Assembly (NCBI GenBank): GCA_005772955.1
Contig: SXID01000230.1
Span: forward strand, 1 to 49,500
Direction of reading: 5' to 3'
Source of the DNA: Planctomycetia bacterium
GTDB taxonomy: Bacteria; Planctomycetota; Planctomycetia; Gemmatales; Gemmataceae
DNA: 49,500 nucleotides
The position numbers and the translations under genes were made by a program. How positions within the stretch are numbered: position 1 is the first letter of the stretch; each line of letters starts with the position of its first letter. Below are positions 1-49,500 of this stretch, in pieces. Under the pieces are notes generated by a model that saw only the letters and a program-made list of their open reading frames with translations, ran no database searches and was not told the origin of the DNA.

Positions 1-1
1 C

Positions 2-328
2 CCGGACGGCAAGACGATCGAAGCAGAAGCTGCGCACGGCACTGTGACGCGCCACTTCCGCGAACACCAGAAGGGCAAGCCGACCAGCACGAACCCGATC
101 GCGAGCATCTACGCGTGGACCCGCGGTCTGATCTATCGCGGTAAACTGGACGCCACGCCCGACGTGGTGAAGTTCGCGGAGACGGTCGAGAAGGTGTGTG
201 TGGACATGGTCGAGAGCGGGAAGATGACGAAAGACCTCGCGATCCTTATCAGCGACAAGACGCCGTACCTGACGACGGAGCAGTACCTCGACGCGGTGGA
301 CGCCGAGTTGAAGAAGCGGATGGGGTGA
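2..328 (+). CDS. icd: NADP-dependent isocitrate dehydrogenase, C-terminal part (5' end outside window)
   Basis: Only the last 108 residues are present; the reading frame is open from base 2 and ends in TGA at 326-328. The product would oxidatively decarboxylate isocitrate to 2-oxoglutarate in the TCA cycle. The fragment opens with [14 protein letters not shown] and continues with [15 protein letters not shown], the C-terminal signature of the homodimeric, eukaryote-like NADP-IDH family. The GTG at 44 is internal and not a start. The end KKRMG followed directly by the stop is a normal terminus for the family. An antisense ORF from the neighbouring frameshifted locus runs into this 3' end. The family call is confident; cofactor choice is inferred from the family only. 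Confidence 0.9.
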
Positions 329-822
329 AAATGCGCAGTACCCGCGAGAAGTATCCGGTCTTCGCGTACACGCTCAGGATCGTGTCGCCGACCTCGAAGA
401 AGGTGCCCGCCTTCTCGTCCTTCGAGAACGCGAGGGCCGGGTACTGCCCGGCCAGCACGTCGGCCGATTGCGCCTTCGCTTCGACTTCGTCCGACAACAA
501 GCCGGTGGCGCCGACGTAGAAGACCCAAGAAGTCGTCAAACAGCACCTTCATGAAGTCATCGACATTCGTCACCTTCGTCTTGGCGGACAGCGTCTTGTG
601 CTCGTAGGTCACGTCGCCATTCAGCACGTCCTTTAACGCGGGCTTCTCCAGCGGTTTGCCGGTCCTTGTGATGTGGGCTGGACGCCGCCAACTTAGCCCG
701 TTGTAGGGGAACTGCGAGCGCTTCATCGTGAAGTTGATTGAGTGTGCAGGCGTGTACTTCGAGCCGGCAGATCGGTAGGCGATGGGTGCCGGTGCGAGCC
801 GCGTGGCGGGTTCGTGTGTCAC
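249..822 (-). pseudogene. hypothetical ORF, apparently broken by a +1 frameshift
   Basis: Two overlapping minus-strand frames look like halves of one protein. The first runs from GTG at 822 (or ATG at 726, MKRSQFPYNG) to a segment reading VDDFMKVLFDDF. The second continues from about 535 with WVFYVGATGLLSDEVEAKAQ and on to TFFEVGDTILSVYAKTGYF. Removing one T in the run near 531-536 would join them as DDF-WVFYVGATG. The second frame does not stop until 249, so it overlaps the isocitrate dehydrogenase 3' end by about 80 bases, which is odd for a functional gene. I do not recognise the family. It could be a decaying gene, a sequencing error, or two small unrelated ORFs. It would diverge from ileS, with about 40 bases between the starts. 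Confidence 0.35.
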
Positions 823-863
823 TCGTAAACTGAACGTGTTGTTCTCCGTCGCGAGGTTGCGCC

Positions 864-3800
864 ATGCCGTTTGAGAAGGTCGAATCGTCGGTCGATTTCC
901 CGTCGCTGGAGCGCATGATCCTGAAGTTCTGGGACAACAACGGCATCTTCGAGAAGCGGAAGTCGCTGAACGCGGGGAAGAAGCAATGGAGCTTCCTCGA
1001 CGGCCCGATCACCGCGAACAATCCGATGGGCGTTCACCACGCCTGGGGGCGCACCTACAAGGATGTGTACAACCGCTACTTCGCGATGACCGGACACGAT
1101 CTCCGTTACCAAAACGGCTTCGACTGCCAGGGGTTGTGGGTCGAAGTCGAAGTCGAGAAGGAGTTGAAACTTGCGAGCAAGCGCGACATCGAGAACCTCG
1201 TTCCGGGCGACCCGGAAGCGAGTATCGCGCAGTTCGTGCAAGCCTGTAAAGATCGCGTGAACAAGTTCGCGCGTGTGCAAACGGACCAGAGCATCCGCCT
1301 GGGCTACTGGATGAACTGGGACCGCACCGACGCGGACTGGGCGAAGAAGCCGGATGACCGCAAGTCGTACTTCACGATGAGCGAAGAGAACAACTATACG
1401 ATCTGGTCGTTCCTCAAGAAGTGTCACTGCAAGGGTCTTATCAATCGCGGCTACGACGTGATGCCCTGGTGCGGGCGCTGCGGCGTCGGCATCTCCGAGC
1501 AGGAGATGAAGGAAGGCTACAAGCTCGTCGAACACCGCGCGTGTTTCGTGAAGCTCCCGATCAAGGGCCGTGAGAAAGAAAACTTGCTCGTGTGGACCAC
1601 GACACCTTGGACGCTCACGAGCAACGTCGGCGCCGCGATCAACCCCGATCTCACATATCTGCAAGTGAAGGTGAAGGGCGAAATCTATTACGTCGCGAAG
1701 GGCGCGTTCAAACTGAATCGGATGGCGTCCTCTGGCGAGCCGGGAGTGTCAGCGACCGGAGATGAAGACGACGCGGAAGACGGCGCGAAGAAAGGCGGTC
1801 GCCCGTGGCTGAAGGAGGTTCCCAACCTCGTCACCATCGAACAACACTTCAAGGTGAAGGCCGGCAAGGGCGAGACGTATGAAGTTGTCGGCGAGGTAAA
1901 AGGGAGTGAGATGCTGGCTTGGGAGTATGTCGGGCCGTTCGATGACCTCCCAGCGCAGAACCACGAATACGGCTTCCCGGAAGAAGTCGCCAAGATCACG
2001 AAGCAGAGCGGTACGTGGCCCGCGAAGACCGCGGCGCAGGCGCACCGCGTCATCAGTGGCGGCAAGGACGTGACCGACACGGAAGGCACGGGCATTGTTC
2101 ACACCGCGCCCGGTTGCGGTGCGATCGACTACCAGTGGGGCAAGGAAAATGGTCTGCCGCCGGTCGCGCCAATCGGCGACGACGGCGTGTTCGTGGACGG
2201 CTTCGGTGCACTCACCGGCAAGCACGCGGTCGATCCGAACACCGCGGACGCGGTGTTCGATAGCCTCAAGGCGCATGATCGGCTATTCGCGACGGAGCGG
2301 TACGTACACCGCTATCCGCACTGCTGGCGGTGCAAGACGGAACTTCTATATCGTCTCGTTGATGAATGGTTCATCAACATGGGGCCGAAGCACACGGAAT
2401 CCGGGTTTCGCGGCGACATCATGAAGGTGGTGAAGCAAGTCAAATTCCTGCCGGAGAGCATCAACGGTCAGGCGCGTGAATATGACTGGCTCTGGAACAT
2501 GGGCGACTGGATGATCTCCAAGAAACGCTACTGGGGTCTCGCGCTCCCGATTTGGGTGAACGAGAACGACCCCAACGATTTCGAGGTGATCGGCAGTTAC
2601 GAAGAGTTGAAAGAGCGTGCGGTTGAAGGCTGGGCGGAGTTCGACGGGCACACGCCGCACCGCCCCTGGGTCGATCGCGTGAAGATCAAGAGCGCGAAGA
2701 CCGGGAACCTGATGTCGCGCGTGCCGGACGTGGGCAACCCGTGGCTGGACGCGGGCATCGTGGGGTTCTCCACGCTGAGGTATAACCTCGACCACACTTA
2801 TTGGGAAAAGTGGTATCCCGCGGACTTCATCACGGAGAGCTTCCCCGGTCAGTTCCGCAACTGGTTCTACGCACTGTTGGCGATGTCCACGATGATGGGC
2901 GACGGCCAACCGCCGTTCAAGACGCTGCTCGGTCACGGGCTGGTGAAGGATCAGTACGGCAACGCGATGAGCAAGAGCAGCGGGAACTCTATCGAGTTCG
3001 TTTCCGCGGCGGATGAAGGCGGCACGATCACGGACCCGAAGGGCAAGCCACTGCCGTTCAACGCGATCGGCGCGGACGTGATGCGCTGGCTCTACGCCCG
3101 GCAGAACCCTGCGGCCAATCTCAACTTCGGCCCGGAACCGGCGAACGACGTGCGTTCGCGCGTGTTCTTCAAGTTGTGGAACACCTACGCAATGTTCTGC
3201 AACTACGCCAACGGCGACGGTTTCGATCCCGCAATGGCGCACGTGCCGGTGGGCGAGCGCCAGGACATCGACCGCTGGTTGCTCTCAAATCTCCAGACGC
3301 TCATCAACGACGCGAACACCGCGTTTGCCACCTACGACGTGATGACGTTCGCAATCAAGACCGAAGAGTTCATCGAGGGCGATCTATCGAACTGGTATGT
3401 GCGGCGTAACAAGGAGCGGTTGCACAGCAAGAACACCGACCTTGATGACGATGGACGCAAGGACAAGAACGCCGCGTACCAGACGCTCTATACGACGCTC
3501 ACGACGCTGTGCAAGTTGATGGCGCCGTGTGTGCCGTTCATCACAGAAGTGATGTGGCGGAATTTGGCGTCCCAAGGACCGCAGTCCGTGGGCGTGCGGG
3601 AGTCTGTTCACCTTTGCGACTTCCCGCGGGCCGATGAAGCGCTCATCGATAAAAACCTGTCCGACGACATGAAAGCCGTGCAGCGGGTCATCTCGCTCGG
3701 CCTTGCGGCGCGGCAGCAGGCGAAGATCAACGTGCGGCAACCGCTCGCGGAGTTGGTGGTGTCGTCCAGTTCGGAAGCGGACAAGCGAGCGGTCGCGCGG

Positions 3801-4394
3801 TTCCCGGACCTTATCCTCGACGAGTTGAACGTGAAGGTGGTGAGCCTACACACCGCGGCTGGCCCGCTGCTCGTCGGGGCGGCTCGGCTCAACAAGAAGG
3901 TCGCGGGCAGCAAACTCGGCGCGAAACTCAAGGAGGCGGAAGACACGCTCGGGAAGATGGACTCGGCCGACATCGCAGCGCGACTGGAACGCGGGCCGTT
4001 TGAAGTGGCCGGCGTGCCGTTGACCACTGCCGACTTCAACATCGAGTACGCGGGGCAACCGGGCTGGTGCGGGGTCGCGGACCGCGGCACACAGGTGGCG
4101 ATCAGCACCACTATCACGGAATCGCTGAAGCTCGAAGGGCTGGCACGCGACATGATTCGTCAGGTACAGAACGCACGCAAGGACGCGAAGCTCGATCTGC
4201 TCGACAAGATCGAACTTCACCTCGCGACCGATGCGCCGGAACTGAAAAAAGCGATCATCGCCCACCGCGAGACGATCGCGACCGCAGTGCAGGCGACGCA
4301 GTGGGCCGATGCGCCGCTGACGGGCGACGGCGTTCACGCCGCAACCGTGAAGATCGACGGGCAACCGTTGCTGATCGTGCTGCGGAAAGCGTAA
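864..4394 (+). CDS. ileS: Isoleucyl-tRNA synthetase with altered HIGH motif (GVHH)
   Basis: This cytoplasmic class I synthetase charges tRNA-Ile with isoleucine. At 1,176 residues it is longer than the usual 900-1,050. The catalytic HIGH position reads GVHH (residues 56-59), exactly eight residues before the conserved KD where typical IleRS has HxGH. The second signature, KMSKS, appears as AMSKSS near residue 702. The CP1 editing domain is recognisable from TTTPWTLTSN (about 242) and GTGIVHTAPGCGAIDY (about 412). Cysteine pairs in WCGRCG (about 201) and HCWRCK (about 490) fit zinc sites, and a helical anticodon-binding domain follows. The start ATG at 864 follows GCGAGGTTGCGCC, a weak ribosome-binding site. 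The gene stands alone and ends before a strong hairpin at 4464-4524. The GxHH form has been reported for some IleRS2 enzymes highly resistant to mupirocin. Confidence 0.95.
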   Translation: MPFEKVESSVDFPSLERMILKFWDNNGIFEKRKSLNAGKKQWSFLDGPITANNPMGVHHAWGRTYKDVYNRYFAMTGHDLRYQNGFDCQGLWVEVEVEKELKLASKRDIENLVPGDPEASIAQFVQACKDRVNKFARVQTDQSIRLGYWMNWDRTDADWAKKPDDRKSYFTMSEENNYTIWSFLKKCHCKGLINRGYDVMPWCGRCGVGISEQEMKEGYKLVEHRACFVKLPIKGREKENLLVWTTTPWTLTSNVGAAINPDLTYLQVKVKGEIYYVAKGAFKLNRMASSGEPGVSATGDEDDAEDGAKKGGRPWLKEVPNLVTIEQHFKVKAGKGETYEVVGEVKGSEMLAWEYVGPFDDLPAQNHEYGFPEEVAKITKQSGTWPAKTAAQAHRVISGGKDVTDTEGTGIVHTAPGCGAIDYQWGKENGLPPVAPIGDDGVFVDGFGALTGKHAVDPNTADAVFDSLKAHDRLFATERYVHRYPHCWRCKTELLYRLVDEWFINMGPKHTESGFRGDIMKVVKQVKFLPESINGQAREYDWLWNMGDWMISKKRYWGLALPIWVNENDPNDFEVIGSYEELKERAVEGWAEFDGHTPHRPWVDRVKIKSAKTGNLMSRVPDVGNPWLDAGIVGFSTLRYNLDHTYWEKWYPADFITESFPGQFRNWFYALLAMSTMMGDGQPPFKTLLGHGLVKDQYGNAMSKSSGNSIEFVSAADEGGTITDPKGKPLPFNAIGADVMRWLYARQNPAANLNFGPEPANDVRSRVFFKLWNTYAMFCNYANGDGFDPAMAHVPVGERQDIDRWLLSNLQTLINDANTAFATYDVMTFAIKTEEFIEGDLSNWYVRRNKERLHSKNTDLDDDGRKDKNAAYQTLYTTLTTLCKLMAPCVPFITEVMWRNLASQGPQSVGVRESVHLCDFPRADEALIDKNLSDDMKAVQRVISLGLAARQQAKINVRQPLAELVVSSSSEADKRAVARFPDLILDELNVKVVSLHTAAGPLLVGAARLNKKVAGSKLGAKLKEAEDTLGKMDSADIAARLERGPFEVAGVPLTTADFNIEYAGQPGWCGVADRGTQVAISTTITESLKLEGLARDMIRQVQNARKDAKLDLLDKIELHLATDAPELKKAIIAHRETIATAVQATQWADAPLTGDGVHAATVKIDGQPLLIVLRKA

Positions 4395-4463
4395 GAGACA
4401 AACGAACGCGGCCGGGACGAACCCGATCACATCGCAATGTGCCGATCGTAACGACATTAACGA

Positions 4464-4524
4464 GTCGCAAGTAGTGAGGTCGAAGACCACAACAGTGCAG
4501 GTCTCCGACCTCACTCCTTGCGAC
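4464..4524. terminator. Long inverted repeat between convergent genes
   Basis: Two 24-base arms (4464-4487 and 4501-4524) match at 22 of 24 positions and are separated by a 13-base loop. The hairpin lies between the ends of ileS (4394) and the convergent TIGR03000 gene (4537), so it probably terminates both. There is no T-run, and the stem is much longer than an ordinary intrinsic terminator, so it may also belong to the dispersed palindromic repeats seen elsewhere in the window. Confidence 0.6.
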
Positions 4525-4536
4525 GGATCGCAGCGA

Positions 4537-5214
4537 CTACTTGGAGGCGGCTTGCACACCGGTCGGCGTAAGTGTTACCGTCGAGGTTTCACCCGCGCGC
4601 ACGATGACCGATTCGGTTACTCGCTCGGTGCGCCCGTCGCGAACCACTTCCGCCGTGAGTTCGTAGCGGTAGTTCTGGCCCGGTTGCAGCGCCGGCGTGC
4701 GGAACGTGCGCACCGCCCCAGTCCCGGTCGCAGCGGTGCCGTTGAAGAGCAGTTTCGCGTCCGCCGGGAGAGTCACCGACACGCGACCTTCCGTCTTCTC
4801 CTTCAGCTCGTCTTTCTTTCCGTCGTCTTTCTTTCCGTCGTCTTTCTTTCCGTCGTCTTTCTTCTCGTCGTTCGCGGGTGGCTTGTTGGGATCCTTGTAC
4901 CACACGCCAAGGTACGGCTGTGCCGCTTCTCGCGGATAGTTGAAGTACCCGGCGGTGCCATGGTGGGCGTAGGACGCGAACCCGCCGCCGGCCATCCAGT
5001 TCGCGTACGGCCCCTGGCTGGAGTTGTAGTAGGCATACCACGGGTAGTACCACGCGTGGTTGTACGTGTTCGTGTACCACCCCGGCGGCATGACCGACGG
5101 CCACGTGACCGAGGTCGCGGACGGCCCCCAGTGTTGGTCCTGGGCGCTCGCGGCACCCCCAGACCACGCCCCCACTCCGACCGCAAGCGCGGCCACCAGT
5201 AACAGCCTTCGCAT
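4537..5214 (-). CDS. Secreted TIGR03000-domain protein with KKDDG repeats
   Basis: A 225-residue exported protein of unknown role. Residues 1-24 form a signal peptide (MRRLLLVAALAVGVGAW, then ASA-Q). A Tyr/Trp-rich stretch follows (WYTNTYNHAWYYPWYAYYN), then a Lys/Asp-rich linker built from about four KKDDG units, encoded by a 15-base direct repeat at about 4811-4870. The C-terminal part (VSVTLPADAKLLFNG, then TPALQPGQNYRYEL) matches the planctomycete TIGR03000 domain, a short beta-sandwich-like module. ATG at 5214 is preceded by AGGAG seven bases upstream; longer in-frame extensions lack a signal peptide. It ends next to the shared hairpin. The domain assignment is from memory of the family pattern; no function is known. 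Confidence 0.85.
   Translation of the reverse strand: MRRLLLVAALAVGVGAWSGGAASAQDQHWGPSATSVTWPSVMPPGWYTNTYNHAWYYPWYAYYNSSQGPYANWMAGGGFASYAHHGTAGYFNYPREAAQPYLGVWYKDPNKPPANDEKKDDGKKDDGKKDDGKKDELKEKTEGRVSVTLPADAKLLFNGTAATGTGAVRTFRTPALQPGQNYRYELTAEVVRDGRTERVTESVIVRAGETSTVTLTPTGVQAASK
4811..4870 (-). repeat. 15-base tandem repeat encoding KKDDG units
   Basis: The unit TCTTTCTTTCCGTCG (plus-strand reading) occurs about four times head to tail, the last copy diverged. It encodes the repeated KKDDG linker of the TIGR03000 protein. The near-perfect base identity suggests recent slippage or expansion. Confidence 0.85.
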
Positions 5215-5392
5215 GACGCTTCTCCTGTTGTGAATCCGTGTTGGAATCCTGCCCCACCAACTGGATTTTGCGCTACACCCAACCGCGAACAACCGCACTT
5301 GCCCACAGTTCACCTGATTCCGCCGGCCGGACGTGCGGGTTAACACTCTGGCGCCGATTGCGGTTAGCTCCGGGAGCGATAGAACACGAAAG

Positions 5393-5461
5393 GAGTTGCG
5401 AGTTGAAGCCGCGTCGTGCCTTCGGCTCGCGACTCGCAACTGGCGACTCGCGACTTGCAAC
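5393..5461. repeat. GAGTTGCGAG-family repeat upstream of mqnE
   Basis: The motif GAGTTGCGAGTTG at 5393 faces its inverted relatives (CTCGCGACTCGCAACTGG and CGACTCGCGACTTGCAAC) at 5426-5461. The same word family recurs at 17600-17674 and 23549-23615. Here it ends 11 bases before the mqnE start, just upstream of the GGAG ribosome-binding site. Function unknown; it can form an imperfect hairpin in the 5' untranslated region. The rest of 5215-5392 shows no gene and must hold the promoters of two divergent genes; I could not pick out the boxes. Confidence 0.6.
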
Positions 5462-5472
5462 CTGGAGCAGAC

Positions 5473-6615
5473 ATGACCACGCTCACTACGCGGCTCGCCG
5501 ACATTCAGGACAAGGTGCATTCCGGCACGCGTCTCACGTTCGACGACGGGCTGTTCTTGGATCAGAACGCGGACCTGTTCACGCTCGGCGAACTCGCGAA
5601 CTTCGTGCGCGAGAAGAAGAACGGCAACGTCACCTATTACAACGTGAACCAGCACCTGAACCCGACGAACGTGTGTGTGTACCGGTGCGCGTTCTGTTCG
5701 TTTCGCGCCGACTTGAAGTCGCCTGCCGGCTACGTGATGACCGACGCGCAGATTCTCCAGCGTGCGCGAGAAGCAAGCGAACAGGGCGCGACGGAACTTC
5801 ACATTGTCGGCGGACTGCACCACCTGTTGCCCTACGAGTGGTATCTGAACATCATCGCGAACATTCACACCGCGTTCCCGGACCTGCACCTGAAGGCGTG
5901 GACGGCGGTGGAGTGGGACTGGTTCGAGCGCATCACGAAGCGCCCGACGCGCGAGTTGCTCACGGAGATGAAAGCGGCGGGCCTGGGTTCGCTACCGGGC
6001 GGCGGTGCGGAGATCTTCCACCCCGACGTGCGCTCGAAGTTGTGCGACTACAAGGCCGATGGCGCGCAGTGGCTGCGCGTGCATCGCGCGTGGCACGAGT
6101 TGGGCGGCAAGTCGAACGCGACGATGCTCTACGGCCACATCGAGCAGCCGGAACACCGCATCGACCACATGGTTCGCTTGCGAGAACTACAGGACGTCAC
6201 CGGCGGCTTCCAGACGTTCATCCCGCTCGCGTTCCACCCGACGAACAACCCGCTGGGCGCGAACATTCCGCGTCCGAGCGGCTTAATGGATCTCAAGGTA
6301 ATGGCGGTGTCGCGGTTGATGCTGGATAACTTCCCGCACATCAAGGCGTACTGGCAGATGCTGACCGCGAAGGTTGCGCAGGTGGCCCAGAGCTACGGTG
6401 CCGACGACATCGACGGCACGGTGGTTCACGAGACGATCTACCACGCGGCTGGGAGCGACTCACCGCAGGAACTGACGGTGCGCGACCTGCGCCGTTTGAT
6501 CGAGGAAGCGGGCCGCGTCCCGGTGGAACGCGACACGCTCTACAACGAAGTGGTCCGCGACAAACCCGCCGAACGCAAGTGGGCGACCGGCCGCAAGCTC
6601 GAAGTGGTGGGCTGA
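5473..6615 (+). CDS. mqnE: Aminodeoxyfutalosine synthase MqnE (radical SAM)
   Basis: A 380-residue cytoplasmic radical SAM enzyme of the futalosine route to menaquinone; it joins the MqnA product to adenosine to form aminofutalosine. The iron-sulfur signature CxxxCxxC is C68, C72 and C75 (CVYRCAFCSF). Other family landmarks are NVNQHLNPTNVC before the cluster, the glycine-rich SLPGGGAEIF, and FIPLAFHPTNNPLG. ATG at 5473 follows GGAGCAG; a longer frame back to 5416 reads through repeat DNA and is not favoured. No other menaquinone genes lie in the window. A near-copy of the last 53 or so coding bases occurs again at 10321-10373, so the terminal residues after ATGRK may have been replaced by an insertion event. 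Confidence 0.93.
   Translation: MTTLTTRLADIQDKVHSGTRLTFDDGLFLDQNADLFTLGELANFVREKKNGNVTYYNVNQHLNPTNVCVYRCAFCSFRADLKSPAGYVMTDAQILQRAREASEQGATELHIVGGLHHLLPYEWYLNIIANIHTAFPDLHLKAWTAVEWDWFERITKRPTRELLTEMKAAGLGSLPGGGAEIFHPDVRSKLCDYKADGAQWLRVHRAWHELGGKSNATMLYGHIEQPEHRIDHMVRLRELQDVTGGFQTFIPLAFHPTNNPLGANIPRPSGLMDLKVMAVSRLMLDNFPHIKAYWQMLTAKVAQVAQSYGADDIDGTVVHETIYHAAGSDSPQELTVRDLRRLIEEAGRVPVERDTLYNEVVRDKPAERKWATGRKLEVVG
6550..6602 (+). repeat. Direct repeat, copy 1 (inside the mqnE 3' end)
   Basis: These 53 bases of mqnE match 10321-10373 with about four mismatches, in the same orientation. This copy codes for VVRDKPAERKWATGRK. The pair brackets a 3.7-kb segment carrying two minus-strand genes. Confidence 0.85.
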
Positions 6616-6632
6616 GCGCGTTGTCGTATGAA

Positions 6633-7754
6633 CTATTTGGGACGTTTTGCAGGCGGGTCAGTTGCGACGGCACGACCGAACCACGTCGCCGCGATTTCGG
6701 TTCGGTTTACGTCTGGGCGCGGTACCCTCTTCAACTCTACTCTCTTCAGAGCCGGCTTGCCGCTCAGTGGGAGCAGATAATCCTCCCCGTCGCCGGTCGC
6801 ACCTTTCTTCGTGATACCGACGCACGCCGACCCGTCGCGGCTGTTGCGCACGAGTGCGAGAACGGGGCATTTGACGTCGTCCCAAACAGCCGTCACCTTC
6901 CACTCCTTGCGGTCGCCTGCAGGCGGTTCGGCCATGAAAACCCGTCCGGTCATCTCGGTAACAAAGAACACACGCCCAGTCGAATCGCGGTGCGCGAAGA
7001 ACGGCTCGGCAAACGGAACAGGAATCGATTCCACTTTCGCCCGAACCTTCTCGCCCTCCTTATCGGCGCGGAAGGTGACCAAATCGACGGTCTTCCGAGG
7101 TGCTCGCTGAACATAAAGCGTCCAGTCGCGATCCGATGCCGAGGGTGGGCTAAAGTCGAACGTGAACGGCGGGCGGCCGTCCTTTGGCGGTTTGCCGACT
7201 TCCGCGATCTTGACCAGATCATCTTCCTTCAGGTCGCGCGCGTACGCGGCAAGAAAGCCGCGCCGGATGGATGTCACGGTCGGGCGCGACGATCCACTGA
7301 TGTACAGCCCGCTGTCGTCGAAAACGAACCCCTCGTCCTTGATTGGGTCAAGTTTCGGTTTCGGCCCACTTCCGATGACGAACCGTACTGGAACGCGGAT
7401 CGCTTGGCAGCGCCAAGGGATGTGGGCCGAAGACCCTTGATCGATGAAGAAGCTCCCAAGCCAGAGCGTATCTCCATCGACCGCCCACCGCAGGGGGAAG
7501 TGATGGCCCTGATCGAACAAAAACGACTCCACGGACTGGAACACTGTGTCGCCTTTCACTCCGACGGGAGAGCGGGTGATGAGCGAGTATGTCGTAAGCG
7601 ATTCGTCCTCGGTCGCCGGATCTTTTAGCGTCCAAGTGTAAACAGAATCATTGCGCAGCAGAACTTGAACCACACCGCGGGCCGGCGAATGGTTAACCTG
7701 GGCGTTCAACACGCTTATGGCAGCAACGCATACCGAAATCAGAAATGGAAACAT
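6633..7754 (-). CDS. Secreted hypothetical protein
   Basis: A 373-residue protein starting MFPFLISVCVAAISVLNA, a clear signal peptide, so it is exported. ATG at 7754 has GAGGAA seven bases upstream; GTG at 7769 is possible but lies before that site. The mature part contains VWDDVKCPVLALVRNSRDG and FFAHRDSTGRVFFVTEMTGR, which read like beta-strands of a propeller-like or repeat fold, but I recognise no named domain or catalytic motif. It begins only 20 bases after the stop of the Calx-beta/transglutaminase-like gene on the same strand, so the two are probably cotranscribed. It lies inside the segment bracketed by the duplicated mqnE end. Function unknown. Confidence 0.75.
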   Translation of the reverse strand: MFPFLISVCVAAISVLNAQVNHSPARGVVQVLLRNDSVYTWTLKDPATEDESLTTYSLITRSPVGVKGDTVFQSVESFLFDQGHHFPLRWAVDGDTLWLGSFFIDQGSSAHIPWRCQAIRVPVRFVIGSGPKPKLDPIKDEGFVFDDSGLYISGSSRPTVTSIRRGFLAAYARDLKEDDLVKIAEVGKPPKDGRPPFTFDFSPPSASDRDWTLYVQRAPRKTVDLVTFRADKEGEKVRAKVESIPVPFAEPFFAHRDSTGRVFFVTEMTGRVFMAEPPAGDRKEWKVTAVWDDVKCPVLALVRNSRDGSACVGITKKGATGDGEDYLLPLSGKPALKRVELKRVPRPDVNRTEIAATWFGRAVATDPPAKRPK

Positions 7755-7774
7755 AAAAGTATTCCTCACTCGAT

Positions 7775-10189
7775 TTAGTCTGCGCCCCAGGACTTGCTGT
7801 AGAATGTCGCCTTGATGCTCAGCCCGGCAGGATTATCTTGAAAGAAATACACAAACCGGCGATCCTCGGCCGCATTACTGATCTTTGGCCGCAATTCCTC
7901 AGGATCCTTGAAAAAGAATGCAATCTTCTCGTCAAACTCCTGAAGCGTCGAATACGTCACCCCGAAACTCGGATCGTAATAAGTCCCACCGATATAAACC
8001 GTCACGTGGTTATTAAATAACGTCAGGGGATTCGTGTTATTTTGAGCGGGCGGCGCGCCAGTAACATTAACTTCAGCGCCAGTATTCACAGCCTCACCCC
8101 AGATGTAACGATCCGTCGTGTACGGGAATTTATACACCCCTGGCTTTTTATAAGTATTAAAGTAAGGGTAGTTTGCCGGGAATGGGTTGGGGTAGCCAGG
8201 CTGACCAGCGATTAGTTGACCCGGACAGTAGACGGCATCATTGAGGAGAAATCCACCCCCGGCACCGTCTGGAGTAAGCATCGCATACGGCTTGTCCGGC
8301 AAGGTGGCACCCATCCCTTTGAGCGTGTCAGCGAAGAATTTCGCCCAAGCTCCGCATTTCCCATCTCGAGTCATTAAAAAATCACCATAGCGATCAGAAG
8401 ATGTGAGCCAATTCTTGTAGTAGTACAGTGGCTGCCCGCTCTTGGTTTGGACGTCGCGGCCGGAAAAGACGCCTCCGAAGATACAGGCCGCTAACTGGAC
8501 TTCTTCACTCAACCCAGCCGCGGCATGTGCCGCGGCAGAGATGACCGTATCGAATAGATTATCCGTGGTCGGCGTGGCGAAAGTTAAATACAAGGAATTG
8601 TCACTGTTACCCGCCGACTGCCAGCCGTTCTGTCCGTTCGGATCGAGGGTGAACTCCCAGGTGATTTGGTAATTGTCGTAGGCCTGAATGCTGTTTCCGA
8701 ATGGCTGGTTCGCTTGGAGTTGGTTGACGGATACAGTCCCGTTAGCCGAAACGAAGCCGAGCGTCGCGGGTAGCGTGTTCCCGTCTTGGGTCGAGCCGCG
8801 AATCCACACAGGACCCGAGACATCGTCTGCCAGGCGGAAAACGGCCGACACCTTGAGATACTCATTCCGGGTGAAACTCGTTGGGTACGCCCGCTCGCCC
8901 GAACCATCGTGGTCCGCATCGAAGTACTGCGGGCCGGAGTACAGAACCGAATTCCCGTCTTCCCCTGGGTCACCGACGATGGCTGGGTGGCTCGTGTCGA
9001 AAGTCATAGACTCAAGCCGAACGCTTGCGGCGACCGGAAGCGCGCTCGGCAATGAGGCTGGCCGAATCTCGTTATCGAAGATCTGAACGCTGGCGGCGTT
9101 CGACGTGCCAACGACGTAAGCGGCAACTGGCTGTAGTGTGAGCGCCACCACCTCATTAGGATCGACAGCTGTGTCGTCCACTGGCGTAATCACGACCTCC
9201 ACTTCCGATTCGCCAGCCGCGAACTCGACCGATCCAGTCAGTTCCTTGTAGTCGTCGTCCGCTGTCGCGCTGCCACTGATCGTGTAGTTCACTGTCAACG
9301 AATCGGTCAGGTCGCCCGTGCGCCGGAACAGGAACCGGCCCTCGCGCTCGCCGTCCTCCCACGCGTCCGTGATCTTCTCGACCGTGACCAGCGGGATCGC
9401 GTCTTCAATCGTGAGCGTTGCTGAGTAAACGAGGTCGCGCTCGTAGCCCGTCCCGGTCTGGAGCGTGACGACGATTGTTTCGTTCGGGTCGTAGACGCTA
9501 TCGGTGAGCGCTTCCACATCCAGGAACGTGTCGGCCTCGCCCACCGGGAACGTCACCGTCGTGCCGAGGGACGTGAAGTCCGTTCCCGAGGTCGCCGTGC
9601 CGCTGACCGCGATGGTAACCGTTAACTCAGAGCGCAAATCGCCCAGTCGAGTGAACGCAATGCGCCCATCCGAGACACCTTCCAGAGCGTTCGCGTCAGT
9701 TTGGAGTCCCACCAGCGGCGTTTCGGTATCCGCGATGGTGACAAGGGCAGTGTCGGATTCGCCGACGTCGTAGTTGTTCGGGGAGTACATGGGGAGCGTG
9801 ATTGTCACCGTCTCGGTTGGTTCGGCGATGCTGTCGTCGATTGGCACGATCGCCACGTCCACGGTTGCCTCACCAGCGGGGAAGGTCACCTCCCGGGCGA
9901 GGGCGGTGTAGTCGCTGCCCTCGGTCGCGGTGCCGCTGACATCGAAGTAAACCGTCAGCGGACCGGTCAGGTCTCCGGTGCGTGTGAACCGAGACAGGCC
10001 GCTCGATACCCCTTCCACCGCGTTCTCGATGCCCGTGACCTCAGCGATGGTCACCACCGGCGTCGGCACCGTGCGGTCCTCCAACAGCGTCAGGTTCAGC
10101 CGCGTCCGGTTGGGCACTGCCTTCAGCGTACTCTTCTTCGTGAACCGTTGGAACAAACGCGCGGCCAGATTGCGGATGTTGAGCGACAT
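7775..10189 (-). CDS. Calx-beta repeat surface protein with C-terminal transglutaminase-like domain
   Basis: An 804-residue protein. The N-terminus (residues 1-43) carries LNLTLLEDRTVP, the motif common near the start of planctomycete extracellular proteins. Three Calx-beta repeats follow, at about 44-152, 153-262 and 263-372, each with the pattern GTATxGxDYxxL, VTFPAGE and DPNETVxxTL; in exported proteins these fold as calcium-binding beta-sandwiches. Residues 380-560 look like another beta-rich region. The C-terminal 200 residues hold a possible transglutaminase/papain-like triad: C612 in GKCGAWAKFF, H728 in NNHVTVYIGG and D739 in YYDPSFG. An AGGA-type site precedes ATG 10189. The C-terminal coding half (about 7790-8560) is visibly richer in A+T than its surroundings, suggesting a separately acquired module. 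Protease versus crosslinking activity cannot be decided from sequence. Confidence 0.8.
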   Translation of the reverse strand: MSLNIRNLAARLFQRFTKKSTLKAVPNRTRLNLTLLEDRTVPTPVVTIAEVTGIENAVEGVSSGLSRFTRTGDLTGPLTVYFDVSGTATEGSDYTALAREVTFPAGEATVDVAIVPIDDSIAEPTETVTITLPMYSPNNYDVGESDTALVTIADTETPLVGLQTDANALEGVSDGRIAFTRLGDLRSELTVTIAVSGTATSGTDFTSLGTTVTFPVGEADTFLDVEALTDSVYDPNETIVVTLQTGTGYERDLVYSATLTIEDAIPLVTVEKITDAWEDGEREGRFLFRRTGDLTDSLTVNYTISGSATADDDYKELTGSVEFAAGESEVEVVITPVDDTAVDPNEVVALTLQPVAAYVVGTSNAASVQIFDNEIRPASLPSALPVAASVRLESMTFDTSHPAIVGDPGEDGNSVLYSGPQYFDADHDGSGERAYPTSFTRNEYLKVSAVFRLADDVSGPVWIRGSTQDGNTLPATLGFVSANGTVSVNQLQANQPFGNSIQAYDNYQITWEFTLDPNGQNGWQSAGNSDNSLYLTFATPTTDNLFDTVISAAAHAAAGLSEEVQLAACIFGGVFSGRDVQTKSGQPLYYYKNWLTSSDRYGDFLMTRDGKCGAWAKFFADTLKGMGATLPDKPYAMLTPDGAGGGFLLNDAVYCPGQLIAGQPGYPNPFPANYPYFNTYKKPGVYKFPYTTDRYIWGEAVNTGAEVNVTGAPPAQNNTNPLTLFNNHVTVYIGGTYYDPSFGVTYSTLQEFDEKIAFFFKDPEELRPKISNAAEDRRFVYFFQDNPAGLSIKATFYSKSWGAD

Positions 10190-10397
10190 GGGCGGGGCGT
10201 CCTTCCGAGGTGATGAGCGGCTTCAACCCTCACCACCGTGGCAGCCCCCCGTCGCGCCAAGCCCATTCCGCATATTCCGCCAGAAATTTCAGACGGGCTA
10301 TTTCCGCGATTCATCGACGGGTGGTCCGCGACAAGCCCGCCGAACGCACGTGGGCGACCGGTCGCAAGTTCGTGCCGCTGAACTGACTGGCTGCCGG
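10190..10397. other. Intergenic stretch with mqnE 3'-end duplicate
   Basis: About 208 bases without a gene. The part nearest the Calx-beta start (10190-10320) presumably holds its promoter; no boxes are called. Bases 10321-10373 duplicate the mqnE 3' end, and the copied frame continues to its own TGA at 10384-10386 (VVRDKPAERTWATGRKFVPLN). Confidence 0.6.
10321..10373 (+). repeat. Direct repeat, copy 2 (orphan mqnE 3' end)
   Basis: Near-identical to 6550-6602 (about 49 of 53 bases). It keeps the mqnE reading frame and a stop but has no upstream coding sequence, so it is a remnant. It marks the far edge of the 3.7-kb bracketed segment. Confidence 0.85.
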
Positions 10398-12692
10398 TTA
10401 CTTGGGATACTCCAGCTTCTTCTTCAGGAAGTCGAACGTTTCCTTCGCGTTGATCTGGTGTCCGCCGACGAACCACTCGATCGTTGTCCGATCGGGAATC
10501 TTCAGTCGGTTCGCGTAGAGGTAGCGTACCTTCGCGAACTCGTACGCGACCATCTCATCGATACCGACGCCGTCGTCGTGACCGCGTTCCACCATGAACG
10601 GGCGCGGGGCGATCAGGTACGCCATCTCCGCGTAGTTGAACGTGTTGCCCAGATCGAACTCGTACATCTCGTATTCGCCGGTCCACATATAGCTGCGATC
10701 CAGATCGACGGATACGTTCTTGCCGATCCACTCGTTGAAGTCGCCGGCGCAGATGGAGAGGCAGTAGCGTTTCTCGACCGCGGGCACGCGCATCGCGGTC
10801 TTCCCGCCGTAGGAGAGGCCGTAGAACGCGATCTTCTTGGAGTCCACGTTTGGCAGCGTTTCGAGCCAGTCGATGGTGCGTTCGTGCTGTCGGATGATGA
10901 AGCTGAACAGCGAGAGCTTGAGCGGGTTGGCTTTGCGCTGCAACTGGCGGAACACGTTCTTGCCGTAGTACGGGTTCTGCGGTGCGTACACGATGTAGCC
11001 GAGTTCAACGAGCCGCCGTGAGAAGTGGTTGTACACCGGGCGTTTCTCGACTTCGATCGTGTCGCGCGGTGTTCCTTCGAGACCGTGCTGGCACACGACC
11101 ACCGGCCGTTTCTCGCCCGGCTTCAGGTCTTTCGGAAGTAACAGAATGCCGTACGCGAACACATCGTCGTAGACGTCGAGTGTCACTTCGTATCCGGTCC
11201 AGGTCTTCTCGTCGTAGATCTGTCGCGTTCGCGGGTTGAGCGGTCCCTTCGGGTCCGGCAGTTTGCCGATCACTTCCGTGTGGAAGTAGTCGCGGTACGC
11301 GTCGCACGACTTCTCCCACGCTTCCGGCGACTTGGCATCTGCTTTCGCCCAGTACGTTTTGCGCGTGGCGTCGGAGTCGCGCCACAGCTTCTGAACGTGC
11401 GCGACAAGTTGGTCGAACTGCCGCTTGTGGCGCGCCGCGGAGTCGAAGTTCTTCCGCTTGTCAACGACCGCGTTCATCAGCGTGTCCGGCGCGGCGAAGC
11501 CGTCGGCTTCGAGCGTGTGGAGTAGGTCGCGGAAGCCGTAAGCGTTGTCGAGCGTGTTGACGTTGCCGCGGACGGGGCCGACCCAGAGTAGGCGGGCGAG
11601 GTACCGCTTGTACTCGGCCGCCGCCTCGTCCGGCCCCGGCTTGATGCCGCCGGGGGCCGCCTGTTTGCTCACCTTCGTGTTCGGGCCGTCCCACTCCGGC
11701 CACGCACTCTCGGTTCCCTTTTTCTCCTTCGCGTTCGGCCGTGGGTAGATTGTGACGCGCGCGAGCACGTCGTCCTGCCCGGCGACCATCGACGCGACCT
11801 CCGCGTCGCCGAACTCGCGGACGTTGTTCCACAGGTTGCGGTCGAGCGGCTCGCTGTGGCTGCTCTCGCGCGGGCCGAACGCGCACGCGACGTGCAGCGC
11901 GTTGATCCGCGAATCGGCTGCCGCGGCGTAAAGAGCAACGCGTCCGCCTTCGCCGACGCCGATCACGCCGATGGGCAACTTCTTGTCTTGCGCGTGGAAC
12001 CAATCGACGGCCGCGAGTACCTTCTGCACCTCGTAGCCGACGAGCGTGCGGCCCATCTGATAGGCCATGCGGTGAACGAATTCGCGGTGCGGAAGGTTCG
12101 TTCCGCGTTTCAGTTTCTCGCTGCCGGAAAGGTTGTCATTGCGGTCGATGAGTACCGGCACTACGACGCGGCAGCCGTGCTCCGCGAGCCGCTGCGCGAA
12201 TGCGAACTTCTCGTCCTTCGTCAGCCCGGCGATTTGTTCCGGCGTCCAGAGCGCGTCGGGAATCGCGACGACGTTCGCCTTTACCTTCCCCTTCGGTTCG
12301 AGCAGCAGTCCCTCGCCATCCACGCCGGGCAGCACGCTCCATCGCACCGCGTACACGGTAAACGCGTCACACTCCGCGACGACCGCCGGTTCGCCCGGCC
12401 CGCTGACGTACTCCATGCGCGGCGCGAGGCGAGCATCCACGACGCCGAGCATCTTCTTGAGGGCGTCGCGGTGTTTCGCGGCGTCGAGTTTCTTCCACTC
12501 CGCGTCGCGGTTCTTCGCGGACGCGGCGAGTTCGCGGTCGAGGTATTTGTGCATCCCCTCCACTTGCTTCGTGGAGAGGTTGCCCTCGATGGTCAGCGCC
12601 TTGGTGTTCGGTAGCGGCTCCGCGGCATTATTCACCGCAGCGAACGCGGAGAACGCGGAGACAAGACACGATAGTTTGAACAGGCTTCTCAT
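10398..12692 (-). CDS. Secreted tandem alpha/beta-hydrolase (acetyl xylan esterase/dienelactone hydrolase-like)
   Basis: A 764-residue exported protein with a signal peptide (MRSLFKLSCLVSAFSAFAAV). It has two alpha/beta-hydrolase-like halves. The second half (about 500-764) has a normal nucleophile elbow, GLSYGG with S627, an acid candidate in RGHDDGVG (D706/D707) and H745 in VGGHQIN. The first half (about 100-300) has the aligned elbow GVGEGG, where glycine 247 replaces the serine, so it is probably non-catalytic. The likely role is hydrolysis of ester-linked carbohydrate or similar substrates in the periplasm. The start codon sits between the arms of an inverted repeat (12631-12728), which also codes for part of the signal peptide. 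DUF1501 lies 47 bases upstream on the same strand. Substrate unknown. Confidence 0.82.
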   Translation of the reverse strand: MRSLFKLSCLVSAFSAFAAVNNAAEPLPNTKALTIEGNLSTKQVEGMHKYLDRELAASAKNRDAEWKKLDAAKHRDALKKMLGVVDARLAPRMEYVSGPGEPAVVAECDAFTVYAVRWSVLPGVDGEGLLLEPKGKVKANVVAIPDALWTPEQIAGLTKDEKFAFAQRLAEHGCRVVVPVLIDRNDNLSGSEKLKRGTNLPHREFVHRMAYQMGRTLVGYEVQKVLAAVDWFHAQDKKLPIGVIGVGEGGRVALYAAAADSRINALHVACAFGPRESSHSEPLDRNLWNNVREFGDAEVASMVAGQDDVLARVTIYPRPNAKEKKGTESAWPEWDGPNTKVSKQAAPGGIKPGPDEAAAEYKRYLARLLWVGPVRGNVNTLDNAYGFRDLLHTLEADGFAAPDTLMNAVVDKRKNFDSAARHKRQFDQLVAHVQKLWRDSDATRKTYWAKADAKSPEAWEKSCDAYRDYFHTEVIGKLPDPKGPLNPRTRQIYDEKTWTGYEVTLDVYDDVFAYGILLLPKDLKPGEKRPVVVCQHGLEGTPRDTIEVEKRPVYNHFSRRLVELGYIVYAPQNPYYGKNVFRQLQRKANPLKLSLFSFIIRQHERTIDWLETLPNVDSKKIAFYGLSYGGKTAMRVPAVEKRYCLSICAGDFNEWIGKNVSVDLDRSYMWTGEYEMYEFDLGNTFNYAEMAYLIAPRPFMVERGHDDGVGIDEMVAYEFAKVRYLYANRLKIPDRTTIEWFVGGHQINAKETFDFLKKKLEYPK

Positions 12693-12728
12693 GTCTTCCT
12701 CTGCGTCCTTTGCGTTCTCTGCGGTGAA
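12631..12728. repeat. Inverted repeat (TTCACCGCAG family) around a start codon
   Basis: The left arm, about 12631-12665 (TTCACCGCAGCGAACGCGGA...), is complementary with some mismatches to the right arm, about 12694-12728 (...GCGTTCTCTGCGGTGAA). The hydrolase ATG (12690-12692) lies at the edge of the loop. The left arm is coding and supplies VSAFSAFAAVN of the signal peptide; the right arm covers most of the gap to the DUF1501 stop at 12740. The element resembles repeats found in multiple copies in planctomycete genomes (recollection, not searched). Confidence 0.7.
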
Positions 12729-12739
12729 ATCTCTTCAAC

Positions 12740-13825
12740 TCAGAACAGTTCCGCAACTGGCGTGCCAGGATACACCGCGACCGGCGTTCCCTCTGGCCCC
12801 GGAATGGTCGCGTTAGGTGAAACGCCGAGCGCGTGGAAGATGCTGCTAACCAGGTCCTGCGGCGTGACCGGCCGGTCACTCGGTTCGCTCCCGGTGGCGT
12901 CGGAACGGCCGATCACGCGACCGCCCTTCACCCCTCCACCCGCGATGAGCGTCGTCCAGCACCCGGCCCAGTGATCGCGCCCCCCGTTGGAGTTCAGCTT
13001 CGGTGTGCGTCCGAACTCGCCCGTTGCGACCACGAGCGTCGATTCGAGCAAGCCGCGTTCTTCAAGGTCGGTGAGAAGCTGTGCGAACGCGGTGTCGAAG
13101 CTCGGCGCGACGGTGTCGCGAACGTCGTTGAGCGTGGTGCGGAGCGACCCGCCGTCCGCGTGGCAGTCCCACGACGGAGAATCGAACACGGTGGAGAACT
13201 GGTTGATGGTGATGAACACACATCCAAAACTCTCCCACCCAACCGCCGTGGAAAGCATTTCCCCGATGCCCGCTTTGGAATCGATAACCCCGCCGATGCC
13301 TTCTGGACGGTTCAGCCAACCGACTCCCTGGCCGTGCGAGACGGATATGCCGGTGTTAATTGAGACGGCCTTCGCAAGAAAGGCTGGTGCGCGACCCGTC
13401 AAGTGCGACACTACCGCGCCAACGCTCGGCCATTCGGGGCCGTCGCGGAAGAGACGCCCAGTGTTCAGCAGTTGGAATCCGCACTCGTGAACTGGCGGGG
13501 CGTCGTGGTGCATCGTGCGAATCAGAGCGAACTTTTCACTCATCCGCGCGAGCTTCGGGAACAGTTCGCTGAGGTGGACGCCGGGCGTTGCCGTTTGAAT
13601 GGGCTTGAACGGCCCACGCACATCGGAAGGTGCGTTCGGCTTCGGGTCGAAGGTGTCGAGGTGAGCCGGCCCGCCCACCATATTGATGAAGATGCAACTC
13701 TTCGCGCTGCCCAGCGCGAGCGGCGATTTCGTGCTGCCGCTCGCAACGCCAGTAAGCGCGAGGCCCGCGGCACCGGCGGCCGTGACGCGGAGGAAGTCGC
13801 GGCGTGTTGGGTGTGCTTCAGACAT
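12740..13825 (-). CDS. DUF1501 protein with Tat signal (sulfatase-like fold)
   Basis: A 361-residue protein. The N-terminus, TRRDFLRVTAAGAAGLALTG, carries a twin-arginine signal, so it should be exported folded. Family landmarks are INMVGGPAHLDTFDPKP near the mature start, a HHDAPPVHECG segment, VVATGEFGRTPKLNSNGGRDHW and the final segment TPQDLVSSIFHALGV. DUF1501 proteins are abundant in planctomycetes, are distantly related to the alkaline phosphatase/sulfatase superfamily and usually sit beside DUF1549/DUF1553 genes with cytochrome-like domains. That partner is missing here; the downstream neighbour on the same strand is the tandem hydrolase. ATG 13825 is chosen because it puts the Tat motif at the normal position; a 30-residue upstream extension does not resemble the family. 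The biochemical role of the family is not established. Confidence 0.87.
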   Translation of the reverse strand: MSEAHPTRRDFLRVTAAGAAGLALTGVASGSTKSPLALGSAKSCIFINMVGGPAHLDTFDPKPNAPSDVRGPFKPIQTATPGVHLSELFPKLARMSEKFALIRTMHHDAPPVHECGFQLLNTGRLFRDGPEWPSVGAVVSHLTGRAPAFLAKAVSINTGISVSHGQGVGWLNRPEGIGGVIDSKAGIGEMLSTAVGWESFGCVFITINQFSTVFDSPSWDCHADGGSLRTTLNDVRDTVAPSFDTAFAQLLTDLEERGLLESTLVVATGEFGRTPKLNSNGGRDHWAGCWTTLIAGGGVKGGRVIGRSDATGSEPSDRPVTPQDLVSSIFHALGVSPNATIPGPEGTPVAVYPGTPVAELF

Positions 13826-14141
13826 AGTGCGGCCCGGTAAGGGATGAAGCGGCGAAGTCGCCTCATCGTACCGAACTGCCACGCGGATGCAACGAGTTGC
13901 TTGCAGGATCGTCACCTACCGGCCTTGCGGCCGGGGCTCGCCAATCCGTCGGCGGCGGTACGAGCCGCGGCTTCCCAACTATGGCGCTCGATCACCCAAC
14001 ACCGCAACGATTCGCCAGCCTCAGTGCGCTTGGCGGTGTCATGCCCACGCGACCGCGGCCAGGAGAGAGTCTTTGACGAACCGAAGGCTCCTGCGATGTA
14101 GTTCCGTGAGAGCGCACCGTCGAAAGGGTCTGTGGGAAACG
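13826..14141. other. Intergenic region, no gene recognised
   Basis: About 316 bases between DUF1501 and the hairpin that follows the secretion operon. Short ORFs exist on both strands but none has family character. The half nearest DUF1501 should contain its promoter. Segments such as CGGCCTTGCGGCCG form small palindromes. Confidence 0.4.
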
Positions 14142-14188
14142 CGTCGATCCCCCTCCCACAACGTGAAGTCGCGAGAGGGGGATCGACG
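14142..14188 (-). terminator. Terminator hairpin of the secretion operon
   Basis: Perfect 14-base arms (14142-14155, CGTCGATCCCCCTC, and 14175-14188) flank a 19-base loop. It begins 22 bases beyond the stop of the GspM/PilO-like gene (14210), the last gene of the minus-strand secretion cluster. Confidence 0.65.
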
Positions 14189-14209
14189 TGCCAACCAAAC
14201 ACCTACTCT

Positions 14210-15877
14210 TTACTTGCCAGCCACCTCGAACATCGGACCGGTGTCCGCGGACTGCTTGAGAACTTTCGTCGCCTCGGAGTCGGTGAGTTCCTTGATCGTC
14301 GCGAGCGACTGGCCGACCGTCCAGCGGTAGACCTTGCCCGGAGCGAGCGTCACACCGTTGGTCATGTTCCCGGCGATGGCCGCGAGCGGCGCCGCCGGTC
14401 CCTGCTTGGGCGGTCCGCCACCCTTCGGCGGCCACCCGAAGCCCTTCGGCGGTGCCGCCGGCTTCGCTGCGGCAGGCTTCTGGTCCTGAAGGATCAACCC
14501 GTCGCCGTCCACCCCGACCACCTTGAACGTGCGCCTGGTCGCGCTGTTGTCGTCGGAGATCGCGAGTACCCCGTTGGGGTCCGGGTCGCTCTCTTCCTTC
14601 TTCTTGTCCTTGATGTAGTAGAACTTGCTGACGGTCACCTTCTTGCCGGTCACCTCGATCTCGTATCGCTGGCGGTTCGCGGCGTCGCGGATCGCGGCCG
14701 ACGCGGTGCCGTCGGACCGGAACGTGACCATCGTCAGGATAATGGCCGTGTCGACATCGGGCTTCACCGGTGGCGGCTTCTCCACGATCTCCGGCGGTGG
14801 CGGCTTCGGGCCGACGAACACCGTGAAGGAGGTCTTCTCGGTCTTGCCTTCCACCGAGGTCGCGATGACGGAGACAGTCGCACTGCCCTCACTTGCGGAG
14901 GTCTTCGGGATCTCGATGGCGAGCGTCTTGGGATCGACCTTCAGCGCGCCCGGTGCGAACGGCCCGCCCGGCGCGCCTTCGATCTGAACGACGACCTTCG
15001 CGCCCACCGAACCCTCACCGCTGACCGCGATCTTCACCGTCGTCGGCTTTTCGTCCTGAACGACCTTCACGTCCTTCGGCTGATGTAGTTTGAACGACGG
15101 CGGTTGCGGGAGCGGGCCGTTGAACGGATCTTTCAGCACGATCAGGCTGTAGTCGCGCGGCTTGGTCGAGAGGATCGGAACCAGCACCGGTGGGGTGACG
15201 CCGCGCCCGTACTCCTTGCTGTGGGCCATGCTCTGGTGCAGCATGCCACCGCCGATCGCGGCGAACGCAGTCGGCACCGGAAGCAACGTGCGGCGGTTCT
15301 CGGCCCCATCCACGATGACGGCTTCCGTGGTGAACGTCACCGTGAGGTCGTTCCGCTTCGCCGGGCCTTTCGCGCTGTCCTCGTCCTTCTTGATGCTGAA
15401 ATGCGTGATCTGGTGTAGCACGCCGAGTTCGTAGTACCCCTTGAGGAAGTCCTTGACGATCCACATGTCGGCCTTCTTGACCGTCACTTCGTACGCGATG
15501 CGGGTGTAGATCGGCTTGTTCTTGCTCAGTTCCGGCACGTAGCGCACGGAGTTGTCCACCACTCGCTGGTTGATGGTGTAGCCCTTCGGGGCGCCGGCCG
15601 CGTCGAGCAGACGCCCGAGCGCGACCTGGTACTCGCCCCTGGCGAGGTCCGCGTCGGCCGGGAGGCTGCGGGCGCGGGCGATGGCCAACTTCTTCGCGTT
15701 GGCGAATTGCGCCCGCTCTTCCTTCTCCAAATCATCGATCTCGTTCCGCAGCGCTAGTTCGGCGGCGCGGTTCTTCTGGACCGGCACCAGAACCAACAGG
15801 TAGCCGCCGACCGCGCCGACGGTCAGTGTCATGATGCCGATCAGGAGGAGTGCGAGCGTTTGGTCGCGGGAGGTCAT
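14210..15877 (-). CDS. GspM/PilO-like inner-membrane assembly protein
   Basis: A 555-residue bitopic protein. Residues 8-31 form the single membrane helix (TLALLLIGIMTLTVGAVGGYLL). A short coiled coil follows (NRAAELALRNEIDDLEKEER), then a periplasmic alpha/beta region with the layout of PilO/GspM. The C-terminal half is unusually long and Pro/Lys-rich (PAAAKPAAPPKGFGWPPKGG) with Ig-like beta segments (VSVIATSVEGKTEKTSFTVF). PilO and GspM position the inner-membrane platform of type IV pili and type II secretion systems. The gene is the last of the operon, 70 bases after the PilM/PilN fusion. Similarity is by architecture and position rather than strong motifs. Confidence 0.65.
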   Translation of the reverse strand: MTSRDQTLALLLIGIMTLTVGAVGGYLLVLVPVQKNRAAELALRNEIDDLEKEERAQFANAKKLAIARARSLPADADLARGEYQVALGRLLDAAGAPKGYTINQRVVDNSVRYVPELSKNKPIYTRIAYEVTVKKADMWIVKDFLKGYYELGVLHQITHFSIKKDEDSAKGPAKRNDLTVTFTTEAVIVDGAENRRTLLPVPTAFAAIGGGMLHQSMAHSKEYGRGVTPPVLVPILSTKPRDYSLIVLKDPFNGPLPQPPSFKLHQPKDVKVVQDEKPTTVKIAVSGEGSVGAKVVVQIEGAPGGPFAPGALKVDPKTLAIEIPKTSASEGSATVSVIATSVEGKTEKTSFTVFVGPKPPPPEIVEKPPPVKPDVDTAIILTMVTFRSDGTASAAIRDAANRQRYEIEVTGKKVTVSKFYYIKDKKKEESDPDPNGVLAISDDNSATRRTFKVVGVDGDGLILQDQKPAAAKPAAPPKGFGWPPKGGGPPKQGPAAPLAAIAGNMTNGVTLAPGKVYRWTVGQSLATIKELTDSEATKVLKQSADTGPMFEVAGK

Positions 15878-15947
15878 GGGTATCAGCCCTGGTCGCGGTG
15901 AGTCGGTAGTTGATTGGACGCCGGGAGCGGTGGGTTCACCACCCGCA

Positions 15948-17585
15948 TCAAGGGATGGCGTCTTTCGGTTGCGGCGCGGGTTCGGGCGGGGGTGCGGGCG
16001 GTTCAGGCACGGGTTCGGGCGCGATTGACGTTGGGGCGAACGCGCCCCAACTCTTCTTCGGCGGCGCGAACTTCGGGGACGGGTCGTACTTGTCCGAAGT
16101 GCGGTAGTTCACCTTGGTCGTCAGTCCGTACGCCAGCGGGTGCTTGGTCCCGGCCGCCGTACCCACGGCACCGAGAACGCTCACGGGGGAGTTGGCGTAA
16201 TACTTGTTTGGGAACACGTTGTCGCGCTCGATCGCGGATACGAGGGTGTTGACCGGGACAATCCCGGTCGCGGCGATCTTCAGTTCCACCTTCGACTGCG
16301 CCTCCTGTTTGCCGTCCTTACCTACGGGGAACGGCGTGGCGGTGAGGCTCGTCAAACGCATGCTGTCGTCGGCCGGCATCCGATCGGCGAGTTCGTGCAG
16401 TTCGTCCAGCCACACCACTTCGCGTTTCGACCAACCGTCGATGGCCTCGACGCGGCGCATGTCCGGCTTGCCCTTCTCGTTCTTCTCCTTCAACTCGTCC
16501 CGGTGTCGCGTCAGTTCCGTGACGCTTCCGGTCGAAAGGCCTCGCACGTACAGCCCGAAGACGACGCCAGCGCCGAGGAGCAGGACGGCCGCAAGCGCGG
16601 CGAAGATGAGCCGCCGCTTGGCCGGGTCGCTCGTGTTGGTCGGCTGCCGGGGCGAGGCGAAGTTGATCGGGAGCGCGTCAACGGCCTTGCCCGCGAGCAG
16701 GCCGACGGCCCCGGCAAAGCGCCCGCGGAACTGTTCCGGCACCCGCGGCAGAACCCCGGCGAGCGGGTCGTACGCGTGGACCGGAACGCCGAGCGCCGTG
16801 GCTAACCGCCCGGTCCAGCCGGTGCCAACTTCCGCGAGGTACACCGCCCGGATTGGGTGGGTGGGGTGCTGGCCCGCATACACGGTCAGGTTGCGGCGCA
16901 ACTGGGAGACGAGCATCGTCTCGTTCGCCAGCACTGGGGCGGGGAGCGCGAGCGTGAGAACCACCTCGCCGTTGCGGACCACGGTGAACTCACCCCCGCC
17001 GGGGCTGAGCGTTAGGGCCGCGACCGAGTCGGTCTTGTGTTCGGGCGGTGGGGCCGTGCCCGCGGCGAACACCCGAACCAGCCCGGCGGCCACCGCGTAC
17101 GGCCGCGGGGTGACGCCAGCGAGCTTCAGTCCGGCCGCGACACACATCGCCTGGATCGCGTGGAATACGTCCTTGCGCAGCATCACGGCCATCGCGCGGC
17201 GTTCGCCGGCCGCGTCGCCATCGCCCAAGGGCACATAGTCGAGCACCACGTCGTCGGGCGACTCGGACATCTCCTTAATGGCCTGGAACTTGATAAGCGC
17301 CGGTTCCTCGGACGGCGGCACCGGTGGGTGTTTCAGTTCCTTGAGGATGACCCTGTCGCGTCCGACCGAGATGAGGACCGGTGCCGGCGGGCCGCCAGCG
17401 GTGCGGAGCTTGTCGCGCAGCCGCTCGCCGAACGCGCGCGCGGTTTCGAGCGTGAGCGCGGGCGGCGGCTCCGCGTCCTCGGCGGTCCAGGCGACCGCGT
17501 GGGTCACCTTCGCGGACCCACGCGCGGCCCCGAAAACGGCGTACACGCCGTTCGTTTCCAGATCAATCGCGATGAAGTTGGACAC
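15948..17585 (-). CDS. PilM/GspL-type actin-like protein fused to a PilN-like domain
   Basis: 545 residues. Residues 1-300 resemble the actin-like PilM/cytoplasmic GspL fold, starting SNFIAIDLETNGVYAVFG, with VLISVGRDRVILKEL and a late segment LATALGVPVHAYDPL. A membrane helix at about 325-346 (RRLIFAALAAVLLLGAGVVF) leads into a periplasmic PilN-like region with a coiled coil (TELTRHRDELKEKNEKG) and SMRLTSLTATPFPVG. The C-terminus is Pro/Glu-rich. The fused layout is that of GspL, or of PilM and PilN joined; it would recruit the ATPase to the membrane platform. GTG 17585 is preceded by GGAGCGGAGC. The gap to the upstream GspK gene is filled by a GAGTTGCGAG-family repeat, so the older upstream reading frame is repeat-derived. 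Confidence 0.75.
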   Translation of the reverse strand: MSNFIAIDLETNGVYAVFGAARGSAKVTHAVAWTAEDAEPPPALTLETARAFGERLRDKLRTAGGPPAPVLISVGRDRVILKELKHPPVPPSEEPALIKFQAIKEMSESPDDVVLDYVPLGDGDAAGERRAMAVMLRKDVFHAIQAMCVAAGLKLAGVTPRPYAVAAGLVRVFAAGTAPPPEHKTDSVAALTLSPGGGEFTVVRNGEVVLTLALPAPVLANETMLVSQLRRNLTVYAGQHPTHPIRAVYLAEVGTGWTGRLATALGVPVHAYDPLAGVLPRVPEQFRGRFAGAVGLLAGKAVDALPINFASPRQPTNTSDPAKRRLIFAALAAVLLLGAGVVFGLYVRGLSTGSVTELTRHRDELKEKNEKGKPDMRRVEAIDGWSKREVVWLDELHELADRMPADDSMRLTSLTATPFPVGKDGKQEAQSKVELKIAATGIVPVNTLVSAIERDNVFPNKYYANSPVSVLGAVGTAAGTKHPLAYGLTTKVNYRTSDKYDPSPKFAPPKKSWGAFAPTSIAPEPVPEPPAPPPEPAPQPKDAIP

Positions 17586-17599
17586 GGTCGCTCCGCTCC

Positions 17600-17674
17600 G
17601 AAGTTGCGAGTTGCGAGTTGCGAGCGCGAGCCGAAGATAAAGCAGCAATGTCTTCGACTCGGAACTCGCAACTA
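17600..17674. repeat. GAGTTGCGAG-family inverted repeat at the gspK/gspL junction
   Basis: Three tandem GTTGCGA words at 17600-17626 face the inverted ACTCGGAACTCGCAACT at about 17657-17673. The inverted arm runs into the gspK stop codon (17672-17674). The element makes up nearly the whole spacer between two operon genes. Confidence 0.65.
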
Positions 17675-19333
17675 TGGATTTACTTTAATCGGCTCAAAGC
17701 CACGGGGGTTCTCCAGGTCCGAAAGATCACGCACGTGGAGGAATCGCGGGGCGCCCTGGTTGGTATCGATCACGGCCTCCATGCGAGCCACCGGACCGCC
17801 CTCCGCGAAGTACCCGATCGACTGCACGCGATACACCATCGTGCTGCCGGTGATGTACTTCTCCACCCGCTTGAACACGGCCGGCTGGATGCCGGCGGCC
17901 GAGATCACCCACGCGCCCGAAACGGTCGCGGGGTCGTTCGGCGCCTGATCCGGGCGGGCGGCGATGATTGCGTCCACATCGGCCTCGGTGATGATCGGCT
18001 CGCTACGCGAGTTGACGATCCCGGTCAGGGTCACGAGCACTTCGCGCGGCGCGGTGTTCACGTTGATTCGCGGAACCAGTTCGACGGCCTGCTTGACTGT
18101 GGTCTTGTCCATCAGTGTGCCGAGCAGCGCGCTGCGTGTGGCCGGGTTGAGCAGCGGTGAGAACGCGACCACGTCTGGCGCGTCTTGCGGCGTGCCAGAC
18201 GCGCGAGGCAGTGTGATGCGCGAGTACACGAGGTCCCCCAGCGAGCGGAGCCGCTTACCGCCCGTGAACGTGGTCGCCATCTTCGCGTCCACCGCCGCCT
18301 TGAGCTGGTCCGGCGAGGCCGGGGTCACGGGCTTCTGCGCCTGGGGTATGCTGAAGGTGATCGCGATAGCGCCGCCGTTTCCGGTGGTCATTGTGCCCGT
18401 GGCGGTGGTGCCGGGGAGGTTCCCGCTCGCGTCCGTCGTGGTTACGTTGAACAACTTGGCCGCGAGGATGTAGGTGGTCAGTTCGTCGCCAATCTGCGGC
18501 CCGAGTTGTTGGGCGATGGTCGGAAGGCTGTCGCCGTTGAGGTAGGTTCGTACGGTGCCGCCCATGTCCACGTTCAACTCGCGACCGTACACGGTGAGAT
18601 AGTCGGACCAGCCGCGATCGGCGTCGTTCTCGCCCTCGTCGAATACGCCGTTGCGGTTCCGGTCGCCGCCGTAGAGCATCTCCGGGAACACGCCCTTGAC
18701 GAGTAGCAATTCATCGAGCGAGTTGAGCGGGCCGTTTTTCGCCTTGTACGGGTTCGGAAGCGAACTGTACTCCGACGACTCCGCCCCAGTGGCGCGTGCG
18801 ACGTCGTCCCCGTCCACCCAATCGACGATCGCGTCCGCGACCTCGGAGGTCATGTTGGGGAGTTTCATTAGCGTGGCGTAGAGTATCTCGCCAGTCGGGT
18901 CGAGCGCGATCATGCTGTTGATGTTGAGCTTGCCACCCTCGTCGATGACGCCGAACCGCTGCTCGTAGCTGCCGTCTTCCGTGAGGGCCACGGAGCGGAT
19001 GTCGAACAGCCCCTTCTTGCGGGCGGTGCCGCCCGCCGCGGGCAACTCGACGCGCTCGAAGATGTCGGTGTTGTCGAACGGGTTGCCCTCGAGTTCGCCG
19101 TAGAACGTCGCACGGTCGGAGAGGACCGCGGCGGCGTAGTGCAACCCGGAGACGGCCGCGAGCTTGGCCTGTGCGTCGTCGTTGGCGCGAGTGCTGGCGC
19201 GGTACTCCGCCGTCATCGACTCGGTGAACCGGTACGCGACCAGTGACAGAACGACGACAACGAGGAGTACGGCAAAGATAACGTACCCGTCGCGCGAGTT
19301 CGCGGTTGTTGCGTTTCGCGAGTGCAGTCTCAT
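17672..19333 (-). CDS. Type II secretion minor pseudopilin GspK-like
   Basis: 553 residues. The N-terminus, SRDGYVIFAVLLVVVVLSLV, is a prepilin-like hydrophobic helix with the D-G-Y junction typical of GspK, which often lacks the usual Glu5. Other GspK landmarks are GVIDEGGKLNINSM, VADAIVDWVDGDD, LNSLDELLLVKGV and RINVNTAPREVL, the paired helix-hairpin-like segments of the large alpha domain. A VFDEGENDADRG stretch may bind calcium. GspK caps the pseudopilus tip together with GspI and GspJ. Its ATG overlaps the GspJ stop by four bases, indicating translational coupling. It is longer than the roughly 320-residue E. coli-type protein, as is common in planctomycetes. Confidence 0.85.
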   Translation of the reverse strand: MRLHSRNATTANSRDGYVIFAVLLVVVVLSLVAYRFTESMTAEYRASTRANDDAQAKLAAVSGLHYAAAVLSDRATFYGELEGNPFDNTDIFERVELPAAGGTARKKGLFDIRSVALTEDGSYEQRFGVIDEGGKLNINSMIALDPTGEILYATLMKLPNMTSEVADAIVDWVDGDDVARATGAESSEYSSLPNPYKAKNGPLNSLDELLLVKGVFPEMLYGGDRNRNGVFDEGENDADRGWSDYLTVYGRELNVDMGGTVRTYLNGDSLPTIAQQLGPQIGDELTTYILAAKLFNVTTTDASGNLPGTTATGTMTTGNGGAIAITFSIPQAQKPVTPASPDQLKAAVDAKMATTFTGGKRLRSLGDLVYSRITLPRASGTPQDAPDVVAFSPLLNPATRSALLGTLMDKTTVKQAVELVPRINVNTAPREVLVTLTGIVNSRSEPIITEADVDAIIAARPDQAPNDPATVSGAWVISAAGIQPAVFKRVEKYITGSTMVYRVQSIGYFAEGGPVARMEAVIDTNQGAPRFLHVRDLSDLENPRGFEPIKVNP

Positions 19334-20568
19334 CGCCCGCCTCCGCTCTTGCCACCAGACGTTCCGCCTGTTCCGCCGCCGGTACTCGGCATCGTCGTGC
19401 CACCCGTGCTCGGTGTCGTGCCACCTGTGCTTGGCGTCGTGCCACCGGTGCTTGGTGTCGTCGTCCCCCCGGTCGCCGGGTCCGCGGGTACCGTTTCGGT
19501 CGCGCCATCGATCGGGGCTTCAACAAGCGGCGGGGTGTATGTGCCGGGCGCCGACCGGATCGGGATCACCTGCGACATCCGCTTCTCGCTAAACTCATTC
19601 TTCCCAACGGGGATCTTCAGGACGAGCGTGACGCGAATCGCGCGGGGCGGACCGAGCGGGGTCACGCCATCCGGGCCGGGCACGGTGCCGTCCCAATCCA
19701 CGACCCAACTCGACCCGTCGGAGTACTCGAAGTACAGGTCGATCACTTCCTCGGCGACAAGGATCGCGTCGGGCGCGTCGGGGTCCGGTTCGATCGAGTT
19801 GCGGACCCCGTCGGCAGTGACCCAGGGGCGCTCCTGGCGGAACAGCCCGCCGCCTGGCCCGAGCCAGTAGATAACTTGCCGTTGGTCACTGCGCGTCTGT
19901 TCGCGGGGATTGGCGAACCGCCCGAATGCCTCCGGCACGCGACCGGTGTAGACGACGATCTGCTTTTCCTGCCCGACCACGCCTCCCTGGAACGAGTAGT
20001 CCGCGGCGACTGCTGTAGCATTATCGGTTGCGCCGGGGGTTGTGGCGTCGGTTGTCGCGTCCGTTGGTGTGGTCGCGGGCGGGGGCGGGGCCGCGCCCGT
20101 TGCCGGGGTGCTAGAAGCGGCAGGATCGGTTGCCGGGGTCGTCGTACTTGGGGCGGTTGTCGCGGGGGCGGTTGTGCCGCCGCTGGCGGCCGAGTTGCCG
20201 CCGGACTTGGGCGGAAGCGGCCCGAGCGTGCCGCTCAGGTCCACTGTCAGTTTGTTGAAGATGCCGCGCGACAGATCCTCGGATTCCACCGCGTTGCGGC
20301 TGACCTGGGTCTGTTGCAACGTCATGTTCATGGCCATGTACAGGCCGGCGAGTAGGAACACGGCGATGGTCACCGCAAGCAGCAGTTCCAGAAGCGTGAA
20401 CCCGGACCTGGCGCAAGAACCTCTCCCCCCAACCCCCTCCCCTAAGAAGGGAGGGGGAGCAGAAATTGAAACACGCGACGCACTCTTTCGCGCGTGTCTT
20501 GCTTGAAGCCCCTCCCTTCTTAGGGGAGTGGTTGGGGAGGGGTTCTTCCGCCAAGTCACGAGCATCAT
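19330..20568 (-). CDS. Minor pseudopilin GspJ-like with a repeat-extended leader
   Basis: 412 residues. The prepilin cleavage and methylation motif is G56-FTLLE with Glu at +5, followed by the hydrophobic helix LLLAVTIAVFLLAGLYMAMN. The leader is 56 residues instead of the usual 6-25, because a palindromic element (20415-20546) lies in frame between the initial MMLVTWR and the RSGFTLLE motif. No usable start codon lies between the repeat and the motif. A Thr/Ala/Pro-rich insert occupies about 130-185 and the C-terminus is a repeated TPSTGGT tail. The body contains VIYWLGPGGGLFRQERPW and EEVIDLYFEYSDG, consistent with GspJ. A GGAATGGAG site and ATG 20568 follow gspI; the end overlaps gspK. Confidence 0.82.
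   Translation of the reverse strand: MMLVTWRKNPSPTTPLRREGLQARHARKSASRVSISAPPPFLGEGVGGRGSCARSGFTLLELLLAVTIAVFLLAGLYMAMNMTLQQTQVSRNAVESEDLSRGIFNKLTVDLSGTLGPLPPKSGGNSAASGGTTAPATTAPSTTTPATDPAASSTPATGAAPPPPATTPTDATTDATTPGATDNATAVAADYSFQGGVVGQEKQIVVYTGRVPEAFGRFANPREQTRSDQRQVIYWLGPGGGLFRQERPWVTADGVRNSIEPDPDAPDAILVAEEVIDLYFEYSDGSSWVVDWDGTVPGPDGVTPLGPPRAIRVTLVLKIPVGKNEFSEKRMSQVIPIRSAPGTYTPPLVEAPIDGATETVPADPATGGTTTPSTGGTTPSTGGTTPSTGGTTMPSTGGGTGGTSGGKSGGGR
19385..19465 (-). repeat. Tandem repeat encoding the TPSTGGT tail
   Basis: About four units of roughly 24 bases (GTGCTTGGCGTCGTGCCACC and variants, plus-strand reading) encode the Thr/Pro/Ser/Gly-rich C-terminus of the GspJ-like protein. Probable slippage-prone low complexity. 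Confidence 0.7.
20415..20546. repeat. Palindromic element (CCTCTCCCCCCAACCCC family) in the gspJ leader
   Basis: The left arm, 20415-20459, starts AAGAACCTCTCCCCCCAACC. The right arm, 20504-20546, is its near-complementary partner, ending GGTTGGGGAGGGGTTCTT. The 44-base centre has a nested ACACGCG/CGCGTGT stem. The whole element can fold into one long hairpin, and it is read through as coding sequence in gspJ. Related elements lie at 26419-26511, 32982-33082 and, more diverged, 48137-48286. Confidence 0.85.
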
Positions 20569-20575
20569 GGCGTCG

Positions 20576-21034
20576 TTACTCCATTCCGGTCATTGCGGGA
20601 TCGGCAGCGGGGTCTGGCGGAGGCGGGCGTTCGGCCTGCGCCGCGGATCCCGTCTTTGTCGGGTCGAAGAGCATCTGCACCAGGACGACCTCGTAGGTCT
20701 TGCCCTGGATGTCGCGAGTCACCTTCACGGTAACGGTGTACAGGTTCGGCGGACCGACCAGTTCCGGGGTGACATTGAACTTCCAGGCCGCGTCGTCGCC
20801 CTCGAACTCGCCCTCAATCGCGCTGTCCAGGCTCACCACCCCGGCCTCGACTTCGGCCATTTTGCCCTGCGCGAGTCGGTTGCCGCGGGTGGCGGCGCGG
20901 GCGTCGTTGCCGCGATCCGTGCCGATGTCCACGAGCCGCCCGATGGCGACAATCGCGAGCAGCAGGATTGTCAGCGCGAGCAATACTTCGATGAGCGAAA
21001 GACCACGCCGCGCCGCGGAACGCGAAGTCATCAT
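20576..21034 (-). CDS. Minor pseudopilin GspI-like
   Basis: 152 residues with a type IV prepilin N-terminus: a short basic leader MMTSRSAARRG, then LSLIEVLLALTILLLAIVAI, with Glu5 after the cleaved glycine. The short globular part contains LAQGKMAEVEAG and VKVTRDIQGKTYEVVLVQML, the pattern of GspI/PilV-type pseudopilins. It would sit near the pseudopilus tip with GspJ and GspK. The first ATG (21034) overlaps the stop of the upstream GspH-like gene. The C-terminus is Pro/Ala-rich (RPPPPDPAADPA). The assignment rests on prepilin motif, size and gene order. Confidence 0.8.
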   Translation of the reverse strand: MMTSRSAARRGLSLIEVLLALTILLLAIVAIGRLVDIGTDRGNDARAATRGNRLAQGKMAEVEAGVVSLDSAIEGEFEGDDAAWKFNVTPELVGPPNLYTVTVKVTRDIQGKTYEVVLVQMLFDPTKTGSAAQAERPPPPDPAADPAMTGME

Positions 21035-21627
21035 CGCGCCCCCCCGGTTGGGCTTGAGGTCGGATTGAGGTTCGGATTCTGGACGACGCGCGAGGTGCCG
21101 GTCAACCCGCGAACCTGCACGTAGAGCGGCGGCTTGTCCTCGTCTTTGAGCAACACCAGAACGATGTCCTCGTGGCAGGTGCCGTCGGGCAGCACGGTCG
21201 CGAGCGTGACCCACCCGTTCTCGGCGAGCGCTGCGCCAGTCTGCGTGGCCGCGACCTCGACCGTGATGTGCTCGAAGGTGTATTCGACGCTCAACGCGGA
21301 CCCACTCGCGTACTCGGCCGAACCGCCCGTGACGATGACGGACGCGAGGTTGGTGCCGAACTCGGGACCGTCGGCTTCGCGGCGGATGCGCTTGCCATCC
21401 TCGCTGATCGCAATTCGGTACGGCTTGCCATCTTCGCGTGCGCGACTGCGGGCATTGGCGAGTTCAGCGCGAATGATGTCGGACCCGGCGCGCTGCCGGG
21501 TGTCGCCTTGAAACGCACCAATGCTCGGCAGCACGATGACCGCGAGCAACAGGATGATCGCGATGACGACGATCAGCTCGAAGATGGTGTAGCCGCGGCG
21601 TGAGTACGGCGTGGTGCGAGCGGTCAC
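21031..21627 (-). CDS. Pseudopilin GspH-like
   Basis: 198 residues. The leader MTARTTPYSRRG is followed by YTIFELIVVIAIILLLAVIV with Glu5, a type IV prepilin signal. The next part, RAGSDIIRAELANARSRAREDGKPYRIAI, is characteristic of GspH, where short beta strands follow the helix. It starts at GTG 21627 with GAGGG upstream. The stop overlaps gspI by four bases. A small 8-base hairpin (21656-21681) lies in the 67-base gap after gspG and might tune expression of the major versus minor pseudopilins. The globular C-terminus is not recognised beyond the GspH pattern. Confidence 0.8.
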   Translation of the reverse strand: MTARTTPYSRRGYTIFELIVVIAIILLLAVIVLPSIGAFQGDTRQRAGSDIIRAELANARSRAREDGKPYRIAISEDGKRIRREADGPEFGTNLASVIVTGGSAEYASGSALSVEYTFEHITVEVAATQTGAALAENGWVTLATVLPDGTCHEDIVLVLLKDEDKPPLYVQVRGLTGTSRVVQNPNLNPTSSPTGGAR

Positions 21628-21655
21628 GGCCTGGCCCTCGGGCGATAACGGTGAC

Positions 21656-21681
21656 CGGCCCGGCGCACTTGCACCGGGCCG
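21656..21681 (-). terminator. Small GC hairpin between gspG and gspH
   Basis: CGGCCCGG and CCGGGCCG pair perfectly around a 10-base loop in the spacer after gspG. It could be an attenuator that lets the major pseudopilin be expressed above the downstream genes (inference). Confidence 0.4.
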
Positions 21682-21694
21682 CGAGCCGATACGG

Positions 21695-22144
21695 TCAGTA
21701 CTTGGGGCGGGCGTTCGGCCCGATGCCGAACTGGCTGATCTCGGTGCTGTCCGGCGCCTTCGTCCACACCAGCATGTACGTCGTGTTGTCGCTGCGCGTG
21801 GCCTGTTCCATGGTGTACTGCTCGTTATTCCAGGGGGTCCGGGTGTCGTCCAGACCGTTGCGCAAGAACGACGGCCCGCCGAACGGCGGCTGGATCAGGT
21901 CCTGGAGGGTTCCCGGCTGGTCGGAGTTCGGATTTGCGGGGTTTGTGACGTAGGCTTCTACGGCCTGCGAGATGCCCTTGCATCCGAGGTGCGCCCGGCT
22001 TTTCTTCGCATCGTCGAGGTATCGCGTGGTCGCGACCGTGGCGACGCTCGCCAGGATCACGAGGATCGCGACCACCACCAGCACTTCCAGCAGGGTGAAC
22101 GCGGACCGGTGGGTTGATTTGCGAATCGTCGTCGTGAGCAGCAT
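21695..22144 (-). CDS. Major pseudopilin GspG-like
   Basis: 149 residues. A basic leader ending in RSA is followed by FTLLEVLVVVAILVILASVATV with Glu5; the residue before the cleaved Phe is Ala rather than the usual Gly. GspG-like features follow: a helix ending YLDDAKKSRAHLGCKGISQAVEAY, then LQDLIQPPFGGPSFL and the C-terminal ISQFGIGPNARPKY. GspG is the major pseudopilus subunit that drives secretion. ATG 22144 has GGAGGAG about ten bases upstream; TTG 22153 is too close to that site. The gap to gspF (185 bases) is the largest in the operon, and a separate promoter may lie there. Confidence 0.85.
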   Translation of the reverse strand: MLLTTTIRKSTHRSAFTLLEVLVVVAILVILASVATVATTRYLDDAKKSRAHLGCKGISQAVEAYVTNPANPNSDQPGTLQDLIQPPFGGPSFLRNGLDDTRTPWNNEQYTMEQATRSDNTTYMLVWTKAPDSTEISQFGIGPNARPKY

Positions 22145-22329
22145 GGGTCCCAATCTCCTCCCGCGTCTATCGCGGGTTTTGGGCGGAACAGGTGGTTGAC
22201 TCTATACCCCGTAGTATAAGCAGCAGGGGTGTTAATCCGCTATGAGAACCGGTCATTCGTTCGTCGTCGTTGGCCTTTTGTCATTCGGCACTCATCTGTC
22301 CATCACGCAAGCACTTGACCAATGACCAA

Positions 22330-23544
22330 TTAGCCGACCGCGCTCCCCATTTTAAACACCGGCAGGAGCAGCCCCGCGACAATCACCAGCGTGACGCCGG
22401 CCATCACAAGCAACATCAGCGGTTCGAGCAGTTTCACCATCAGGTCGAGGTTGCGCGAGGTCCGCTTCTCCAAGCCGTCAGCGATCTGAATGAGGACCGT
22501 TTCGAGGCTGTTGGCTTCCTCGGCGATAGCAATCATTTCGACCACATCGGGCGGGAAGTACCCGGATTTCCGAAGCGGATCGGCGAGTTTCTGCCCGGCA
22601 GTGACGTTCTCCGCGGCCTGCTCGATCGCGGCCGTGAGCACTTTGTTGCCGGTCGAGTCCTTCGCGATGTTCAGCGCCTTCAGAATCGGGATGCCGTTGT
22701 GCAGCATCGTCCCCAAAATTCGACAGAACCGCGACAGCGATAGATTCAGGAAGATCGGTCCGAAAAGCGGCAGACGGATCCTCATCCTGTCGGCCCACAC
22801 GCGGCCGGCTCCGCGGGTCCAGATCAGGAACCCGACCACGCAACAGAACAGGGTGATCACCGTGAAGACGCCCGGCCACGATTGCATGAAGTGGCTCAGG
22901 CCAATCAGCGCGAGGGTGATATCCGGTAACTCGCCCTTCTCCTTGAGTTTGTCGAACACCTTCTCGAACTTCGGCACGAAGAAGATGACCAGGACGTTAA
23001 GCACGGTGAACCCGGCAATCGCGAGGAACACCGGGTACGCGAGCGAGCCGATCACCTTCGATTTCAAGTCTTCCTGGTGTTCGACGAAGTTGGAGATGCG
23101 TTTGAGTACGTCCTCGAGGAACCCGCCTTCCTGACCGGCGCGGACCATGCTGACGCTCAACTCGTTGAACACTTTGGGGTGGAACGACATCGCCTGCGCC
23201 AGCCCGGTGCCGTCGGCAACGCGGGCGCGGATGTCTCGCAGCACGGACTTGAGCGTGCGGTTGGAGGTCTGGCGTTCGAGCAGTTCGAGCGATCGCAGAA
23301 GTGGCACGCCGGAGTGCAACAGGTCCGCGAGTTGCGAGTAGAAGGTCGCGAGGTGGCGTCCGCGGACGCGCCCGCCGAACAGCCCGCCGGCGCCGGACGC
23401 CTGCGTCTTGGCGAGGCCGATCTTGAGCGGGAACAACCCGCGCCCGTCGAGGATTAGCGCCGCCTCGCGCTCGCTGTTGGCCGTGAGCGTACCTGTGGAC
23501 TTGGTCCCGGTGCGAGCGAGCGCTTCGAAGGTGAAGTCCGGCAT
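22330..23544 (-). CDS. gspF: Type II secretion/type IV pilus platform protein GspF/PilC
   Basis: 404 residues, the usual length for the family. It is the polytopic inner-membrane protein that couples the assembly ATPase to pseudopilin insertion. Two GspF domains are visible: the first with LATFYSQLADLLHSGVPLLRSLELL and LAQAMSFHPKVFNELSVSMVRAGQEGG, the second with RFCRILGTMLHNGIPILKAL and SGYFPPDVVEMIAIAEEANSLE. Membrane helices lie at about 170-195 (LAYPVFLAIAGFTVLNVLVI), 220-245 and near the C-terminus (LLVMAGVTLVIVAGLLLPVF). It follows gspE by 75 bases that are largely repeat sequence. Confidence 0.93.
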   Translation of the reverse strand: MPDFTFEALARTGTKSTGTLTANSEREAALILDGRGLFPLKIGLAKTQASGAGGLFGGRVRGRHLATFYSQLADLLHSGVPLLRSLELLERQTSNRTLKSVLRDIRARVADGTGLAQAMSFHPKVFNELSVSMVRAGQEGGFLEDVLKRISNFVEHQEDLKSKVIGSLAYPVFLAIAGFTVLNVLVIFFVPKFEKVFDKLKEKGELPDITLALIGLSHFMQSWPGVFTVITLFCCVVGFLIWTRGAGRVWADRMRIRLPLFGPIFLNLSLSRFCRILGTMLHNGIPILKALNIAKDSTGNKVLTAAIEQAAENVTAGQKLADPLRKSGYFPPDVVEMIAIAEEANSLETVLIQIADGLEKRTSRNLDLMVKLLEPLMLLVMAGVTLVIVAGLLLPVFKMGSAVG

Positions 23545-23548
23545 CTTG

Positions 23549-23615
23549 CGAGTCCCGAGTTGCGAGTTGTGAGTTGCGAGTCTCGATCCAGCCGAGCCTT
23601 TTCACTCGGGACTCG
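23549..23615. repeat. GAGTTGCGAG-family inverted repeat at the gspE/gspF junction
   Basis: Perfect 12-base arms CGAGTCCCGAGT (23549-23560) and ACTCGGGACTCG (23604-23615) enclose tandem GAGTTGCGAG/GAGTTGTGAG words. It fills nearly the whole spacer between gspE and gspF, starting five bases from the gspF start codon, so it may affect translation of gspF. Confidence 0.75.
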
Positions 23616-23619
23616 TGAC

Positions 23620-25392
23620 TTAACTAATGTCCCCGGCGGTAGTGCGGGTCACTTCGTCGATGGTAGTGGTGCCGTTGAGTACCTTGCGCCACCCGTCCTG
23701 GCGGAGCGTGGTCATGCCGGCCTTGAGCGCCTCCAGGCGGATCACGCCGGCGTTCACCCGCTGCACCACCAGTTCCTTCATCACGTCGTTGTTGATGAGC
23801 AGTTCGTGGATGCCGGTTCGCCCGCGATACCCGCTCTGGCGGCACGCACGGCACCCCATCCCCTTCCACAACTTCCCGTCGCTCGCGGCGCTCGTTGCCA
23901 TCATCTCGACCACGCCCTTTTGGATCGCGAGGTCCGGCGCCGGTTTCACGCTGCCCCGGCGGAGCGGGAAGTCGAGCGGCATCGCGTCCACGTCGGGGAC
24001 GAACGTCGTCTTGCAGTCTGGGCAGATGGTTCGCACAAGCCGTTGTGCCATCACGCCTTCCACCGTACTCGACACGAGGAACGGTTCCACGCCCATGTCG
24101 ATCATACGCGTGAAGGCGCTGGGGGCGTCGTTGGTGTGCAGGGTGCTGAATACCATGTGCCCGGTGAGAGACGCGTGAATCGCCATTTCCGCCGTTTCGA
24201 GGTCGCGGATTTCGCCGACGAGGATCACGTCCGGGTCGTGACGCAGGATCGAACGCAGCGCATGGCCGAAGGTGAGGCCAATCTTCGCGTGCGTCTGAAT
24301 CTGGCTGATGCCTTCCTGGTTGTACTCGACCGGGTCTTCGACCGTGATAATCTTCGTTACTTCGTCCTTGATCTCGTTGAGCGCCGAGTAGAGCGTGGTG
24401 GACTTGCCCGACCCGGTCGGCCCGGTGACCAGCACGATGCCGTGCGGCCGGTCAATGAGTTGCTTGAACGTGTTGTGGATGTCCGGCATCATGCCGCACA
24501 TCTTCAGGTCGAACGCCATCCGGCCCTTGTCGAGCAGACGCATGACGATGCCTTCGCCGTGGATCATCGGGATGATCGACACACGAACGTCGATCTCGCG
24601 TCCCTGGACCCGCATCTTGATACGGCCGTCCTGCGGCAACCGCTTTTCGGCGATGTTCAAGCGGGCCATGATCTTGATGCGGCTGATGATCGCCAACGCG
24701 AACCGGTTGATCTCCGGGGGCAGATTCTGGAGTTGGAGCAAGCCGTCAATCCGGTAGCGGATGCGGATGCCCTTCTCTTCCGTCTCGACGTGGATGTCGG
24801 ACGCGCGCTCGTTGGCTGCTTCGACCAGAATCTGATTCACCAGTTTCACGACGGACGCTTCTTGCGCCGCCTTCGCCATCTCGCTGTCGTCGGTTTCGAG
24901 CGCCTCAAGGAACTCGACGTCGTCCTGCTGTCCCTTCGCCGCCTCCGCGAGGTCCGCGACGGTGTCGCCACCGACGCCAAAGTACTGCTTGATGAGCCGG
25001 GTGATTTCGCGCGGAGGCGCGAGAACCGGGACCACGTGAAGCCCAGTGAGCGTTTGAAGTTCGTCGATGGCGTAGACGTCGAACGGATCGCCGGTAGCGA
25101 CGACGAGTGTGCCGTGGTGCTTGGCGACCGGCATCAGGTTTTTGCGGTGGACGAGCTTCTGCGGCATGGCCGCGAGCACGTCCTTCGTGATGGTGGCTTG
25201 CGACAGGTCGATGAGTTCGAGGCCGAACTCTTCGGCCAGAACCGGCAGGAGTACGTCTTCGCGGATGAAGCCTTTATCAACGAGAACCTGATGGGGCGGG
25301 TAGTCGGGGCTGGCCTTGATCGCTTCTGAGGCGCGGAACCGGTCGCCTTCGAGGAGTAGGCCACGCGTCACGAGAGTCTGGATCAGTTGCAT
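23620..25392 (-). CDS. gspE: Type II secretion/type IV pilus assembly ATPase GspE/PilB
   Basis: 590 residues, cytoplasmic; it hydrolyses ATP to drive pseudopilin assembly. An N-terminal GspE_N domain (about 30-140) includes VLAEEFGLELIDLSQ and PVAKHHGTLVVATGDP. Then come ERASDIHVE (195-203), Walker A GPTGSGKST (324-332), the Asp box around TVEDPVEYN, Walker B ILVGEIRD (390-397) and the His box GHMVFSTLHTNDA. The four-cysteine zinc motif is complete: C457, C460, C514, C517. ATG 25392 opens the family N-terminus; the longer frame to 25689 enters a palindrome. It is the first gene of the secretion operon, so the promoter should lie in 25393-25559. Confidence 0.94.
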   Translation of the reverse strand: MQLIQTLVTRGLLLEGDRFRASEAIKASPDYPPHQVLVDKGFIREDVLLPVLAEEFGLELIDLSQATITKDVLAAMPQKLVHRKNLMPVAKHHGTLVVATGDPFDVYAIDELQTLTGLHVVPVLAPPREITRLIKQYFGVGGDTVADLAEAAKGQQDDVEFLEALETDDSEMAKAAQEASVVKLVNQILVEAANERASDIHVETEEKGIRIRYRIDGLLQLQNLPPEINRFALAIISRIKIMARLNIAEKRLPQDGRIKMRVQGREIDVRVSIIPMIHGEGIVMRLLDKGRMAFDLKMCGMMPDIHNTFKQLIDRPHGIVLVTGPTGSGKSTTLYSALNEIKDEVTKIITVEDPVEYNQEGISQIQTHAKIGLTFGHALRSILRHDPDVILVGEIRDLETAEMAIHASLTGHMVFSTLHTNDAPSAFTRMIDMGVEPFLVSSTVEGVMAQRLVRTICPDCKTTFVPDVDAMPLDFPLRRGSVKPAPDLAIQKGVVEMMATSAASDGKLWKGMGCRACRQSGYRGRTGIHELLINNDVMKELVVQRVNAGVIRLEALKAGMTTLRQDGWRKVLNGTTTIDEVTRTTAGDIS

Positions 25393-25559
25393 GGTGGCCC
25401 CATACCTCCGCCAACCGAGTCGGTGTGCTGTGGGTGTGGTTGTCGTACCGGTGGCGAGTCGGAGGTGTTCTGAGAGTAACTGATTATAGGTTGGAAGATA
25501 TGAGAACCTGCTGAATCCTGGCAAGGTGTAAGGGCTTACGACCGGCACAACCAATTCTG

Positions 25560-25638
25560 TCGCGTAGCCGCGCCCCCAAAAGGGAACGCGAACCTCGACG
25601 TCGCGGTTCGCGCTTCCCTTCGGGGCGCGACTACGCGA
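25560..25638. terminator. Large imperfect palindrome overlapping the queG stop
   Basis: The left arm, about 25560-25599 (TCGCGTAGCCGCGCCCCC...), pairs with the right arm, about 25600-25638 (...GGGGCGCGACTACGCGA), with a few mismatches. The queG stop codon (25631-25633) and last two sense codons are inside the right arm. It probably terminates queG before gspE, but its length resembles a mobile repeat. The remaining 25393-25559 is non-coding and must hold the gspE promoter; no boxes are called. Confidence 0.6.
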
Positions 25639-26752
25639 TGTGATTCGTGCGCTGCCGGATGCGGTCGATGGCCCACTGTGCCGCATCACGGATCACGTCT
25701 TCCTTGTCGGTGAGCGCCTGTTCCAACGCTGGTAGCGAGCGTTCGTCACCCACGTTCCCCAACACGATCGCCGCATTTCGGAGCAAACCCGCGCGGCGGT
25801 TGCGAAACAGCGCCGTCTTCTTGAAACGCACGCGAAAAGCGTCTGCGTCGAGGCCAAGCAACTCCACTGGATCGAAGCCCGCCATCTCCGGGTCGTGCGG
25901 GAACGCTGGTAACCTCTCGTGGGAGTGCCGGTTCCACGGGCATACGTCCTGGCACACATCGCAACCGTAGAGCCAGTTCCCCATCGGTTCGCGGAGTTCG
26001 ACCGGAATTTCCGACCGCAGTTCCACGGTCAGGTAACTGATGCACTTCGTCGCGTCGAGGACGAACGGTTCCGGGAACGCCTTTGTGGGGCACGCATCGA
26101 GACACGCGGTGCAGGTGCCGCAGTGCGAAGAAGGCGAAGGCGCATCGGGTGCAAGTTCAAGGCTCGTGAGGACCGCACCGAGGAAGAAGAAACTTCCGCG
26201 GCGCGTGTTGATGAGCATCGTGTTCTTGCCGACCCACCCCAACCCGGCGCGCCTGGCGAAGTCACGTTCCAACAGCGGCGCGGTGTCGGCGACCGCTTCG
26301 GTGTGGCATCCGGGCGCTTCGGCTTCGAGCCACGCCGCGAGCGTGTTGATCCGGTCCCAGATGAACCGGTGGTAGTCCGGACCTTGCGCGTAGGCCGCGA
26401 CGCGCGCGAAGGCGGAAGAACCTCTCCCCCCAACCCCCTCCCCTAAAAAGGGAGGGTGAGAAGATCCGGCTCCCCCTCCCTTCATAGGGGAGGGGGTTGG
26501 GGGGAGAGGTTGCCTTCCGCTCCCATACTCCAAACCCACCATCAGCACGCTGCGCACGCCTTCGAGAACGCTCCGCGGGTGCTTCCGCTCCTCGCGGAGT
26601 TTGGGGAGATAGGACATCTCCCCCGCGAAGCCCTGATTGAGCCATGCCTCGAAGCGTGCGAACCCGTCGGCGTCGGTCGCGGGCGCGATGCCCACCAGCG
26701 CGAAGCCGAGTTCGCACGCTTTCGCCTTCAGCCTGTGTTCGAGAGACGCCAT
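25631..26752 (-). CDS. queG: Epoxyqueuosine reductase QueG with an in-frame repeat insertion
   Basis: 373 residues. QueG is a cobalamin and iron-sulfur enzyme that makes the last step of queuosine in tRNA. The proposed catalytic Asp is D156 in AVADTAPLLER, followed by AGLGWVGKN. Two [4Fe-4S] sites are complete: C211, C214, C217, C221 and C237, C264, C267, C271. A HEAT-like C-terminus (about 320-365) follows, as in the long QueG form. Residues about 82-113 (PLPPTPSPMKGGG...FLGEGVGGRGS) are encoded by a palindromic element (26419-26511) inserted in frame before ARVAAYAQGPDYHR; normal QueG proteins have no such loop. ATG 26752 is chosen because MASLEHRLKAKACELGF matches the family start. It begins 16 bases after the AAA gene. 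Confidence 0.92.
   Translation of the reverse strand: MASLEHRLKAKACELGFALVGIAPATDADGFARFEAWLNQGFAGEMSYLPKLREERKHPRSVLEGVRSVLMVGLEYGSGRQPLPPTPSPMKGGGAGSSHPPFLGEGVGGRGSSAFARVAAYAQGPDYHRFIWDRINTLAAWLEAEAPGCHTEAVADTAPLLERDFARRAGLGWVGKNTMLINTRRGSFFFLGAVLTSLELAPDAPSPSSHCGTCTACLDACPTKAFPEPFVLDATKCISYLTVELRSEIPVELREPMGNWLYGCDVCQDVCPWNRHSHERLPAFPHDPEMAGFDPVELLGLDADAFRVRFKKTALFRNRRAGLLRNAAIVLGNVGDERSLPALEQALTDKEDVIRDAAQWAIDRIRQRTNHIA
26419..26511. repeat. Palindromic element (CCTCTCCCCCCAACCCC family) inside queG
   Basis: Near-complementary arms, 26419-26460 and 26468-26511, almost meet at the centre. The element is 93 bases, a multiple of three, and is read through in queG with no stop. Confidence 0.87.
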
Positions 26753-26768
26753 GAAGTCATGGTAGGCA

Positions 26769-28415
26769 CTATTCCATCCGGACCTTCGCGCCGAAGTCCT
26801 TCTTGTTGTCGCTAATGAAGTAGGTTGCACACGCGGCATCGATGAGGTCCGGGCTGAAGTTCACTCGCTCCATGTTGTACTTCGCGATCGACATCATCTG
26901 GTCGAGGATGTCGCGCGGCTGACACATGCGGAATGGCCGGTTGGTCGGCCTGTACCACTTCTGAATGAGGTAGTCCACACCGCGCGTGTCGAACTCCACT
27001 CGCTTTCCCTTGCATACCAACTCCCAGATGCGCCGGTACTGCGTCTCGTCCGGGTCGCGGATCTCAATCTTGAACTTGATGCGCCGCAAGAACGCTTCGT
27101 CCGCGAGCTGGTTCGGGTCGAGGTTCGTGCTGAAGATCAGCAGTTGGTCGAACGGCACCTCGATCTTCGTGCCGTTCATCGTGTTCAGATAGTCGTACTT
27201 CTTCTCCAGCGGCACGATCCACCGGTTCAAGAGGTCCATCGCGCGCACCTGCTGACGCCCGAAGTCGTCGATCATGAAGATGCCGCCATTGGCTTTCATC
27301 TGAAGGGGCGCTTCGTAGAACTTGCCCGCACTGTTGTACTTCAGGTCGAGCATCGGCAGGGTCAGTTCGCCGCCGACCACGATTGTCGGGCGTTTCACGC
27401 GAATGAACCTCTGGTCGAACTGCGTGCCGCGTTTCAACATGGGCTCGGTCGCATCCACCCGGTCTTTTTCCTCAACCACAGTATGTTGGATTGGGTCGAA
27501 CAACTTGATGATCTGGCCGTTGGCCTCAATCGCGTGGGGCACATAGATGGCGTCACCCATCAGCCGGGCGATGCGCTCGGCAACGCTGGTTTTACCGTTG
27601 CCGGGAAAGCCGAAGAAGAAGATGCTCTGCGCGGAGTTGATCGCGGGGCCGATCTCGTTGAATGACTCGTCCGTGATGATGAGGTCTTCAAACGCGCGGC
27701 GGATGCTGCGCCGCGTCACGACGAGGCGCTTGATGGTCTGGGCCATGACCGATTCGACGTAGTCCGCGAAGGGCACCGGGGTAGGCCCAACATAATTGGT
27801 CTTGTCAAGCGCGTCGCGGAGAGCGTCCTCGCCCTTGGGCGGTTTGATCGCATAAACGAAACTGGCGTCGCCGCTGTTACCACGCTGGGCGACGATGTCG
27901 ATGAGCGATTGTTTCCGCATCGACTGGAACACCGGGTTGATGATCGGAAACGGAACCGCCATCGCGTTGGCGAGTTCGCTCCCGGTGATGTGCCCACGCG
28001 TGTAAATCGTGCGCATCGCCAGGTCGAACAAGAATGGCAACTCCAGCCCGAGGTCTTCCCACTTGGCGGGCACTCGCGGGGTGTAGGCGTTACCGCTGGT
28101 TGGCATTCCCTCTTCGTCGGTGGGTGGCGCGTCACCGAGTAGTGTCACGTCGTCGGTGAGCGTGCCGCTCCGCTCCGCGTCCGCGAGCAACGCCTGAAAG
28201 TGCAGTTTGTGGAGTCGCAGGTGCGCAATTGCTTCCTGATCGTTCTTCGCTTCGGCTTCCGTGAGGCAATCAAGAACCGCCGGGGCGACCGCGTACTTCA
28301 CGCCGTCGATGTACATGTGGTGCAGGTATTCGCCGGGCCGGACGTAGCAGTCCGGGGTGTGCTCCGGCATCTGGATCATCTGCTGATAGAACTCGTTGGC
28401 GATAATGAACCGCAT
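26769..28415 (-). CDS. AAA-family ATPase, planctomycete type
   Basis: 548 residues, predicted cytoplasmic. Walker A is GFPGNGKT (269-276) and Walker B IFMIDDF (379-385); IFSTNLDPNQLADEAFLRRI matches the sensor 1 and arginine-finger region of MoxR/AAA-type proteins. The N-terminal 200 residues contain a winged-helix-like segment (FDLAMRTIYTRGHITGSELA). The first 30 residues show no signal peptide. Similar stand-alone ATPases occur in planctomycetes near pilus or secretion genes, but I know no demonstrated role. ATG 28415 has AGGAA about 11 bases upstream. It lies upstream of queG on the same strand with a 16-base gap, so the two are probably cotranscribed. Confidence 0.82.
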   Translation of the reverse strand: MRFIIANEFYQQMIQMPEHTPDCYVRPGEYLHHMYIDGVKYAVAPAVLDCLTEAEAKNDQEAIAHLRLHKLHFQALLADAERSGTLTDDVTLLGDAPPTDEEGMPTSGNAYTPRVPAKWEDLGLELPFLFDLAMRTIYTRGHITGSELANAMAVPFPIINPVFQSMRKQSLIDIVAQRGNSGDASFVYAIKPPKGEDALRDALDKTNYVGPTPVPFADYVESVMAQTIKRLVVTRRSIRRAFEDLIITDESFNEIGPAINSAQSIFFFGFPGNGKTSVAERIARLMGDAIYVPHAIEANGQIIKLFDPIQHTVVEEKDRVDATEPMLKRGTQFDQRFIRVKRPTIVVGGELTLPMLDLKYNSAGKFYEAPLQMKANGGIFMIDDFGRQQVRAMDLLNRWIVPLEKKYDYLNTMNGTKIEVPFDQLLIFSTNLDPNQLADEAFLRRIKFKIEIRDPDETQYRRIWELVCKGKRVEFDTRGVDYLIQKWYRPTNRPFRMCQPRDILDQMMSIAKYNMERVNFSPDLIDAACATYFISDNKKDFGAKVRME

Positions 28416-28469
28416 GGCGCGTTGAGTTCCTGTGCGAAAGGAGTTCCACTTAAAGCATAGAACACGGCT

Positions 28470-29033
28470 TCAGGTCAGGCGCAAGCGGAAGTTAACAACC
28501 TCGACCGGGCACGTGAGGGTCGCGGCAATCTGCGGAAAGTGTGCGTCCACCCAGCCGTTCGTGGCGGCTTCTTCCCACGGCATACCGGGTGGAATGTCCA
28601 CAGATTTGAGCAGCACGAGCCGTTCGGCGCGGTGAACGAAGGCAACGCGTGCCGCGATGGAATCGGTGGTGACGGACCAGGTGTGGGGAAGAGAGCCAGG
28701 GAGAGATTCGTCTTCACACGCGAAGGTGAAGCAGTCGAAGACGCGGAGCGCCTTTGTCTTGACCTCCCCCCTTGAGGGGGAGGTCAAGACCGCTCCTACC
28801 GCGAGCCGCTCCAGCAGCGTCTTCGTAACACCCAGCGCCCGCAGCGCGAGCCAGTGCGCGGCTTCTTCGCCCAACCCATGTGTGCGATCCAAGGCGCGCA
28901 CGGCGTCCGCGACTGGCCCGCCGCCGGGGATGAGCAGCACTTCCGCTGGTGCAAGTGATTCGAGGTAGGCGCGAAGCGCCGGCCCGAGCGCCGGCGAATC
29001 GAAGAGGCTGCCTCCGACTTTCACGACGATCAT
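28470..29033 (-). CDS. mfnE: Amino acid kinase family protein, MfnE-like (methanofuran/methylofuran pathway)
   Basis: 187 residues. The N-terminus MIVVKVGGSLFDS and LLIPGGGPVADAVR (PGGG at 36-39) are the phosphate-binding signatures of amino acid kinases; TTDSIAARVAF and AERLVLLKSVDI lie in the C-terminal half. The small size and pairing with a TIGR03123/COG1548-type partner fit the archaeal MfnE family, which phosphorylates aminomethylfuran phosphate in methanofuran biosynthesis. A short perfect palindrome (28756-28790) inserts about 12 residues (LTSPSRGEVKTK, 83-94) in frame. ATG 29033 overlaps the upstream stop by four bases. It is truncated relative to classic aspartokinases, as expected for this group. 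The exact substrate is inferred, not seen. Confidence 0.7.
   Translation of the reverse strand: MIVVKVGGSLFDSPALGPALRAYLESLAPAEVLLIPGGGPVADAVRALDRTHGLGEEAAHWLALRALGVTKTLLERLAVGAVLTSPSRGEVKTKALRVFDCFTFACEDESLPGSLPHTWSVTTDSIAARVAFVHRAERLVLLKSVDIPPGMPWEEAATNGWVDAHFPQIAATLTCPVEVVNFRLRLT
28756..28790. repeat. Perfect palindrome inside the mfnE-like gene
   Basis: 15-base arms (28756-28770, GTCTTGACCTCCCCC, and 28776-28790) are exactly complementary around CTTGA. The element is read in frame within the coding sequence. It is distinct in sequence from the CCTCTCCCCCCAACC family but behaves the same way. Confidence 0.85.
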
Positions 29034-30037
29034 GGCCGGCGCTCCGTCGCGAGCACCGCGACCGCGTAAGCCGGCGCGCACGCCGAAACGGAAGGGCCAA
29101 GTCGGTCGTTCAAGGAAACAAGCTGGACAGCCGGTGAATCTTCAAGGACCGCGTCTATCACCGAACGGGCAAGAAACTCGCCGGCACCCGACAAGACCAC
29201 CGTGCGCAATGTGTCTGGTTGCCACCGTTGGAAATACACTTTCCGCACGCTCTGGGCCAATCGTTCGACCAATCTCTTGTGGATGACGCTGGCGAAGTGT
29301 GTGATCTCGTCGCAGGTCATTGTGTCTCTGTCGGCACCCCACATCCGAGCGAGTCGGGCGAGCGAGTAATCGATGGTCAACGGTCGGCCGTCCGCGGTCC
29401 CGCGGTTGTCGGGGTCTTCTGGAATAAGTCCGAGTACGGCGTATGCGTCCTGAGTGGTGGCGAACAACTCGGCGCAGACCCGATCCGTGTAGACGGCACA
29501 CACCGGTGTCCGCAGAACTCCAACGTAGACCAACTCTTCAAAATAGAGCCGCTGCTTGTCCTGTTTCCCAATCGGACGCGGTGCGCCGTCCCGGAGGGTA
29601 ACGATGTCCGTTGTCGTGCTGCCGATGTCGAGCAGAAGACCACCGTCATTCGGCGCAAACCTCCCTGCGAAGGTCGCGAGCGCGTGCCAGTTCGCCGCCG
29701 CGACCTTCATGTGATTGTGCTTCGCTTCTTCACAGTTGAGGAACACTCCCTCCGTACTCCAAACACGCGCTACGCGGCAAGCCGCGACTGCTTCGATGGC
29801 CTGGACGATCGCGTGGACGCCGTCGCGCTTCGTCTCGAAGCAGTCGCACAACTCGCCGGTCATCGTGACCGCGAGTTCTTCCGTGTCAGGGAATTGTGCC
29901 ACCAATTCGGCGAGAGCGGTCGGCAACTTGTCCGGTTGCTTCCATAATGGGAACGGCACCGAGATCGCGCGTTTATCCGCGGTTGCGGCCTTTAGGTTTG
30001 CGCCGCCGATGTCGAGTCCTAAGATTGTGGTTGCCAT
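29030..30037 (-). CDS. mfnF: H4MPT-linked C1 pathway protein, hydantoinase/MfnF-like (TIGR03123-type)
   Basis: 335 residues. Two ASKHA-type phosphate-binding motifs are visible: LDIGGANLK (8-16) and LLLDIGSTTTDIV (134-146). Other features are LAVTMTGELCDCF and VVLSGAGEFL near the C-terminus. This is the pattern of the COG1548/TIGR03123 family, known in methanogens and in bacteria with the tetrahydromethanopterin C1 pathway and assigned in archaea as MfnF, which joins tyramine-glutamate to the furan moiety of methanofuran. ATG 30037 is 26 bases from the divergent hsp70 start, so the promoters must overlap. The stop overlaps the mfnE-like gene. No other C1-transfer genes (fae, mtdB, mch, fhc) are in the window. 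Confidence 0.75.
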   Translation of the reverse strand: MATTILGLDIGGANLKAATADKRAISVPFPLWKQPDKLPTALAELVAQFPDTEELAVTMTGELCDCFETKRDGVHAIVQAIEAVAACRVARVWSTEGVFLNCEEAKHNHMKVAAANWHALATFAGRFAPNDGGLLLDIGSTTTDIVTLRDGAPRPIGKQDKQRLYFEELVYVGVLRTPVCAVYTDRVCAELFATTQDAYAVLGLIPEDPDNRGTADGRPLTIDYSLARLARMWGADRDTMTCDEITHFASVIHKRLVERLAQSVRKVYFQRWQPDTLRTVVLSGAGEFLARSVIDAVLEDSPAVQLVSLNDRLGPSVSACAPAYAVAVLATERRP

Positions 30038-30063
30038 AGTACCGCAAGATATCGGGTTACGAG

Positions 30064-32976
30064 ATGCCACGCTACCTCGTCGGAATCGATCTCGGGACCA
30101 CCAACATTGCGGTGGCGTATGTAGACACGGCCAGCAAAGCGGTCGGCGGGCCGAAGCTGAACACGTTCCACATTCCACAAGCCGTCGCGGCCAGTCAGGT
30201 ACAGGCGCTCGATCTGTTGCCATCGTTCCTGTACATTCCAGGACCGCACGACCTCGCGCCGGGCGCCATCGACCTTCCGTGGAAGAAATCGCCGCCGGAT
30301 ACGGCCGGGCTGTTCGCCAGGAACCACGGGGCGAAGGTGCCGGGCCGTCAAGTGTCCAGCGCGAAGTCGTGGCTGTGTCACCCGGGTGTGGACCGCACCG
30401 CGCCGCTGCTGCCGTGGGCCGGGCCGCCGGACGTGCCGCGACTGTCGCCTTTGGAAGTTTCAGCCCGATACCTCAAGCACATCGTTGAAGCGTGGAACGC
30501 TGCGCCGAACCGCAAGGACACGGACAAACTCGAAGACCAAACGGTGGTCGTCACGGTGCCCGCGTCGTTCGACGACGTGGCGCGGAACCTAACCGCCGAG
30601 GCCGCGAAGCAAGCCGGCTTGAAGAACGTAACTTTGCTCGAGGAACCGCAGGCGGCGTTCTATGCGTGGCTCGGAACGCATTCGCCGCAGGAAGCCGGGA
30701 TGCTCCGCCCGGGAATGCGGTGTCTCGTCGTGGACGTCGGCGGCGGCACATCCGACTTCAGCCTGATCCGGGCGGGCGAAGAGAAAGGCGAACTCACGTT
30801 CATTCGAGACGCAGTCGGCGATCACCTGTTGCTCGGCGGCGACAACATGGACCTCGCGCTCGCGAAGGCCGTCGAGACGAAACTCCCAGGTGGGCGTCTC
30901 GACGCGGCGCAGTTCGGGTCGCTCGTGCAGGCGTGTCGCGGGGCCAAGGAGGCGCTGCTCGCGGCCCCGCCGCCGCCGACCTACCCGGTCACGGTGATGG
31001 GCAAAGGGCGTTCTGTCGTGGGCGGCACGGTGTCGGTGAACATCACGCCGAAAGACGTGGCAACCTCGCTGTTCGACGGCTTCTTCCCACACACGCCCTT
31101 CGACGCGGAACCGACACACGGGGCGCGAACGGGCCTTCAAGAAATGGGCTTGCCCTACGTCTCGGACCCGGCAGTGAGCAAACACCTCGCCAGCTTCCTC
31201 CGTCAGCACTTGCACGACTTCGAGAAAGAGAACCCTACCGCTTCGACCGTTGTCGACGCCATCCTCTTCAACGGTGGCGTGTTCCAACCGGAAGTGCTGC
31301 GCGATCGCGTCATCGACGTGATGCGCCCGTGGTTCGACCAGAAGGAAAAGAAGTGGGAACCGCTGGTACTCACGAGTCCGTCACTCGATCTGGCGGTGGC
31401 GTGGGGCGCGGCGTACTTCGCGTGGCTGAAGCATTCCGGCGGGCGACGCATCGGTGGCGGCATCCCCAGGTCGTACTACGTCGCGGTGGAAACCGACACG
31501 CCGGGGCGCGGCGTTCACGCGCACAGCATCCCGGTGCTGTGCGTCGTCCCCAGACGCATGCAAGAGGGCGAAGAAGTCCACATGCCTTCGCCCATTCTGG
31601 AACTCGCGCTCGGCGAACCGGTGCTGTTCCCGCTGTACACCTCTACGGTTCGCGGCGACGACAAGCCCGGGCAGGTACTGCGCCTTCCCGAAGAATCGCT
31701 GATGCGGTTGCCTCCTCTCCATACGATCCTGCGCGGCGGGAAGAGAGCGGGGGCCAAGCGCGTCCCCGTTACGCTGGCGGCGAAGTGTACCGAAATCGGC
31801 ACGCTTGAGCTTTTCTGCGAGTCGAAGGAGGGGAACCGCTGGCGACTGGAGTTTAACGTCCGCGACGTGCTGCGCGAACCGACACAGGAAGACGAGGAAG
31901 AGGACGCACGTGGCGGCGTGACGGACGTGTTCCCCGAAGAGAAGGTGCAGGCCGCAGGCGCGCTGATCGCCGCTGTGTTTGGCGACGCGAAGGTGTCTGA
32001 CGAGCTGGAAGCGTCAGCGACGGGCAAGCAATCCGTCGCTGACGCTTCCAGCTCGTCAAAGGCAAGCGCGCCGACAACCTCGGACCTTCCCAAACTGCTC
32101 GAAGTCACGCTCGAATCGCCGCGAAGCGACTGGCCCACCGGGCTGTGCCGGCGGATGTGGGAGTTCCTCGAATCGCACGCGCCCGGGCGCGCAAAGTCGC
32201 CGGGCCACCTATCGCGCTGGTACAACTTGACGGGCTACGTGCTGCGACCCGGTTTCGGCGACCCCGTGGATCGCTACCGCGTTGAGGCGCTCTGGAAAAT
32301 GATCACCGCCGCCGCGAGCGGACAGGCGACGAGCGGCCCGAAGAAGGTCGTCGTTCCCGAAGGCGGCGCGGATTACTGGATCATGTGGCGCCGCGTCAGC
32401 GGTGGGCTGAACGCGGCGCTTCAACAGGCGCTGTTCTCCAGGTTGAAGCCGACGTTGCTCCCGGTGAAGGGCAAAGCTTTTTCGCGCCCGCCCGCGAACG
32501 AATACGCGGAGATGTGGCGCGCCGCCGCGAGCCTGGAGCGACTCGACGCGAAGACCCGCGAGACGCTCGGCGCGACCGTGCTGCGCGACAGCAAGAAGTC
32601 GCCCGTGCCCACTTACGCGTTCTGGGCGCTGACGCGATTCGGCGCTCGCGTGCAGTTCTACGGCCCGCTCAACTCCGTCGTTCACCCGGAGATCGTGGAA
32701 CAGTGGATCGAGGAACTTCTCCCCTTCCAGCCAGCTAACGACAGCGAACGCAACGGCTGGTTGTTCTGTCTGTCGCAACTCGCGCGTCAAAGCGGTCTGC
32801 GTGCGGTGGACATCAGTGATTCGACGCGCAACCGCGTGCTGGGCGTGCTGCGGTCGCATCCATGCCCCGGTGCGTGGAAGCGGATGGTGGAGGAGGTCGT
32901 CGCGGCCGAAGGCGAAGAAGCGTCGCGCTTGTTCGGCGAGAGCCTGCCGATCGGGTTACGATTGTCGGGGGGGTAA
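30064..32976 (+). CDS. Hsp70-family protein with long C-terminal domain
   Basis: 970 residues, against about 640 for DnaK. The ATPase domain is recognisable from VGIDLGTTNIAVAYVD (phosphate 1), TVPASFDDVARN, LLEEPQAAFYAWLG and CLVVDVGGGTSDFSL (phosphate 2, about 219-233), plus LGGDNMDLAL and FNGGVFQPEV. No canonical substrate-binding beta domain is evident. The C-terminal 300 residues (RRMWEFLESHAPGRAKSPGHLSRWYNLTGYVLRPGFGD) resemble the DUF3731 region found in long bacterial Hsp70 homologues. A palindromic element (31998-32058) is read in frame as about 645-665. It diverges from the mfnF-like gene and ends just before another palindromic element. Client and partner unknown; it is not the housekeeping DnaK. 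Confidence 0.85.
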   Translation: MPRYLVGIDLGTTNIAVAYVDTASKAVGGPKLNTFHIPQAVAASQVQALDLLPSFLYIPGPHDLAPGAIDLPWKKSPPDTAGLFARNHGAKVPGRQVSSAKSWLCHPGVDRTAPLLPWAGPPDVPRLSPLEVSARYLKHIVEAWNAAPNRKDTDKLEDQTVVVTVPASFDDVARNLTAEAAKQAGLKNVTLLEEPQAAFYAWLGTHSPQEAGMLRPGMRCLVVDVGGGTSDFSLIRAGEEKGELTFIRDAVGDHLLLGGDNMDLALAKAVETKLPGGRLDAAQFGSLVQACRGAKEALLAAPPPPTYPVTVMGKGRSVVGGTVSVNITPKDVATSLFDGFFPHTPFDAEPTHGARTGLQEMGLPYVSDPAVSKHLASFLRQHLHDFEKENPTASTVVDAILFNGGVFQPEVLRDRVIDVMRPWFDQKEKKWEPLVLTSPSLDLAVAWGAAYFAWLKHSGGRRIGGGIPRSYYVAVETDTPGRGVHAHSIPVLCVVPRRMQEGEEVHMPSPILELALGEPVLFPLYTSTVRGDDKPGQVLRLPEESLMRLPPLHTILRGGKRAGAKRVPVTLAAKCTEIGTLELFCESKEGNRWRLEFNVRDVLREPTQEDEEEDARGGVTDVFPEEKVQAAGALIAAVFGDAKVSDELEASATGKQSVADASSSSKASAPTTSDLPKLLEVTLESPRSDWPTGLCRRMWEFLESHAPGRAKSPGHLSRWYNLTGYVLRPGFGDPVDRYRVEALWKMITAAASGQATSGPKKVVVPEGGADYWIMWRRVSGGLNAALQQALFSRLKPTLLPVKGKAFSRPPANEYAEMWRAAASLERLDAKTRETLGATVLRDSKKSPVPTYAFWALTRFGARVQFYGPLNSVVHPEIVEQWIEELLPFQPANDSERNGWLFCLSQLARQSGLRAVDISDSTRNRVLGVLRSHPCPGAWKRMVEEVVAAEGEEASRLFGESLPIGLRLSGG
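31998..32058. repeat. Palindromic element (GAGCTGGAAGCGTCAGCGAC family) inside the hsp70-like gene
   Basis: Perfect 26-base arms (31998-32023 and 32033-32058) flank a 9-base loop. It encodes part of a Ser/Ala-rich linker (ELEASATGKQSVADASSSS) between two domains. The same words recur, as far as I remember, in Gemmata genomes; not searched. Confidence 0.88.
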
Positions 32977-32981
32977 GAATC

Positions 32982-33082
32982 AACCTCTCCCCCAACCCCT
33001 CCCCCAACCCCTCCCCTAAGAAGGGAAGGAGAGAATCCCGCTCCCCCCTCCCTGTCTTAGGGGAGGGTGTTGGGGAGAGGTT
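32982..33082. repeat. Palindromic element (CCTCTCCCCCCAACCCC family) after the hsp70-like gene
   Basis: The left arm (32982-33031) carries an extra internal duplication of CCCAACCCCTCC; the right arm (33041-33082) mirrors it. It starts six bases after the stop codon and can act as a terminator hairpin between convergent genes. Bases 33083-33163 hold nothing recognised. Confidence 0.85.
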
Positions 33083-33163
33083 CTTCGGAACATTGCCAGG
33101 CTCACGCTAACGCGGTCACGGTGGCAGTGACCTGCACCGCGATCGGTTGCATGTTCGGCATAT

Positions 33164-33766
33164 TCAGCCCTCCGGTTGGTTCGATGATACCGCGCGGCCG
33201 TCGCGAACGCTTGCCCACTCGTCGCGCAGCAGCGAGTACATTCGCACGTCCTCGAAGTTTCCGCGGCGCAACAGCGACTTGCGCAACACCCCTTCGTGAC
33301 GGAACCCGAGCTTCGTCAGCACGCGCTCGCTCGCGGTGTTGCCCTCGATGACGCGAGCCTGCATCCGTTTCGGGACGTACTTCACGAACACGAAGTTCAG
33401 CACCGCGTGGCACGCTTCGACGACGTAACCCATCCCCCAAAACGGCTCCGCGATCCAGTAGCCGAGTTCCATCGTTAAGTGCTGCTGCGCGGCCCAGAAG
33501 CACCCGCACGCACCGATCGGGCGCTGGTCCGGTGTGACCGTGATCGCGTACGGTTCGGCCATGCCTTCGAGGTAGCGCAGCACGGCATAGTCGCGGATGA
33601 ACAGCATCGTGTCCGCGATGGTCTGGTGTGCCTCCCAGAGCGTGTAGCGGGTGACGTTCGGGTTGCGTGCGTGCTCGAAGAGCGGTTGCGCGTCGTCGTC
33701 GGTGAACGCCCTGAGCGTGAGCCGTTCGGTGGTGAGCGTGGGTGGGCGCCAGAGGTGCGGCTTCAT
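33164..33766 (-). CDS. GNAT acetyltransferase, RimJ/RimL type
   Basis: 200 residues, cytoplasmic. The start, LTTERLTLRAFTDDDAQPLFEHARN, is the classic RimJ/RimL-type GNAT opening. ELGYWIAEPFWGMGYVVEACHAVLNFVF spans the acetyl-CoA-binding helix (normally RxxGxG; here FWGMGYVVEA). The end, VIEGNTASERVLTKLGFRHEGVLRKSL, is the usual C-terminal signature. Such enzymes acetylate protein N-termini or small molecules; the target is unknown. ATG 33766 overlaps the upstream sugar-kinase stop by four bases, so it is the last gene of a coupled minus-strand cluster. It lies downstream of the AtuA/enoyl-CoA hydratase genes. Confidence 0.88.
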   Translation of the reverse strand: MKPHLWRPPTLTTERLTLRAFTDDDAQPLFEHARNPNVTRYTLWEAHQTIADTMLFIRDYAVLRYLEGMAEPYAITVTPDQRPIGACGCFWAAQQHLTMELGYWIAEPFWGMGYVVEACHAVLNFVFVKYVPKRMQARVIEGNTASERVLTKLGFRHEGVLRKSLLRRGNFEDVRMYSLLRDEWASVRDGRAVSSNQPEG

Positions 33767-34680
33767 GACTTCAACCCCGCGGCGCGCGCCACTTCGGCGC
33801 GGTCGATGCGGGGCGTGCCGCCGAGTTGTTCGCACACGCGGGCCGCGTAGTGATTGGCGAAGCGTGCGCACTCGCGCAGCGGGCGCCCTTCGAGGTGCAG
33901 ACACACCATCGCCGCGGTGAACGCATCGCCCGCGCCCACCGTGTCCACCGCGTTCGCGGCCACGCCGGGTTCGTGGAACGTTTCACCGAACGCGAATACG
34001 TCACACCCATCCCCGCCGTGCGTCCACATCGCGCACCGCTGTTCCGGCGTCGTCAGGCAGACGAGACTCTGGACGAACGCGTAGAGGTCTTCCGTCGGAA
34101 GGCCAAGAATCGCGGCCAAACGCGGCGCCTCGTCCGTGTTCAACTTCACCCACTCCGCACGCGCGAGACTTGGGCGAAGCGAGCCGGTCGCGAATTGAGT
34201 TTGCCGGAGGTTGATGTCGAACACCCGCCACGGTGCGAATTCTCCTTCGTGTAGATGCGCGTGCAGGAAGGCCTGAACGGTATTCCATCCGCCTTCAGCC
34301 CTCTGGCCGAGTGACCCATAGCAAACGCAACGGCAGCGACGTGCCAGGTCGTGTGTCGGCTCATCCCACGCGATGTGATCCCACGCGACGTTCTCGGTGA
34401 TCGTGTACGTCGGCACCGCGTTCGCTTCGAGCGTGACTTGCACGGTGCCGGTCGGGTGTTCCTCATCGGTCTGGATGTACTCGTCCGAGAGGCCGAGTTC
34501 GCGAACGCGGTCGCGCAGCTCGCGGCCGAGGTCGTCGTTGCCGACGCGCGACACGATTACTGATGGGTGGCCGAGTTGGTGACAGTGGAATGCGAAGTTG
34601 AACGGCGCGCCCCCCGCGACCTTGCGGCCGTCCTGGTACACGTCCCAGAGCACTTCACCGATGCCGACGAAAGGGTTCAT
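33763..34680 (-). CDS. PfkB-family sugar kinase (fructokinase-like)
   Basis: 305 residues, cytoplasmic. The N-terminus, GIGEVLWDVYQDGRKVAGGAPFNFA, is the fructokinase-type substrate-binding segment. FDINLRQTQF is the second landmark. VDTVGAGDAFTAAM carries the anion hole and catalytic Asp (GAGD). It would phosphorylate fructose or a related sugar with ATP. Its ATG (34680) overlaps the end of the upstream enoyl-CoA hydratase gene by four bases, and its end overlaps the acetyltransferase start by four bases. The link of a sugar kinase with acyl-CoA enzymes in one transcript has no obvious pathway reason. Confidence 0.9.
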   Translation of the reverse strand: MNPFVGIGEVLWDVYQDGRKVAGGAPFNFAFHCHQLGHPSVIVSRVGNDDLGRELRDRVRELGLSDEYIQTDEEHPTGTVQVTLEANAVPTYTITENVAWDHIAWDEPTHDLARRCRCVCYGSLGQRAEGGWNTVQAFLHAHLHEGEFAPWRVFDINLRQTQFATGSLRPSLARAEWVKLNTDEAPRLAAILGLPTEDLYAFVQSLVCLTTPEQRCAMWTHGGDGCDVFAFGETFHEPGVAANAVDTVGAGDAFTAAMVCLHLEGRPLRECARFANHYAARVCEQLGGTPRIDRAEVARAAGLKS

Positions 34681-35462
34681 AGCTCACCCGCGGGAATCCA
34701 CGGGGCCTGCCGCTTCTCGAAGAACGCGGTCAGCCCGGCGCGGCACTCGTCGGTCAGGCGCGGCGCGGCGCTCGCCTTCGCGAGTTCTTCTACCCCTACG
34801 CCCTGACGCGAGCAGCCGCGCAGAAGTTCCTTCGTGGTTGCGAGCGACTTTGGGCCGCCCTCCGCGAGCGACTTCGCCCACGCGTGCGCGGTTTCGGCGA
34901 GGTTCTCCGCCGATGTGACCTGATTCACAAGCCCCATGCGAAGCGCGGCCAACCCGTCGATGAGTTCGCCGGTGAGGAGCAGCCATCGCGCGGTGCGCTC
35001 GCCGACGTGCCGCAACAAGTGCGGCATCACCATCGCCGCGACCAAACCTCGTCGGACCTCGGGGTAACCGAACTTCGCATCGGGCACGCTCACCGCGAGG
35101 TCGCACACGGTAACAAGGCCGGCGCCACCGGCGACCGCGGCGCCGTTCACGGCCGCGATCGTCGGCTTCGGCAGCGTGTAGATGAGTTCGTACAGCGCTG
35201 AGAGCCGGGACGCGTCGTCCCAAACTTTGTCGCTGTCGGGTCCGAGGGTGTTGCGAAGTTCGTCGAGGTCCATGCCAGCACAGAACGCGGGTCCGGTGCC
35301 GGTGAGGATCACGCACCGCGCCGCGGGGTCATTCGCGGCGCGAAGGAAGGCGTCCGTCAGTTCGGCGATGAGCGCACGCGAGAGCGCGTTCCGCTTCTCG
35401 GGCCGGTTAATCGTGATGACCGCGGCCGGTGAACGCACGGTGTATTGCACGATGTCAGACAT
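34677..35462 (-). CDS. Enoyl-CoA hydratase/isomerase family protein
   Basis: 261 residues from ATG 35462 (GTG 35474 is also possible). It is a crotonase-fold enzyme acting on acyl-CoA thioesters. ITINRPEKRNALS, GTGPAFCAGMDL (oxyanion hole), KPTIAAVNGAAVAGGAGLVTVCDLAVS, KFGYPEVRRGLVAAM and GLVNQV are typical. A glutamate stands at the YPEVRRG position. The reaction could be hydration in fatty-acid, branched-chain amino-acid or terpene breakdown; the neighbouring AtuA-like genes point to the last two. The end overlaps the sugar kinase start by four bases, and the start overlaps the AtuA C-terminal-like gene (stop at 35455). Confidence 0.9.
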   Translation of the reverse strand: MSDIVQYTVRSPAAVITINRPEKRNALSRALIAELTDAFLRAANDPAARCVILTGTGPAFCAGMDLDELRNTLGPDSDKVWDDASRLSALYELIYTLPKPTIAAVNGAAVAGGAGLVTVCDLAVSVPDAKFGYPEVRRGLVAAMVMPHLLRHVGERTARWLLLTGELIDGLAALRMGLVNQVTSAENLAETAHAWAKSLAEGGPKSLATTKELLRGCSRQGVGVEELAKASAAPRLTDECRAGLTAFFEKRQAPWIPAGEL

Positions 35463-35802
35463 GATTTCGCTCACTCAACAGTTTCGTCGGAACCCCGACC
35501 ACCATCCGTAGCAACGCCAGTGCCAGTGTCTTGCCTTGCGTGTCGGTGCGCAACGAGCGGCTCGCGCCACCGGCAAGCGCGTCGTACAGCATGAAGTTGA
35601 ACGCCCGCACGTTGGGTGCCTCGAAGCGTACGACGCACGCAGCCGCAAGCGGCAAGAAGTACGCCGCCACGACTTCCGCTGTGAGGTGTTCGCGCAGCCA
35701 AAGGTAACCTTCGTCGGTGTACGCGATGATCGCGACGTTCGCGTGATTGCCCTTATCGCCGCTGCGCCCGTGCGCGATCTGAGAGAGCGGAACGTTCGCC
35801 AT
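35455..35802 (-). CDS. AtuA C-terminal-like small protein
   Basis: 115 residues. The start, MANVPLSQIAHGRSGDKGNHANVAIIAY, with the conserved SGDKGN, and the end, LRMVVGVPTKLL, match the ferredoxin-like C-terminal module of the acyclic terpene utilisation protein AtuA family. Here it is a separate gene directly after the DUF1446/AtuA N-terminal protein. Its ATG (35802) shares one base with that gene's stop (TGATG), implying translational coupling and likely complex formation. No catalytic residues are known. It overlaps the enoyl-CoA hydratase start downstream. Confidence 0.82.
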   Translation of the reverse strand: MANVPLSQIAHGRSGDKGNHANVAIIAYTDEGYLWLREHLTAEVVAAYFLPLAAACVVRFEAPNVRAFNFMLYDALAGGASRSLRTDTQGKTLALALLRMVVGVPTKLLSERNHV

Positions 35803-37160
35803 CACACGACCTCCACAACGGGCGTCACGGCTGACTTCGCAATGAGCGCCGGCCAGTACGCGAACACCTCGCGCACCGGCGGGCGACCCACGGTGTAGCC
35901 CGTTGTGCCGGGGAAACCGCTCGTTACGAGGGGCGCGAACTCTTTCGTGAACCGCTCGACGGCGGCCTTTCGCGGATCGCGCACCGCGACACGCAGCACC
36001 ACCTCCGGCGGGTCGCCTTCACCCTTCACGACGCCCGGCACGCAGTCGCCCGCGCCGAGCGCTTCGACGTAACTGTGCGCGTAGGTGAACCCGGCTTGCT
36101 CTAGCTTCTCCAAGAGGATCGCACCGGAACGCCGCGCCTTCTGTGCGGCGTTCGGACCGGCGATCACCAGCGTGCCCGCGGACATGAACCCGTCGCGGTA
36201 CGCGATCGACACCTTGTAAGTGTCGGTGATGCCGTTCGCGGTGCCGCCGGTCACAGACACCACGTTCGCGCTCTGTTGCGAGAGCTTCACCGTGGTGAAG
36301 TCCGCAGTCACGTCGGGCGTGAAGTAGCGCGCCGGGTCCGCGACCTCGTAGAGCAACTGTTCGGCTACCGTTTCGAGGTTCACCGCGCCGCCGGTTCCGG
36401 CCGGCTTCGAGATGGTGAATGTGCCGTCTTCGCTCATCTCTGCGATCGGGTAGCCGACGTTCTCCAGGTGCGTGGAGTCGTCCGCGTTGATCCACAATCC
36501 GCCGGTGGCTTGCGCGCCACACTCGATGAGGTGACCCGCGACCGTACCCGCCGCGATGCGGTCCAAATCTGTCGTGCCGAAGCCCCAACCGAACTCGTGC
36601 GCCGCGGGGCCAACCGTGAGCGACGCGTCCGCCACTCGCCCGGTAATCACGATGTCCGCGCCCAACTTGAGCGCCTCCGCGATCGGCTTCGCGCCGAGGT
36701 AGGCATTCGCGCTCACCACCTTGTCGCGAATCGCGGTGAGTGGTGCGCCGGTGTCGAGGTGGTTGAACGGGTTCCCATTCGCGAGTAACTCGTCGAGACG
36801 CGGGAGGAGATCGTCGCCGCTCACGACCGCGACGCGTTTCTCCGCGAGACCGGCTGCTGCGAGGACTTGCTTCGCCTGAATCGCGCACGCTCGCGGGTTC
36901 ATGCCGCCCGCGTTGGTGACGATCTTCAGTCGCGGTTGCGCCTTCAGCGTCGGCGCGAGGCGAGTGAGAACGTCGATGAAGTCCGTGGCGAACCCGGCCT
37001 TCGCGTCCTTCGCCTTCTGTACGGCGAGAATGGACATCGTCAGTTCGGCGAGATATTCGAGCGTGAGGTAATCGAGCTGCCCGGTTTCCGCGAGGCGCAC
37101 AGGGGCATCGAGGTTGTCGCCCCAGAATCCGCACCCGTTACCAATGCGCACTCGCTTCAT
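35802..37160 (-). CDS. AtuA-like protein (DUF1446), N-terminal domain only
   Basis: 452 residues. RIGNGCGFWGDNLDAPVRLAETGQLDYLTLEYLAELTMSI is the start of the DUF1446/AtuA family, followed by IVTNAGGMNPRACA, VSANAYLGAKPIAEAL, DIVITGRVADASLTVGP and THLENVGYPIAEM. In Pseudomonas, AtuA belongs to the acyclic terpene (citronellol/geraniol) and leucine catabolism cluster; its reaction is uncertain. The family is often split as here. ATG 37160 (GTG 37169 is an alternative) follows no strong ribosome-binding site. It heads a tightly coupled minus-strand cluster with the small partner, the enoyl-CoA hydratase, the sugar kinase and the acetyltransferase, so the promoter should lie in 37161-37300. Confidence 0.86.
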   Translation of the reverse strand: MKRVRIGNGCGFWGDNLDAPVRLAETGQLDYLTLEYLAELTMSILAVQKAKDAKAGFATDFIDVLTRLAPTLKAQPRLKIVTNAGGMNPRACAIQAKQVLAAAGLAEKRVAVVSGDDLLPRLDELLANGNPFNHLDTGAPLTAIRDKVVSANAYLGAKPIAEALKLGADIVITGRVADASLTVGPAAHEFGWGFGTTDLDRIAAGTVAGHLIECGAQATGGLWINADDSTHLENVGYPIAEMSEDGTFTISKPAGTGGAVNLETVAEQLLYEVADPARYFTPDVTADFTTVKLSQQSANVVSVTGGTANGITDTYKVSIAYRDGFMSAGTLVIAGPNAAQKARRSGAILLEKLEQAGFTYAHSYVEALGAGDCVPGVVKGEGDPPEVVLRVAVRDPRKAAVERFTKEFAPLVTSGFPGTTGYTVGRPPVREVFAYWPALIAKSAVTPVVEVV

Positions 37161-37300
37161 CAAGTTCACCGAAGAGGAAGTGATGCGGACATTCTAGCCG
37201 TTGCGCTGATCGCGAACACCTGCACGCAACCGACATGCACGCGAACCTCGCGACGGATATGATCTCTCTTCAACTACCTTCACCCAAACCGCCAACGCTT

Positions 37301-39460
37301 ATGGCCGACACGGACAGCGACGCGAAAGAACTTCTTCGACAATGCGCGATTGAGGCACCACAAGCGGCGGCGTGGTTCCGCGCGCTGCCCGACGAGCAGC
37401 GGCGGAAACTCTTCGATGACATCACCGACGCGGGACAACCGGAAGAGTTGGACAACCCACTCGCGTTCGCGCAAGAAGTCATCGCCGAAGCGCCGACCAA
37501 CCCGGCCGGTTACTTCTTCCGCGCGCTGTTCCGCCACTACCGCAAGGAAGATGAAGACGTTACCGTTGCGCTCGACGATATCGAGAAGGCGGTGCGCCTC
37601 GGTGCCGACTGGCCCGAAATCGAAATCTGTCGTCTCTGGTGCGAACAGGCGCTTGGACTGAGCGAAGAGCAGATCGACACCTGCACGCGGTTGCTGAAGA
37701 CGCACGCGACCGACAAGTGGGTGTGGTTCTTTCGTGGCGAAGCACTTCTGGGTGTGGGCGACGCGGAAGCCGCCCTCAAAGACTTCGACCGCGCCGAAGA
37801 ACTGGGACTGAAGAGCGCGCAACTCTTCGAGGAACGGGCACGGGCCTGGAACAACCTCGACGAGCCTGAGAAGTGCATCGCCGCCGCGAACGGCATCTTC
37901 TGCCACGACCCAACGCCCGCATACAACGGCGGCAACTTTCACTCACTCGGCCACTTCTTCGCGAACATCGGCCAACCCGACGTGGGGTTGGAATCGTTCG
38001 CGAAAGCGGTCACGCTCGAACCCGAAAACACGCGCCATTACAGTTGCCGGTCGAACTTGCTGTTCAGTTTGGAGCGCGAAGCCGAAGCCGAAGCGGACCT
38101 GGATCGCATCGCGGAACTCAACTCGAAGGACGAAAATATGGCCGACAAAACACTGCTCTACCCGATGGTTCTGGAACACTTCCACGAGGCGCCGCTCGAC
38201 TCGCTTTCGGTCACGGACCGGCGGTTCCCGCCGCGGGTAGCGGCCGACCTGCAGCGCGGGTTCGACCGGCTCTCGGAAGCCGGTTTCACCGTTGTCGGGT
38301 TCCACGCGGGCCAACAGCACAACCAACCGATCAACGACTTCAATCAACTCTACACACGCGACCGCCGCAATCCGGCCGTCGTTGTGCCGCCGAAGTATCT
38401 GGAGTTCGACATCGGCGAAGACGAACCGGTGCGTGCCGTTCGCGACGGCATCTGGCTGCTGCGCGATGGCGACGAACCGGTGTGTTTCTTGCTCCACTGG
38501 GAGCGCGGCGAACCGTTTGTGGCGCTCGCAGCGCGGAACACGCCCGCCGGCACCGCTGCGACACGCAAGTTCTACAAGCACTCCGAGGACGCGATCGCAC
38601 GCAGCGAGTGCTATCGCGGAAAGGTGCTCTCACTTGAATACAAGGAGATGTACAACGGGCAGGCGCTGGGCTTGATGGTTCACAAGATCAAGAAGGTCAA
38701 CCGCGAAGAAGTGATCCTGCCGGCGCGCACGCTCGACCTGCTCGACCGTAACGTGATGGGCTTCGTGAAGCAGCGCCCCGCTTTGGCGAAACTCGGCCTC
38801 GCGGTCAAGAAAGGGCTTCTGTTCTACGGCCCACCCGGCACCGGCAAAACGCACACGCTGCACTACCTTTCGGCAACGATCCCGGGGCACACGACGTTCA
38901 TCATTTCCGCGGAGCAAGTCGGTAACCTCGGCGAATACATGACGCTCGCGCGGCTGATGCAACCGAGCATGGTCGTGATCGAGGACGTAGACCTGATCGC
39001 CCGCGAGCGCACCGAAATGCGCTCGGCTGGCGAAGAAGTGATGCTGAACAAGCTCTTGAACGAGATGGACGGATTGAAGGCGGATTCGGAAATCCTCTTC
39101 GTGCTGACAACGAACCGGCCGGAGACGCTCGAAGCGGCGCTCGCGGCGCGACCGGGCCGGGTCGATCAAGCAATCGAATTCCCGCTGCCGAACGCCGAGG
39201 GCCGTTCCAAACTCCTGCGACTGTATTCGCAGGGCGTCCCGATGACCGACACCGTGCGGAGTACCACCGTGGACCGGACCGAACGTGTGACCGCGTCGTT
39301 TATCAAGGAACTGATGCGGCGGGCGATTCAGAACGCAATCGTTCGCGACGGCGACAACCTGGCAATCACGTCACCCGACGTGGATTCAGCGTTGGAAGAA
39401 ATGCTGGTCACCGGTGGCGGTCTGAACCGCAAGTTGCTCGGCGCACACACGGAAGAGTAA
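37301..39460 (+). CDS. TPR-containing AAA ATPase
   Basis: 719 residues if ATG 37301 is used (MADTDSDAKELL); starts at 37235 or 37259 are possible. Residues about 20-290 form helical TPR-like repeats (for example AEALLGVGDAEAALKDFDRAEELG-type units). A middle region (about 320-480) has no known domain. The C-terminal AAA module has Walker A GPPGTGKT (510-517), Walker B MVVIEDVD (about 557-564), sensor 1 FVLTTNRPE and arginine-finger-type RPGRVDQAIEFPLP, as in CDC48/FtsH/SpoVK relatives. There is no protease domain and no membrane segment, so it is likely a cytoplasmic unfoldase or assembly ATPase. Neighbours give no clear role. Confidence 0.82.
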   Translation: MADTDSDAKELLRQCAIEAPQAAAWFRALPDEQRRKLFDDITDAGQPEELDNPLAFAQEVIAEAPTNPAGYFFRALFRHYRKEDEDVTVALDDIEKAVRLGADWPEIEICRLWCEQALGLSEEQIDTCTRLLKTHATDKWVWFFRGEALLGVGDAEAALKDFDRAEELGLKSAQLFEERARAWNNLDEPEKCIAAANGIFCHDPTPAYNGGNFHSLGHFFANIGQPDVGLESFAKAVTLEPENTRHYSCRSNLLFSLEREAEAEADLDRIAELNSKDENMADKTLLYPMVLEHFHEAPLDSLSVTDRRFPPRVAADLQRGFDRLSEAGFTVVGFHAGQQHNQPINDFNQLYTRDRRNPAVVVPPKYLEFDIGEDEPVRAVRDGIWLLRDGDEPVCFLLHWERGEPFVALAARNTPAGTAATRKFYKHSEDAIARSECYRGKVLSLEYKEMYNGQALGLMVHKIKKVNREEVILPARTLDLLDRNVMGFVKQRPALAKLGLAVKKGLLFYGPPGTGKTHTLHYLSATIPGHTTFIISAEQVGNLGEYMTLARLMQPSMVVIEDVDLIARERTEMRSAGEEVMLNKLLNEMDGLKADSEILFVLTTNRPETLEAALAARPGRVDQAIEFPLPNAEGRSKLLRLYSQGVPMTDTVRSTTVDRTERVTASFIKELMRRAIQNAIVRDGDNLAITSPDVDSALEEMLVTGGGLNRKLLGAHTEE

Positions 39461-39586
39461 GGCGTACCTTTCGGCGCGCGGCGCAGAATCGCGCCACGCG
39501 CTCGCTTCTTCACTTCGCGGCACATCGCTCGTAAGCTGTGGCTTCAACTCTCCGCCACCGACCCGCACTCGCAACCGGGCCAATCT

Positions 39587-41953
39587 ATGTCGTCTGAACC
39601 GCCTCCGGTCGCTCACGCTTCCGGCTCGCCAAACACCGACGCACCACCACACCAGCCGTTCATCCCCGCGACCGAATCGCCGCCGGAGTTCACCCTCCCC
39701 GCGATCCTCGCGGGCGTGGTGCTCGGCATCATCTTCGGCGCGTCTTCGCTGTACCTCGTGCTGAAGGTCGGGCTAACGGTGTCCGCGTCGGTGCCGATCG
39801 CGGTGCTGTCGATCACGCTGTTCCGCGCGTTCTCGAAAGTGTTCAAGGTGCGGAAGGCGACGATCCTCGAAAACAACGTCGTCCAGACAACCGGCAGCGC
39901 CGGCGAGAGCATCGCGTTCGGCGTCGGGGTGACGATGCCGGCGCTGTTGCTGCTCGGCTTCGAGATGGACCCCGTGCGCGTGATGACGGTCAGCGTTCTC
40001 GGCGCGGTGTTGGGAATTCTCATGATGATCCCGCTGCGCCGGGCGTTCATCGTGAAGCAGCACGGCAAGCTGATCTACCCCGAAGGAACCGCGTGCGCGG
40101 AAGTGTTGGTCGCGGGCGAGAAGGGCGGTTCAACGGCGAAGATGGTGTTCATCGGGTTCGGCATCGCGCTGGTTCACAAGTTCCTCACCGTGGGTGGCAA
40201 ACTCTGGGCGTCGGAACCGGCGGCGAAACTGTACACGGTGAACGCGGAAGGCGCAAAGTCGGGCTTGAAGGGTTCGCAGGTCAGTGGCGAACTGTCGCCT
40301 GAGTTGCTGGGCGTCGGGTTCCTGATCGGGCCACGAATCGCCTCGCTCATGATGGCTGGCGCGGTGCTGTCGTACTTCGTTCTCGGGCCGCTCATCGCGA
40401 CGTTCGGGGACCAACTGACCGAACCGGTCGCGCCCGCTCAGTGGGATCCCGACGAACCGAAGGACACCAAGAACCCCGGTCTGATCCGCAACATGGACCC
40501 AGACGCACTGCGGGCCAATTATTTGCGGTTCATTGGGGCGGGCGCGGTCGCGGCCGGCGGCATTATCAGTATGTGCCGCGCGCTGCCGCTCATCTTCGGG
40601 TCGGTCTTCTCCGGTTTGCGCGACATGCGCGCGTCGCGCGCCGCGGCTGCCGCGGGAACGGGAGTCGCGCTCCCCCGCACCGACCGCGACATGCCCATGA
40701 CGGTGGTGCTGTGGGGGTGCGTCGCGCTCGCGGCCGTTCTCGCGCTCGTGCCGCAGCTCGGTCTCGGTGTGAACTTCCAGGGAATACTCGGGGCCGGGAT
40801 GATACTGCTCTTCGGGTTCCTGTTCGTCACCGTGTCGAGTCGGCTCACGGGCGAAGTCGGGAGTTCGTCCAACCCGATCTCCGGCATGACCATTGCGACG
40901 CTGCTCCTCGTGTGCATGATCTTCCTGATCCTCGGCCGCACCGGACCGGCCGCGATGCTCACCGCGCTCACGGTTTCGGCCGTGGTGTGTATCGCGTCCT
41001 CCAACGGCGGCACCACCTCGCAAGACTTGAAGACCGGTTACCTCGTCGGGGCCACGCCATCGAAACAGCAGTGGGCGATCCTAATCGGCGCGGTCACGTC
41101 GGCGCTTGTGATCGGCGGAACCATGCTCATGCTGAACAACGCACAAACGCACTACACCAAGAAGGGATTTCCGACCGACGTGAAGGTGACCGTGCCGGAG
41201 GGGACGAGGTCGGAGAAGCCCGGGCGCCCCTACAACAGCGGCGAACTGCTCGACACCAACGAGTACCGCACCGTCCACGTGCGCGCCGACGAATACCCCA
41301 ACCTGAAGCCGGGGCGCTACCTCGTGGACGCCGCCAGTAAACCGGTGTACCGCACCGACGTGCCGATCTCGCGCGAGGCGAAGGTCATGGACAACGGCGA
41401 GGACGCCCCGCCGAAGTTCGAGGCGCCGCAACCGCGTCTGTTCTCGGACATCATCAAGGGCATCCTGGGCGGTAAGTTGGAGTGGACGCTGGTCATCGCG
41501 GGCGCGCTGATGGCTGTCGCGCTGGAGATGTGCGGCGTGTCGGCGCTTCCGGTTGCGGTCGGCATGTACCTGTCGCTCGCCTCGTCCATGCCTATCTTCA
41601 TCGGCGGGATGCTGCGGCTGGTGGCCGACAAGTTGCGCGGCAAGCCGAAGAACGAGGCGGACTCCGAAACCAGCCCCGGCGTGCTCCTCGCGAGCGGGTA
41701 CATCGCGGGCGGCACGCTCTGCGGGTTGCTCGTGCTCACCCTCTTCGAGTTCATCGAGCCGCTGAAACAACTGCTGAACTTCGGCCTGCACCTGTTCGGC
41801 GAGAACGTTACCGACGCCGACGGGAAGGTGAAACGGGTGTGGAAGCCGGACGAGGTGCAAAGCGCGAAGATCGCGGCCGTGGTGGTGTTCGGGCTGCTCG
41901 GCGCGTTCCTGCTGTGGGTCGGTTCGCGCAAGGAGAAGGGGGACGTGAAATGA
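39587..41953 (+). CDS. OPT-family oligopeptide transporter
   Basis: 788 residues with many hydrophobic helices (for example LPAILAGVVLGIIFGASSLY, VPIAVLSITLFRAF, VLGILMMIPLRRAFI, ALTVSAVVCIASSNGG, VLFGLLGAFLLWVG-type end). The motifs GLTVSASVPIAV, NNVVQTTGSAGESIAFG and YPEGTACAEVLVAGEKGG are hallmarks of bacterial OPT transporters, which take up peptides or metal chelates by ion coupling. A hydrophilic segment of about 90 residues (YTKKGFPTDVKVTVPEG...) may form a large extracytoplasmic loop. It starts ATG 39587 without an evident ribosome-binding site. It ends 32 bases before the convergent coiled-coil gene, with a strong hairpin between them. Confidence 0.92.
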   Translation: MSSEPPPVAHASGSPNTDAPPHQPFIPATESPPEFTLPAILAGVVLGIIFGASSLYLVLKVGLTVSASVPIAVLSITLFRAFSKVFKVRKATILENNVVQTTGSAGESIAFGVGVTMPALLLLGFEMDPVRVMTVSVLGAVLGILMMIPLRRAFIVKQHGKLIYPEGTACAEVLVAGEKGGSTAKMVFIGFGIALVHKFLTVGGKLWASEPAAKLYTVNAEGAKSGLKGSQVSGELSPELLGVGFLIGPRIASLMMAGAVLSYFVLGPLIATFGDQLTEPVAPAQWDPDEPKDTKNPGLIRNMDPDALRANYLRFIGAGAVAAGGIISMCRALPLIFGSVFSGLRDMRASRAAAAAGTGVALPRTDRDMPMTVVLWGCVALAAVLALVPQLGLGVNFQGILGAGMILLFGFLFVTVSSRLTGEVGSSSNPISGMTIATLLLVCMIFLILGRTGPAAMLTALTVSAVVCIASSNGGTTSQDLKTGYLVGATPSKQQWAILIGAVTSALVIGGTMLMLNNAQTHYTKKGFPTDVKVTVPEGTRSEKPGRPYNSGELLDTNEYRTVHVRADEYPNLKPGRYLVDAASKPVYRTDVPISREAKVMDNGEDAPPKFEAPQPRLFSDIIKGILGGKLEWTLVIAGALMAVALEMCGVSALPVAVGMYLSLASSMPIFIGGMLRLVADKLRGKPKNEADSETSPGVLLASGYIAGGTLCGLLVLTLFEFIEPLKQLLNFGLHLFGENVTDADGKVKRVWKPDEVQSAKIAAVVVFGLLGAFLLWVGSRKEKGDVK

Positions 41954-41957
41954 GCAT

Positions 41958-41985
41958 GCCTTCTCGCCGCTTGCGGCGAGAAGGC
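41958..41985. terminator. Bidirectional hairpin terminator
   Basis: Perfect 13-base arms (41958-41970, GCCTTCTCGCCGC, and 41973-41985) lie between the OPT gene stop and the convergent coiled-coil gene stop (41986). The practical loop is the central six bases. It serves both strands. Confidence 0.75.
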
Positions 41986-42996
41986 TCAGCGGCGGCCCGG
42001 TGGCGGGCCGTTGCCGGTTGGCTTGGTCATCACTTCTTGTGCCCGGCGCTGGAACTTCGTCATCTGCTCTCGCAGACCGGCGTCGCCGCGTTGCAGCATG
42101 TCCAACTCGTGTTGGATTTCCGCGCTCAGGCGCTTCAACTCGGTTTCCTGACGGGCGATCATCGCCCGCTCGCGGGCCATCGACACTTCCATCTGGCGCA
42201 TCTGTTGTTCCAAAGCCTCTTCGTCTTCGCGCAGTTGCCGCCGCTCGTCTTCCAGTTTCTTCTTGTCCTGGGCGAGCTTGGCGCTCTCTTTTTCGAGATC
42301 GTCGCCCCACTCTTCGAGTTCGCTCCTCGTCTTTGGGACCGGTGGCGGCGGGGCCAACTCGCCCTTCGCAATCTGTTCCTCGATCGCGCCCAACTGAACG
42401 CTCAGTTCGTCAATCTGCGAGTCCTTCTCGGACACGACCAACGCAAACTCCTTTTCCTTCGCGACGAGTTGTAGCTCGGCCTGGCTCGCCTCCTGAAGGA
42501 GGTGCTTCATCTCGTCGAGAAGCGTGCGAAGTTCTTTGTTCTCCGACTTTATCCGCTGGATTTCGCCCAGCGGCGAATCGTCGTAGCGGTTGGTCCCTTG
42601 CGACATGTCGGCGAGCTGGTTGAGCGCGCCAGTGATCGCGCTGGACGGCTCACCCCTGTAGAGCCGGGCAGCAATACCACTGGAACTGGCAGGCGTGCGC
42701 CGGTTGACCATGACGGGAGGCGGTTCTGGTGCGGGCTGGCTCACCGTGGGAACCTGGACGGAGCCGGATATACCAGGCATCCGCAGTCGGGCAAGAAGGT
42801 CGTTGGTACCGCCAGACCGATTTGGTGGCGGCCCCTGCTGGGGCGTAACTGCTTCCACTTCTTCCAGTTCGGTGATTGGCTCGATCGCGACCGAGGTCAC
42901 GGCGATCGGCGGGGGGGGAGAAACTAACAGTCGGCGGCGGAGTTCGGCGGCCGAGAGAGGCATTTGTTGATTGGTGGGTATGTGCGGGTTCGCCAT
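41986..42996 (-). CDS. Coiled-coil protein, function unknown
   Basis: 336 residues without a signal peptide or membrane helix. Residues 1-130 are Pro/Ser/Thr-rich and likely disordered (LLVSPPPPIAVT, PQQGPPPNRSGG, PAPEPPPVMVNRR). Residues about 140-320 form a long coiled coil (ENKELRTLLDEMKHLLQEAS, EKDSQIDELSVQLGAIEEQI, KLEDERRQLREDEEALEQQM) with a Pro-rich break at about 215-223. This resembles cytoskeletal or scaffold proteins, but no family is recognised. It diverges from the giant VWA protein across a 522-base region, so a joint role is possible but unproven. ATG 42996 lacks a clear ribosome-binding site. Confidence 0.75.
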   Translation of the reverse strand: MANPHIPTNQQMPLSAAELRRRLLVSPPPPIAVTSVAIEPITELEEVEAVTPQQGPPPNRSGGTNDLLARLRMPGISGSVQVPTVSQPAPEPPPVMVNRRTPASSSGIAARLYRGEPSSAITGALNQLADMSQGTNRYDDSPLGEIQRIKSENKELRTLLDEMKHLLQEASQAELQLVAKEKEFALVVSEKDSQIDELSVQLGAIEEQIAKGELAPPPPVPKTRSELEEWGDDLEKESAKLAQDKKKLEDERRQLREDEEALEQQMRQMEVSMARERAMIARQETELKRLSAEIQHELDMLQRGDAGLREQMTKFQRRAQEVMTKPTGNGPPPGRR

Positions 42997-43518
42997 CGGA
43001 GTAAATTCCCAGTTCCAGAGTTCCAGGTTCCCAGTTCCAGAGTTCAGAAAAGCAAACCGGTTTGGTTTGCGGTCCCGCGACGGGGATCTTCAACCGGGAA
43101 CTTGGAATGCGGAACTCTGGAACTGACGATAGTCCCAGCGGAATTATCCTTTTGCGTGGCCTCAAGGAACCTAGGCCGTGGAACGGGTAAGTCAAATCAA
43201 AATACCCCAACCGGTCGTGCGGGTTTTGTGGGCGAAAGGGCCAGTAACTTGCTTTTCGGCGCCCCGGATCGGATGAACCCGCCAACGGTGTGGCGGGAGA
43301 CGCGTTACACCGGCTAGACTGTTCCAGATGACGGCGCCTCGCAACCACACCCGCGCTGTCACCGGGACACGACCACAACCCTCACGGGTGGCACGGTTTC
43401 AGCGGTTTTCGCATGGCGGAACCCACTCGGTGTGGCGTACAATCGGGCTACAGTTCGTACTTGTCCGGGTCGCCGCTGCTTGCTTGGCGCGACGACCCAC
43501 CTGTAGGAGCGACAGGCT
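42997..43518. promoter_or_regulatory. Divergent intergenic region with inverted repeats
   Basis: 522 bases between two divergent genes; no coding frame is convincing. It contains an inverted repeat of the TTCCAGAGTTCCAGG family (about 43004-43044 against 43096-43126), a small GCAAACC/GGTTTGC hairpin at 43052-43070 and CCCGCCA/TGGCGGG near 43276-43297. Promoters for both genes must lie here; the exact boxes are not identified. Confidence 0.5.
43004..43126. repeat. Inverted repeat of the TTCCAGAGTTCCAGG family
   Basis: CCAGTTCCAGAGTTCCAGGT occurs twice in variant form at 43004-43044 and in inverted orientation at 43096-43126, around a 50-base centre with its own hairpin. It has the same general form as the other palindromic repeats of the window. 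Confidence 0.65.
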
Positions 43519-46500
43519 ATGGCTTTTCTGAAACGGTTGCGGATACTGCCGGTCCTGTTGGGGGTGGTTGCCACCCTCGCGGCTGTCGGGTCCACCCTGT
43601 TCGGCGACCTGCGGACGAGCAAGTCCGCCGTGCCCCCCGCGGGCGCACCGGCCGACCCCGCTCGCCCGGATGGCGGACGGCTCATCGACGAACTCGTCGC
43701 CACCAAGTTCAGCAAGACCCCTCTACTGACCTACCAGCCACGGGACGGCGAACTCCTGTTCGCGTGGCAACTCCAGCCCACGCTCGCGGCCCCCGCGGCG
43801 CGGCCCCGCGACGTGCTCGTGATGGTTGACACGTCTGCGAGCCAGGCCGGGCGCCCGCTCCAACAGGCTCGCCACATCGTCACTGCGTTGGCTACCAACC
43901 TCACCGCCGACGATCGCGTGAGTGTGTGGTCGCTCAGCACGCCGGACGCGACCCGGGCGCTGAGCAAGGACTTCCAGCCCGCGAACTCCGAGAACGTGGC
44001 CGAAGCCGCCAAGGCGCTCACCGAAGTGGAATACGCCTCCGGCGCAACCGACCTGAAGGGTGGCATCGAAAAGGCGCTCCTGACGATGGGTCGGAACCCC
44101 AGCCGGCACCAAGTCGTGCTGTACCTCGGCGACGGCGAGAGCGCGTTCAAGCGGGTCACCGAGGGTGACCGGATCGCGCTCGGCACGAAGATGGACAGGG
44201 CCGACATGTACTTTTTCGCCGTGCCGCTGGGCTTGAAACTCGACCCCCAGAACCTGCACGGGCTGGCCGCGCTCACCGGCGGGGCTGTCGTTCGCGTGCA
44301 AGAAGATGTCGCACTGCCGACTGGTCAGAAGGAATTCGTCACCCGGTTGAAGACCGCGCTCGACGTGCCGGTGGCCAAGCCGGAGAAGTGGACGTTCGGC
44401 GACGAGGTTGGCGAATCGTACCCGACCAAACTGCCGCCGCTCCGCGCCGACCGCTCGACGCTCGTGATGGGGCGCATCGCGAAGCCGGCCGCGAACACCG
44501 TGACCGCGACCGTCAACGCCATCGTGAACAACAAGCCGGTCGTGCTCAACTTCTCGCAACCGCTCCCGGCTTCGCAGGTCGATCACTTCTTCCTCAACCT
44601 GATGGTCAATCAGTGGAAGAACGCGCCGCACAAGGATGCTCCCGCGATGCTCGCGTCTGACCGGGCGCTCGCGCTCGCCAGCACGCAGGTGAAGCTCTAC
44701 CGCGACGAGTTCCTCACCCAAGCGGTGTGGGCTGTCAGCGTGGACCGCTTCGAGGAGGCCGAGAAGCTCTACGCCGCCGCCATCAAGGTGGACCCGACCG
44801 ACCGCGAAGCCGCGCAGGGCGCCGCGATGGTCGCCAAGATGCGAGCCGGCAAACTGACGAAGGCCGATCTCGCCAAGCAGGTCGCGGCCGTGACCGGCGC
44901 GCAGAAGATCACGCCCGAAGCAATTCGCGCCTTCCAGCAAGACCCGAAGGCGAACGACCCGGTTCCGCCGGTCGCGCCGCCGGTGAACCCGGGCGCCGCG
45001 AACGACGTGCTCCGGGAAGCCGCCGCTCGCCGCCAGATCGAGGAACAGCGGTACAAGGTACTCGCCGACGCGACCATCCGCCGCGGCCGTCAGTATCTCC
45101 GCACCGACCCCGAAGGCGCGTACCAGGATCTCAAGCGCCAGCGCGACGAGATTCTCAACTACGACGGCATCGGCGACGACTCCCGCCGTCAGATGGTCGC
45201 GGACATCGAAGCCGTGATGCGCGAGGTTTTCGTCAAGGGCGCCGAGATCAAGCGTCAGGCCGACATCGAACGCCAGAGCATTGCTCGCACCAAGCAGCGG
45301 CTCAACGAGTTCGACCGGATCGAGGATGCCAACGCCAGCGACAAGAACCGGATCGACCAGTTCCGCCAGTTGATGCAGCACGCCCGCTACGAGTTGGCGT
45401 ACCAGGAATCGCAGTTGATGGTTCAGGAGAAGATCAGCAAGGGGCTGCCAGTCCCGGTGGCGACGTCCGCGAGTTACATCATCGGCCAGCAGGCGACGCA
45501 ACTCCGCGAGTGGAAGGAACTGACCCGCATCCGCGAAGACCGGTTCCTGCTCGCGATGCTGCAGACCGAGAAGTCGCACATCCCGTACCCCGATGAGCCG
45601 CCGGTTCACTTCCCGCCGGCCGCCGTGTGGCGTGAACTTACCGGGCTGCGCCGCGACGCGTACCTGAACTCGAACCTCGGCCCGAACGCCAGCGATACCC
45701 AGAAGAAGCTCAAGAGCATCATCGAAGAGGTAGAAGTTCAACTCAAGGAAGGTGCGAACGTCAACGAGATCCCACTGTTTGAACTGCTGCAGTTCCTCTC
45801 AAAGCAGTACAACGTGTCGTTCGTGGTGATGGAGGAGTACTTCAAGGCCGAGGGCATCGCGAACATCAAGGAAGAGAAGGCGAAGATCGCGGCCACGCAA
45901 TTGCGTGGCCTCAAACTGGGCAACTTCCTCGACATCGTGCTGGTGTCGATGAACGCAACCTTCATCGTCCGCCCGGACTACATCGAGATCACGACCTTCC
46001 AGCGCCGACTCGAAGAGAAGGTGACGCGGGTGTTCCCGGTTGCCGACCTCGCGATCCCGATCCCGCAGTCGGTGAACCAAGCGAGCCTGCAACAGAACCA
46101 GCAGTTCCAGAACCAGAACCTGGCCATCTTCGGGCAGGTGCTTGGTGCCCAGAACCAGTTCGGGAACCAGGGTAACAACTTCGGTAACAACTTCGGTAAC
46201 AACGGCGGCGGCGGCGGCAACCCGCTGATGATGGCCGGTGGGAACAACGGGGCGTTCGGTAACGGGGCGAACCAGATCGGCAACCAGCAGAACCTCGGGT
46301 TCGGCGGTGGCATCGCCGGCATCGGTGGCGGTAACCTCGGCCAGTTCGGTAATCTCGGCGGTCAGTTCGGCCTCCAGGGTGGCGACCAGAGCCAGTTGCT
46401 CATGCAACTGATCTTCGAGACCGTAGCGAAGGGTGAGTGGGCGCAACTGCCGAACGCCAACCCGATGCCCGGGATGGGCATGGACGAGGCGCCGATTCTG

Positions 46501-48060
46501 ACCGCGGCGCAACTGAACTCGCTCGGCTACTATCCGCCGGCACGGGCGCTGATCGTTCGCGGTACCACCCGGTATCACTCCGCGGCCACGATCAAGTTGA
46601 AGAAGCAGGGCGACGGCAACGCCCAAGGTCCGGGCGTTGTGAAGCCGGGCGGTGGCGTGGTCGTCATCGGGCCGGGCACCAACAACGCGGTCGCGGCTGC
46701 CAAGCCCACGCTCACGAACCCGAAGGTGGATCGCGTGGCCGACCGCAAGAAGCTCGGTAACGATCCCAAGACGATGTGGAGCAACGCCATCGACCGGACC
46801 GTGACCGACCCCGGTCTGATCGTCGCGTGTGCCGAGTTCCTGATGGAGTTCGACGAGTTCGGCCACGCGGCCGAGGTGCTCAAGGGCAACCTGCGGAAGG
46901 GTCTGTCCACCGACGACTGGGCGCACGAGGCACTGGCCATCGCGCTGCAGGCCGGCGGCGGTAGCCCGATCGAAGTCGAAAGGGCGTCGGTCTCCGCGAT
47001 CGACCTCGACCCGGCCGACGCGAAGGCGTACCTCAAGGCCGCGAAGGCCGAGGCGAAACTGAAGAACCACAATCAGGCCATCGCCTTCTGCAAGCGAGCC
47101 TCTGAGTGCCGCCCGGACGACCCCACCCCGTACGCCAACGCGATGGCTTACGCGGACGTCGCCACCGACCTGAAGAGCGACGCCGTACTGTGGGCCACCG
47201 ACGGGTTGCTCAAGCGAGACTGGAGTACCACCGACGGCATCGACTACCACAAGCAGGCCAACGACCGGCTGCCGAAGCTCGAAGCCAAACTCAAGGCTGC
47301 CGGCCAGAAGACCGACGCGATCAGCAAGGCGATTCTGGAGCAGACCCAGCGCGACCTCGTGATCGAACTGCTGTGGCAAGGCAACGCGGACCTTGATCTG
47401 CTCGTCACGGAGCCGACCGGTTCGGTGTGTTCGGCCACGCAGAAGCGGACCACCGGCGGCGGCGTGCTCAAGGCCGACATCCTGGAGCAGTCCACGCAGA
47501 ACGACCGGTCCGAGGCGTACACCGCCGCGAGCGCGTTCGCGGGCACCTACAAGGTCACTGTGAAGCAAGCGTTCGGACGGCCGATCGGCGGCAGCGCTCG
47601 CATCAAGGTGACGCGATTCAAAGGCACGCCGAAGGAATCGGTGGACCTGCTCGACGTGCCGCTCGGCGGCAAGCCGGTCGAGATCAAGTTGGACGGCGGT
47701 TCGCGAACCGTGCTCGCGACCGTCGCCGAGGAGATCAACGCGATCGCCGAACTTCGCGGGGATACGACCGGTGCGGGCCTGACCGGTGGCACGTCCGGGC
47801 TGGGCGGTGGGTTCGGCACGGCCGGGTCCGTGATGTCCGCGCCGCTGACCTCCTCCAACGGGCCGGCGATGGCGCTGGTCCCGGCCTCGACCGAAATGCG
47901 GATGCCCGGTATCTCCTCGTCGGCCGCGGACATCCGCGCGACCTACAAGGTGAACCCCGACCGGAAGTCGTACAGCGTCACGGTCAACCCGGTGTTCGCC
48001 AGCGGTAAGGGCGAAGTCGCTCTGCCCAAGGTGCCGCTGCTGCCGGGCGGCGAGAAGTAA
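43519..48060 (+). CDS. Giant VWA-TPR-STN-like-Gly/Asn/Gln-rich protein
   Basis: 1,513 residues. An N-terminal hydrophobic segment (LPVLLGVVATLAAVGSTLFG, 10-29) indicates export or membrane anchoring. A von Willebrand A domain (about 97-275) has a complete MIDAS: D104, S106 and S108 in DTSAS, T177 and D205. A TPR-like unit (about 405-440) and a long Arg/Gln-rich helical region (about 500-640) follow. Residues about 745-825 (IPLFELLQFLSKQYNVSFVV, then NATFIVRPDYIEIT) resemble the short N-terminal (STN) domain of secretins. Then come a Gly/Asn/Gln-rich tract (about 850-960), more TPR-like repeats (about 1085-1260) and a beta-rich C-terminus (about 1270-1370) like a pre-peptidase domain. ATG 43519 has AGGAG nine bases upstream. 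No secretin pore domain is present. Function unknown. Confidence 0.8.
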   Translation: MAFLKRLRILPVLLGVVATLAAVGSTLFGDLRTSKSAVPPAGAPADPARPDGGRLIDELVATKFSKTPLLTYQPRDGELLFAWQLQPTLAAPAARPRDVLVMVDTSASQAGRPLQQARHIVTALATNLTADDRVSVWSLSTPDATRALSKDFQPANSENVAEAAKALTEVEYASGATDLKGGIEKALLTMGRNPSRHQVVLYLGDGESAFKRVTEGDRIALGTKMDRADMYFFAVPLGLKLDPQNLHGLAALTGGAVVRVQEDVALPTGQKEFVTRLKTALDVPVAKPEKWTFGDEVGESYPTKLPPLRADRSTLVMGRIAKPAANTVTATVNAIVNNKPVVLNFSQPLPASQVDHFFLNLMVNQWKNAPHKDAPAMLASDRALALASTQVKLYRDEFLTQAVWAVSVDRFEEAEKLYAAAIKVDPTDREAAQGAAMVAKMRAGKLTKADLAKQVAAVTGAQKITPEAIRAFQQDPKANDPVPPVAPPVNPGAANDVLREAAARRQIEEQRYKVLADATIRRGRQYLRTDPEGAYQDLKRQRDEILNYDGIGDDSRRQMVADIEAVMREVFVKGAEIKRQADIERQSIARTKQRLNEFDRIEDANASDKNRIDQFRQLMQHARYELAYQESQLMVQEKISKGLPVPVATSASYIIGQQATQLREWKELTRIREDRFLLAMLQTEKSHIPYPDEPPVHFPPAAVWRELTGLRRDAYLNSNLGPNASDTQKKLKSIIEEVEVQLKEGANVNEIPLFELLQFLSKQYNVSFVVMEEYFKAEGIANIKEEKAKIAATQLRGLKLGNFLDIVLVSMNATFIVRPDYIEITTFQRRLEEKVTRVFPVADLAIPIPQSVNQASLQQNQQFQNQNLAIFGQVLGAQNQFGNQGNNFGNNFGNNGGGGGNPLMMAGGNNGAFGNGANQIGNQQNLGFGGGIAGIGGGNLGQFGNLGGQFGLQGGDQSQLLMQLIFETVAKGEWAQLPNANPMPGMGMDEAPILTAAQLNSLGYYPPARALIVRGTTRYHSAATIKLKKQGDGNAQGPGVVKPGGGVVVIGPGTNNAVAAAKPTLTNPKVDRVADRKKLGNDPKTMWSNAIDRTVTDPGLIVACAEFLMEFDEFGHAAEVLKGNLRKGLSTDDWAHEALAIALQAGGGSPIEVERASVSAIDLDPADAKAYLKAAKAEAKLKNHNQAIAFCKRASECRPDDPTPYANAMAYADVATDLKSDAVLWATDGLLKRDWSTTDGIDYHKQANDRLPKLEAKLKAAGQKTDAISKAILEQTQRDLVIELLWQGNADLDLLVTEPTGSVCSATQKRTTGGGVLKADILEQSTQNDRSEAYTAASAFAGTYKVTVKQAFGRPIGGSARIKVTRFKGTPKESVDLLDVPLGGKPVEIKLDGGSRTVLATVAEEINAIAELRGDTTGAGLTGGTSGLGGGFGTAGSVMSAPLTSSNGPAMALVPASTEMRMPGISSSAADIRATYKVNPDRKSYSVTVNPVFASGKGEVALPKVPLLPGGEK
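46075..46400 (+). repeat. Gly/Asn/Gln-rich low-complexity coding tract
   Basis: Repeats of short units such as GGTAACAACTTC and GGTAACAACGG encode NNFGNN/GQFGNLGGQFG motifs. It is coding, not a CRISPR or intergenic repeat. It probably forms a flexible or assembly-prone linker. Confidence 0.75.
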
Positions 48061-48084
48061 CGATTAACTTCACCCTTCGGTGAA

Positions 48085-48127
48085 CCCACGGCCCGACCGG
48101 GATGTCCAATCCCGGTCGGGCCGTGGG
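48085..48127 (+). terminator. Rho-independent-like terminator after the VWA protein
   Basis: Perfect 18-base arms (48085-48102, CCCACGGCCCGACCGGGA, and 48110-48127) with a 7-base loop, 24 bases after the stop codon. There is no T-run, but the stem is very stable. Confidence 0.8.
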
Positions 48128-48136
48128 CGTTTACCT

Positions 48137-48286
48137 ACCCCCCGGCTCCCTCCCTGAAGGGAAGGGGAGCAAGAGCCGCTTGCGGCTACGCGAGCATTCT
48201 GGCACCGCGACTCGCGAAGCCGCGAGCGGCACAGACAAGCAAGGTCTTGCTCCCCTTCCCTTCAGGGAGGGGGCCGGGGGGGGGGT
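48137..48286. repeat. 150-base extended palindrome upstream of hflX
   Basis: The outer arms, 48137-48174 (ACCCCCCGGCTCCCTCCC...) and 48245-48286, are near-complementary. The inner arms (AGCCGCTTGCGGCT..., about 48174-48193, and ...AGCCGCGAGCGGC, about 48219-48231) also pair. The element therefore folds as one long hairpin. It resembles the CCTCTCCCCCC family in its CTCCC/GGGAG words but is diverged. Confidence 0.8.
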
Positions 48287-48322
48287 CTTTAGACTTCTCC
48301 GTACCAATCGGCTTCGCTTACA

Positions 48323-49500
48323 ATGTGTGCGGCGCATCCCGCGCCGGAGGACGTGACCATCAGCAAAGCATTCGACACCCATCGCGAAGAGTTCTCGGTC
48401 GCGAGCGAAAAGGCGGTTCTGGTCAGTGTCTCGTTGCCGGAACGCCCGTGGCCTAACGAAGCCGACCCGTGCGAAGAGATCCGCGGCCTCGCGGAGTCGG
48501 CCGGGGCAAGCGTCGTCGGCCAACTCACCCAGAAACGCCACGACATCCAACTCGCGACGTACCTCGGCTCGGGCAAAGTCGGCGAACTGCACGAACTCGT
48601 TGAAGCCTCCGACGCGGACGTGGTCATCTTCGACAACGACCTGTTGCCCGGTCAGGCGCGGAACCTGGAACAGGCGCTCGGCGTGAAGGTGCTCGATCGC
48701 AGCGAACTCATTCTCGACATCTTCGCGAGCCGCGCCCGCACCGCCGAATCGAAACTACAAGTCGAACTCGCTCAACTCGAATACTCGCTCCCGCGGCTCA
48801 AACAAATGTGGAGCCACTTGTCGCGTCAGAAGGGCGGCGGGATCGGGCTTCGCGGCCCGGGCGAAACGCAGCTCGAAAGCGACCGCCGGCTCGTATCGCA
48901 CCGTATCCGCGACCTCAAGCACAAGCTCAACGAGGTGCTGGGGCGCAAGGAACGCGAGGTGAAGAGCCGCGACCAGGAGCACACGATTTCGCTGGTGGGC
49001 TACACGAACGCGGGGAAGTCGCAGTTGATGAACACGCTGACGAAGGCGGGCGTGTTCGTGAAGAACCAACTGTTCTCGACGCTCGACACGCGGACGCGGC
49101 AGTGGCACATTCGCGACTGGGGCCGCGTGCTGCTCTCCGACACGGTCGGGTTCATTCGCGACCTACCTCACCATCTGGTCGCGTCGTTCAAGGCAACGCT
49201 TTCCGAGGCGCGGCACGCGAAGTTGCTGCTTCACGTGGTCGATGCGAGCAGCCCGCAAGCTGAAGACCACATCCGCGCGGTGGTGAGTGTGCTGAAAGAA
49301 CTGGACTGCGCCGACAAGCCCACGCTGTTGATTCTGAACAAGATCGACAAGCTCCAGGACCGTTCGCTGCTCACTCTCCTCGAAGCACATCACCCCCGCG
49401 CGGTCGCGGTGAGCGGGCTAACCGGCGAGGGCATCGCGCAGCTCGAAGATTCGGTAATGGAGGCGCTAGCGGAAGACTTCGCGGAAGCGGAGATCGTGAC
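48323..49500 (+). CDS. hflX: GTPase HflX (C-terminus outside window)
   Basis: At least 392 residues before the window ends. It is a ribosome-associated GTPase implicated in splitting stalled 70S ribosomes. The HflX N-terminal domain shows QLTQKRHDIQLATYLGSGKV and VIFDNDLLPGQARNLEQAL; the linker has GGGIGLRGPGETQLESDRR. The G domain has G1 GYTNAGKS (about 226-233), the FSTLDTRTRQW switch, G3 DTVGFI and G4 NKID. Start: ATG 48323 (MCAAHPAPEDVTISKAF) is in frame; GTG 48353 also fits, but GGAGG is only two bases before it. It is preceded by a long palindromic repeat. Neighbour genes are unrelated. Confidence 0.93.
   Translation, partial: MCAAHPAPEDVTISKAFDTHREEFSVASEKAVLVSVSLPERPWPNEADPCEEIRGLAESAGASVVGQLTQKRHDIQLATYLGSGKVGELHELVEASDADVVIFDNDLLPGQARNLEQALGVKVLDRSELILDIFASRARTAESKLQVELAQLEYSLPRLKQMWSHLSRQKGGGIGLRGPGETQLESDRRLVSHRIRDLKHKLNEVLGRKEREVKSRDQEHTISLVGYTNAGKSQLMNTLTKAGVFVKNQLFSTLDTRTRQWHIRDWGRVLLSDTVGFIRDLPHHLVASFKATLSEARHAKLLLHVVDASSPQAEDHIRAVVSVLKELDCADKPTLLILNKIDKLQDRSLLTLLEAHHPRAVAVSGLTGEGIAQLEDSVMEALAEDFAEAEIV

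Follow-up and report, generated by a model that had tools for sequence, protein, structure and literature searches.

Locus and gene content

The window analyzed here is a 49,500-nucleotide stretch of a Gemmataceae genome (G000). It contains the aminofutalosine synthase gene mqnE, of the vitamin K pathway, at 5473–6615 on the plus strand, identified by NCBIfam TIGR03700 (524.2 bits; cut-off, 434.55), and a second, orphan mqnE 3′ end farther along the same strand. With their stop codons, both of which were confirmed, the two ends span 6550–6615 (GRKLEVVG-stop) and 10321–10386 (VVRDKPAERTWATGRKFVPLN-stop). A repeat search of the window placed 6550–6601 and 10321–10372 in direct orientation, 3,771 bp apart and identical at 48 of 52 bases. 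The sequence-only reading of this locus had described about 53 shared bases with some four mismatches, the second copy keeping a stop codon; the direct repeat and the stop stand, and the length is corrected to 52. When 6530–6615 was compared with the whole genome, two places matched at E ≤ 0.001 and no others; the second copy scored E = 3.4e-15, which rules out a chance origin. The 66-nt ends differ at 11 sites, 7 of them crowded into the last 14 nt (hypergeometric p = 0.0009), and identity drops abruptly after the core: the working gene ends in LEVVG and the orphan in VPLN.

The same reading had reported two co-oriented genes between the copies, locally lower G+C, and no integrase, and all three points are borne out. 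Genes A (6633–7769) and B (7775–10189), both on the minus strand, fill the segment, and in Pfam and NCBIfam searches neither a recombinase or integrase nor any further mobility gene turned up within it. The G+C content is 58.5% at 6616–10320 and 54.4% in the 3′ part of gene B (7775–9060), against 63.3% for the window. Gene A encodes 378 amino acids of no known family by Pfam and NCBIfam, with an N-terminal hydrophobic stretch that looks signal-like, and its stop codon lies 17 nt from that of mqnE. Among 95 genomes of the family it has one weak match besides itself; a weak homologue occurs in genome G015. Gene B encodes 804 amino acids with an LEDRTVPT motif near the N terminus and three Calx-beta stretches (PF03160, E = 2.5e-31). 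The sequence-only reading had labeled it Calx-beta/transglutaminase-like. The first half of that label is confirmed by Pfam, which has no match to the second half; we read a transglutaminase-like C-terminal domain from a DGxC...H...YDPSxG pattern, invariant across six aligned homologues, which we take to be a Cys-His-Asp triad. Predicted structures are weak (pLDDT, 44 for gene A and 38 for the C-terminal half of gene B). A phage or plasmid origin of the segment was rejected after empty comparisons with PLSDB (gene A and the C-terminal half of gene B), IMG/VR (gene A), and phages at the DNA level (the segment).

Upstream of gene B, its 5′ flank (10190–10250, minus strand) is conserved with an LEDR/Calx gene of genome G001 (blastn, 88% over 10101–10250). 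The next 70 bp (10251–10320) gave no confident blastn match in the loci compared (best other rows, E = 0.42). No clear microhomology is seen at 10320/10321, and the left side of the segment lies within homologous mqnE sequence. Beyond the orphan is a right junction at 10387–10397, where blastn alignments with the hydrolase regions of other genomes start between 10390 (G018) and about 10399. The hydrolase itself (10398–12692, minus strand; DLH/esterase-like domains, Pfam DLH) is the convergent neighbor of the orphan and lies outside the insert; in relatives it sits away from the mqnE 3′ end.

mqnE tips and flanks in the genus

The mqnE genes of the window genome and 16 congeners were compared (17 genes); the G003 and G015 assemblies contain no mqnE gene. 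Both tips that the sequence-only reading had set against each other (VVG and VPLN) are found on working genes elsewhere. VPLN ends mqnE in 5 of 16 congeners (G001, G012, G009, G007, and G002), and LEVVG in G000 and 6 of 16 (G005, G018, G006, G016, G010, and G017, the last with an insertion preceding the tip); 5 of the 17 genes have other endings. In an IleS tree, G000, G015, and all five VPLN genomes form one clade (support, 0.995), within which G000 and G001 are sisters with support of only 0.76. The mqnE-body tree left G002 unplaced.

The body of the window mqnE is closest to that of G001 (94% amino acid identity). At the nucleotide level the two genes are 90% identical over the 1,050-nt body and 68% in the last 66 nt, a bin in which the other VPLN genomes match the window at 65 to 76% and LEVVG genomes with ungapped tails at 79 to 83%. 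Low identity in this bin comes partly from the tip itself. In a regression of tail on body identity, the G000-G001 tail fell outside the 8 lowest residuals; because the tail is variable in all pairs, nucleotide identity alone makes a weakened case for tail replacement. Over their first 51 nt, the two window copies are 92% identical to each other and at most 86% to any relative, and a tree of these 51 nt groups both copies, orphan included, with G015, G018, and G010 (0.976). The orphan is therefore not simply a G001-like resident end, and conversion between the copies or a crossover in mid-tail must be added to any account of it.

Since five VPLN congeners share a clade with G000 and G015, the working mqnE most likely received a new end while the old one was shunted downstream. 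The claim of the sequence-only reading that the active gene acquired a new C terminus is thus probably right: judged by the clade relatives, copy 1 is probably the newcomer and the orphan, which keeps the VPLN of its clade, probably the displaced original. Given the 0.76 support, the unplaced G002, and the LEVVG end in G015, any timing or direction of the swap is tentative.

An arrangement shared by all relatives, which the sequence-only reading had named among the grounds against its proposal, is excluded: the arrangement is absent from the relatives examined. The empty site that reading had proposed, one mqnE end followed directly by the hydrolase, likewise occurs in none of 16 congeners with mqnE. 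In four near relatives a gene X lies behind mqnE, as the first gene there in three; X has no counterpart in the window genome at E ≤ 1e-10. A clean single insertion does not suffice, because the hydrolase next to the orphan is never the gene behind mqnE in those 16 congeners; a right flank of this kind calls for one or more additional rearrangements. The donor arrangement, a whole LEVVG mqnE followed by genes A and B, was found in no genome examined.

Similar scars in G015 and G001

Apart from G000 and the known mqnE genes, the 52-bp core has one good match, on contig G015:C389, in a search that missed the mqnE ends of some congeners and would therefore let diverged cores escape. The IleS of G015 is 89% identical to that of the window genome. 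Its orphan LEVVG mqnE end aligns over 127 columns (125 nt in G015), is 88% identical to the window, and carries a 2-nt deletion upstream. An A-like gene has its stop 3 nt away from this end and is followed by a cut B-like gene; the pair is a distant relative of the A-B module. No mqnE body was found on this contig, which could be chimeric, or elsewhere in the assembly, which is 68% complete in about 750 contigs. No integrase was recognized among the open frames read on the contig.

One contig of G001 contains three 3′ ends of sdhA: one in place with a new flank, another that has been displaced, and a third that faces a Calx-beta gene. The in-place end differs from the displaced 144-nt end at 5 sites, all synonymous, which fall in a 10-nt stretch of the final 8 codons (post hoc p = 5.5e-5). 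A 195-amino-acid gene separates these two ends, and the displaced and third ends have a common 3′ flank. Elsewhere in G001, an A-like remnant has its stop codon a few bases away from a 77-nt orphan end that belongs to a further gene, Z. Broken genes occur on the G015 and G001 contigs too.

These loci bear on two further points of the sequence-only reading. For cargo genes beside other gene ends, the instances are the distantly related module next to the mqnE orphan in G015, the Calx-beta gene faced by the third sdhA end in G001, and the A-like remnant near the Z end. Cargo conserved beside a single-copy mqnE is touched on by G015 alone, where a distantly related module accompanies an orphan end and no whole gene.

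To estimate the background of duplicated ends, 60 loci with some overlap (1.10 Mb) were compared with themselves, giving 15 direct pairs, as were 47 stretches (0.79 Mb; 20 from G000, 20 from G001, and 7 others), giving 12 pairs. Among the pairs inspected, we accept only mqnE and sdhA as duplications of gene 3′ ends. Pairs L159/L045, L186, and L191 are palindromic G+C-rich repeats or apparent gene-family starts, not gene ends; L148, L150, L161, and L241 are unsettled; and L192, L267, L291, L293, and L300 were left out. A both-strand comparison across contigs, covering 306 kb in G000 and 480 kb in G001, gave 63 and 166 pairs and contributed the Z end; among its other rows, of which a part was inspected, many represent a palindromic repeat. 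The scans covered part of each genome, and orphan ends elsewhere would be missed.

Interpretation

Two mqnE ends with differing tips, the distribution of those tips, an arrangement seen in none of the relatives compared, and the similar scars of G015 and G001 lead us to favor, by a little, a homology-anchored insertion that displaced the mqnE end, with the A-B module as cargo and no need for a recombinase of its own. The events, in an order that we infer, would begin with donor DNA from another Gemmata-type genome carrying an LEVVG-type mqnE 3′ end and a convergent A-B pair. This DNA would have recombined with the resident mqnE through gene-end homology, so that the last codons of the working gene came from the donor and A-B entered behind it. 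The resident VPLN end and its stop would have been pushed 3.7 kb downstream, surviving as the 66-nt orphan. Entry anchored by homology on one side might have involved either linear DNA whose second junction was illegitimate or a small circular molecule taken in by a single crossover. A further rearrangement would then have brought the hydrolase against the orphan.

The sequence-only reading had likened the footprint to that of an element integrating into a gene end, and had offered a relic, a passive cargo element, or a segmental duplication followed by replacement. An att-type integrating element is not supported: a classical island was set aside as first choice for want of an integrase and an empty site. 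That the segment is a relic of an integrase-mediated island at the mqnE 3′ end, with attL and attR, a restored gene end, and a lost integrase, is nevertheless the strongest rival, if an unlikely one. It would account for direct gene-end repeats at both borders and for an mqnE restored in frame with a new tip, and all 19 of the 19 genomes in the genus have integrase genes among the Pfam matches listed, which need not include every integrase near mqnE; the available text on e14 in icd describes a similar duplication (165 bp, 12 exchanges; PMC11148124). However, no integrase or mobile gene lies between the repeats, the 1.9 to 16.9 kb examined behind mqnE contain no further core copy in any of 16 congeners, and a degenerate mqnE tail pattern had 0 matches in IMG/VR viral contigs. 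The G001 scar also lies at sdhA, and the end of that gene does not meaningfully resemble the end of mqnE (best E = 0.29). Because a sister genome shows a similar scar at another housekeeping gene, we read the tail swap as recombination rather than as the work of a classical integrating element.

Accumulated chromosome rearrangements with breakpoints between convergent gene ends, and no insertion as such, seem improbable. In their favor, few genes within 8 kb behind mqnE are shared among the 17 genomes, against a small upstream gene present at 12 of 16 congener loci. One gene group is shared there by G001, G012, G009, and G007, a second gene by G012, G009, and G007, and another group by G011 and G017, besides a few weaker matches. 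The transplanted hydrolase and the broken genes in G015 and G001 fit as well. Rearrangements alone, however, give neither two differently tipped mqnE ends on one contig nor the swapped sdhA codons of G001. Marginally less probable still is a segmental (tandem) duplication in which the mqnE end was copied along with the DNA behind it, the segment was later replaced, and the tips drifted: it suits the 92% identity of the copies over their first 51 nt, but both tips are ready-made endings of working mqnE genes in different congeners, mismatches gather in the tip, and no repeat of the segment lies behind the orphan (4500–13500 searched).

Beyond this locus, homology-anchored insertion may point to a general route, which we raise tentatively and consider doubtful. 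Calx-beta/A-type modules of the Gemmata group would sit convergent to stop codons and carry the last 60 to 145 bp of a former neighbor; the carried end would anchor landing behind the same gene elsewhere and swap its tip, letting non-toxin modules spread without an integrase. If so, the mqnE and sdhA orphan ends beside Calx-beta-type modules would mean that a recombination scar of the kind described for rhs and T6SS loci and for a prophage target also gives rise to variable regions downstream of ordinary genes, and a gene-end orphan with a tip swap would be a simple, searchable signature of integrase-free gain of such planctomycete genes.

Comparison with known systems

Our literature search found no paper tying mqnE to an integration site, and the titles and abstract openings of work on Gemmata genomic islands and integrases mention no gene-end displacement. 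In the available portions of the papers cited here, such displacement concerns rhs loci, T6SS loci, and a prophage target (PMC2935791, PMC5361080, and PMC11148124). As with e14 in icd, the mqnE locus has a duplicated gene 3′ end, nucleotide exchanges on both sides of the insert, and a restored working gene; e14, as presented there, is a prophage with an integrase, whereas the 3.7-kb segment has no recombination gene (PMC11148124). Homology-facilitated illegitimate recombination, proposed in the accessible text for T6SS effector-immunity displacement (PMC5361080) and for variable segments of Escherichia coli (PMC2884548), resembles the favored reading in having incoming DNA anchored by homology at one end, genes added, and the old downstream part shunted; here, unlike there, the right junction lacks clear microhomology and the donor was not found among the genomes examined. 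The closest parallel is C-terminal displacement in rhs genes, where, in the sections at hand, the 3′ tip is exchanged and dissociated downstream fragments keep the conserved part with another tip (Jackson et al. 2009, PMC2935791). Both systems, as far as those sections go, combine a working gene whose 3′ tip has been exchanged, additional genes downstream, an orphan core with a different tip, lower G+C downstream, and alternative tips attached in relatives. The present locus differs in its gene, which encodes a metabolic enzyme and whose tip spans only a few codons, and in its cargo, where a Calx-beta/transglutaminase-like pair takes the place of an rhs tip and the genes linked to it (PMC2935791). 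Since the gene is mqnE, this case works like rhs displacement outside the rhs family.

Results

A repeat search of the window recovered the 3′ end of mqnE twice in the same orientation, at 6550-6601 and 10321-10372, with 48 of 52 bases identical, as the sequence-only reading had claimed. Read through to their stop codons, the working end (6550-6615, ending in VVRDKPAERKWATGRKLEVVG) and the orphan end (10321-10386, VVRDKPAERTWATGRKFVPLN) differ at 11 of 66 nt, 7 of them in the last 14, and encode the tips LEVVG and VPLN, respectively. The complete gene is mqnE by NCBIfam TIGR03700, and its end was matched only at these two places (E ≤ 0.001) across the whole genome (G000; 5.93 Mb, 278 contigs). 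The two co-oriented genes and the lower G+C content that had been described between the ends were also found (58.5% within the segment versus 63.3% for the window): gene A (6633-7769, 378 aa), which matches no family in Pfam or NCBIfam, and gene B (7775-10189, 804 aa), which has Calx-beta domains. Both are minus-strand genes. The start of gene B plus 61 bp upstream is 88% identical to a Calx-type gene with the N-terminal motif LEDR in the congener G001, and gene B is, judging by this identity, a member of this bacterial group's gene stock. Searches of phage and plasmid sequences returned nothing. Weak relatives of A and B are close neighbors, with their order kept, in four genomes (G007, G093, G100, and G029). 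Upstream, a 15-nt tandem repeat (4793-4867) within a small gene between ileS and mqnE encodes ∼5-residue GKKDD-type repeats.

mqnE is present in 16 of 18 congeners (all but G003 and G015); a second radical-SAM homologue, 35 to 38% identical to MqnE and presumably mqnC, is present in all 18. No second end copy follows mqnE in any of the 16 in the 1.9 to 16.9 kb of downstream DNA examined, where other places match at 32 of 54 bases at most. Used as a DNA query against the whole genomes of the genus, the orphan end recovered several genomes' own mqnE end and one other good place, on contig C389 of G015; for some divergent congeners, this search did not pick up even the end of their own mqnE, and diverged orphans could likewise escape it. 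Among the 17 mqnE genes including the window's, the tip is LEVVG in G000, G005, G018, G006, G016, G010, and G017 (where an insertion precedes it), VPLN in G001, G012, G009, G007, and G002, and of other types in G011, G013, G014, G008, and G004. An IleS tree unites G000, G001, G015, G002, G012, G007, and G009 (support, 0.995), with only 0.76 for the pair G000 and G001; a tree of the mqnE body joins G000 with G001 (96/99) and does not resolve G002 or the larger groups. Apart from G000, all members of the IleS clade that have mqnE carry VPLN, which makes the working LEVVG end the likely newcomer and the orphan VPLN end the likely original; the proposal of a new C terminus on the working gene is fairly well supported. 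The window and G001 genes are 90% identical over 1,050 nt of the body and 68% over the last 66 nt, a drop that supports end replacement, although not decisively, because the differing tip explains part of it (the last 66 nt are 65 to 76% identical to the window in other VPLN genomes, 79 to 83% in LEVVG genomes, and 64% in G017, with its insertion) and tails vary in all pairs. In addition, the first 51 nt of each window copy are closest to those of the other (92%; G015, 86% and 84%), and a tree places both copies with G015, G018, and G010 (0.976).

The hydrolase at 10398-12692 is conserved among the congeners, G010 and G018 having the best match (86%), and is paired with its upstream neighbor at 12740-13915, which we take to be DUF1501-like, in all 10 hydrolase-bearing loci compared. 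Homology to the relatives' hydrolase loci starts between 10390 (G018) and ∼10399, 4 to 13 bases past the orphan stop. The predicted clean empty site, mqnE followed directly by the hydrolase, is absent from all 16 mqnE-bearing congeners, none of which has the hydrolase behind mqnE; in G002, it is found ∼3.5 kb upstream of mqnE. A convergent gene, X, is the first gene behind mqnE in G012, G009, and G007 and the second open frame in G001, and X has no match in G000 at E ≤ 1e-10. These flanks indicate that the right side of the segment was rearranged as well. The window hydrolase is nearest to those of G010 and G018, yet its mqnE is nearest to that of G001, whose hydrolase is 75% identical; transfer or a paralogue may account for the mismatch.

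Contig C389 of G015 (5.1 kb) carries, in order, ftsH (NCBIfam FtsH), an mqnE 3′ end, a convergent A-like gene whose stop lies 3 nt away, and a cut B-like gene. This mqnE end (125 nt) has the LEVVG tip and a 2-nt deletion upstream and is 88% identical to the window across an alignment of 127 columns; the A-like protein and the gene A product are only remotely related, with 26% identity across 74 aa (E = 5e-5). The B-like gene is represented by its C-terminal part, which is fused to a frame labeled kinase-like by reading of its sequence; at 3694-4605 of the locus, this frame leads without a shift into the C-terminal portion of a transglutaminase-like domain, reflecting either a real fusion or a chimeric contig. 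The G015 assembly is 68% complete, and C389 could be chimeric.

The sdhA 3′ end (gene named by NCBIfam) occurs three times at locus L233, on contig C8 of G001, two of them orphans: in place (8416-8559), displaced by 1.3 kb (7120-7263, 144 nt, 96.5%), and a third time at 14433-14552 (120 nt, 89%), where it faces a convergent LEDR gene of Calx/cadherin-like type ∼0.5 kb away. Ahead of the third end is a short gene start resembling that of a presumed repeat-companion gene. Five sites distinguish the in-place end from the displaced one; all five are synonymous and fall within 10 nt of one another in the final eight codons (post hoc P = 5.5e-5); the displaced and third ends have a common 3′ flank, which the in-place flank resembles only in a short GCGGGCCGCGGGG-like stretch. 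From these tip differences and the shared flank, the working sdhA, too, seems to have acquired another end together with a 195-aa gene of no family, the old end apparently being displaced with its flank. Adjoining the displaced end is a remnant, from the 3′ part, of a gene like the A-like gene of G015 (85% amino acid identity). Only a few bases separate the stop of this remnant from an orphan end, 77 nt long, of a further gene, Z, which is complete elsewhere in G001. The mqnE, sdhA, and Z ends, when compared, have no meaningful mutual similarity. G+C-rich palindromic repeats of the CCTCTCCCCCCAACCCCC type occur at 20415-20464 and 26469-26518 of the window and on another G000 contig, with similar repeats in many G001 stretches.

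Duplication scans took in 60 loci, some of them overlapping (1.10 Mb), and a further 47 stretches (0.79 Mb); among the pairs inspected, only mqnE and sdhA were accepted as gene 3′-end duplications, and the scar seems uncommon. Orphan gene ends lie beside A- or Calx-type genes in three sister genomes, in few cases.

Discussion

The mqnE site of G000 and the sdhA site of G001 share an anatomy: a working gene whose tip was apparently exchanged, cargo convergent to it on its downstream side, and an orphan copy of the gene end that bears another tip. Homology-anchored insertion yields such a layout. Homology at the gene end would anchor incoming DNA, the working gene would take the incoming tip, and the cargo would land behind it, displacing the resident end as an orphan; the incoming DNA could be a linear fragment whose second joint is illegitimate or a circle that a single crossover joins to the chromosome. 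The integrating element initially proposed, an att-type island at the mqnE 3′ end, is a weak alternative: e14 in icd leaves a similar scar (PMC11148124), but such an island requires an integrase, which the segment lacks, and reuse of the core, which the searches did not reveal. Among the matches listed, integrase genes occur in 19 of 19 genomes of the genus.

A bolder, unproved possibility is that these modules bring along gene ends that serve as anchors for their spread. The homology-anchored exchange favored here is a variant of known gene-end displacement, for which such models have been proposed at rhs tips (PMC2935791) and T6SS modules (PMC5361080).
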